Source: Acidimicrobiia bacterium (GTDB taxonomy: Bacteria; Actinomycetota; Acidimicrobiia; IMCC26256; JAMXLJ01). From it: a DNA stretch of 38,846 nucleotides. Shown here one piece after another: positions 1 through 38,846 of the stretch. A program made the position numbers and the translations under genes. The stretch lies in contig DASRES010000089.1 of NCBI GenBank assembly GCA_035651955.1, positions 1 through 38,846 of the forward strand, given 5' to 3'. The notes beneath the pieces are model-generated. The model had not been told where the DNA came from and did no database searches. It saw only the letters and a list, made by a program, of their open reading frames with translations. Within the stretch, counting starts at the first letter, position 1; every line of letters begins with the position of its first letter.

Positions 1-4
1 GCAT

Positions 5-36
5 GATCTTGTCAATGGAAAGATCTCCGCTAGCGT
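5..36 (+). promoter_or_regulatory. promoter with candidate TetR operator
   Basis: TTGTCA at 9-14 and TAGCGT at 31-36 are 16 bases apart and form a plausible -35/-10 pair. The predicted transcript start is about base 43, so the GTG at 44 would be essentially leaderless. An inverted repeat, GATCTT-N9-AAGATC (5-25), overlaps the -35 box, where a repressor would block it. The operator role is inferred from position and symmetry. The window starts only 4 bases upstream, so more of the site may be missing. Confidence 0.5.
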
Positions 37-43
37 TCACGCC

Positions 44-640
44 GTGACGACGACCGACGGCCCGGTCCGGCCCTATCACCACGGCTCGCTGCGTCCCGCG
101 CTCGTCGACGCTGCCGTCGCGACCCTCGACGAGTCCGGCCCGGGCTCGACCAGCCTGCGCGCGGTGGCCCGGCGCGCCGGCGTCACGCACGCCGCCGCGA
201 CCTACCACTTCGGGGACAAGGCCGGGCTGCTGACCGCCGTCGCCGCGCAGGGCTATCGGATGCTGGCCGACGCGCTCGTCGCCGCCGAACGTGGCGGCGG
301 CACGTTCCTCGACGTGGGCGTCGCATACGTGCGGTTCGCGGTGACGCACCGCGCCCACTTCGAGGTGATGTTCCGGCCCGAGCTGCTGCGCGGCGACGAC
401 CCCGAGCTGCGGGAGGCGCGCGCCGCGAGCTCGCGCGCGCTCTACGGCACGGGGCGCGCGTCGCGCGAGCAGCTCACGTACGGCGTCGCGGCATGGGCGC
501 TCGTCCACGGCATCGCGACGCTGTGGCTCAACGGCAACCTCCCGGCGCAGCTCGGCGACGACCCGGAGGCCATCACGCGCCTCGTGGCGGTGCACCTCGC
601 TGCCGGCTCCCGGACGACCGCGCGAGAATCGTCCGCGTGA
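44..640 (+). CDS. TetR-family transcriptional regulator
   Basis: This is a 198-residue DNA-binding repressor-type protein. An N-terminal TetR helix-turn-helix is visible at about residues 24-62, with SLRAVARRAGVTHAAATYHF as the recognition region, followed by a helical ligand-binding domain with no predictable ligand. The start is the GTG at 44, seven bases after the TAGCGT box, with no Shine-Dalgarno sequence, which suits a leaderless transcript. Its TGA lies inside GTGA (637-640), which also starts the monooxygenase gene, so the two are very likely co-transcribed and translationally coupled. The palindrome at 5-25 suggests autoregulation and control of the monooxygenase by its substrate; that part is inference. 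Confidence 0.9.
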   Translation: MTTTDGPVRPYHHGSLRPALVDAAVATLDESGPGSTSLRAVARRAGVTHAAATYHFGDKAGLLTAVAAQGYRMLADALVAAERGGGTFLDVGVAYVRFAVTHRAHFEVMFRPELLRGDDPELREARAASSRALYGTGRASREQLTYGVAAWALVHGIATLWLNGNLPAQLGDDPEAITRLVAVHLAAGSRTTARESSA

Positions 641-2259
641 GCGAGACCACCCGAACGGTGGACGCCGTCGTCGTCGGCGCGGGCTTCGCCGGGATGTACG
701 CGCACCACCGGTTCCGGCAGATCGGGCTGACGGTCCAGGGGTTCGAGGTCGCGTCCGACGTCGGCGGGACGTGGTGGTGGAACCGCTACCCCGGCGCGCG
801 TTGCGACGTCGAGTCGATGGACTACTCGTACGGCTTCGCACCTGATCTCGAGCAGGAGTGGACGTGGTCGGAGCGGTACGCCACGCAGCCCGAGATCCTG
901 CGGTACGCGAACCACGTCGCCGACCGGTTCGACCTCCGTCGTGACATCGCGTTCGAGACGCGCGTGACCGCGGCGCACTGGGACGACGACACGCGCGAGT
1001 GGGACGTCCGAACCGACCGCGGCCATCACGTCCGCGCGCGGTTCCTCGTGATGGCGGTCGGGTGCCTCTCGGCGGCGAAGCAGCCCGAGATCGACGGCAT
1101 CGACTCGTTCCGCGGCCCGACGTACCACACCGGTCGGTGGCCCCATGACGGCGTCGACTTCACCGGCCGGCGCGTCGGCGTGATCGGCACGGGCTCGTCG
1201 GGCATCCAGTCGATCCCCCTCATCGCCCAGCAGGCCGCGCACCTCACGGTGTTCCAGCGGACGCCGAACTTCACCATGCCGGCCAAGAACGGGCCGCTGG
1301 CGCCGGAGGCGATCACGGCGCGCAAGGCGCGCGCCCGCGAGCACCGCGAGGCGATGCGCGTCTCGCACGCGGGCGTCGTCGTCACGCCGCCGACCGAGTC
1401 CGCGCTCGCCGTCGACGACGACGCGCGCGAGGCGCGCTTCGACGCCGCGTGGGAGTCGGGGACGCTGTTCGGCATGGTCGGCGCGTTCAACGACCTGCTC
1501 GTCAACCGGGACGCGAACGAGACGGCCGCCGAGTACGTGCGCCGCCGCATCCGCTCGATCGTGAGGGATCCCGACGTCGCCGAGCGCCTCTCACCGCGCA
1601 ACCACGCGCTCGGCACGAAGCGGCCGTGTCTCGACAGCGGCTACTACGCGACGTACAACCGGGAGAACGTCACGCTCGTCGACGTCCGCGCGACCCCGAT
1701 CGTCGCGATCACCCCCGGCGGTGTCCGCACGAGCGAGCGCGAGTACGAGCTCGACGCGTTGGTGTTCGCGACGGGGTTCGACGCGATGACGGGCCCGATC
1801 CTGGGCGTCGACGTCCGCGGCGTCGGCGGCCGGTCGCTGCGCGAGAAGTGGGCCGCGGGACCGCGCACCTACCTCGGTCTGATGTCGGCCGGGTTCCCGA
1901 ACCTGTTCACCGTCACCGGTCCGGGCAGTCCCTCCGTGCTCGTCAACATGCTCGTCGCGATCGAGCAGCACGTCGACTGGATCGCGGACTGCATCGCGTA
2001 CCTGCGCGACCACGACATCGTCACGATCGACGCGACCGTCGAGGCCGAGGACGCCTGGGTCGACCACGTCAACGAGCTCGCGAGCTTCACGCTCTTCCCC
2101 ACCGCGAACTCCTGGTACATGGGTGCCAACGTCCCCGGCAAGCCCCGCGTGTTCATGCCCTACGTCGGCGGCCTGCCCCGCTACTCGAAGACGTGCGACG
2201 AGGTCGCGGCCGAGGGCTACCGCGGCTTCACGCTCACTCCCGCGAAGATGCGGCACTGA
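637..2259 (+). CDS. flavin-containing Baeyer-Villiger-type monooxygenase
   Basis: This is a 540-residue class B flavoprotein monooxygenase. Two Rossmann motifs are visible: GAGFAG (residues 14-19) for FAD and GTGSSG (about 184-189) for NADPH. Between them lies FRGPTYHTGRWP (about 158-169), which fits the Baeyer-Villiger fingerprint FxGxxxHxxxW(P/D). GGTWWWNRYPGARCDVES is also typical of cyclohexanone/phenylacetone monooxygenase relatives. Such enzymes insert oxygen next to a ketone to give esters or lactones; the substrate here is unknown. The GTG start at 637 overlaps the TetR stop. Upstream in-frame codons lie within the TetR gene and lack flavoprotein similarity. The last three codons and the stop (ATGCGGCACTGA) are part of repeated hairpin copy 1. 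Confidence 0.9.
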   Translation: MSETTRTVDAVVVGAGFAGMYAHHRFRQIGLTVQGFEVASDVGGTWWWNRYPGARCDVESMDYSYGFAPDLEQEWTWSERYATQPEILRYANHVADRFDLRRDIAFETRVTAAHWDDDTREWDVRTDRGHHVRARFLVMAVGCLSAAKQPEIDGIDSFRGPTYHTGRWPHDGVDFTGRRVGVIGTGSSGIQSIPLIAQQAAHLTVFQRTPNFTMPAKNGPLAPEAITARKARAREHREAMRVSHAGVVVTPPTESALAVDDDAREARFDAAWESGTLFGMVGAFNDLLVNRDANETAAEYVRRRIRSIVRDPDVAERLSPRNHALGTKRPCLDSGYYATYNRENVTLVDVRATPIVAITPGGVRTSEREYELDALVFATGFDAMTGPILGVDVRGVGGRSLREKWAAGPRTYLGLMSAGFPNLFTVTGPGSPSVLVNMLVAIEQHVDWIADCIAYLRDHDIVTIDATVEAEDAWVDHVNELASFTLFPTANSWYMGANVPGKPRVFMPYVGGLPRYSKTCDEVAAEGYRGFTLTPAKMRH

Positions 2260-2288
2260 CTCCCGGAATCCGGGACTCAGTGCCGCAT
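2248..2288. repeat. repeated hairpin, copy 1 (bidirectional terminator-like)
   Basis: Two 20-base arms (2248-2267 and 2269-2288) pair with one C-C mismatch around a single central base. The left arm begins ATGCGGCACTGA and the right arm ends TCAGTGCCGCAT. The hairpin lies between converging genes and includes the last codons and stop of the monooxygenase. No U-tract follows on either strand. The arm sequence recurs at 3772-3814 and 15288-15332. A terminator role for both flanking genes is inferred from position. Confidence 0.8.
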
Positions 2289-2299
2289 GTCCACGCGGT

Positions 2300-3679
2300 T
2301 CACGCGGGCGGGATGTTCTGGTTCAGCCGGAAGAGGTTCTGCGGGTCCCACCGCTTCTTGAGCGCGCGGAGCCGCGCGTACTTCTCCTTCCCGAACGCGG
2401 CCTCGACGCGTCCCTGTCCCTCGTCGCCGAGGAAGTTCAGGTAGGCGCCGCCCGTCGACCACGGCTTCATCGCGCCCGCGAGGCTCTTCGTGTACGCGAT
2501 GTTGCGTTCGGTGTCGGCCGGGTCGTCCCACAGCGAGAGGTAGTGCACGTTGAAGCGCGCGTGTCGCTGGCCGAACGCGGTCGCGTCGTCGTCGACGCGC
2601 GCGACCGCGCCGCCACCGGGGATGACGACCACCTGCGAGAACGGTGAGACGGGGCGTGTCGCGGTCTCCACGAGGACGTCGATCGCGTCGTCGGGCAGGT
2701 CGTCGTAGAAGTCGGCCGTCCAGTAGTTCAGCAGCCCCTTCGGGTTGCCGGCGTCGAGCAGCGACTGCACCGCGACGTACGGCATCGGCTGCACCATGTC
2801 GAGCGCGGGTGGTCCGAAGTCGCGCAGCGGCTTGAACGCGACGTCGCCGTCCTCGACGGGGCCCGCGTAGCAGCACACGACCCCGATCACCGGCTTCCCC
2901 TGCACCTCGGTCGGGACGAAGTCCTCGGGCGGCGCGGAGATGAACGCGACCGCGCAGCCGACCTCGTCGCGCGCGTCGCGCATGAACTCGCGGTAGAAGC
3001 GCAGCAGCTCCCGGCCCGACTCCGCCGGGTAGACGAGCATGCCGCCGAGGACGATGGGCCCGACCTCGTGGAGCCGGAGGTGGAACGCGGTGACGACGCC
3101 GAAGTTGCCACCGCCGCCGCGCAGGCCCCAGAAGAGGTCGGCGTTCTCGTCCTCCGATGCCGTGACGATGCGCCCGTCGGCGGTGACGACCTCGGCCTCG
3201 AGCAGGTTGTCGCACACCAGGCCGAGCTTGCGCTCGAGCCATCCACTGCCGCTGCCCAGCGCGAGACCGGAGATGCCGGTCGTCGTGACGCGCCCGCCGG
3301 TGCACGCGAGCCCGTGGGCCTGCGTCGCGGCGTCGAACTCACCCCAGGTGAGTCCCGCCTCGGCGCGGACGCGGCGCGCGCCCGCGTCGACGTCGATGCC
3401 CTTCATGCCGCGCAGGTCGACGACGACGCCGTCGTCGCACATCGCCGCCCCGGTGACACCGTGGCCGCCGCCGTGCACCGCGAGCGGAAGCTCGTTGTCG
3501 CGCGCGAGCTTCACCGCCGCGGCGACGTCCTCCGCACACGTGCAGCGCGCGATGACCGCCGGCCGTCGGTCGATCATCGCGTTGAAGAGCTTGCGTGCCT
3601 CGTCGTAGCCGCCGTCGCCCGGGTGCATCAGCGTCCCCCGGAACCCGGGAACGTCGAAACGAGCCGTCGTCCTGCCCAT
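2300..3679 (-). CDS. berberine-bridge-type FAD-linked oxidoreductase
   Basis: This 459-residue flavoenzyme has an N-terminal PCMH FAD-binding domain and a C-terminal BBE domain. VHGGGHG (about 68-74) carries the histidine expected to bind FAD covalently. GLRGGGGNFGVVT is the second FAD-contact motif, and the C-terminus has YLNF and LKKRWDPQNLFRLNQNI, typical of BBE proteins. At the position where bicovalent members have a cysteine, the sequence reads TTGISGLALGSGSGW, so only the histidyl link is expected. Family members oxidise alcohols, sugars or ring carbons and reduce O2; the substrate is unknown. I chose ATG 3679 because GAGGAGG sits six bases upstream; the longer in-frame start has an Ala-rich leader and no such site. 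Confidence 0.88.
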   Translation of the reverse strand: MGRTTARFDVPGFRGTLMHPGDGGYDEARKLFNAMIDRRPAVIARCTCAEDVAAAVKLARDNELPLAVHGGGHGVTGAAMCDDGVVVDLRGMKGIDVDAGARRVRAEAGLTWGEFDAATQAHGLACTGGRVTTTGISGLALGSGSGWLERKLGLVCDNLLEAEVVTADGRIVTASEDENADLFWGLRGGGGNFGVVTAFHLRLHEVGPIVLGGMLVYPAESGRELLRFYREFMRDARDEVGCAVAFISAPPEDFVPTEVQGKPVIGVVCCYAGPVEDGDVAFKPLRDFGPPALDMVQPMPYVAVQSLLDAGNPKGLLNYWTADFYDDLPDDAIDVLVETATRPVSPFSQVVVIPGGGAVARVDDDATAFGQRHARFNVHYLSLWDDPADTERNIAYTKSLAGAMKPWSTGGAYLNFLGDEGQGRVEAAFGKEKYARLRALKKRWDPQNLFRLNQNIPPA

Positions 3680-3771
3680 GATCGGCCTCCTCGCCGCCGC
3701 CGCCGCCGAGCGAGCAGCTTCCACCCGTTCGTCCCGTCCCGCAAGCGCGCTGACCGCCGTCTGACCGTGAC

Positions 3772-3814
3772 GATGCGGCGCTCACGCCCGCTTTCCGAGC
3801 GTCAGTGCCGCATC
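3772..3814. repeat. repeated hairpin, copy 2
   Basis: The arms 3772-3787 (GATGCGGCGCTCACGC) and 3799-3814 (GCGTCAGTGCCGCATC) pair with one G-T wobble and one mismatch around an 11-base loop. The right arm continues CTTC, as in copy 3. It starts two bases after the stop of the DUF35 gene in the reading direction of the minus-strand operon, and 93 bases before the start of the FAD oxidase gene. It therefore probably ends the upstream operon. Confidence 0.75.
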
Positions 3815-3815
3815 T

Positions 3816-4244
3816 TCAGGCCGGCGTGAACCTCGGGACGGCGACGCCTTCGTCGACGTCGTCCCACACGACCGTGACCGGCATGCCGATCTCGACCGCC
3901 GACGGGTCCACGCCGACCAGGTTCGCGACGAGGCGCACACCGCCGGCGTCGGCGAGCTCGACGACCGCGACGACGTATGGCAACGAGTCGCGCATCAACG
4001 GGACGACCGCGTGACGGATGACGGTGAAGCTGTAGACGCGACCGGTGCCGTCCTGCTCGACCCACTCGACGTCCTGCGCGCGGCACGCGTAGCAGAACGG
4101 GCTCGGTGGCATCCGGTACGTCCCGCAGCGCGTGCAACGCGGCACGACGAGCCGGTGCTGCGCGGCCGCGACCCAGAACGGCTCGGTCCACGAGTCGGGG
4201 GTGAGCACCGCGAGCTCGCGCGGGACCGCGCCGTCGGGCCGCAT
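3816..4244 (-). CDS. DUF35 zinc-ribbon/OB-fold partner protein
   Basis: This 142-residue protein has the rubredoxin-like zinc ribbon and OB fold of DUF35. The zinc ligands are CTRC (37-40) and CYAC (51-54), followed by an OB-fold beta region containing TGRVYSFTVI. DUF35 proteins act with thiolase-like partners, and in steroid side-chain degradation the Ltp2 aldolase works as a complex with a DUF35 domain. The neighbour upstream is such a thiolase-like protein, whose TGA shares one base with this ATG (TGATG), so equal translation of both subunits is likely. A GTG three bases further upstream is also possible. It is the last gene of the operon and is followed by hairpin copy 2. Confidence 0.88.
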   Translation of the reverse strand: MRPDGAVPRELAVLTPDSWTEPFWVAAAQHRLVVPRCTRCGTYRMPPSPFCYACRAQDVEWVEQDGTGRVYSFTVIRHAVVPLMRDSLPYVVAVVELADAGGVRLVANLVGVDPSAVEIGMPVTVVWDDVDEGVAVPRFTPA

Positions 4245-5515
4245 CACGCGCGCTGCTCCCCGCTCTTGCGCCCGAGGCGCGGGCCGTTCGGGCCCCGCTT
4301 CCGCTCGCTACCGCTCGCTCGCTCGCTCCGCAACAGCAACGAGCTCACCGGTATCGACGCCGGGCCGCCCGTCACGAGTGCGACGCGCGCGTCCTCGACC
4401 TGGTTGACCGCGTCGCCGCGCAATTGCTCCACCGCCTCCTTCACGTGCGTCATCCCGATGATGTACGCCTCCGAGAGGTTCCCGCCGTGCGTGTTGACGG
4501 GCAGCGAGCCGGACCCGAACCGGATGTTGCCGTCGGCGACGAACGGACCGCTCTCGCCGACCGGGCAGAACCCGTAGTCCTCGAGCTGCATGAGGACCAT
4601 CGGCGTGAAGTGGTCGTACAGCTCCGCGACGTCGACGTCGTCGGGGGTCATCCCGGCCATCTCGTACAGCCGCTTCGCGACGGGACGGTGACCGGACGAC
4701 GCGAAGTACTCGTCGTCCATGTTCATCCATGTGATCGCCTGACCCCACCGACCGTTCCCACCGTTCGCGCTCGCGCTGACGAGGACGGGCGGCCGCCGGA
4801 GGTCGCGCGCGCGCTCGACGGTGGTCGTCACCACGGCGACCGCGCCGTCACACTCGAGGCAGTAGTCGTAGAGGCACAGCGGATCGGAGATCATCCGCGC
4901 GTCGAAGTAGTCGTCGAGCGTGAGCGGCGTGCGCATCAACGCCGTCTCGCGCGGGACCGCGTTGGCACGTGTCGAGATCGCGACCTCGGCGAAGTGCTCG
5001 CGCGTCGTGCCGTACAGGTGCATGTGGCGCCGGGCGAGGATCGAGAACATCTGGCCGGGCCCGAGCAGACCGGCGGGACGCACGAAGTCCCCCTCCGGTG
5101 ACGGCGGCGCCGAGTACGAGCCACCACCACCCGCGCTCCCCGCGAACGACGCACCGAACCGGCGCAGCCCGGCCTGCTGCAGGACCATGTAGCTGACGAC
5201 GACCTCGGCCATGCCCGCCACGATCGCGGCCGACGCGAGCCCGACCGACCCCGCCGCGCCGCCCCCGCCGCCGGTCAACATGCCGGCGAAGCGGACCTCG
5301 GGGATGCCGAGCGTCTGCGCGACCAGCGCGGGGTCGAGCCCGAAGCTGTAGAGCCCGAAGCCGTCGACGTCCTCGACGCGCAATCCGGCGTCGTCGAGCG
5401 CGGCGAGGATGGCCTTGCCCACGAGCTCGAGCTGCGTCTGCGGGAGCGACCGACCGCGCCGGAAGTACTGCGACGCGCCGACCCCCACGATCGCGGTGCG
5501 GTCCTTGATCGTCAT
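4244..5515 (-). CDS. thiolase-like lipid-transfer protein (Ltp2-type aldolase candidate)
   Basis: This 423-residue protein has the SCP-x/Ltp thiolase fold. It carries the family's C-terminal signature YDHFTPMVLMQLEDYGFC and the glycine-histidine loop LPVNTHGGNLSEAY. Where true thiolases have the acylated cysteine in the first half, this protein reads LTGGGGGAAGS (about 80-90), so it should not catalyse normal thiolysis. Ltp2-type proteins with this deviation are retro-aldolases that need a DUF35 partner, and that partner is the next gene. The ATG at 5515 overlaps the previous stop as ATGA. The last 25 or so residues are a charged, low-complexity tail rich in Arg, Gly and Ser that is not part of the fold. 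Aldolase activity is inferred from family and context. Confidence 0.85.
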   Translation of the reverse strand: MTIKDRTAIVGVGASQYFRRGRSLPQTQLELVGKAILAALDDAGLRVEDVDGFGLYSFGLDPALVAQTLGIPEVRFAGMLTGGGGGAAGSVGLASAAIVAGMAEVVVSYMVLQQAGLRRFGASFAGSAGGGGSYSAPPSPEGDFVRPAGLLGPGQMFSILARRHMHLYGTTREHFAEVAISTRANAVPRETALMRTPLTLDDYFDARMISDPLCLYDYCLECDGAVAVVTTTVERARDLRRPPVLVSASANGGNGRWGQAITWMNMDDEYFASSGHRPVAKRLYEMAGMTPDDVDVAELYDHFTPMVLMQLEDYGFCPVGESGPFVADGNIRFGSGSLPVNTHGGNLSEAYIIGMTHVKEAVEQLRGDAVNQVEDARVALVTGGPASIPVSSLLLRSERASGSERKRGPNGPRLGRKSGEQRA

Positions 5516-7068
5516 GCGCTGCGGTTGCTCCCTCCGGGATAGCCGCCGCCCCCGAAGCGACGGTCGAGCGCGTCGTAGTCGACCGCGAACCCGGCACGCG
5601 GGAGCGCGTCGACGAACTCCACGGTGCGCGGCTTCTTGTACGACGCGATGCGTGCGCGGCAGTGCTCGATCAGCTCGTCGGCGGTGACGGTCGCGCCGTC
5701 GTGCAGGGCGACGACCGCCTTGACGCTCTGCGTCCACACCGGGTCCGGCACGCCGATCACGGCTGCCTCGCGCACCGCGGGATGCTCGGCCAGGCACCGC
5801 TCGACCTCGACGGGATAGATGTTCTCGGCCGCGGACTTCAGCATGCGCGCCTTGGGCCCGATGAACGTGATCGACCCGTCGTCCTCGACCCGGCCCAGGT
5901 CGCCCGTGTGGTGCCAGCCGCCGCGTTGCCGCGCCGCGTTCACGTCGGCACGGTCGTGGTAGCCCGTCATGACCTGCGGGCCGCGCACGACGATCTCGCC
6001 CACGTCGCCGGGCGCGAGCTCGTGATCGTCCTCGTCGAAGATGCGCACCTGCGCGAGCGGCGACGGGCGACCGTGCGTCCCGAGCGCGTCGCCGCCGAGG
6101 CAGTTGAACGTCACCATGCCGACGACCTCGGTCTGCCCGTACCCGCCCGGGCTCGTCCACCACGGGCTCGTGTCGGCCGTGACCATCGCGTTCCACGCCG
6201 CCGGGCCCGGCGCCACGCGCAACGACGACAGGTCGTAGCGACCGTCGCGGTTGACCTCGACCATCTCGTCGCGCGTCGGTGGGAGGACGAACGCGCCCGT
6301 GCAGCGTTCCGCGTCGATCAGCCGGCACAGCTCCTCGGCCTCCACACGTCGCACGAACACGTTCGTCCCGCCCATGTGGAACGTCGTGAGCGTCGACCAG
6401 AACGTCGCGATGTGGAAGAGCGGCCCCGAGTTGAGGAACACGTCGTCCGAGGTGACGCGGGCGACGTTCGCGATGACCATGTCCTGCGCGGTGATCGCGT
6501 CGTGGCTGAGCAACGCGCCGTTCGGCCGTCCGCCGAACGCGCCCGTGTACATCATCAGGACCGGTGACGACGGGTCGACGTCGCGCTCGGGCAGCGGGTC
6601 GGCGCTCCCCACGAACGTCTCGTAGCCACACGGATCGCCGGGCTCCGTGTCGTGACGGATCCACTGGGCCTCGGCGGCGTGCGTCGCCTGCTCGCGTGCC
6701 GCGCGGACCGCGTCGCCGATCTCGGTCTCCTGCCACACGACGACCCGCGGCCGGCAGTCGTCGACGACGAACGCGAGCTCCTCCCCGCTCTGGCGCCAAT
6801 TCGCGGGACAGAACGCGGCACCGACCCGGGCGCACGCCAGGAGCAGCTCGAGCACGCGGTGGCAGTTCTGGCCGAGCCAGAGCACGCGCTCTCCCGGACC
6901 GACGCCGGCCCCGTCGAGGGCACCGGCGAGGCGCGTCACACGCTCGTCCAGCGCGGGCCACGTGGCGCGGTGCGCCCCGCACACGACCGCGGTCGCGCGC
7001 GGACGGCTGCGACGGTGTTGCGCCAGCACGTCGCCGAGCGTCAGGGAGTGCAGCCGGTCCACGGTCAC
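5512..7068 (-). CDS. AMP-binding acyl-CoA-synthetase-like protein, degenerate motifs
   Basis: This 518-residue ANL-superfamily protein is full length for an acyl-CoA synthetase. GGYGQTE (about 308-314) and HHTGDLGRVEDDG (386-398) match motifs A5 and A7, and AENIYPVEVE follows as usual. Two motifs deviate. The phosphate loop reads YTGAFGGRPNGA (174-185) instead of the usual Ser/Thr-Gly-rich YTSGTTGxPKG. The C-terminal region reads LPRAGFAVDYDAL, with no lysine where the adenylation lysine (A10) is expected. It may ligate poorly, bind acyl-CoA or acyl-AMP, or perform only the thioester step. The GTG at 7068 forms GTGA with the TetR stop, and its own stop overlaps the thiolase ATG. The long in-frame extension upstream lies inside the TetR gene and is rejected. 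Confidence 0.85.
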   Translation of the reverse strand: MTVDRLHSLTLGDVLAQHRRSRPRATAVVCGAHRATWPALDERVTRLAGALDGAGVGPGERVLWLGQNCHRVLELLLACARVGAAFCPANWRQSGEELAFVVDDCRPRVVVWQETEIGDAVRAAREQATHAAEAQWIRHDTEPGDPCGYETFVGSADPLPERDVDPSSPVLMMYTGAFGGRPNGALLSHDAITAQDMVIANVARVTSDDVFLNSGPLFHIATFWSTLTTFHMGGTNVFVRRVEAEELCRLIDAERCTGAFVLPPTRDEMVEVNRDGRYDLSSLRVAPGPAAWNAMVTADTSPWWTSPGGYGQTEVVGMVTFNCLGGDALGTHGRPSPLAQVRIFDEDDHELAPGDVGEIVVRGPQVMTGYHDRADVNAARQRGGWHHTGDLGRVEDDGSITFIGPKARMLKSAAENIYPVEVERCLAEHPAVREAAVIGVPDPVWTQSVKAVVALHDGATVTADELIEHCRARIASYKKPRTVEFVDALPRAGFAVDYDALDRRFGGGGYPGGSNRSA

Positions 7069-7646
7069 GCCCGCCGGAGGCTGCCGAGCACGGTCGCCAT
7101 GTGAAGGCGCAGCAGCCGGTCGACCGGCACGCGCACCGCGCCGTGCGCCTGCATCTGGAGGATCCCGACGACGCCCGCGATGACCAGCGCGACGACGTCC
7201 TCGATCGACGCTCCCTCCGGCAGCGACAGCTCGCCCGTCGCGATGCCGTCGCGGATCGGCTCGCGGACGAGGCGGAAGAACGACCGGCGGAAGCGCGCGT
7301 ACAGGTCCTCGAAGCCGGGCAGCTTCCGCAGCTCGACGTTGAGCACGAGGCTGAAGTCGCGCTGCCAGCCTGGGTCGGCCTCGGGGACCAGCCAGTCGAC
7401 GACCGACCACAGCCGCGCCGTGGCACTCGCGTCGCTGCGCAGCATCGCCCGCTGTTCGTCGAGCACGCGGCTCGCGTAGTGCTCGACGGCCGAGCGGACG
7501 AGGTCCTCCTTCGAGTCGAAGTGGTGGTAGATCGACCCGGTCGTGACCCCCACCTCCGCCGCGACGTCCCGCAGGCCGAGCGCCGCGTAGCCACGCTCCG
7601 CGAGCAGGTGCAACGTCGTCGCGAGGAGCTGGTCGCGCGCTTCCAT
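7065..7646 (-). CDS. TetR-family transcriptional regulator
   Basis: This 193-residue regulator has a clear N-terminal helix-turn-helix (LGLRDVAAEVGVTTGSIYHHF, residues about 23-43) and a helical ligand domain. Its ATG at 7646 overlaps the palindrome TAACATCGGTTA, and a TAGCGT box on the minus strand (7662-7657) predicts a leader of about four bases. It heads the operon containing the synthetase-like, thiolase-like and DUF35 genes and is joined to the next gene by GTGA. By analogy with FadR/KstR-like regulators, an acyl-CoA or related pathway metabolite is a reasonable ligand; that is inference. It may control both its own operon and the divergent one, because the two starts are only 23 bases apart. 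Confidence 0.9.
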   Translation of the reverse strand: MEARDQLLATTLHLLAERGYAALGLRDVAAEVGVTTGSIYHHFDSKEDLVRSAVEHYASRVLDEQRAMLRSDASATARLWSVVDWLVPEADPGWQRDFSLVLNVELRKLPGFEDLYARFRRSFFRLVREPIRDGIATGELSLPEGASIEDVVALVIAGVVGILQMQAHGAVRVPVDRLLRLHMATVLGSLRRA

Positions 7647-7669
7647 AACATCGGTTACGCTAGCGCGTC
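7646..7669. promoter_or_regulatory. divergent leaderless promoters with TetR operator candidate
   Basis: TAAC-ATCG-GTTA (7646-7657) is a perfect 12-base inverted repeat that overlaps the TetR start codon. On the plus strand, TACGCT (7656-7661) is a -10 candidate that places the start point within two bases of the GTG at 7670. On the minus strand, TAGCGT (7662-7657) does the same for the ATG at 7646. The two -10 boxes lie within the palindrome CGCTAGCG (7658-7665) and its flank. No good -35 boxes are visible. A repressor bound here should affect both operons. Confidence 0.6.
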
Positions 7670-8236
7670 GTGGCGATCGACCTCGACCTCCCGCCCGAGA
7701 GCATGCAGCGCGAGAAGGCGGTCGGCTTCTGGTTCGAGGGGGATGTCCTCCGTGTCCGCGCGCACCTGCGGGACACGTACACCGATCCCGACCGCGACGC
7801 GCTCGTGCTGCACGAGTACCGCGTCGAGCTCGCCGTCGACCGGACGTCGATGATCGTCACCGACGCTCGCGCCGACCCGATCCACCTGCCGTACGCGGAG
7901 TGCTTCGACGCGCCCGCGAACATCGGGCGGCTGGTCGGGCTCCGGCTGCGTCCCGGCTTCACCAACGAGGCGCTCGACCGGTTGCAGGGCGAGGCGGGGT
8001 GCACGCACCTCGGCTCGCTGATCTCGGACCTCTCGATCGCGTCGTTGTTCCACGGCTACATCACGTTGCGCGCCCACGAGCGCGAGCACGGCCGCATCCC
8101 GGTCATGCCCGCGGACGACCACCGCACCGGGATCTGCGCCGGGTGGCGTCGCGGTGGCGCGCTCGCGACGTGGATGGAGTCGGGCCGCGGGATCGCGCCG
8201 AGCCCGATCTACCCGGGCACGATGCGCGATGACTGA
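7670..8236 (+). CDS. DUF2889 family protein
   Basis: This 188-residue soluble protein matches the DUF2889 pattern: an N-terminal beta-rich part, an AECF segment (about 83-86), LRPGFTNEALDRLQGE, then GCTHL (about 109-113). DUF2889 has no assigned reaction that I know of. I see no signal peptide or membrane segment. The start is the GTG at 7670, about eight bases after the TACGCT box with no Shine-Dalgarno sequence. It is the first gene of an operon with a CoA-ligase-like protein, an ANL fragment and an amidohydrolase. It overlaps the ligase gene by eight bases, so a role in the same pathway is likely. Confidence 0.8.
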   Translation: MAIDLDLPPESMQREKAVGFWFEGDVLRVRAHLRDTYTDPDRDALVLHEYRVELAVDRTSMIVTDARADPIHLPYAECFDAPANIGRLVGLRLRPGFTNEALDRLQGEAGCTHLGSLISDLSIASLFHGYITLRAHEREHGRIPVMPADDHRTGICAGWRRGGALATWMESGRGIAPSPIYPGTMRDD

Positions 8237-9554
8237 CGCGCCGGTGGCGACGGACCGCTACTTCGAGCCGGACGCGGAGACGATGCCGCGCGACCGGCTC
8301 GAGGCCCTGCAGGAGGAGAAGCTCCTCGGGGACCTGTTGCCGTGGGCGTACGCGCGCTCACCGCTCGTCCGCTCGACGTGGGACGCCGCGGGCGTCACGA
8401 TCGACGACGTGAAGACGATGGACGACTTCCGCGAGAAGGTCCCGTTCGTCGACAAGGACGCGATCCGGCGCTTCCGCGACGTCGGCGGCGATCGCTACGG
8501 CGGCCTGCTGTGCGTCGACCCGCTGCGGGCCGGCGGTCCGTTCACCGCGGTGTTCTCGACCTCGGGCACGACGGGCGACCCGACGCTCGTCCCGTCCGTC
8601 ACCTCGGGCCCGAGCATCCTGACGCGCGAGTTCTGGGAGATGGGCTGCCGGCCGGGTGACCACTTCGTCGAGATGCTGTTCACGTACCGCGGGCCGGGCA
8701 TCCACCACACGATCCGCGGCATCGGCGCGACGCCGGTCTTCGCCGACCACAGCCCGTTCGACTTCCCGACCGTCTACCGGTTCAGCCGCGAGCTCCGCCC
8801 GACGGGGTGGTACACGATGTCGACGCCACTGATCCTCGCGCTCGACCAGATGGCACCCGCGATGGGCATCGACCCGGTCGACCTGTTCGCCAGCTACAAG
8901 GGCGTGGTCTACGCGGGTGAGCCGCTCGGTGCACGTGCGCGCTCGCTGCTCGAGGGCTGGGGCGTGAGCTTCTTCGTGCACACCGGCGTCGCCGACGTCG
9001 GCGCGGCGACCGAGTGCCGCGAGCACGACGGCTGCCACATCTGGGAGGACATGGCCTTGGTCGAGGTGCTCGACCCCGACGGCGACCAGCCCGTGCGCGA
9101 CGGCGAGCGCGGCGAGCTCGTCGGCACGACGCTCGTCGACAAGATCGCGCCGCTGGTGCGCTACCGCTCCGACGACCTCGTGCGCGTCACGCGCGACCGG
9201 TGCGCATGCGGTCGGACGCACGCGCGCATGTGGCCGATCGGACGCAAGAGCGACGAGCTGCTCGTCGACGGCATGTCCGTGCTCCCGGGCGACGTGTGGC
9301 CGGCGATCGAAGCGGTCCCCGAGACCGCGGCGGCGCTGTTCCAGGTGATCCGGCCCGGGCGCGAGGTGGACCGCCTGCGGTTGCGGGTCGGGTACGCGAG
9401 CGAGGGACCGCGCGGGCTCGACGACCTGCGGACGCGCGTCGTCGACTCGGTGCACCGCACCGTCGGCGTGCAGCCGGACGTCGAGCTCGTCCCGAACGAG
9501 GAGCTCCTTCGGCAGGGGCCGCCGCACAAGATCCCGCGGGTGGCGCGCCGGTGA
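8229..9554 (+). CDS. phenylacetate-CoA-ligase-like AMP-dependent enzyme
   Basis: This 441-residue enzyme is close to the usual length of PaaK-type ligases. The phosphate loop STSGTTGDPT (110-119) is intact. RYRSDDLV and CACGRTHARM match the region before the hinge of PaaK relatives, and a lysine sits near the end (K434 in PPHKIPRVARR). It should activate an aromatic or similar carboxylic acid to its CoA thioester using ATP; the acid is unknown. The ATG at 8229 overlaps the DUF2889 stop (ATGACTGA). Upstream in-frame codons lie inside that gene. Its stop overlaps the next start as GTGA. Compared with the synthetase-like gene at 5512-7068, all catalytic motifs look sound. Confidence 0.85.
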   Translation: MTDAPVATDRYFEPDAETMPRDRLEALQEEKLLGDLLPWAYARSPLVRSTWDAAGVTIDDVKTMDDFREKVPFVDKDAIRRFRDVGGDRYGGLLCVDPLRAGGPFTAVFSTSGTTGDPTLVPSVTSGPSILTREFWEMGCRPGDHFVEMLFTYRGPGIHHTIRGIGATPVFADHSPFDFPTVYRFSRELRPTGWYTMSTPLILALDQMAPAMGIDPVDLFASYKGVVYAGEPLGARARSLLEGWGVSFFVHTGVADVGAATECREHDGCHIWEDMALVEVLDPDGDQPVRDGERGELVGTTLVDKIAPLVRYRSDDLVRVTRDRCACGRTHARMWPIGRKSDELLVDGMSVLPGDVWPAIEAVPETAAALFQVIRPGREVDRLRLRVGYASEGPRGLDDLRTRVVDSVHRTVGVQPDVELVPNEELLRQGPPHKIPRVARR

Positions 9555-10258
9555 GCGCGACGACGCGGATGCCGCCGCCGGACGTGTGGGGCGTCGGTCG
9601 GGTCGTCGTGGGCGGCGAGGCCTTGCCCTGGCCGGTCAGCGCGGCCGACGTCGAGGACGAGACGACGTCGCAGTCGCGCGCGCTCGCCCGTCTCGGCGTC
9701 CGGGAGGGTGACGTCGTCGTGCTCTGCTCGCTGCTGTCGCAGGCGATCCACGTGTTCCCGCTCGAGCAGGCCGTCAACGCGCTCGGCGCGCGGTACTCGT
9801 CGACCGACGCGACCGAGTTCGACGCGTTCCGGACCGCGGCGATGATCCGCCAGGTCGAGCCGCGCGCGGTGATCGGTGTGAACGGCGCAGTGGTGAGCGG
9901 GCTGCGCGAGCTCGGTCGCGAGCTGCGCGACGTGTTCGCGTCGGTTCCGGTCGTCGTCGCGGCCGACGCCGACGCGTGGCGCGCGCTGCGCGATGCCGGT
10001 CTCGCGCCCTTCCGGTGGAGGATGCTCGGCCCGACGAGCGTGTTCGAGTGCGAGGTGCGCGACGGGCTCCACGTCGACGCGACGCGGTGGCGCGTCGAAC
10101 GCGGCGATGCAGGTGCGTTGCTGCTGACGAGCCTCACGCCCCGGCTGACGGCGTGCGACCGGTTCGTGACCGGGGTGCGCGGCGACGTCGTCCTGGAGCC
10201 CTGCGCGTGCGGGAGCGACGAGCCGCGTGTGCGCGCGGAGGAGGCCGTGGACGGATGA
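9551..10258 (+). CDS. small ANL-like protein of unknown function
   Basis: This 235-residue protein resembles only the N-terminal part of AMP-binding enzymes: GVREGDVVVLCSLLSQAIHV, a helix, then LGARYSSTDATEFDAF and PRAVIGVNGAV. I find no phosphate loop and no adenylation lysine. The C-terminus (EPCACGSDEPRV) recalls the CxCG segment of PaaK-type ligases. It overlaps the preceding ligase (GTGA) and the following amidohydrolase (ATGA), so it is kept in frame and expressed with them. It may be a non-catalytic partner of the ligase or an acyl- or nucleotide-binding protein. The gene looks intact rather than decayed. The assignment is by pattern only. Confidence 0.65.
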   Translation: MSATTRMPPPDVWGVGRVVVGGEALPWPVSAADVEDETTSQSRALARLGVREGDVVVLCSLLSQAIHVFPLEQAVNALGARYSSTDATEFDAFRTAAMIRQVEPRAVIGVNGAVVSGLRELGRELRDVFASVPVVVAADADAWRALRDAGLAPFRWRMLGPTSVFECEVRDGLHVDATRWRVERGDAGALLLTSLTPRLTACDRFVTGVRGDVVLEPCACGSDEPRVRAEEAVDG

Positions 10259-11331
10259 CCCAGACGTACCGGGACATGCTGTTCGTCTCCACGGACTCGC
10301 ACGTGACCGAGCCGATCACGCTCTACGAGGCGGGCGTTCCGTCGGCACTGCGCGAACGGGTGCCGCGCATCGTCGAGCAGGACGGGTGGCGCACGCTGCT
10401 CGTCGAGGGCCTCGGCCCGCGCAAGCTCATGCCGGCGAGCGCCCTCGCCAACGCGGTCATCGGTGACGTCGACACCGCGAGCCGCCGTGCGGACCAGGAA
10501 CGGGACGGTGTGCGCGCGGAGGTCGTGTTCCCGACGTTCGCGCTCCAGGCCTGCTTCGCGTCCGACGATCCCGCGCTGCAGGCCGCGTTGTGCCAGGCGT
10601 ACAACGAGTGGGCGATGGACGCGCTCGGCGGTGAGCATCGCGTGCTGCCCGTCGGTCTCGTCCCGATGCTCGACCTCGACGACGCGGTCCGGATCGCGCG
10701 CGGGCTCGCGTCGGCCGGGTGCCGCGCGCTGTTCCTCCCCGCGCGCGTCCCGCAACGCCCGTACAACGACGCCGAGTACGACCGGTTCTGGGCCGTGGCG
10801 GAGGAGCTCGGGCTCCCCGTGACGTTTCACTCCGGCACGGGGTACGAGCCCCGGATCGTCCGCGGCCCGGGCGGCGCGGTGATCAACTACCTGCTCGGCG
10901 CGCAGCTCGACGGGCCGACCGTGCTGCTGATGCTCGCCGCGGGCGGCGCGCTGGACCGGTTCCCGTCGCTGCGCGTCGTGACGGTCGAGACGGGCGCGGC
11001 GTGGCTCGGCTGGATCATGACCCAGGCGGACGCGATCTACGAGGACCACGCCGCGTTCGCGCGACCGAAGCTGTCGCTCAAGCCGAGCGAGCTCATCCGC
11101 CGGCAGTGCTACGCGACGTTCATGTACGACCCGATCGCGATCAACAACCGCCACCTGACGGGCGTCGAGACGCTGCTGTGGGGCAACGACTATCCGCACC
11201 CCGAGGGCACGTGGCCCGGCTCGCAGGACGTCGCCGCGAAGCAGTTCGCCGACGTGCCCGACGACGAGCTGCGCGCGATCGTGGGTGGGACCGCCGCCGA
11301 CGTCTTCGGGTTCGACCTCGCAAAGCTGTGA
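10255..11331 (+). CDS. amidohydrolase 2 family metal-dependent hydrolase/decarboxylase
   Basis: This 358-residue TIM-barrel protein carries the amidohydrolase-2 hallmarks: an N-terminal DSHVTEP (about 14-20), VTFHSGTG in mid-sequence and GNDYPHPEG near the C-terminus, the last holding the conserved aspartate. Family members include ACMSD-like decarboxylases and hydrolases of ring-cleavage products. The usual N-terminal HxH is replaced by DSH, as in the common subgroup that begins ADSHVxEP. The ATG at 10255 overlaps the previous stop as ATGA. It is the last complete gene in its operon. Placed after a CoA ligase, it might act on an aromatic or cyclic acid or its CoA ester; that is a guess. Confidence 0.85.
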   Translation: MTQTYRDMLFVSTDSHVTEPITLYEAGVPSALRERVPRIVEQDGWRTLLVEGLGPRKLMPASALANAVIGDVDTASRRADQERDGVRAEVVFPTFALQACFASDDPALQAALCQAYNEWAMDALGGEHRVLPVGLVPMLDLDDAVRIARGLASAGCRALFLPARVPQRPYNDAEYDRFWAVAEELGLPVTFHSGTGYEPRIVRGPGGAVINYLLGAQLDGPTVLLMLAAGGALDRFPSLRVVTVETGAAWLGWIMTQADAIYEDHAAFARPKLSLKPSELIRRQCYATFMYDPIAINNRHLTGVETLLWGNDYPHPEGTWPGSQDVAAKQFADVPDDELRAIVGGTAADVFGFDLAKL

Positions 11332-11336
11332 GGAGG

Positions 11337-11525
11337 TGGCCCGGGAAGAACCGGATGCACCTCGACGTGCACACGCGCGACGTCCCGGCCGAGGTGGCGC
11401 GGCTCGAGGAGCTCGGCGCGCGGCGGGTCGACGACGAGGTGCGCGAGGAGCACGGCGGCCACTGGGTCGTCATGACCGATCCCGAGGGCAACGAGCTCTG
11501 CGTCTGCGACGGCGGCTGCTGCTGA
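11337..11525 (+). pseudogene. C-terminal half of a VOC/glyoxalase-like protein
   Basis: The reading frame gives KNRMHLDVHTRDVPAEVARL followed by a stretch ending HWVVMTDPEGNELCV. This matches the second half of the common VOC/glyoxalase fold (about 60 residues), and the first half is absent. The only in-frame start is ATG 11355, which would give 56 residues and remove GKNR. A perfect AGGAGG (11331-11336) lies 18 bases before it, too far for normal initiation. That pattern fits loss of the start and N-terminal half between ribosome site and remnant. A small VOC half-domain that dimerises cannot be excluded. It ends just before a strong terminator. Confidence 0.6.
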
Positions 11526-11530
11526 GTCAC

Positions 11531-11572
11531 GCGTCGCATGGGGTGGTCCCGCGGGACCACCCCACTCGACGT
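11531..11572. terminator. bidirectional intrinsic terminator
   Basis: A perfect GC-rich palindrome (11540-11563, GGGGTGGTCCC joined to its complement) extends by further pairing of GTCGC with GCGAC-like flanks, with a small internal mismatch. It lies between the converging VOC remnant and lipoprotein genes. No U-tract follows. It does not share the arm of the repeated hairpins. Confidence 0.75.
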
Positions 11573-11593
11573 CATGTACGTGACCGGCGCGCC

Positions 11594-12988
11594 CTACGGC
11601 TCGAAGTCGTACGTCGCCGTGCCGTTCACGCCACCGACGTTCACGGCGACGGTCAGCGAGTCGACGTTGCCGGTGTAGCCGCTGCTCCAACCGCTGCCGG
11701 CCTTGAGCCAGATGCCACCGCCGACGGGCTGACCGTTGCTCTGGTTCGTGATGCCGCGGATCGCGGCGTTCGGGTACGCGGCCTTCAGCGCCGCGAAGGA
11801 GCACGGCTGCGCCTCGGTGCACTGCTTCGCCTGCGCGACACCGCCGACGATCGGCGTCCCGGTCTGCCACCACCCGGACGGCGCGCTCAACGGGTTCCAC
11901 GTCTGCCACACGTCGTCGGTGACGGCCCCCTGGTTGGCCAGGCTCGGCTCGAACACGACGCGACCCTGGAAGCCGGTGCTGCCGTCGGTCGTGTCGTAGT
12001 CGGTGTCGAACTGCAACGTCGTGGCGTTGCCGGCGGACGCCTGGGAGAACGTCTTGTACGACAGGAACTGGAGCTGGTCGAACCGGGTGCCCGCGTAGAT
12101 CCCGGTCGCGAGGGCTTCACCACCGGTCCCGTCGACCTGGAGTTGCGCGCTGCCCGCGCCGTCCGATCCGTTCGGTCCGGTGACGAACGACCCGCTGACC
12201 GTTCCGCTCTGGTTGTCGTTCACGAACCCGAAGCCGAGGCTGGACGCGTTGGCCGTGTTCACGGTGACGTGCCCGTCACCGGGCTCGAAGTTGTTCTCGA
12301 TGGTGTTGGTGCCGATCCCGATCACGACGTTGTCGGTCGCCGCGACGAGACCGTTCGTGACAGGTCCACCCGCCCGCACCATGAGCAGACCGGGCACCCC
12401 GTTCACCGTCGGGCGGATCGTCGCGTGGGGGTAGGCGTTCATCACCTGCGACCACGTGCAATACGAACCCTGCGTGCAGATCGGCGACTGGGAGGTGCCG
12501 GCGACGATCGGGGTGCCCGACGAGTACCACGCCGCTGCTCCCGTCATCGTGTCCCAGGTCTGCCACGTGTTCCCGAGCACGGACCCGGCCCGCGCGGGTA
12601 CGAACACGAGCCGGCCCTGGTACGTCGTGTTCTCGTCGCTCGAGTCGTAGTCGACGTCGAACTCGAGCGCCGGCGTCTCGTTCGAGGATCCGGTGAACGC
12701 CTGGTACGTCGAGTACTTCAGCGCGGTGATCGACGACAGGGCGGTCCCCGAGTACGAGCCCGTCGCGATGTCCTCGCGGCCGGTCGCGTCGACGGTCAGC
12801 AACGCGCTGCCCCGTCCTGCGGGCGGCGTCGCGGGCCCGTTGACGAAGACCCCGGTGGCGTGACCGCCGCTCGGGCTCTCGTTGTAGAAGAACCAGCCGA
12901 CCGGTGCCTGCGGCGTGACGACCGCCTTGCACCCGGCCAGGGCGCCGATGAGCGCGACGAGCGCGCCGACGAGCAAGAGCTTGCGCAC
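11594..12988 (-). CDS. secreted lipoprotein with two copies of one domain
   Basis: This 464-residue protein has a lipoprotein signal: basic VRK, a hydrophobic stretch, then LAGC with the lipidated cysteine at residue 20. The rest is two homologous repeats, about 31-236 and 251-464. Both share ATGxYxGT, LxFDxDYD, QGRxVFxP, WQTW, GTPIV and AYPxAxIR, and both end in FEP. Each repeat holds a CxxxxxC pair (171/177 and 390/396), probably a disulfide. The pattern suggests a beta-sandwich outer-surface protein. I do not recognise a function; ligand binding is possible. The GTG at 12988 has GGGAGG five bases upstream. It is a single gene ended by the palindrome at 11531-11572. Despite the catabolic surroundings I see no link to them. 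Confidence 0.85.
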   Translation of the reverse strand: MRKLLLVGALVALIGALAGCKAVVTPQAPVGWFFYNESPSGGHATGVFVNGPATPPAGRGSALLTVDATGREDIATGSYSGTALSSITALKYSTYQAFTGSSNETPALEFDVDYDSSDENTTYQGRLVFVPARAGSVLGNTWQTWDTMTGAAAWYSSGTPIVAGTSQSPICTQGSYCTWSQVMNAYPHATIRPTVNGVPGLLMVRAGGPVTNGLVAATDNVVIGIGTNTIENNFEPGDGHVTVNTANASSLGFGFVNDNQSGTVSGSFVTGPNGSDGAGSAQLQVDGTGGEALATGIYAGTRFDQLQFLSYKTFSQASAGNATTLQFDTDYDTTDGSTGFQGRVVFEPSLANQGAVTDDVWQTWNPLSAPSGWWQTGTPIVGGVAQAKQCTEAQPCSFAALKAAYPNAAIRGITNQSNGQPVGGGIWLKAGSGWSSGYTGNVDSLTVAVNVGGVNGTATYDFEP

Positions 12989-13115
12989 GGGAACCTCCCT
13001 GCCGAACCGTGCCAACCGGTCCCACCGCCGGTCGAGAGTGGGCACCGGGCTACACCCTGGGGACGCGCCGAGCAAGCACCTCGCCGGACGAGCGGTCGGC
13101 AAGAATGGGCCGCGG

Positions 13116-13961
13116 ATGGAGTTCGTGATCGCGCGGAACCCGGACGAGACGTCGTCGTTGCCGTTCCTGCTCCGCTTGCCGCTCGGCCCTCGCGGCGTCG
13201 CGCTGAAGGCGCGCGACACGTGGCCGCGGACGAGCAAGGTGTACTGCCACCGCGCCGACGAGTGGCCGGCAGACGGGCTGGAGGTCGTCGAGCGCGTGCC
13301 CGTGCGCTCGTGCGTCCGGCGTGGCGCGGCCATCGACCTCGTGCTCGCCCGTTCCCGCGAGAATCGCTCGCAGTTCGTGTTCGCGCGCGCACGTGGTCGC
13401 GAGGTCATCTTCTGGCAGAGCGCGCGCACGACCAAGCAGGCGCGGCCCGCGGTCGCGCTGCCGACTCGCCGCGCCGCCGGGTACGTCCTCGACATCGTCG
13501 TCGACAGCCACGAGCGCTACGCATGGACGTTCCGGCGCCAGCAGGCGACGACACGCCGTCGCGCACTGCCCGCAGGCGACTACGCGGTGATGGACGGCGA
13601 CACGATCCTCGCGACCGTCGAACGCAAGAGCCTCGCCGATCTCGTCTCGACGTTGACGACCGGGAAGCTGCGCTACGTGCTCGCCGATCTCGCCGTCGTC
13701 CCGCGCGCCGCGCTCGTCGTCGAGGACCGGTGGTCGTCGGTGTTCAAGCTCGAGCGCGTGCGCCCGTCGATCGTCGCCGACGGTCTCGCCGAGATGCAGG
13801 TCCGGTTCCCGACCGTGCCGATCGTCTTTTGCGAGACGCGCGCGCTGGCCGAGGAGTGGACCTACCGCTTCCTCGGCGCCGCGCTCGCCCACCGTGTGGA
13901 GGAGACGCACGGCGACGCGCGGGCCGCCGCGCTCGACACCCCGCCGCTCTCGGACGCGTGA
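13116..13961 (+). CDS. ERCC4-domain nuclease
   Basis: This 281-residue protein has a C-terminal XPF/ERCC4-type nuclease domain. The catalytic pattern GD(x)n-ERK-xxx-D is complete: G154-D155, E169-R170-K171 and D175 (VERKSLADL), preceded by DSHER at 130-134 where XPF-like enzymes have another acidic site. XPF relatives cut branched or flapped DNA near ss/ds junctions. There is no tandem HhH domain, which XPF has at its C-terminus. The first 115 or so residues are of unknown fold. The ATG at 13116 was chosen as the first in-frame start close to the conserved part, though no clear ribosome site is seen. It stands alone among metabolic genes; its function is likely DNA repair or processing. Confidence 0.85.
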   Translation: MEFVIARNPDETSSLPFLLRLPLGPRGVALKARDTWPRTSKVYCHRADEWPADGLEVVERVPVRSCVRRGAAIDLVLARSRENRSQFVFARARGREVIFWQSARTTKQARPAVALPTRRAAGYVLDIVVDSHERYAWTFRRQQATTRRRALPAGDYAVMDGDTILATVERKSLADLVSTLTTGKLRYVLADLAVVPRAALVVEDRWSSVFKLERVRPSIVADGLAEMQVRFPTVPIVFCETRALAEEWTYRFLGAALAHRVEETHGDARAAALDTPPLSDA

Positions 13962-13986
13962 CCGCCACGAAGTCGCGGTCACGCCA

Positions 13987-14004
13987 TCCCGCGAGGACGC
14001 GGGA
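13987..14004 (+). terminator. possible terminator after the nuclease gene
   Basis: TCCCGCG (13987-13993) and CGCGGGA (13998-14004) form a seven-pair stem with an AGGA loop, 26 bases after the nuclease stop. There is no U-tract. The rest of the 13962-14096 gap shows no gene, only the ribosome site of the thiolase. Confidence 0.4.
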
Positions 14005-14096
14005 CGACGGCGACCGGCGCGGATCGGCGGCGCCCGAGCCCGCGCGCCACGATGGAGCACCCCCCACTCGTGACCGACCGTTCCGAGGAGCCGATC

Positions 14097-15284
<1,188 letters not shown>

Positions 15285-15287
15285 TAG

Positions 15288-15332
15288 AGATGCGGCACTG
15301 AGCACCGGATTCCGGTGCTCAGTGCCGCATCT
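15288..15332. repeat. repeated hairpin, copy 3 (perfect)
   Basis: Two perfectly complementary 22-base arms (15288-15309 and 15311-15332) flank one central base. The left arm reads AGATGCGGCACTGA and then GCACCGGA. The outer 13 bases equal those of copy 1, and the apex CCGGA-T-TCCGG equals the CCGGA-A-TCCGG of copy 1. The four bases between differ and are changed on both arms. It lies between the converging thiolase and acyl-CoA dehydrogenase genes. Confidence 0.85.
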
Positions 15333-15344
15333 TCGTCACGTGCG

Positions 15345-17501
15345 CTACTTGATCAGCGGGTCGCGGGGGAGGCCGAGGATGCGCTCGCCGATCTGGTTGC
15401 GCTTGATCTCGGACGTCCCACCCGCGATCGACATCGCGCGATGCATGAGCACGAGGGTGCCGGTGATCGCGCTGACCCCGTCGAGGAACGCGGTGTCCGG
15501 ACCGGTCAGCTCCGCGAGGATCGCGGCCGCCTCGTGCCCGTTCTCCGACAGGACGAGCTTCGTGACGTTGCCCTCGGGCCCCGGTCCGCCGCCGGCGACG
15601 GCGCGGTGCGCGCTCCGCAGGTTGAGCAGGTCGATCGCCTGCGAGCTCGCGACGTAACGGCCGACGCGCGACGCGCCGCCGGGGAGACGGTCCGGGTGTG
15701 CGTCGAGCGGCGGAACGAGCGCGTCCGCCGGCATGCCCATGCCGCCCTGCCCGCCGCCGATGCTGACGCTCTCGTTGCCGAGCGTCGCACGGGCGACGGT
15801 CCAACCGCCGTCGATCGGTCCGACGACGTCGTCGTCGGGGACGAACACGTCGTTGAAGAACACCTCGTTGAAGTCGGAGTTCCCCGTGATCATGCGCAGC
15901 GGGCGCACCTCGACGCCGTCGGCTTCCATGTCGATCACCATCGTCGTGATGCCCGCGTGCTTCGGCGCGTCCGGGTTCGTGCGCACGGTCGCGAACCCGT
16001 AACGGGCGACGTGCGCGCCGCTCGTCCACACCTTCTGCCCGTTGACGAGCCAGCCGCCCTCGACCCTGGTGCCGCGCGTCTTGATGCCCGCAGCGTCGGA
16101 TCCGGCGTCCGGCTCGCTGAAGAGCTGGCACCAGATGACGTCCTGGTTCAGCGCGGGTGGCACCCAGCGCGCGACCTGGTCCTCGGTGGCGTGCTGGATC
16201 AGCGTGAGGATCACCCAACCGGTGATGCCGTACTGCGGCCGCTTGACGCCCGCGGCCGCGAACTCCTGCTCGATCACGAGCTGCTCGATCGCGCCGGCGT
16301 CGCGACCCCACGGCTTGGGCCAGTGCGGCATCACGTATCCCGCGTCGATCATCGCCGCGCGCCGCGCGCTCTCGTCGAGATCGCGGACGCGCCCGACGAA
16401 CGCGCGGACCTCGTCGCGGATCGGCTCGGCCTCGGGCGGCAGGTCGACCGAGCGCTCGCGACGCACGCCACCGCGCACCAGTGCCGTCACGTCCTGCGCG
16501 GCTTCGTCGGCGTCGACGACGGACGCGATCGCGGTCGCACGCCGGAGGTACAGGTGCGCGTCGTGCTCCCAGGTGAAACCGATGCCACCGTGCACCTGGA
16601 TGTTGAGGTTGGCGCACTCGTCGGCCGCGGGCATCGCGAGCGTCGCGGCCATCGCGGCCGTCAAGGAGAGCTGGTCGCCGCCGGTCGACGCCGCGCGCGC
16701 GCCGTCCCACACGGCCGCGGTCGCGAGCTCCGTCGCGACGAGCATGTTGGCGCAGTGGTGCTTGACCGCCTGGAACATCGCGATCGGCCGGCCGAACTGC
16801 TGCCGGTCCTTCGCGTACTGGGCCGCGAGCTCCGTGCACTCGCGCGCCACGCCGGTGGCCTCGGCCGCGAACAGGAGCCGAGCGAGGTCGACGAGCACAC
16901 CACGCGCGCCGGGGATGACGGTCGCCGGCGCGCCGTCGAGCGTCACACGAGCCGACCGGCGCGTCGGGTCGAGGTTCTTCGGCACCTCGATCTTCACGCC
17001 GCCGCGGTCGCGCTCGACGATCGCGACGTCGTCGCCGGCCGCGACCACGAGAACGTCCGCGAGACCACCGCCGATCACGACGCCTGCCGCGCCGGTCGCC
17101 GCACCGGCGCGCACCTCGACGTCGCCGCCGAGCGCGACGGCCGCCGCGCGCGACCCGTCCGCGAGACCCGGCAGCAGCTGCGCCTTCAGGTCGTCGGGCG
17201 CCGTCGCCTCGATCACCGTGCTCGCGACGACCGTGGGCACGAACGGTCCGGGCGCGACCGCGCGGCCGAGCTCCTCCACGACGACCGCGAGCTCGGGGAT
17301 GCCGAAGCCCGAGCCGCCGTGGTCCTCCGGGAGGTGCAGGCCGAGCCACCCGAGGCGGCGCAGCTCGTCCCAGAACGGCGGCAACCCTTCCTCGTCGGCT
17401 TCGAGGAGGGCGCGCGCGGCGCCGCGCGCGTCGTGCTTCCGCAGGAAGTCCGACGCGGTGTCGGCGAGCGCGCGGTGGTCGTCGGTGATCGCGATCGACA
17501 T
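15345..17501 (-). CDS. double-domain acyl-CoA dehydrogenase, FadE34-like
   Basis: This 718-residue protein is two acyl-CoA dehydrogenase domains in one chain. The first (about 1-330) has LHLPEDHGGSGFG, QFGRPIAMFQAVKH and QVHGGIGFTWEHDAHLY. The second (about 345-718) has WCQLFSEPDAGSDAAG, VNGQKVWTSGAH and GGTSEIKRNQIGERIL. Only the second half carries the SEPDAGSD flavin/substrate loop, so the halves are complementary rather than duplicates. This is the layout of FadE34 of mycobacteria, a fused version of the heteromeric dehydrogenases that act on steroid side-chain CoA esters. It should introduce an alpha-beta double bond into a bulky acyl-CoA. It follows the hydrolase gene after 42 bases and is last in an SDR-hydrolase-dehydrogenase set. 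The stop is 12 bases beyond hairpin copy 3. Confidence 0.9.
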   Translation of the reverse strand: MSIAITDDHRALADTASDFLRKHDARGAARALLEADEEGLPPFWDELRRLGWLGLHLPEDHGGSGFGIPELAVVVEELGRAVAPGPFVPTVVASTVIEATAPDDLKAQLLPGLADGSRAAAVALGGDVEVRAGAATGAAGVVIGGGLADVLVVAAGDDVAIVERDRGGVKIEVPKNLDPTRRSARVTLDGAPATVIPGARGVLVDLARLLFAAEATGVARECTELAAQYAKDRQQFGRPIAMFQAVKHHCANMLVATELATAAVWDGARAASTGGDQLSLTAAMAATLAMPAADECANLNIQVHGGIGFTWEHDAHLYLRRATAIASVVDADEAAQDVTALVRGGVRRERSVDLPPEAEPIRDEVRAFVGRVRDLDESARRAAMIDAGYVMPHWPKPWGRDAGAIEQLVIEQEFAAAGVKRPQYGITGWVILTLIQHATEDQVARWVPPALNQDVIWCQLFSEPDAGSDAAGIKTRGTRVEGGWLVNGQKVWTSGAHVARYGFATVRTNPDAPKHAGITTMVIDMEADGVEVRPLRMITGNSDFNEVFFNDVFVPDDDVVGPIDGGWTVARATLGNESVSIGGGQGGMGMPADALVPPLDAHPDRLPGGASRVGRYVASSQAIDLLNLRSAHRAVAGGGPGPEGNVTKLVLSENGHEAAAILAELTGPDTAFLDGVSAITGTLVLMHRAMSIAGGTSEIKRNQIGERILGLPRDPLIK

Positions 17502-17543
17502 CGGTCCAGACCCCTTCTCCTGCCCGTCGCGAGCGACGAGACG

Positions 17544-18560
17544 TTACGTGCTCCTGACCGTGGCGGCCCAGGCGGCCCACGCGCCGATGCGCCGCCACAG
17601 CAGCTCGCGGGTGCCCCCGAAGTTGTGCATGTGCGCCATGCGCGGGCAGACGAAGAGGTCCACGGACGGGCTCGACAGGTACGCGCGCACCTCGCCGCGC
17701 GGGTCGGGCACGACGTCGCGCTCCCCGACCGCGACGAGCACCGGGCAGCGGACCGCGGCGGCCTCGGGCGCGGTCGCACCGGGTGCCAGGCACTGGATCG
17801 CGGCGGCGCCCGGCACGGTGCTCGACGCCCACGGCGGGGGGTCGCCGTGGCGGGTCGGGAAGTCGTCGAGGTCGCGCCGGACGACTTCGGCGTCCACGTC
17901 GTCGAAGTGGAACCCCCACGCCATCGCGTCGAGCGCGGCCGGGGGCGCGTCGGCGAGCGCCGGTGCGTTGGTCACGATCCCCGACGACGGCGACGCGTCG
18001 CGCGGGATCCACGGCATGACGATCGGCGGTTCGCCCGGCCGGCTCGGTGGCTCGGTGTGCACGACGCTGTAGCCGAGCACGGCGATGCCGTCGTAGGCAT
18101 GGAAGCGGCCCTGCTGCAGGACGGTGAACGCGCCGCCCATCGACTGCCCGATGCCGAGCAGCAACGCGTCCGTGACGCGCGGGAAACCGTCCGCGAGCGT
18201 CCCGTCGCGGAGACGGTCGAGCACGTGCTGCTCGGCCGCGTGGTTGGCCGCGACGACGGGTGCGAACGACAGGCGGTCGGGATCGTGGTGAACGGTGCTG
18301 CCCCCGACGCCGAGATGGTCGACCGACACGAACACCCAGCCCCGCTCCGCGTGCCAGGTCGCCTGCGCGCCCGACCCGGGACCGGGAAGGGCCTCGGTGT
18401 AGTACCCGCGTGAGTAGCCGCCGCCCGGCTTCGCGAAGCAGAGGACGGGCTGCGGCGCGAGCTCGTCGGGCAGCGTGACCGTCATCGCGACGCGCGCGGG
18501 CTCGTCGAGCCCGGCGGCGTCGGTGACGTCGACCTGGAGGTCGAGCGCGCGGATGGGCAC
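17544..18560 (-). CDS. alpha/beta-hydrolase
   Basis: This 338-residue protein has the alpha/beta-hydrolase triad elements: nucleophile elbow GIGQSMGG with Ser140, an aspartate in AVGERDVVPDP, and a histidine in CPRMAHMHNFGG. There is no signal peptide, so it should be cytoplasmic. It may hydrolyse an ester, lactone or thioester; a lactone or ester would be the expected product of the Baeyer-Villiger enzyme at 637-2259, but the two are not in one operon. The GTG at 18560 follows the SDR stop after six bases with no clear ribosome site, so translation is probably coupled. The 42-base gap to the dehydrogenase gene keeps all three in one operon. Confidence 0.82.
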   Translation of the reverse strand: MPIRALDLQVDVTDAAGLDEPARVAMTVTLPDELAPQPVLCFAKPGGGYSRGYYTEALPGPGSGAQATWHAERGWVFVSVDHLGVGGSTVHHDPDRLSFAPVVAANHAAEQHVLDRLRDGTLADGFPRVTDALLLGIGQSMGGAFTVLQQGRFHAYDGIAVLGYSVVHTEPPSRPGEPPIVMPWIPRDASPSSGIVTNAPALADAPPAALDAMAWGFHFDDVDAEVVRRDLDDFPTRHGDPPPWASSTVPGAAAIQCLAPGATAPEAAAVRCPVLVAVGERDVVPDPRGEVRAYLSSPSVDLFVCPRMAHMHNFGGTRELLWRRIGAWAAWAATVRST

Positions 18561-18566
18561 GTGCTG

Positions 18567-19325
18567 CTACTTCGGCGCGAAGCGCTGCCCCGCGTCGAGC
18601 CGGATCGTGGAGCCGTTCAGCATTGGCGTCTCGACGATCGCGACGGCCAGACGCGCGTACTCCTCGGGCCGACCCATGCGCTTCGGAAACGCGGCATCCT
18701 TGGTGAGCGCGTCGGCGAACTCGTCGGGGATGCCCTTCGTGATGCCGGTGCTGAAGAGGCTCGGCGCGATCGCGACCGCGCGGATGCCCAGGCTGCCGAG
18801 ATCGCGTGCCATCGTGAACACCATCCCCGCGATGCCGGCCTTCGCCGCGGTGTACGCGACCTGGCCGATCTGCCCCTCGAAGGCGGCGATCGACGCGGTG
18901 TCGATGATGACGCCCCGCTCGCCGTCCTCGGGCTCGTTCCTCGCCATCGCGTCGGCCTGGAGCCGGTTGAGGTTGAACGTCGCGATCAGGTTGAGCTCGA
19001 TCACGCGCCGGAAGTCGGCGATCGGGTGCGGTCCGTTCTTGGTCAGCGTCCGCATCGCGATGCCCCCGCCGGCGGTGTTCACCGCGATGTGGAGACCCCC
19101 GAGCTTCCCGACCGCGTCGGCGATCGCGCGTTCGACGCCGTCGTCGTCCATGACGTCGACAGCATGAAAGGTGCCGTCGAGCGCGGATGCGACCTCGTCG
19201 CCGGCCGAGCTGGGCAGGTCGAGGATCGCGATCGACGCGCCCTTCTCATGCAGGACCTCCGCGGTGGCGCGTGCCATGCCCGACGCGCCGCCGACGACGA
19301 CGGCCTTCTTCCCCTCGATGTCCAC
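18567..19325 (-). CDS. SDR-family 3-hydroxyacyl-CoA dehydrogenase-like
   Basis: This 252-residue short-chain dehydrogenase has VGGASGMA (11-18) for the cofactor and the catalytic set S145, Y158, K162 (YTAAK). The segment TASIAAFEGQIGQVAY and the length match HSD10-type enzymes, which oxidise 3-hydroxyacyl-CoA with NAD+ in beta-oxidation. That activity would fit the acyl-CoA dehydrogenase two genes downstream. I chose GTG 19325 because the fold starts there; an in-frame extension of 62 residues upstream is Arg/Pro-rich and overlaps the opposite gene's promoter region. GGTGG just upstream is a weak ribosome site. Confidence 0.85.
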   Translation of the reverse strand: MDIEGKKAVVVGGASGMARATAEVLHEKGASIAILDLPSSAGDEVASALDGTFHAVDVMDDDGVERAIADAVGKLGGLHIAVNTAGGGIAMRTLTKNGPHPIADFRRVIELNLIATFNLNRLQADAMARNEPEDGERGVIIDTASIAAFEGQIGQVAYTAAKAGIAGMVFTMARDLGSLGIRAVAIAPSLFSTGITKGIPDEFADALTKDAAFPKRMGRPEEYARLAVAIVETPMLNGSTIRLDAGQRFAPK

Positions 19326-19417
19326 CCCACCACCCCCGGTGCGATCGTGCGAATGCAAGAGTGTGCGGCCGCGGTCGCGACCCGAGCGGGGAGCATGGAA
19401 GCACGCGGCGGATCGAG

Positions 19418-20590
19418 ATGGCGAACGAGGTGACGGACGCACGGCAGCGACCGCTGATCGCGTACCCGGACGGCGCGGACTCTGCGCGGGTCGCGCCGCG
19501 CGCCGCGGCACGGCTCGCCGGCTTCGCCGAGGTCGAGCTCGACGTGCTGCTCGGGTGGACGCCCGAGGACCGTCCGTGGCTCGCGTCCGACGCGTTGCGC
19601 GGCACGACCGTCATGGCCGGCTACGCGCTCGCGTCGGCCGTGCGCGACGGCCGCCTCCGGTACGTGCCGACGAGGCTCTCCGTCGTGCCGCAACTCGTGG
19701 CGCAGGCCGCGCCCGACGTCGCGGTCGTGACCGGGGTCCGGCGCGGCACACGCCTCGCCTACCGCGGGACGGTCGGTTGGGGTCCGGCGGCGACGCGGGC
19801 GGCGCGGCGCGTGGTGGTCGAGGTCGACGCAGGCACGCCCGACCTGGGCGCGCCGCTGATCGAGGGCGACGTCGTCGCGGTCGTCGAGCGCGAGGGCGGT
19901 GCAACGGCGGCCGCACCACGCGCGTGCGACGACGTCGACCTCGCGATCGGTCGTCGCGTCGCTGCCCTGCTGCCCGACGACGCGACGATCCAGCTCGGTC
20001 CCGGCGGCATCGCGGAGGCGATCGTCGCGGGGATCGAACGTCCCGTCCGCGTCTTCTCCGGGCTCCTGACCGAGTCGACCGCCGTGCTCGCACAACGCGG
20101 GCTCCTCGCCGGCACTGCGGTCGCGGGCTACGTGTGGGGCGACGACGCGATCGTCGACCTCGCGCGCGCGGGCCGCCTCCGGCTCGAGCCGGTCGAGACG
20201 ACGCACGACGTCAGCGGCGTCGGCGCGATCGAACGGTTCGTCGCGTGCAACACCGCGTTGCAGGTCGGGCTCGACGGCGCGGTGAACGTCGAACGCGTCG
20301 GGACGCGCGTCGTCGCGGGCATCGGCGGCCACGCCGACTTCTGCGCGGCCGCGTCGCGGTCACGAGGCGGGATGTCGGTGATCGCGCTGCGATCGACCGA
20401 CCGTCGTGGCAACTCGACGATCGTGCCACGCGTCGACGTCGTCTCCACGCCGCGTTGCGACGTCGACCTCGTCGTCACCGAGCACGGCGTCGCCGACCTC
20501 CGCGATCGGACCGACGACGAGCGCGCCGCGCGCATGGTTGCGGTCGCGGCACCGCAGCACCGTGCGGGGCTCGCACGGAGTTCGACGTAG
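19418..20590 (+). CDS. acetyl-CoA hydrolase/CoA-transferase family protein
   Basis: This 390-residue protein matches the acetyl-CoA hydrolase/4-hydroxybutyrate CoA-transferase family. Visible signatures are IQLGPGGIAEAIV, RVFSGLLTES, FVACNTALQVGLDGAVNVE, GIGGHADFCAAA, STIVPRVDVVSTPR and VTEHGVADLR. It should move CoA between acids, or hydrolyse a CoA ester, to recycle CoA or activate a pathway acid. The ATG at 19418 was chosen because the fold starts soon after; in-frame codons before it overlap the divergent SDR. It is a single gene between divergent and convergent neighbours. The 92-base region upstream shows no clear promoter element. Confidence 0.87.
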   Translation: MANEVTDARQRPLIAYPDGADSARVAPRAAARLAGFAEVELDVLLGWTPEDRPWLASDALRGTTVMAGYALASAVRDGRLRYVPTRLSVVPQLVAQAAPDVAVVTGVRRGTRLAYRGTVGWGPAATRAARRVVVEVDAGTPDLGAPLIEGDVVAVVEREGGATAAAPRACDDVDLAIGRRVAALLPDDATIQLGPGGIAEAIVAGIERPVRVFSGLLTESTAVLAQRGLLAGTAVAGYVWGDDAIVDLARAGRLRLEPVETTHDVSGVGAIERFVACNTALQVGLDGAVNVERVGTRVVAGIGGHADFCAAASRSRGGMSVIALRSTDRRGNSTIVPRVDVVSTPRCDVDLVVTEHGVADLRDRTDDERAARMVAVAAPQHRAGLARSST

Positions 20591-20635
20591 CACCTGGTCG
20601 CGGTCGCGTTCCCCGTGCGGTGTCGGACGTCCGCC

Positions 20636-21862
20636 TCAACGCCAGGTGAGCACGAGGTCCTTCACGTGGCGGAGGCCGGGCGGGTACTCGAGCTGCTCGT
20701 GCCCGGGCTTGATCCAGTAGTCGGGGATGCGCCGGTGCCATTCGCGCAACGCGATGCGCAGCTCACGGCGCGCAAGGTGCGACCCGAGACAGCGGTGGAC
20801 CCCACCACCGAAGGCGATGTGACGGTTGACCTTCCGGTCGAAGCGCACCTCGAACCCGTCGGGGAACTCCTTCGGGTCGACGTTCGCCGCGCCGTACATC
20901 ACCATCACCGCGGTGCCCTCGGCGACCTTCGCGCCGTTCGGGAGCTCGGTGTCGCGCGTCGCGACGCGCGGCACGCCGGCCGGGACCGGTGACTCCCAGC
21001 GCAACAGCTCCTCCACCGCGGTCGGGATGCACGACAGGTCGGTCGCGATCTGGCGGCGGTGGTCCGGGTGCGTCGCGAGGAACGCGTACATGCACGTGAG
21101 CGAGTCGCTCACGGTGTCGAGCCCGGCGATGAGGAACAGGAAGCAGATGTCGAGCACGTCCTCGCGCGTCAGCCGCTCGCCGTCGATCTCCGCCGTGACG
21201 AACCCCGAGATCACGTCGTCCGTCGGATGCGCGCGCCGTGCGTCAACGAGCGCGCCGAAGTAGTCGTAGATCTCCTGACCGGTCCGGTCCATGACCGCGG
21301 CGCGCGCGTCGGGATCGAGCAGCGCGTCCGGCTCGAGCTTCTCCGGGTGGAGGATCCCGTCGCGCATGCGCAGGAACATGCGCAGCTCCTCCTCGGGCAG
21401 GCCCATCAACCCGAGGAACACCGAGCTCGGGAGGATCTCCGCGAACTGCTCGGTGAAGTTGCACTCGCCGTCGTCCACGAAGTCGTCGAGGAGCGCGTCG
21501 ACGCGGCGGGTGATGTCCTCCTCCTGCGCATCCATCCGCTTCGGCGCGAACAGCGGGTCGAGCAGCTTCCGGTACTTCGCGTGCTGGGGCGGGTCGACGT
21601 TCAACGGGATCAGCGGGCGGACGTTCCCCAGCTTCATCTCGACGCGCGACGAGAACAGCTCGTGATGGCGGAGGACGTGCTCGGTGATCGAGCGGTCGAA
21701 GCTCATCGCGAACCCGTCCATCGGCTCGACGAACCCGCCCTGCTCGATCATCGCGAGGTACCGCGGTTGCGGATCGGCGAGGTCGACCATGACGCCGAGG
21801 GCGTCGGGGGTCAGCTCGCTCACGGCCGTCGCGTCGGGCGCGTCGTCGGTGGTCTCGGTCAT
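20636..21862 (-). CDS. cytochrome P450
   Basis: This 408-residue soluble bacterial P450 has the heme loop FGGGVHRCLGSH (351-362, thiolate C358), the I-helix motif AGLDTVS with the acid-alcohol pair replaced by Asp-Thr, and EELLR as the K-helix ExxR. It needs a ferredoxin and reductase, neither of which is in the window. It would hydroxylate a hydrophobic substrate such as a terpene, steroid or fatty acid. The ATG at 21862 has GGGAGAG four bases upstream. It converges on the CoA-transferase after a 45-base gap in which I see no strong hairpin. It diverges from the sulfotransferase gene across 79 bases. Confidence 0.93.
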   Translation of the reverse strand: MTETTDDAPDATAVSELTPDALGVMVDLADPQPRYLAMIEQGGFVEPMDGFAMSFDRSITEHVLRHHELFSSRVEMKLGNVRPLIPLNVDPPQHAKYRKLLDPLFAPKRMDAQEEDITRRVDALLDDFVDDGECNFTEQFAEILPSSVFLGLMGLPEEELRMFLRMRDGILHPEKLEPDALLDPDARAAVMDRTGQEIYDYFGALVDARRAHPTDDVISGFVTAEIDGERLTREDVLDICFLFLIAGLDTVSDSLTCMYAFLATHPDHRRQIATDLSCIPTAVEELLRWESPVPAGVPRVATRDTELPNGAKVAEGTAVMVMYGAANVDPKEFPDGFEVRFDRKVNRHIAFGGGVHRCLGSHLARRELRIALREWHRRIPDYWIKPGHEQLEYPPGLRHVKDLVLTWR

Positions 21863-21906
21863 CGTCTCTCCCGGGGGTCACGCGATCACCCACGAGCTTC
21901 GCACGC

Positions 21907-21935
21907 CGCGCGACGCGTCGCGCGCGCAGTACGGT
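21907..21935 (+). promoter_or_regulatory. leaderless promoter with 18-base palindrome
   Basis: TACGGT at 21930-21935 is a -10 candidate that puts the start point at the GTG (21942). Just upstream, 21907-21924 is a perfect 18-base palindrome (CGCGCGACG and its complement) over the -35 region. It sits in the 79-base divergent gap. Because the DNA is so rich in CG steps, such palindromes occur by chance; the location makes it worth noting. Confidence 0.4.
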
Positions 21936-21941
21936 CCGCCC

Positions 21942-23111
21942 GTGATCGACCTGGAGCTCGACCCGCTCCTCGCGGAGGCGCGGCGCCGTGCGGGGGGCCT
22001 CGAAGATCTCGGGCCGGGACCGTTCGTCGAGCCGTTCGCGCTGTTCCTCGAGTCGCTCGAGCGCGAGGCGCGGCTGAACGACCTCGGGCGGGTCATCGCG
22101 CGCGAGCGCGCGCTCCTCCATACCGTCAACCGGTTGCAGTACGTCGACGACCGCAAGCGGTTCCCCGCGATCGCGGGTGAGCGCATCGTGAAGCCGGTGT
22201 TCATCGTCGGGCTGCCCCGGACCGGCACGACGATCCTCCACGACATCCTCGCCCAGGACCCGGCGAATCGCGCCCCGATGACGTGGGAGGTGATGTTCCC
22301 GTCCCCGCCGCCGGAAGCCACGACGTTCCATACAGACCCCCGGATCGTGCGCTGCGCCGCGACGTTCCCTTCCGTCGCCGAGGAGGACGACCACGCGCGC
22401 GCGTTCAAGGCGATGCACCCGATGGGCGCGACGCTCTCGCAGGAGTGCGTCGTCATGATGGGCGAGGCGATGTGCACGCCGTTGTTCCACAACCAGTTCC
22501 GCGTCCCGACGTACCAGGACTGGGTCGACGACGACGCCGACTGGTCGCACGTGTACGCGTTCCACGAGCGGCAGCTGCAGCACCTGCAGTGGCACAACCC
22601 CGGCGACCGGTGGATCCTGAAGACCGGCGCACACATGTGGGCCATCGACGCGCTCCTCGCGCGGTACCCGGACGCGCGGATCGTGTTCACCCACCGTGAT
22701 CCCGTCGAGTCGATGACCTCGTACGCGAGCCTGACGACGCTCGTCCGTTCGAAGGGGAGCGACGACGTCGACCGCTTCGAGATCGCCGACGACTGGACGG
22801 CGCGTCTGCGCAAGGTGTTGATGCGCGCCGTCGACGCCCGCCGGAGGGATCATCCCGACGCGCGCTTCCACGACATGTTCTTCCGCGAGTTCGTGCGCGA
22901 CCAGTTCGGCGTCGTGGAGCAGATCTACGATGCGCTCGCTCTTCCCATGAGCGGCGCGGCCGCCGACCGGATGCGCGCGTTCATCGACGACAACCCGCAG
23001 GGCAAGCACGGCGTGCACGCGTACACGCCCGAGCAGTTCGGCGTCGTTCCCGAGAAGGTGCGCGAGGAGTTCTCCGAGTACATCGCGCACTTCGACCTCG
23101 CACCGGAGTAG
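21942..23111 (+). CDS. sulfotransferase-family protein, copy 1
   Basis: This 389-residue protein has the PAPS 5'-phosphosulfate loop FIVGLPRTGTT (87-97) and the 3'-phosphate motif HRDPVESMTSY (about 235-245), with a family-typical DNPQGKHGVHAYTPEQFG near the C-terminus. It belongs to the large bacterial sulfotransferase group of about 390 residues, for which substrates are mostly unknown. The GTG at 21942 lies six bases after TACGGT with no ribosome site. The next gene, an MDR reductase, follows after six bases. The pair recurs once directly downstream. Confidence 0.85.
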   Translation: MIDLELDPLLAEARRRAGGLEDLGPGPFVEPFALFLESLEREARLNDLGRVIARERALLHTVNRLQYVDDRKRFPAIAGERIVKPVFIVGLPRTGTTILHDILAQDPANRAPMTWEVMFPSPPPEATTFHTDPRIVRCAATFPSVAEEDDHARAFKAMHPMGATLSQECVVMMGEAMCTPLFHNQFRVPTYQDWVDDDADWSHVYAFHERQLQHLQWHNPGDRWILKTGAHMWAIDALLARYPDARIVFTHRDPVESMTSYASLTTLVRSKGSDDVDRFEIADDWTARLRKVLMRAVDARRRDHPDARFHDMFFREFVRDQFGVVEQIYDALALPMSGAAADRMRAFIDDNPQGKHGVHAYTPEQFGVVPEKVREEFSEYIAHFDLAPE

Positions 23112-23117
23112 CAGCCG

Positions 23118-24185
23118 ATGCCGGACACCATGCGCGCCTGGCGGACGCACGCGTACGGCGCGCCGCGTGACGCGCTGTCGCTCGACACCGTGCCGATCCC
23201 GGATCCGGAGGCGGGCGAGGTGCGCGTCCGCGTGCACGCGGTGCCGCTCAACCTCAACGACCTCGAGCGCATCACCGGCGGCAACATGATGGTGCGCCCG
23301 GAGCTGCCCGCGATCCCGGGGATGGAGGTGATGGGCGTCGTCGATGCGTGCGGTGAGGGCGTGGACGACGCGTGGCACGGCCGCCGCGTCGTCGCGATCG
23401 CGAAAGGCGCGACCGGTGGCTTCGCCGAGCACGCGATCTGCCCGGTCGTCGGGACGTTTCCCATGCCGGACGACATCGCGCTCCCCGGCGCGGCCGCGCT
23501 CTTCTTCCCGTTCCATCTCGCGTGGCTCGGGCTGTTCGACCGCGCCGGCCTCGAGAAGGGCGAGTCCGTGTTGATCCACGCGGCGGCGGGCGGCGCCGGG
23601 TCGGCGGCGGTCCAGCTCGCGAAGCACGCCGGTGCACGCGTGTTCGCGGCGGCCGGTGGGCCCGAGAAGGTCGCGTTGTGTCGTGAGCTGGGTGCCGACC
23701 TCGCGATCGACTACACGGCGAACGACTTCGCACCGGTCGTGCTGCGCGAGACCGGTGGCCGCGGCGTCGACGTCGTGTTCGACAACGTCGGCGAGGCGGT
23801 CATGGAGCAGTCGATGAACGCGCTCGCGTACAACGGCCGCTACGTGATGATGGGGTTCGCGTCGAACAAGGCGGTGGCAGACGAGCAGTTCCTCGTCCCG
23901 CGCCGCATCGCGCTCGGGAACATGAAGCTGTGCGGCGTCCTGCTGTCCTACGCGGACGACGACCGCGCCGGGCTCGTGAAGACCGCGCTGGGCTGGAACC
24001 TGCCGCCCGCACGCCTCGGCGCGCAGATCATGACGGACGTGATCCGGCTCGTGCGCGACGGTGCCGTGCGACCGGTCGTCGGAAAGGTCGTGGGTTTCGA
24101 CGAGATCCCGGCCGCGATCGAAGCGATGGCGGACCGCCGGACGACGGGCCGCACGGTGGTGGTCGTCGATCCCGAGGCCGCGTGA
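23118..24185 (+). CDS. zinc-free MDR reductase (quinone-oxidoreductase-like), copy 1
   Basis: This 355-residue medium-chain reductase has the NADPH motif IHAAAGGAGSAAVQLAKHAG and GRGVDVVFDNVG. It lacks the catalytic zinc cysteines, as in NADPH:quinone oxidoreductase or enoyl reductase relatives. It probably reduces an activated double bond or quinone in solution. The ATG at 23118 is six bases after the sulfotransferase stop. Its TGA overlaps the GTG of the next sulfotransferase (GTGA). The 25339-26403 product has the same length class and motif order, so the two look like paralogues with considerable divergence. Confidence 0.87.
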   Translation: MPDTMRAWRTHAYGAPRDALSLDTVPIPDPEAGEVRVRVHAVPLNLNDLERITGGNMMVRPELPAIPGMEVMGVVDACGEGVDDAWHGRRVVAIAKGATGGFAEHAICPVVGTFPMPDDIALPGAAALFFPFHLAWLGLFDRAGLEKGESVLIHAAAGGAGSAAVQLAKHAGARVFAAAGGPEKVALCRELGADLAIDYTANDFAPVVLRETGGRGVDVVFDNVGEAVMEQSMNALAYNGRYVMMGFASNKAVADEQFLVPRRIALGNMKLCGVLLSYADDDRAGLVKTALGWNLPPARLGAQIMTDVIRLVRDGAVRPVVGKVVGFDEIPAAIEAMADRRTTGRTVVVVDPEAA

Positions 24186-25336
24186 GCGCGCACGCCGACG
24201 CGCTGCTCGACGCGGCGTGCGCCGCCACCGGTCTCGACGACTTCGGCGACGACTCGTTCCGCGAGGGACTCGACGTGTACGTCGCGTCGCTCGACGACGA
24301 GGCCCGTCTCAACGAGATCGGGCAGGCGGCGCTCGACGCGCAGATCGTGACCAACCTGAGCAATCGTCTCCGGGTGACGGACTGGATCGCGCATCACCCG
24401 GACGTCGAGCGCGAGCGCGTGGCGAGGCCGTTGTTCGTGCTCGGCCTCCCGCGCACCGGCACGACGTTCCTCAGCTACCTGCTCGACCAGGACGCTGACA
24501 ACCGGTCGCTCATGCGGTGGGAGGCTCAGGACAGCGTCCCACCGCCGGAGCGCGCGACGTTCACGACCGACCCGCGCATCGCGGCGACGCGTGAGTCGCA
24601 GACGATGCTCGACGCGCTCAATCCCGGGTTCAAGGCGGTGCACTACGAGGCGCCGGACGGGCCGACCGAGTGCGTCTCGGTCTTCGCGCAGGACTTCAAG
24701 GCCGTGCTGTGGGAGACCGTCGCCAACGTGCCGTCGTACGGCGAGTGGCTCGCGCACTGCGACTACACGTCGGCGTACCAGTACCACCGGCGGGTGCTGC
24801 AGCTGCTGCAGTCGCACGCGCCCGGACGCTGGTCCTTGAAGAGCCCGGCCCACTGCCTCGCGCTCGACGCTCTCCTCGCCACGTATCCCGACGCGCGCTT
24901 CGTCGTCACGCACCGCGACCCGGTCGTCGTCGTCGCATCGACGTGCAGCCTCGTGCGCTCGCTGTCGGGCACGTTCTCGGATGCCGACCACGGCACGTAC
25001 GTCGCGTCGCATTGGCCGGACGTGCTGGAGCAGATCGTGACGCGCGCCGACGCGTTCCGCGACGCGCACGGCGACGAGCGGTTCTACGACGTCGCGTACG
25101 TCGACCTCGTGCGCGATCCGGTCGGCACCGTACGTGCGATCTACGAGCACTTCGACGAGGAGCTGAGCGGCGATGCCGCCGCCGCAATGGCCCGGTACGC
25201 GTCTGACAACCGTCAGGGCAAGCACGGGACGCATGCGTACCGGCTCGAGGACCTCGGGCTGGACCCCGTGACGCTCGAGGAGCGCTTCGCCCCGTACCGC
25301 GAGCGTCACGGCATCCCGCACGAGCGAGTCCCGTAG
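24182..25336 (+). CDS. sulfotransferase-family protein, copy 2
   Basis: This 384-residue paralogue of the 21942-23111 product has FVLGLPRTGTT (85-95) as the PAPS loop, HRDPVVVVASTCSLVRSL as the 3'-phosphate region and DNRQGKHGTHAYRLEDLG near the C-terminus, matching DNPQGKHGVHAY in copy 1. The GTG at 24182 overlaps the preceding stop as GTGA. The next MDR gene starts two bases after its stop. Both copies keep the key loop, so both are probably active. They may act on different substrates or form one hetero-complex. Confidence 0.85.
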   Translation: MSAHADALLDAACAATGLDDFGDDSFREGLDVYVASLDDEARLNEIGQAALDAQIVTNLSNRLRVTDWIAHHPDVERERVARPLFVLGLPRTGTTFLSYLLDQDADNRSLMRWEAQDSVPPPERATFTTDPRIAATRESQTMLDALNPGFKAVHYEAPDGPTECVSVFAQDFKAVLWETVANVPSYGEWLAHCDYTSAYQYHRRVLQLLQSHAPGRWSLKSPAHCLALDALLATYPDARFVVTHRDPVVVVASTCSLVRSLSGTFSDADHGTYVASHWPDVLEQIVTRADAFRDAHGDERFYDVAYVDLVRDPVGTVRAIYEHFDEELSGDAAAAMARYASDNRQGKHGTHAYRLEDLGLDPVTLEERFAPYRERHGIPHERVP

Positions 25337-25338
25337 GG

Positions 25339-26403
25339 ATGCGCGCGTGGCGGGTGCACGACGTCGGTGAGCCGGACCGCGTGATCACGATGGAGGACGT
25401 CGCGCCACCCGAAGCGGGCGCGCTGCGCGGTCTGCGCATGAGCTTGGCGGGATGGGTGCCCGAGGGCGCTCCCGGCGCCGCGTCCGAGCCGCACGAGGAC
25501 TGGGTGGTCATCGACGTCGCGATGGCCGCGTTGTCGCTGCCCGACGTGACGATGGCGCGTGGGACGTACCCGGTCCCGGTATCCCGCCCGTACACGAGCG
25601 GCCAGGAGGGCGTCGGCGTCGTGACGGACGCCGCGCCGCGTCACCGTCACCTCGTGGGCCGGCGCGTCGCGGCGTGCATGATCCAGCCGTTCGGGAGCCT
25701 GGCCGATGTCGCCGTGGGCGTCGGCATGATCGTCGCGGTGTCGGACGCGATGCCCGACGCCGACGCCGCCGCCTTCCTCATCCCCGCGCACACCGGGTAC
25801 CACGCGGTGGTGCGGCGCGGGTCCGTCACGGACGGCGAAATCGTCGCGGTCACGGGTGCGGCGGGCGCGCTCGGCTCGGCATGCATCCAGCTCGCGAGAG
25901 CACGAGGCGCGACCGTGCTCGCGATCGTCGGCACCTCGGGCGAGGTCGACAAGGCGGAGCACTGCCGCGAGCTCGGAGCGGACGTGGTGATCGACCACAC
26001 ACGGGTCGACGTCCCAGACGCGTTGTTGCGCGAGACCGACGGCCGCGGCGTCGACGTCATCGTGGACCCCGTGCAGGGCGCGGCCGCCGCCGAGCTCAGG
26101 CGTGCATTGCGCGTCGGCGGCCGGCACGTGCTGTGCGGTCACGCCGGCGGGCTGGCCCCGATCGACCCGCACTTCTACCTGCGCAACCACACGCTCGTGG
26201 GCGTCACGCTCGGCGGGTACCCGCCCGACGAGATGCGGCGCATGCACGCGGAGACGCAGACCGCGCTCGACGTGATGCTGACCGCGGGAACGTACCGGCC
26301 GACGCCGACCCGCGTCGTCGGCTTCGCCGACGTCCCTACCGCGCTGGCCGACATCGCGGCCCGCCGCAGCGCGGGACGGATCGTCGTGGACATCCGGTCC
26401 TGA
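25339..26403 (+). CDS. zinc-free MDR reductase, copy 2
   Basis: This 354-residue member of the same family as 23118-24185 has the cofactor region VTGAAGALGSACIQLARARG and GRGVDVIVDPVQG. The N-terminal region is more divergent, with an extra PEGAPGAASEPHEDW stretch. There are no zinc ligands. It starts two bases after the second sulfotransferase stop. The gene order sulfotransferase-MDR-sulfotransferase-MDR indicates duplication of a two-gene unit. It ends 27 bases before the DUF1003 gene. Confidence 0.85.
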   Translation: MRAWRVHDVGEPDRVITMEDVAPPEAGALRGLRMSLAGWVPEGAPGAASEPHEDWVVIDVAMAALSLPDVTMARGTYPVPVSRPYTSGQEGVGVVTDAAPRHRHLVGRRVAACMIQPFGSLADVAVGVGMIVAVSDAMPDADAAAFLIPAHTGYHAVVRRGSVTDGEIVAVTGAAGALGSACIQLARARGATVLAIVGTSGEVDKAEHCRELGADVVIDHTRVDVPDALLRETDGRGVDVIVDPVQGAAAAELRRALRVGGRHVLCGHAGGLAPIDPHFYLRNHTLVGVTLGGYPPDEMRRMHAETQTALDVMLTAGTYRPTPTRVVGFADVPTALADIAARRSAGRIVVDIRS

Positions 26404-26430
26404 CGACGCGCGACGCGCGAACGTTCTGGC

Positions 26431-26967
26431 ATGACGAGCACGGCCGAAACCGATGTCCCGACGCCGGAGAGCGCCCCGCCGATGCGACGACGACGCATCG
26501 AGCGCCGCGGGTTCGTCGCGCGCTGGGATCGACATCCGTCCGTGCCGAGCGGCAACCAGCTCACGCTCGGCGAACGTGCTGCGGACGCGATGCGCAACGG
26601 CATGGGCTCGTGGAACTTCGTGTTCGCGTTCATCGCCGTGATGGCCGCGTGGGCGATCGCGAACAGCGTCTTCTATCTGTTCGGGCAGCACGGCAAGCAC
26701 GGGTTCGACCCCTACCCGTACATCCTCCTCAACCTGTTCCTCTCGATGGTCGCGGGCCTCCAAGGTGCGATCCTGCTCATCGCGGCGAAGCGCTCCGACC
26801 AGATCGCCAGTCAGCTCGCCGAGCACGACTACGCGACGGACATGAAGGCATCGGAACGCATCGAGGCCATCCACGAACGGCTGGAGGAGTTCGCGGTCGC
26901 GAACCGCCAGCTCCTCGAGCAGAACACCGCGCTCCTGCGCCAGATCGCCGACCACGTCGCAAAGTGA
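26431..26967 (+). CDS. DUF1003 membrane protein
   Basis: This 178-residue protein has the DUF1003 signature: GERAADAMRNGMGSWNF, a membrane helix at about 62-85, FDPYPYILLNLFLS (92-105) leading into a second helix to about 119, then a soluble tail with heptad-like pattern (AIHERLEEFAVANRQLLEQN). The N-terminus is basic and unstructured (PPMRRRRIERR). The family is widespread and of unknown function. It lies 27 bases after the MDR gene and may be read through from it. The small upstream gap shows no clear ribosome site or promoter. Confidence 0.85.
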   Translation: MTSTAETDVPTPESAPPMRRRRIERRGFVARWDRHPSVPSGNQLTLGERAADAMRNGMGSWNFVFAFIAVMAAWAIANSVFYLFGQHGKHGFDPYPYILLNLFLSMVAGLQGAILLIAAKRSDQIASQLAEHDYATDMKASERIEAIHERLEEFAVANRQLLEQNTALLRQIADHVAK

Positions 26968-27043
26968 CGCGCGCGGCACGAATGCTGCGCGGAGACCCGC
27001 CGAGACAGCGATAACTGTCACACCCTCGTTGCACAATGAACGC

Positions 27044-28291
27044 ATGCTCGACGTGGCGGAGGTGCGCGAGGTGCGAGAGGTGCGGGACCGGGTCGGCGCG
27101 CTGTTGCGCGCGCTCGAACCCGACGCGGTCGCGCTGACCGACGCCGAGCCGATGTGGGACGCGTTCGACCGGATCGAACGCCACGCCGCGAACGCGAAGA
27201 CGTTGCTCGCGCGCCGCGTCGAGGACGCTGCCGCATGGCGTCAGCGAGGCCACCGCGACGCGGCGGAGGGACTCGCCAAGAAGGCGGGCACGACCCGCGG
27301 CGCGGCGCGTCAGCAGCTGAACCTGTCCAAGAAGCTCGATTCGCATCCCGCGACCGAGACGGCGATGCGCAAGGGCGAGATCTCGCCGACCCAGGCCGCG
27401 ATCATCGCCGCGGGTGCGAACGGCGACGCCGCCGCCGAGAGGCGGTTGCTCGACAAGGCGCTGACCTCGACGGTCGCCGAGCTCCGACAGCAGGCAGCGC
27501 GCGAACGCGCGGCGGCCGATCCCGACCCGGGAGCGACCGAGCGCCGCATCCACGCGGAGCGCCGGGCCCGCATGTGGACCGACGACGAGGACCGCTGGCA
27601 CTTCAACGCGGTCGGGACCGTGCGCGACGGAAGCCGCGTCGCCCGCGTGCTGGAACGGGTCGTCAACGAGGAGTTCACGAACGCGCGCCGGGAGGGGCGG
27701 CGCGAGGAACGCGACGCGTACGCCTTCGACGCGTTCGTCCGCGTCTTCCGGGAACACGACGAGCGACCCGAGGCGGCCGACAAGACGTCGAAGAAGAAGC
27801 ATCGCCGCCCGTCGTACCTGTCGATCCTGCGCCTCGACCACGAAGCGCTGCTGCGCGGCCACGTCGCAGGCGACGAGCTGTGCGAGATCGCCGGCGTCGG
27901 GCCCGTCCCCGTGAAGACCGCACGCACGCTGCTCGGCGACACCATCCTCAAGCTGGTCATCACCAAGGGTGAAGACGTCGCCAACGTCACCCACCTGGGT
28001 CGCGGGCCGAAGGTCGCGCAGAAGATCGCCTTGTTGTGGCAGTCACCGTGTTGCAGCGTGGAGGGATGCACGCGCACGCGGATCGAGCTCCACCACCGCG
28101 ACCCGTGGGCGAGGACCAAGCACACGAGGCTCGGTGAGCTCGACTGCCTGTGCGCGTTCCACCACGACCTCAAGCACCGAGACGGCTGGGGGCTCGTCGG
28201 CGGCACCGGCAACCGAGCGATGGTGCCGCCCGACCATCCCGACCACCCCGAGAACCACCCGAAGAACCGGCCCAAGGACGACACGAGCTGA
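27044..28291 (+). CDS. DUF222/13E12-type protein with C-terminal HNH nuclease
   Basis: This protein of about 415 residues has an N-terminal helical DUF222 region (GLAKKAGTTRGAARQQLNLS, GEISPTQAAIIAAGA) and a C-terminal HNH domain with zinc-like CSVEGC, the histidine pair IELHHRDPWA, and LCAFHHDLKHRDGW. Such proteins are common and multi-copy in actinobacteria; a role in DNA cleavage is assumed from the HNH fold. I give ATG 27044; a TTG 15 bases upstream is also open. Between 27004 and 27043 lie an inverted repeat, GACAG-N6-CTGTC (27004-27019), and CACAAT six bases before the ATG, which could be a weak leaderless -10 box. Confidence 0.82.
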   Translation: MLDVAEVREVREVRDRVGALLRALEPDAVALTDAEPMWDAFDRIERHAANAKTLLARRVEDAAAWRQRGHRDAAEGLAKKAGTTRGAARQQLNLSKKLDSHPATETAMRKGEISPTQAAIIAAGANGDAAAERRLLDKALTSTVAELRQQAARERAAADPDPGATERRIHAERRARMWTDDEDRWHFNAVGTVRDGSRVARVLERVVNEEFTNARREGRREERDAYAFDAFVRVFREHDERPEAADKTSKKKHRRPSYLSILRLDHEALLRGHVAGDELCEIAGVGPVPVKTARTLLGDTILKLVITKGEDVANVTHLGRGPKVAQKIALLWQSPCCSVEGCTRTRIELHHRDPWARTKHTRLGELDCLCAFHHDLKHRDGWGLVGGTGNRAMVPPDHPDHPENHPKNRPKDDTS

Positions 28292-28374
28292 CTGACGTGC
28301 CCGTCATGCACGGCACGGCGAGGATCGACTAACACTCACGTCAGCGATCACGGCCGCCCGCGCGCCGCGGGCCG
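28292..28374. terminator. inverted repeats in the gap after the HNH gene
   Basis: CTGACGTG (28292-28299) and CACGTCAG (28337-28344) are a perfect inverted repeat with a 37-base spacer. A second GC-rich hairpin (28351-28374, CCCGCG pairing with CGCGGG, small bulge) follows. Together they could end transcription of the HNH gene. CTAACACT between them might instead belong to a promoter for the SDR gene. No U-tract is present. Confidence 0.4.
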
Positions 28375-28397
28375 ACACGTCTCGGGAGCGAGGTCAC

Positions 28398-29228
28398 ATG
28401 GGTCTGTTCGACGCGTTCAGGTACGACGGCAAGCGGGCGCTCGTCGTCGGCGGCGCGACCGGCATGGGTGCCGCGGTCGTCGCGCTGGTGAAGGACGCCG
28501 GCGCGGAGGTCGTCGCGATGGACCGGGCGAACATCGACGCGAAGGGAGTGACCGCGATCCACGTCGATCTCGCCGACAAGGCGTCGATCGACAACGCCGT
28601 CGACGAGTGCGGTGGCGAGGTCCACGCGCTCTTCTCGTGCGCCGGCGTCGCCGACGGCACGCCCGGGATCGAGAAGATCAACTTCCTCGGCCACCGCTAC
28701 ATGCTCGACCGCCTGCTCGAGAAGCGGATGATGCCGCGCGGCTCGGCGGTCGGGTTCATCTCGTCGGCGGCCGGGCTCGGCTGGCAGTCGAACCTGCCGC
28801 TGCTCAAGGAGTACCTCGACATCACGGACTTCGACGAGGCGTCACGCTGGGCCCAGGAGCACGGCAAGGCCGACTACATGTGGAGCAAGCAGGCGATCAA
28901 CACGTATGTCGCGCGCGAGGCGTTCCGTCTGCTGAAGCAGGGGATCCGCATCAACTCGATCCTCCCCGGCCCGACCGACACGCCCCTCGCGCAGGCGAAC
29001 GCGGACCTATGGCTCGGGTTCGGTGCCGACTACCGGGGCGAGGTCGGCATCGACGCATCGACGCCGCTCGAGCAGGCGTACCCGCTCGTCTTCCTGTGCA
29101 GCGACGCGGCCGTCGGCATCACGGGCATCACGATGATCACGGACGCCGGCTACGTGAGCTCGGGCATCACCGAGTCGTTCCCGGCCGCGACGCCCGTCGT
29201 CGGGTTCCTCTCGGGCGCGCTCTCGTAG
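28398..29228 (+). CDS. SDR-family hydroxysteroid-dehydrogenase-like oxidoreductase
   Basis: This 276-residue short-chain dehydrogenase has GGATGMG (18-24), a serine in FISSAAG (about 122-123) and YMWSK with Y160 and K164. It resembles the 3-alpha-hydroxysteroid dehydrogenase/carbonyl reductase group, in which a long insertion lies between serine and tyrosine, as here (LLKEYLDITDFDEA). It should interconvert an alcohol and a ketone with NAD(P). The ATG at 28398 has GAGG four bases upstream. Its TAG shares one base with the GTG of the DUF35-thiolase fusion (TAGTG), so the two are coupled and probably act in sequence. Confidence 0.87.
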   Translation: MGLFDAFRYDGKRALVVGGATGMGAAVVALVKDAGAEVVAMDRANIDAKGVTAIHVDLADKASIDNAVDECGGEVHALFSCAGVADGTPGIEKINFLGHRYMLDRLLEKRMMPRGSAVGFISSAAGLGWQSNLPLLKEYLDITDFDEASRWAQEHGKADYMWSKQAINTYVAREAFRLLKQGIRINSILPGPTDTPLAQANADLWLGFGADYRGEVGIDASTPLEQAYPLVFLCSDAAVGITGITMITDAGYVSSGITESFPAATPVVGFLSGALS

Positions 29229-30877
29229 TGGAGGTCGCGCGGCCGCTCCCGCTCCTCACCCCGTCGAACGAGTGGTTCTGGACGTCGGGCCGCGACGGCA
29301 AGCTGCGCATCCAGGGCTGCACGGAGTGCGGGACGCTCGTGCACCCACCCGTGCCGATCTGCCCGGCGTGCCGCAGCACCGCGTGGGAGCCGACGGTCGT
29401 CTCGGGGCGCGGCACGGTCGTGGGCGTGACCGTCAACCACCACATGTGGCACCCGGCGTTCGAGCCCCCGTACGCGATCGCCAACGTCGCGCTCGAGGAG
29501 GACGCGCACGTCCACCTGACGACGAACGTCGTCGGCTGCGATCCCGACGACGTGCACGTCGGGCAGGAGGTCCGGGTCCGGTTCGAGCAGCACGACGACG
29601 CCTGGCTCCCGCTGTTCGAGCCGACCGGCACGATCGACCCGCGCGACCGCGTGGGCGAGCCGCGCCGTCCGACGCCGCGGCCGCCCGTGAGCGATCACCG
29701 GTTCGAGCACCGCGCCGTCCTGTCGGGCGTCGGGCGTTCCGCGATCGGTCGCCGCCTGATGCGCGACCCGCTCTCGCTGACGGTCGACGCCTGCCTCGCC
29801 GCCGTCGCCGACGCGGGTCTCACGCTCGACGACATCGACGGCCTCTCCACGTACCCGGGCGGGCTCAGCGGCATGGGGATGAGCGAAGGCGGTGTCACCG
29901 CGGTCGAGGAGGCGCTGCGCATCCACCCGACGTGGCACAACGGCGGCGGTGAGCTGCCCGGACCGGGCGGATCGGTGATCGCCGCGATGCTCGCCGTCGC
30001 GAGCGGGCTGTGCCGTCACGTGCTGTGCTTCCGGACGGTCTGGGAGTCGACGTACGCGACGCTCGGTCTCGCGCTCGCGAGCGGAGCCGGCACGGGACGG
30101 GTCTCCGGTCCGCTGATGGAGTGGCGCGCGCCGTTCGGAGCGATGTCGGCCGCCAACTGGATCGGCATGAACGCGAACCAGTACTTCCACCGGTACGGCG
30201 CCACCCGGGAGATGCTCGGCCGCATCGCGCTCAACGGCCGCGCGAACGCGGCGCGCAACCCGGTCGCGATCTACCGCGACCCCATGACGATGGACGACTA
30301 CATGTCCGCGCGTCCGATCACGACGCCGTTCGGCCTCTACGACTGCGATGTGCCCTGCGACGCGTCCGTCGCGGTCGTCGTGTCCGACGCGTCCGTCGCG
30401 CGCGACCTGCCGAAGCCCGCGGTCGCGGTCGAGGCGGTCGGCACGCAGATCACCGAGCGCGTCTCGTGGGACCAGGACACCGTGACGCACGAGCCGCAGG
30501 TGCTCGGTCAGTCCGCGCACCTCTGGACGCGCACGGACCTCCGGCCGACCGACGTCGACCTCGCGCTGGTCTACGACGGGTTCACGTTCAACGCGATCAC
30601 GTGGCTCGAGGCGCTCGGGTTCTGCGGCATCGGCGAGGCGAAGGACTGGATCGGCGACGGCTCGCGCATCGCGATCGACGGCGACCTGCCCGTCAACCCG
30701 CACGGCGGCCAGCTCTCCGAAGGACGGACGCACGGCTACGGCTTCGTCTACGAGGCGGTCGTGCAGCTCCGCCACGACGCCGGCGAGCGCCAGGTCGCGG
30801 ACGCGCGGACCGCGGTGGTGACGTCGGGCGGCGGCACGCCGTCGGGCGTGCTGCTGCTCCGGCGTGGTGGTGCCTAA
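29228..30877 (+). CDS. DUF35-thiolase fusion (Ltp2-type aldolase candidate)
   Basis: This 549-residue chain starts with a DUF35 zinc ribbon (CTEC 31-34, CPAC 45-48) and OB fold to about residue 135. A Pro/Arg-rich linker (about 137-160) leads to a thiolase-like domain from about 163. The thiolase part has LVYDGFTFNAITWLEALGFC and LPVNPHGGQLSEG (about H492), but reads GGGELPGPGGSV where the acyl cysteine is expected. It is thus the same aldolase-type pair as the genes at 3816-5515, joined in one chain in the opposite order. It probably splits a 3-hydroxyacyl-CoA-type substrate, releasing a ketone or aldehyde and a short acyl-CoA. The GTG at 29228 overlaps the SDR stop. Confidence 0.87.
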   Translation: MEVARPLPLLTPSNEWFWTSGRDGKLRIQGCTECGTLVHPPVPICPACRSTAWEPTVVSGRGTVVGVTVNHHMWHPAFEPPYAIANVALEEDAHVHLTTNVVGCDPDDVHVGQEVRVRFEQHDDAWLPLFEPTGTIDPRDRVGEPRRPTPRPPVSDHRFEHRAVLSGVGRSAIGRRLMRDPLSLTVDACLAAVADAGLTLDDIDGLSTYPGGLSGMGMSEGGVTAVEEALRIHPTWHNGGGELPGPGGSVIAAMLAVASGLCRHVLCFRTVWESTYATLGLALASGAGTGRVSGPLMEWRAPFGAMSAANWIGMNANQYFHRYGATREMLGRIALNGRANAARNPVAIYRDPMTMDDYMSARPITTPFGLYDCDVPCDASVAVVVSDASVARDLPKPAVAVEAVGTQITERVSWDQDTVTHEPQVLGQSAHLWTRTDLRPTDVDLALVYDGFTFNAITWLEALGFCGIGEAKDWIGDGSRIAIDGDLPVNPHGGQLSEGRTHGYGFVYEAVVQLRHDAGERQVADARTAVVTSGGGTPSGVLLLRRGGA

Positions 30878-30910
30878 CATCCGCGTCACCTTTCCAGTGG
30901 AGGTAGCACC

Positions 30911-31663
30911 GTGCGAACCGTCGTCGTCGGCGCGTCGACCGGGCTCGGTCGTTGCATCGCAATCGGACTGGGTCAACGCGGCGCGCGCGTCGCCCTCCTC
31001 GCCCGCTCGGTCGACAAGCTCGAGCGCGCGGCCGAGGAGGCGGGCAACGGCGCCATCGCGATCGCGTGCGACGTCACCGACGAGCCGGCCTGCCGAGCCG
31101 CGATCGCCAAGGCGGCCGCCGAGCTCGGCGGCATCGACGCGTTCGTCTACACGCCGGCGATCGGGCCGCTCGCCCGCCTCGCGGAGACCGACGCCGCGAC
31201 GTGGCAGCGCACGTTCGCGACGAACGTCACCGGCGCGGCCATCGCGACGGCCGCCGCGCTCCCCGCGCTCACGGAGTCGTCCGGCACCGCGGTCTACCTC
31301 TCGTCGGTGAGCGCGTCGCTCACACCACCGTGGCCCGGGCTCGCCGCGTACGCGGTGAGCAAGGCCGCGCTCGACAAGCTCGTCGAGGCATGGCGCATCG
31401 AGCACCCGGGCATCGGCTTCACGCGCCTCGTCGTCGGCGACTGTGCCGGCGGGGAGGGTGACGCGATGACGCACTTCGCGAACGCCTGGGACCCCGACCT
31501 CGCCGCCGAGATCGGCCAGCAGTGGGTGTCGAAGGGCTACCTCAGCGGGTCGTTGATCGACGTGAACGAGGTGGTCGGCGTGGTCGACGCCGTGCTGCGT
31601 TGCGGGGCGACCGCGTCGCTCCCATCGGTGACCGTGGCACCCCGGCCGCCGACCGATGGGTGA
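30911..31663 (+). CDS. SDR-family oxidoreductase
   Basis: This 250-residue short-chain dehydrogenase has GASTGLG (7-13), the serine pair in YLSSVSA (about 131-132) and YAVSK with Y147 and K151. It lacks a recognisable substrate signature. The GTG at 30911 has GGAGG seven bases upstream. TAACAT at 30875-30880, which includes the stop of the fusion gene, could be a -10 box, but read-through across 33 bases is equally likely. Its stop overlaps the epoxide hydrolase start by eight bases (ATGGGTGA). Confidence 0.85.
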   Translation: MRTVVVGASTGLGRCIAIGLGQRGARVALLARSVDKLERAAEEAGNGAIAIACDVTDEPACRAAIAKAAAELGGIDAFVYTPAIGPLARLAETDAATWQRTFATNVTGAAIATAAALPALTESSGTAVYLSSVSASLTPPWPGLAAYAVSKAALDKLVEAWRIEHPGIGFTRLVVGDCAGGEGDAMTHFANAWDPDLAAEIGQQWVSKGYLSGSLIDVNEVVGVVDAVLRCGATASLPSVTVAPRPPTDG

Positions 31664-32780
31664 CACGCTCGAACGGTTCACGATCCACGTCGACGACCGC
31701 GTCCTCGACGACCTCCGCGCCCGTCTCGCGCTGACGCGCTTCCCCGACCAGATCGCGGAGACGGGCTGGGAGTACGGCATCCCCGTCGACTATGTCCGCG
31801 ACCTCGTCGGCTACTGGCGGAACAGGTACGACTGGCGCACCCACGAAGCGCGGCTGAACGAGCTCGACCACTTCCGCACCGAGATCGACGGCCAACCGAT
31901 CCACTTCGTGCACGCGAGGTCCACCGCCGCCGATGCGTTCCCACTGTTGCTGACGCACGGCTGGCCGGGTTCGGTCGTGGAGTTCCTCGACGTGATCCCG
32001 CTGCTCACGGCGCCCGGCGACGGGATCGCGTTCGACGTCGTCGCGCCGTCGTTGCCCGGCTATGCCTTCTCGGGACCGACGCACACGCGCGGGTGGGACG
32101 TCTCGCGCATCGCGCGCGCGTTCGCAGCGTTGATGGACCGACTCGGGTACGAGCGGTACGGCGCGCAGGGCGGGGACTGGGGCGCGCAGGTCGCGACACG
32201 CATCGGCGCGCTGGACACCGGACACTGCGCGGCGATCCACCTCAACATGCCGATCGCAAATCCCCCGGCCGAGCCGGTCGAGCTCGGCGACGCCGACAAG
32301 GCCGACCTCGCCGCCATGCAACGGTTCGCGCGTGCGGAGTCCGGCTACGCGAACGAGCAGGCGACCAAGCCCCAGACGCTCGGCGTCGCGCTCAACGACT
32401 CCCCGGCCGGGCTGCTCGCCTGGATCGTCGAGAAGCTCCGGACGTGGAGCGACTGCGACGGCGATCCCGAGAACGTCTTCACGCGCGACCAGATGCTCAC
32501 GAACGTGATGGCGTACTGGGTCACGCAGACGATCACGTCCTCGGCCCGCCTCTACTGGGAGCACCAGCACACCCGCGACGGGCAGCCCGAGTACGTCGCG
32601 GTCCCGACGGGCGTGGCGCGCTACCCGAAGGAGATCCTCCGCTACCCGCGCCCCTGGGTCGAACACCGCTACAACGTGACGCACTGGGCCGAGATGCCAC
32701 GGGGCGGGCACTTCGCCGCGATGGAGCAACCCGAGCTGTTCGCCGGCGACCTGCGCACCTTCTTCCGCACCGTCGCGTGA
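31656..32780 (+). CDS. epoxide hydrolase with N-terminal EHN domain
   Basis: This 374-residue hydrolase of the juvenile-hormone/microsomal type has an N-terminal EHN region (about 5-110), HGWPGS (101-106) as the oxyanion element, nucleophile D174 in AQGGDWGAQ and H352 in GGHFAAMEQP. Microsomal members have a membrane anchor; I see none here. It should hydrolyse an epoxide to a diol through an ester intermediate. An epoxide could arise from a P450 in this window. The ATG at 31656 overlaps the SDR stop. The next gene starts 62 bases downstream with its own promoter. Confidence 0.9.
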   Translation: MGDTLERFTIHVDDRVLDDLRARLALTRFPDQIAETGWEYGIPVDYVRDLVGYWRNRYDWRTHEARLNELDHFRTEIDGQPIHFVHARSTAADAFPLLLTHGWPGSVVEFLDVIPLLTAPGDGIAFDVVAPSLPGYAFSGPTHTRGWDVSRIARAFAALMDRLGYERYGAQGGDWGAQVATRIGALDTGHCAAIHLNMPIANPPAEPVELGDADKADLAAMQRFARAESGYANEQATKPQTLGVALNDSPAGLLAWIVEKLRTWSDCDGDPENVFTRDQMLTNVMAYWVTQTITSSARLYWEHQHTRDGQPEYVAVPTGVARYPKEILRYPRPWVEHRYNVTHWAEMPRGGHFAAMEQPELFAGDLRTFFRTVA

Positions 32781-32786
32781 GCAGGA

Positions 32787-32824
32787 TTGCCCCGACCCGA
32801 CATTCGTGTCATAGTCGGTGACAC
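32787..32824 (+). promoter_or_regulatory. promoter with operator candidate for the 32843-37706 operon
   Basis: TTGCCC (32787-32792) and CATAGT (32810-32815) are 17 bases apart and form a plausible promoter. GTGTCA-N7-TGACAC (32806-32824) is a perfect inverted repeat covering the -10 box, so a bound protein would block transcription. GGAGG follows five bases before the ATG at 32843. The TetR gene at the far end of this operon (37092) is the obvious candidate to bind it; that is inference. Confidence 0.6.
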
Positions 32825-32842
32825 CAATTTCCGGAGGTCCGC

Positions 32843-33583
32843 ATGGGCTTGCTCGACGGGAAGGTCGCGGTCGTCACCGGCGCGGGATCGGGGATGGCGA
32901 AGGCGTCCGTGAAGGTGTTCGTCCGCGAGGGCGCGCGCGTCGTCGCCGCGGACGTGAGCGGCGCGGAGAAGGACACTGCCGCCGAGGTCGGTGACGCGGT
33001 CCTCCCGGTGCACTGCGACGTCACGCGCGAAGCAGACGTCGAAGCGGTGATGCGCGCCGCCGTCGACGAGTTCGGCCGGCTCGACGCGGTCCTGAACGTC
33101 GCGGGCATCGCGGACGGGATCATGCTCGCCGACGTCACGATGGATCAGTACGACCGCATGATGGACGTCGACCTGCGCGGCGTGTTCCTCGGCATGAAGC
33201 ACGGCATCCGCACGATGCTCGAGTGCCGCAACGGTGGCGCGATCGTGAACTGGTCGTCGATCGGCGGGCTGAACTCCTCGATCGCGACGAGCGTGTACGG
33301 CGCGGCGAAGGCCGGCGTCATCTCGCTCACGAAGACGGGCGCGCTCGAGTACGCACGCAAGAACATCCGTGTGAACTGCGTCTGTCCCGGTTACATCAAG
33401 ACCGAGATCATGGGCGCGTCGCTCGACCACTTCCCCGGTGCGGCCGAGGGCACGCCGCTCGGGCGGCTCGGCCAGCCACACGAGGTCGCCGAGGTCGCCG
33501 CGTTCCTGGCGTCCGACCGCGCGTCGTTCGTGACCGGCGCGATCGTCCCCGTCGACGGCGGCCGCGTCGCGGCGGTTGCGTGA
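32843..33583 (+). CDS. SDR-family oxidoreductase (FabG-like)
   Basis: This 246-residue classical short-chain dehydrogenase has TGAGSGMA (12-19), NVAGIA (about 85-90), the serine pair in VNWSSIGG (138-139) and YGAAK with Y152 and K156. It ends GAIVPVDGGRVAAVA as usual. It is the first gene of the operon with a molybdenum hydroxylase subunit, a P450 and TetR. It probably oxidises an alcohol made by one of these. The ATG at 32843 has a good GGAGG. Confidence 0.9.
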   Translation: MGLLDGKVAVVTGAGSGMAKASVKVFVREGARVVAADVSGAEKDTAAEVGDAVLPVHCDVTREADVEAVMRAAVDEFGRLDAVLNVAGIADGIMLADVTMDQYDRMMDVDLRGVFLGMKHGIRTMLECRNGGAIVNWSSIGGLNSSIATSVYGAAKAGVISLTKTGALEYARKNIRVNCVCPGYIKTEIMGASLDHFPGAAEGTPLGRLGQPHEVAEVAAFLASDRASFVTGAIVPVDGGRVAAVA

Positions 33584-33590
33584 ACCGGAC

Positions 33591-35918
33591 GTGACCACGG
33601 GCGCGACGCGCTACGTCGGCGCGCGCATCAATCGTGTCGAGGACGCCCGGCTGCTCACCGGGCGCGGGACGTTCGTCGACGACGTCGTGCTGCCCGGGAT
33701 GCTGCACGCGTCGTTCGTGCGGAGCCCGTTCCCACGCGCCGCGATCCGGGGGATCGACACGTCCGCCGCACTCGCGCTCCCGGGCGTGCACTTCGTCTTC
33801 ACGGCCGCCGACCTCAACGCCGGCGCGAAGGAGCAGTGGCACACGTCGATCGGCCGTGCGAGCCCGGAGACACCCCGCCCGCCGCTCGCGGAGGGCGAGG
33901 TCCGCTTCGTCGGCGATCCGGTCGCGCTCGTCGTCGCCGAGAGCCGCTACGTCGCGGAGGACGCGGTCGAGCTGGTCGACGTCGACTACGACCCGCTGCC
34001 CGCGGTCGTCGACTACACGCAGGCCGCGGCCGCCGACTCGCTCGTCCACGAGCAGCACGGCTCGAACGTCGTCGGGCAGCTGGGCGGCCTCCCCGCGTCC
34101 GCGCTCGAGGACGTCTACGCCGAGGCCGCGCACGTCGTCACCGAGACGATCCGCCAGCAGGCGTACGCGCCGGTCCCGATGGAGGGGCGCGGGATCGTCG
34201 TCGACTTCTCGCGCGCGACGGGCGAGCTGACGATCTACGCCGCGACGCAGTCGCCCCACGAGGTCCGGCTGTTCTGCTCCCGCCTGCTCGGGATGCCGGA
34301 GCACCGCATCCGCGTCGTGATGCGCGACACCGGCGGCGGCTTCGGCCAGAAGATCCTCGTGCAGCGCGACGAGATGTGCTTGATGCTCGCGGCACCGAAG
34401 GTCGGCGCGCCGCTGAAGTGGGTCGAGGACCGCGCCGAGAACCTGCTCGCGGCGGGCCAGTCGCGTCACGAGCACGCCGACGTCGCGATCGCCTTCGACG
34501 CTGAGGGCGCGATCCAGGCCGCGTACCTCGACTTCGTGCAGGACTGCGGCGCCTACCCGACCCCGTGGCCGGTCGGCACCGCGGCCGCGGTCGGCGTGCT
34601 GTTCCCGGGCCCGTACCGTGTGCCGCGCGCCGGCTTCGCGACCACGACGCTCTACACGAACACCGTTGGCCGAACCGCGTACCGCGGGCCGTGGCAGTTC
34701 GAGACCCTCGCCCGCGAGGTCGTGCTCGACATCGCGGCGCGCCGAATGGGGATCGACCCCGCCGAGCTGCGCCGCCGGAACCTCCTCCGGCGCGACGAGC
34801 TCCCGTACGCGAACCCGAACGGGATGACGTACGACGCCATCTCGCCCCTCGAGACGTTCGAGCAGGCGCTCGCGATCGTCGACTACGACGGGTTCCGCGC
34901 CGAACAGGCGGCGGCGCGTGCGGACGGCCGGTACCTCGGCATCGGCATCGCGAACTACGTGGAGCCGTCGACACCGGGGTTCGGCTCGTACGCGACGGAA
35001 GCCGCGACCATCCGGATCGAGCCGTCGGGAACGGTGAACGTGTACATCGCGGGCGGTTCGACCGGGAACAGCCTCGAGACCACGGTCGTGCAGCTCGCGG
35101 CCGACGCGCTCGGTGTCGACATCGCGGACGTCAACACGATCCAGGGCGACACCGCGGTCACCGGGTTCGGCGCGGGTGCGGCGGGGAGCCGCAGCGGGTC
35201 GATGACCGCCGGCGCGGTGCGCGAGACCGCGGCCGTCCTGCGCGACCGCATCGTCGCGATCGCCGCGCACCGTCTCGAGGCGGCCGCGGAGGACATCGAG
35301 CTCAGCGGGAGCCACGCGCACGTGCGCGGCACGCCGAGCGTCGGCGTGTCGCTCGCGGAGCTCGCCGCGCTCGCGTACTTCCAGCCGGCCGCGCTGCCCG
35401 CCGGTCTGCCCGCGGGGCTGGAGGCGACCGCGCGCTACACGGCCGCGGCCCCGTCGATCTGGGTGAACGCCACGCACGTCTGCACGTGCGAGCTCGACCC
35501 CGCGACGGGTGTCGTCACGTTGCTGCGCTACGTCGTGAGCGAGGACTGCGGCCCGATGATCAACCCGAGCGTCGTCGAAGGTCAGATCGCGGGCGGCGCG
35601 GTGCAGGGCATCGGCGGCGCGCTGTACGAGCACCTCGCGTACGACGACGAGGGCAACCCGGTCACGACGACGTTCATGGACTACCTGCTGCCCACCGCGA
35701 CCGAGGTCCCCGCGATCGAGTACGGCCACGTCGAGACACCGAGCCCCGGGCCGGGCGGCCACAAGGGCGTGGGCGAGGGCGGGGCGATCGGCGCGCCCCC
35801 GGCCGTCGTCAACGCCGTGAACGACGCACTCGTGCCGTTCGGCGTGACGGCGACCCGGTTGCCGCTCACGCCGTCGGCGATCGTCGCGCTCATGGAAGGA
35901 CAGGACGGGAATGAGTGA
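33591..35918 (+). CDS. xanthine-dehydrogenase-family molybdopterin subunit
   Basis: This 775-residue protein is the large molybdopterin-binding subunit of the xanthine dehydrogenase/CO dehydrogenase family. It has DTGGGFGQKI, TAYRGPWQFE (about 363-372) and the catalytic glutamate E729 in GEGGAIGAPPAVVNA. The active-site loop is AYRGPWQ and not the AYxCSFR of true form I CO dehydrogenase, so a hydroxylase is expected. Such subunits need a FAD subunit and a 2Fe-2S subunit, and neither is nearby. The GTG at 33591 is seven bases after the SDR stop; a TTG 15 bases earlier overlaps it. Its stop overlaps the P450 ATG by eight bases. Confidence 0.88.
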   Translation: MTTGATRYVGARINRVEDARLLTGRGTFVDDVVLPGMLHASFVRSPFPRAAIRGIDTSAALALPGVHFVFTAADLNAGAKEQWHTSIGRASPETPRPPLAEGEVRFVGDPVALVVAESRYVAEDAVELVDVDYDPLPAVVDYTQAAAADSLVHEQHGSNVVGQLGGLPASALEDVYAEAAHVVTETIRQQAYAPVPMEGRGIVVDFSRATGELTIYAATQSPHEVRLFCSRLLGMPEHRIRVVMRDTGGGFGQKILVQRDEMCLMLAAPKVGAPLKWVEDRAENLLAAGQSRHEHADVAIAFDAEGAIQAAYLDFVQDCGAYPTPWPVGTAAAVGVLFPGPYRVPRAGFATTTLYTNTVGRTAYRGPWQFETLAREVVLDIAARRMGIDPAELRRRNLLRRDELPYANPNGMTYDAISPLETFEQALAIVDYDGFRAEQAAARADGRYLGIGIANYVEPSTPGFGSYATEAATIRIEPSGTVNVYIAGGSTGNSLETTVVQLAADALGVDIADVNTIQGDTAVTGFGAGAAGSRSGSMTAGAVRETAAVLRDRIVAIAAHRLEAAAEDIELSGSHAHVRGTPSVGVSLAELAALAYFQPAALPAGLPAGLEATARYTAAAPSIWVNATHVCTCELDPATGVVTLLRYVVSEDCGPMINPSVVEGQIAGGAVQGIGGALYEHLAYDDEGNPVTTTFMDYLLPTATEVPAIEYGHVETPSPGPGGHKGVGEGGAIGAPPAVVNAVNDALVPFGVTATRLPLTPSAIVALMEGQDGNE

Positions 35919-37095
35919 CATCTCGTACGACCCGTACACCGCCATCAACATGCCGGACCCGTACCCGCTCTACGAGCGGCTGCGTCAAGAAGCGCCGCTC
36001 TACTACAACGAGGAGTACGACTTCTACGCGGTGAGTCGCTACGAGGACTGCGAGCGCGGCCTCGTCGACGCGAAGCGCTTCATCTCGGGTCGTGGCGGCG
36101 TGCTCGAGCTCATCAAGGCGAACATCGAGCTGCCGCCCGGCAACCTGATCTTCGAGGACCCACCCGCGCACGACGTGCACCGCAGCCTGTTGTCGCGCGT
36201 GTTCACCCCGCGGCGCGTGTCGGCGCTCGAGCCGAAGATCCGCGAGTTCTGCGCGCACAGCCTCGACCCCATCGCGGACGAGAAGGAGTTCGACTTCATC
36301 GCGGACCTGGGCGCACAGATGCCGATGCGGGTCATCGGCATGCTGTTCGGGATCCCGGAGGCCGACCAGGCGGCGGTGCGCGACATGGCCGACTCGAACC
36401 TCCGCGTGCGCGCCGGCGAGGCGATGAAGGTGTCGGAGAACCCGACGTTCGGCAGCGAGATGTTCGAGGAGTACATCGACTGGCGCATGGAGCACCCGTC
36501 GGACGACCTCATGACCGAGCTGCTCCACACCGAGTTCACCGACGAGCACGGCGTGACGCGCACGCTCACGCGGGAAGAGGCGCTGCTGTACACGACGGTC
36601 GTCGCGGGCGCGGGCAACGAGACGACGACGCGCCTGATCGGCTGGGCCGGCAAGGTGCTCGCCGAGCACCCCGACCAGCGACGCGAGCTCGTCGCCGACC
36701 GGTCTCTCGTCCCGAACACGATCGAGGAGCTGTTGCGCTACGAGTCACCGGGACCGCAGATCGGCCGGTACGTCCCCGAGGACGTCGAGGTGCACGGGCA
36801 GACGGTTCCCGAGGGGAGCGCCATGCTCTTCGTCGTGAGCGCGGCCAACCGCGACGACCGCCGCTGGGACGGAGCCGACCGCTTCGACATCCACCGCAAG
36901 GTCGGCCAGCACCTCGCGTTCGGGTACGGCATCCACTACTGCCTCGGCGCCGCGCTCGCCCGTCTCGAAGGTCGCATCGCGCTCGACGAGCTGCTGAACC
37001 GCTTCCCGGAGTGGGACGTCGACCTCGACCGGGCCCGCCTGTCGCCGACGTCGACGGTGCGCGGGTTCGAGACGCTGCCCGCGACCGTCGCGTGA
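35911..37095 (+). CDS. cytochrome P450
   Basis: This 394-residue soluble P450 has GAGNETTTR (I-helix with the acid-alcohol pair E-T), EELLR (ExxR) and FGYGIHYCLGAA (337-348, thiolate C344). It differs from the P450 at 20636-21862 in the I-helix, where that one reads AGLDTVS. It needs redox partners that are absent here. The ATG at 35911 overlaps the preceding stop (ATGAGTGA), and its stop overlaps the TetR gene (GTGA). Its substrate is likely the inducer or precursor of the inducer for that regulator. Confidence 0.93.
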   Translation: MSDISYDPYTAINMPDPYPLYERLRQEAPLYYNEEYDFYAVSRYEDCERGLVDAKRFISGRGGVLELIKANIELPPGNLIFEDPPAHDVHRSLLSRVFTPRRVSALEPKIREFCAHSLDPIADEKEFDFIADLGAQMPMRVIGMLFGIPEADQAAVRDMADSNLRVRAGEAMKVSENPTFGSEMFEEYIDWRMEHPSDDLMTELLHTEFTDEHGVTRTLTREEALLYTTVVAGAGNETTTRLIGWAGKVLAEHPDQRRELVADRSLVPNTIEELLRYESPGPQIGRYVPEDVEVHGQTVPEGSAMLFVVSAANRDDRRWDGADRFDIHRKVGQHLAFGYGIHYCLGAALARLEGRIALDELLNRFPEWDVDLDRARLSPTSTVRGFETLPATVA

Positions 37096-37706
37096 CCACG
37101 GCCGAGCCGGCCCGCCGCCGCTACGACAGTCCCGTCCGCCGCCGCCAGGTCGCGGAGACCCGCGAGCGAATCGTCGACGCCGGCGCCGCGATCCTGCACG
37201 ACCGCGCGATCTGGAACTGGGACGCGCTGACCGTTCGTGCCGTCGCGGAGCGGGCGGGCGTGAACGAGCGGACCGTGTACCGGCACTTCGCCGGCGAACG
37301 CGAGCTGCGCGACGCGGTGCTCGCCCGGCTGGAGTCCGAAGCGGGCGTCGCGCCCGAAGGGCTCGCGCTCGACGACCTCCAGCGGTTCACCGAGCAGCTG
37401 CTCGAGTACGTGTCGTCGTTCCCGCTCGAGCCGCGCACGACGGTCCGCGACCCGACGCTCGTGGCCGCGCACGACCGTCTGCGCGACGCGCTCGTCACCG
37501 CGGTCCGCGACGGCAATCCGAAGTGGCCCGCGCGGGACCGCACGATCGCCGCGGCCGTGCTCGACGTGCTGTGGAACGTGTCCTCCTACGAGCGCCTCGT
37601 CGCGGACTGGGACCTCGACCCGAAGGACGCGGTCGCCGCGGTGACGTGGGCCATCGGCCTGGTCGAGGACGCGATCCGCGCCGACCACCGCCCGAGGCGC
37701 CGCTGA
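37092..37706 (+). CDS. TetR-family transcriptional regulator
   Basis: This 204-residue regulator has a helix-turn-helix at about residues 25-63 (RAVAERAGVNERTVYRHFAG). The basic N-terminal arm RRRYDSPVRRRQ probably adds DNA contacts. It is the last gene of the SDR-molybdenum-P450 operon and overlaps the P450 stop as GTGA. The likely site is the GTGTCA-N7-TGACAC palindrome at the head of the operon, which would give negative feedback. The ligand is unknown. Confidence 0.9.
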   Translation: MTTAEPARRRYDSPVRRRQVAETRERIVDAGAAILHDRAIWNWDALTVRAVAERAGVNERTVYRHFAGERELRDAVLARLESEAGVAPEGLALDDLQRFTEQLLEYVSSFPLEPRTTVRDPTLVAAHDRLRDALVTAVRDGNPKWPARDRTIAAAVLDVLWNVSSYERLVADWDLDPKDAVAAVTWAIGLVEDAIRADHRPRRR

Positions 37707-37726
37707 TCCCCACGTTCTCGGAAGGC

Positions 37727-37750
37727 TCAACCACACAAAGGTGTGGCTGA
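37727..37750. terminator. bidirectional terminator hairpin
   Basis: CACCAACT-type arms pair as six perfect pairs (CCACAC with GTGTGG) around AAAG, then after one mismatch three more pairs. It lies between the converging TetR and amidohydrolase genes. A run of A/T-rich bases (CTTCAAAG) follows on the plus strand, but there is no true U-tract. Confidence 0.6.
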
Positions 37751-37773
37751 CGCTTCAAAGAACGACCGACGGA

Positions 37774-38846
37774 TCAGGTGATCGCCGGTCGCTGCCCCGG
37801 GCGGAGGCCGTCGGTGGGGAGCTGCTCGTCGTCGATCCGGATCGGTGTCCCGTTGACGAGCACGTGCCGCACACCGACGGGCTCCTCGGCCGTGAGGCGC
37901 TCGGCGTCGGCCGGGAAGTCGCGCACGCGCCGTGTCGGTCCCGGCGCGACCGTCCGCGGGTCGAACACGCAGACGTCCGCCGCGTACCCCTCGCGCAGGT
38001 ACCCGCGCCGGGCAAGACCGAACAGGTCGGCCGGCTCGCCACTCAGCTTCCGCACGGCGCGCTCGAGCGGCATCACGGCGCGCTCGCGCACCCACGTGCC
38101 CAGCAGGTCGGTCGGCAACGGGGCGTCGCACAGCTGGTCAACGTGCGCGCCCGCGTCGGACAGGCCGAGCACGACGCTCTCGTGCGTGAGCAGCTTCGCG
38201 ACCGCGTCGACGTCGTCGTTCGCAATGTACGCGCGGAAGCGCGTCGACAGGTCCTCCGCGACCGCGAGCTCGCACATCACGTCCAGCGGGCTGCACCCGC
38301 GCTCGCGCGCGAGGTCGGTGACGCGCCGGCCCTGCAGCTCCGGGAAGGTCCTCGACTCGGAGACCTCGAACGTGTCCCAACGTGGCTTCATCGGTGACGT
38401 CTCGAGGTCGGCGGCGGCGAGCGCGCGCCACTCGGGGTCGCGGTACGCGGCGAGCCGCACCGCACGGCTCACCTTCAGCAGCTCGCCGAACACCGTGCCG
38501 GTGTTGAGGCTGTACGGGTCGGCCAGCGTGAACTGCATCGTGAGCGGGCGCGGCGTGACCTGCGGCCACACCCGTGCGCCGCGGGCGAGACCCTGCTCGT
38601 GCAGGCCGACGGGTTCGAGGTGCCGGCCGCCGGGGCTCGCGAACAACGGGTAGGTGAAGGGCCGGCCGACGCGCGGCTGCCACTCGTACACGTCGGCGTA
38701 CGTGCACTGACTGCCCGGCGTGATCAGCACGACGCCCTTGCCCGTGGAGCCCGCCGCGTGGAACAGCGCGTCGACCTCGTCGCGCTCGGCGAAGCGGCTC
38801 GGGACGGGCTTCCCGTCCACGCCGCGGTGCGCGTACGAGAAGCTCG
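37774..38846 (-). CDS. N-acyl-D-amino-acid deacylase-type amidohydrolase, partial
   Basis: The window cuts the 5' end of this gene, and at least 357 residues are visible. The frame stays open to the last base (SFSYAHRGVDGKPVPSRF). LGLSDAGAHVDQLCDAPLPT, VRKLSGEPADLFGL and the ending YAADVCVFDP are signatures of the D-aminoacylase/N-acyl-D-amino-acid amidohydrolase group. The metal-binding histidines of the N-terminal HxH are outside the window. The true substrate is uncertain, because many family members in catabolic regions act on unrelated cyclic amides. It converges with the TetR gene. Confidence 0.82.
   Translation of the reverse strand, partial: SFSYAHRGVDGKPVPSRFAERDEVDALFHAAGSTGKGVVLITPGSQCTYADVYEWQPRVGRPFTYPLFASPGGRHLEPVGLHEQGLARGARVWPQVTPRPLTMQFTLADPYSLNTGTVFGELLKVSRAVRLAAYRDPEWRALAAADLETSPMKPRWDTFEVSESRTFPELQGRRVTDLARERGCSPLDVMCELAVAEDLSTRFRAYIANDDVDAVAKLLTHESVVLGLSDAGAHVDQLCDAPLPTDLLGTWVRERAVMPLERAVRKLSGEPADLFGLARRGYLREGYAADVCVFDPRTVAPGPTRRVRDFPADAERLTAEEPVGVRHVLVNGTPIRIDDEQLPTDGLRPGQRPAIT

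Follow-up and report, generated by a model that had tools for sequence, protein, structure and literature searches.

A single-chain DUF35-thiolase fusion of actinobacteria with a predicted Tyr/Gly/Arg active site is probably an acyl-CoA carbon-carbon lyase

What kind of enzyme, if any, is a protein that carries a DUF35 module and a thiolase-like domain without catalytic cysteines in one chain, and how is it related to the DUF35 and thiolase-like proteins encoded by separate genes close by? This question is raised by a gene located at positions 29228-30877 (forward strand) of the window, that is, the whole stretch of 38,846 nucleotides analyzed here (contig DASRES010000089.1 of the Acidimicrobiia bacterium assembly GCA_035651955.1). 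The gene runs without internal stop from a GTG start, which overlaps by one base the stop codon of the dehydrogenase gene upstream (TAGTG), to a TAA stop. A sequence-only reading had described its product as a single 549-residue chain in the order DUF35, linker, thiolase, and the open reading frame together with Pfam confirms this layout. A zinc ribbon (zf-ChsH2, PF12172; residues 18-54, 29279..29389, E 1e-10) is followed by an OB fold (OB_ChsH2_C, PF01796; residues 58-120, 29399..29587, E 4e-15), then by a linker rich in Pro and Arg (approximately residues 134-157, 29627..29698), the length of which differs among aligned homologues, and finally by a thiolase-fold domain (residues 158-549, 29699..30874) supported by its match to 6ok1_A and by VIA-align; within the latter, Thiolase_C_1 covers residues 433-538 (E 2e-31). 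Each of these Pfam scores is above its cut-off, and all features lie on the forward strand. The zinc ligands are C31, C34, C45 and C48, spaced C-x2-C-x10-C-x2-C; in an alignment of 72 fused proteins the last three are invariant and C31 is conserved in at least 90%.

Both halves of the protein find their best PDB matches within a single complex, the Ltp2-ChsH2(DUF35) steroid aldolase 6ok1, one half in each of its two chains. In phmmer searches against PDB sequences, residues 163-544 correspond to 6ok1_A (TcLtp2; E 3.7e-61) and residues 8-133 to 6ok1_B (the DUF35 of ChsH2; E 7e-23). The structure prediction of the fusion, obtained with AlphaFold2 from 72 fused sequences, gave a compact model (pLDDT 89.9, pTM 0.91) in which the linker region has pLDDT values of 82 (residues 141-150) and 91 (residues 151-160). 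Foldseek combined with VIA-align again ranked 6ok1 first (chain A; Z 48.9, rmsd 1.8, 368 residues aligned), followed by 4u4e, Sal, an archaeal thiolase (6esq), BbsB and PhlC. These fold matches span only residues 157-549, and the identity of the DUF35 half rests on Pfam and phmmer. The pTM and the ordered linker suggest a fixed placement of DUF35 relative to the thiolase domain in the predicted structure; the physical interaction at a 1:1 ratio that had been anticipated from the sequence fits both the model and the match of the two halves to the two chains of 6ok1.

The thiolase half has lost the residues of thiolase catalysis. Aligned to the classical thiolase encoded in the same window, it lacks the entire catalytic set (nucleophile Cys, CxG Cys and GHP His): no Cys is present at the position of the nucleophile C134 or of the CCGGG motif, and the NEAF and GHP of the thiolase are YDGF and GR, respectively, in the fusion. 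The earlier label of 'Cys-less thiolase' is thus right for the catalytic cysteines and wrong for the chain as a whole, which contains 11 Cys, four of them being the zinc ligands. The fusion carries the motif Y449-D450-G451-F452 with N455 (YDGFTFN, 30572..30592) and R500 (30725..30727), both on the forward strand. Y449 aligns with Tyr294 of TcLtp2 and G451 occupies the position of its His296, while R500 aligns with Tyr344 of TcLtp2, Gln352 of CtSal and the His of the thiolase GHP. In TcLtp2, Tyr294 of the YDHF motif is the base, the His belongs to the oxyanion hole and Tyr344 is the acid; CtSal has a YDCY motif with Cys304, and Gln352 at the position of the second Tyr (PMC12329534).

Our active-site alignment comprised 99 fused rows, 98 of which reach the motif (G041 is cut before it); two named loci, L067 and L123, are missing from these rows, as they failed a text pattern in the motif step. 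Tyr449, Asp450, Gly451, Asn490, His492, Gly499 and Arg500 are found in 98/98 fused rows. The Tyr, Gly and Arg are also present in 22/22 split sister proteins, whereas Asn455 is found in all 98 fused proteins and in none of these 22. The fused clade and its split sisters share an active-site set, Tyr-Asp-Gly and Arg, that differs from that of the relatives studied so far.

The window also contains a split pair on the reverse strand, made of a thiolase-fold protein (4244..5515, 423 aa) and a separate DUF35 protein (3816..4247, 143 aa). The thiolase-like gene comes first and the two overlap by GTGA, and indeed, as had been remarked, the domain order of the fusion is the opposite one. That the two loci would be two versions of the same system was not borne out: the split protein has the Ltp2-type motifs YDHF and EAY, compared with YDGF and GR in the fusion, and it belongs to another clade. 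In a maximum-likelihood tree of 100 rows, 65/65 fused rows form a single clade (support 100/100); split pairs with YDGF surround it, and canonical Ltp2 proteins and the window's split pair fall outside (100/99), the latter grouping with TcLtp2 (100/98). This tree took 45 of the 80 named loci and left out L067, L123 and G041, and uncertainty attaches to some long branches of the outer groups. Within the genome, it is a split pair on contig C66 that comes closest to the fusion, at 54% identity; in it DUF35 precedes the lyase, the same order as in the fusion, with a TGATG overlap. By hand count, the genome contains, apart from the fusion, approximately 11 split DUF35-thiolase pairs arranged in either gene order, so that finding two systems in the same window is hardly an argument for two cleavage steps. 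The fusion and the window's split pair are paralogues.

The fusion resembles Ltp2-ChsH2 of Thermomonospora curvata (6ok1) by its fold, its base Tyr (Y449 for Tyr294) and its four-Cys zinc ribbon; it differs in that the subunits of that complex are separate chains, with DUF35 belonging to the MaoC protein ChsH2, and in the replacement of His296 by Gly and of Tyr344 by Arg. With the bile acid aldolase Sal-Shy(DUF35) of Comamonas testosteroni (9myr), it has in common the absence of the second Tyr and a thiolase-fold lyase that depends on DUF35, as is predicted for the fusion. Sal, a C5 bile acid aldolase, nevertheless has YDCY, the catalytic Cys304 and Gln352 where the fusion has YDGF and Arg; moreover, the zinc finger is of the Cys3His type, as opposed to Cys4, and it is the Shy hydratase that carries the DUF35. 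IpfD-IpfE, from the ibuprofen degradation plasmid pIBU218, is likewise a DUF35 and thiolase-fold pair sharing the Tyr of YD.F, and has been described in print as a retro-aldolase acting on aryl-propionyl-CoA, a non-steroid substrate. However, its genes are separate and IpfD sits on a long branch outside the fused clade; we rejected it as the parent family because its motifs are YDAF and GFY instead of YDGF and GR. Finally, Atf1-ChsH4 of Mycolicibacterium neoaurum associates an aldolase with a stand-alone DUF35, both being needed in vivo (PMC10398937); unlike the fusion, this pair is split and Sal-like, a comparison that we draw from its published description (PMC10398937).

Gene neighborhoods were compared for 25 split-sister loci, 95 fused loci and 20 control windows. 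The fused loci consist of 15 from the order and 80 named ones, among which at least two pairs, G013/L061 and G001/L073, seem to stem from identical contigs, and many of the loci compared are shortened by contig ends. Near the split sisters we found a two-domain acyl-CoA dehydrogenase, which presumably resembles FadE34, in 20/25 loci, a MaoC protein in 16/25, a second DUF35 in 19/25 and a CoA ligase in 12/25, against 2/20, 0/20, 0/20 and 4/20 control windows, respectively. The sister pair is part of a dehydrogenase-hydratase-lyase operon, whose functions follow one another as in known retro-aldol pathways (dehydrogenate, hydrate, cleave). Around the fusion, the same dehydrogenase query matched in 25/95 loci, a P450 in 62/95 and an amidohydrolase-2 in 45/95; a second DUF35 was found in 0/95, and so was a close MaoC relative (two queries, E 1e-12), while a laxer setting (five queries, E 1e-5) returned MaoC in 4/95, a count that depends on the queries. 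The fused copy has thus left the dehydrogenase-hydratase-lyase operon.

The frequency of P450 genes near the fusion exceeds that of the order control (3/20), which is small and covers one order, and mycobacterial loci are close kin rather than independent cases. It also exceeds the approximately 0.1-0.2 P450 expected per 16 kb from 17 to at least 63 matches per genome of 3.0-6.6 Mb, an expectation that may be somewhat higher, as up to 63 matches per genome were scored. Clustering of gene neighbors revealed no universal partner of the fusion; the fused-locus neighborhoods vary much, and no substrate is named by them. In the window itself, the short-chain dehydrogenase (SDR) gene directly upstream (28398..29228, forward strand, 276 aa) has relatives at 55% or more near the fusion in 10/95 fused loci, compared with 0/20 control windows. 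Downstream lies a run of genes for an SDR, an epoxide hydrolase, a second SDR, the large subunit of a molybdopterin dehydrogenase and a P450 (30911..37095, forward strand). This run recurs as a unit at 70-72% in genome G036, on the contig of the fusion but far from it (control window L188), and at the cut-offs applied none of the 95 other fused loci has a homologue of the epoxide hydrolase or of the molybdopterin dehydrogenase. It probably has a separate function, and because it recurs away from the fusion we dropped it as a clue to pathway or substrate.

We consider that the fusion is probably a self-contained DUF35-dependent acyl-CoA C-C lyase, presumably a retro-aldolase; it is supported by, among other things, the base Tyr, invariant in fused (98/98) and sister (22/22) proteins alike. 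In the mechanism that we infer, the N-terminal DUF35 would fold against the thiolase-fold domain of its own chain, where it would complete and shape the substrate cleft as the separate subunit does in Ltp2-ChsH2 and Sal-Shy, and two fused chains would pair through their thiolase folds into the usual central dimer, with a DUF35 domain on either side. Tyr449 would deprotonate a bulky acyl-CoA at its beta-hydroxyl, whereupon the C-C bond would break and a ketone or an aldehyde depart; the CoA enolate, held and reprotonated by Arg500 with nearby His/Asn, would give acetyl- or propionyl-CoA. The roles of Gly451, Arg500 and Asn455 in this scheme are putative. As the fusion has left the operon of the MaoC hydratase, some other enzyme, a P450 for instance, may supply the beta-hydroxyl.

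Work on the split systems supports such a role for DUF35. Gene disruption in Comamonas found DUF35 to be indispensable for the aldolase step (PMC12502768), and crystal structures show it wrapped around the thiolase-fold subunit, whose cleft it shapes (PMC12329534). In the Sal system a flexible linker ties DUF35 to the hydratase, and that report saw no substrate channelling (PMC12329534); a DUF35 tied to the lyase would fit a contribution to the active site better than a bridging function toward the hydratase. Several points weigh against a retro-aldolase. With Arg in place of the Tyr344 of Ltp2 and Gly in place of the oxyanion-hole His, no tested chemistry transfers directly; Arg is a poor general acid; and, given the scarcity of MaoC there, no evident candidate near the fusion would perform the hydration from which retro-aldol substrates arise.

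Other functions can be envisaged for a thiolase fold with a DUF35 partner. The fusion could form C-C bonds or transfer acyl groups, by retro-Claisen, condensation or Friedel-Crafts chemistry, as DUF35 also partners thiolase-fold enzymes in PhlABC and in the archaeal thiolase/HMG-CoA synthase complex, and chains of PhlC, BbsB and 6esq are among its structural matches. Acyl transfer and condensation in the thiolase family use a catalytic Cys, however, and this residue is missing, as are the CxG Cys and the GHP His; the nearest sequence is that of Ltp2, and we hold this activity to be unlikely. The protein could instead be a plain Ltp2 orthologue, namely a C3 steroid side-chain aldolase with a fused DUF35, in agreement with its best PDB match and with its best NCBIfam model, the lipid-transfer protein model PRK07855, which we take to be that of Ltp2. 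Yet its score is 272.1 bits for a cut-off of 469, the residues equivalent to Tyr344 and His296 of TcLtp2 are replaced in 98/98 fused proteins, the fusion forms a clade of its own, and Ltp2-type proteins are encoded elsewhere in the same genome (C4 and C5), which makes orthology quite improbable. We give still less credence to a non-catalytic carrier of acyl-CoA or lipids, as the name 'lipid-transfer protein' might evoke: the loss of the thiolase catalytic residues and the proposal, in 2010, that DUF35 is a module for non-covalent delivery of acyl-CoA (PMC2954200) are compatible with it, but YDG, N490, H492 and GR are invariant in 98 fused proteins while the linker varies, which points to catalysis.

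Returning to the lyase, we propose as a tentative extension, to which we would give rather less than an even chance, that the fused clade and its split sisters make up a separate catalytic class among the C-C lyases of thiolase fold, with a Tyr base, a Gly, and an Arg where others have the second Tyr or Gln, present in Actinobacteria and Sphingomonads. The fused branch would have moved the DUF35 tether from the hydratase, its place in the known steroid systems, to the lyase, and might thereby have been freed for beta-hydroxyacyl-CoAs of non-steroid alicyclic or terpenoid acids made by a P450 instead of by MaoC hydration. The architecture itself is not new, since a one-line remark accompanying the SSO2064 structure in 2010 mentions DUF35 homologues fused to members of the thiolase superfamily (PMC2954200); that line gives no order, clade, active site or function of such fusions (PMC2954200). 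The novelty lies in the YDGF/GR active-site class and in its having been separated from the hydratase, no description of this class or of the fused clade having been found in the open-licence literature. From the conserved Tyr/Gly/Arg one would predict that a thiolase fold can achieve the same cleavage in more than two ways. It also provides a simple annotation marker separating the class from Ltp2, Sal and true thiolases, at a time when its members go under the label 'OB-fold domain-containing protein' or receive their scores from models named 'lipid-transfer protein'. A single-chain form, moreover, requires no co-expression of a partner, which would be useful for biocatalysis with aldolases of the steroid or terpenoid type.

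How the fusion arose is suggested by split pairs in which both genes share one frame, with a single stop between them in G044, G048 and G037 and two stops in G035: where there is one stop, its loss could yield a fusion. A single fusion event would explain the data for this clade, and the gene may have arisen once, by the joining of a translationally coupled DUF35-lyase pair like that of C66. A search for the architecture in other genomes found the same uninterrupted layout widely. The congeneric genome G001 carries the same fusion (80% identity), and within the order it is present in 17/58 genomes, where a contig end truncates one copy and the other complete copies have 56-83% identity. A scan of named genomes returned 576 relatives; in each of the best 80 of these, which were retained, the junction is open in one frame, and their hosts include Acidimicrobiia, Frankia and relatives, Mycobacterium, Nocardia, Pseudonocardia and Streptomyces. 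In a sample spread over the phylum, at least 14/396 genomes have the fusion, a lower bound because at most three candidates were scored per genome. RefSeq proteins from Streptomyces and Rhodococcus plasmids, WP_142270203.1 and WP_229582220.1 among them, are the same fusion, of the same clade and with YDGF and GR; each is a single CDS, and they are named by their OB fold only ('OB-fold domain-containing protein'). On one annotated Streptomyces plasmid, a MaoC gene lies 3.1 kb upstream of the fusion.

A frameshift or a missed stop between residues 135 and 165, the event on which the fusion might have foundered, is ruled out by these homologues and by codon statistics. GC content at the three codon positions is 0.71/0.52/0.95 over the entire fused ORF, and at position 3 it stays within 0.89-0.99 in 13/13 sliding windows, including the junction (codons 81-200), which indicates no change of frame. 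The reverse strand of this stretch is open too, but its reading was rejected since the forward frame carries the codon pattern and the homologues. Although the genome is a draft in 92 contigs and split pairs with one in-frame junction stop do occur, an assembly or sequencing artefact of an ordinary split pair has a negligible chance of being the explanation, given the uninterrupted frame in all 80 retained named loci, the copies in 17/58 genomes of the order and the single CDS of the RefSeq plasmids. The fusion is old, genuine and common to many actinobacteria. One of the retained fused loci lies on a contig labeled Eisenbacteria.

In the genome that carries the window (G000, 4.1 Mb), DUF35-thiolase genes lie on contigs C4, C5, C15, C31, C32, C33, C54, C55, C66, C69, C86 and C89; they make up about 11 split DUF35-thiolase pairs, and either gene may come first. 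The active-site motifs of these genes differ (YDHF, FDHF, YDAF, YDSF, YENM and YDGF). Plasmid pIBU218 (L152) bears, in addition to the ipfDE pair of ibuprofen degradation, a second pair (938-2092 and 2119-2502), whose active site is of the Ltp2 type, YDHF/EAY.

DUF35 and lyase genes that are split but lie in the same reading frame were found, separated by a single stop in G044 (C252), G048 (C292) and G037 (C19), and by two in G035 (C180); such pairs would offer a ready route toward fusion. A fusion with 79% identity is present on a contig labeled as a Candidatus Eisenbacteria MAG (L066), and our tree places it among Acidimicrobiia, which may reflect either transfer or a misbinned contig.

Downstream of the fusion, the window contains an SDR, epoxide hydrolase, SDR, molybdopterin dehydrogenase and P450 gene run (30911-37095). 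A second occurrence, in G036 (L188; C101, 20000-37600), a further genome of the order, shows 70-72% identity, measured for SDR2, epoxide hydrolase, dehydrogenase and P450, and is distant from that genome's own fusion. The run is a putative conserved pathway unit.

Elsewhere in the window, at 21684-26403, two copies of a sulfotransferase gene alternate with two of a zinc-type quinone oxidoreductase gene, in a layout that resembles a tandem duplication.
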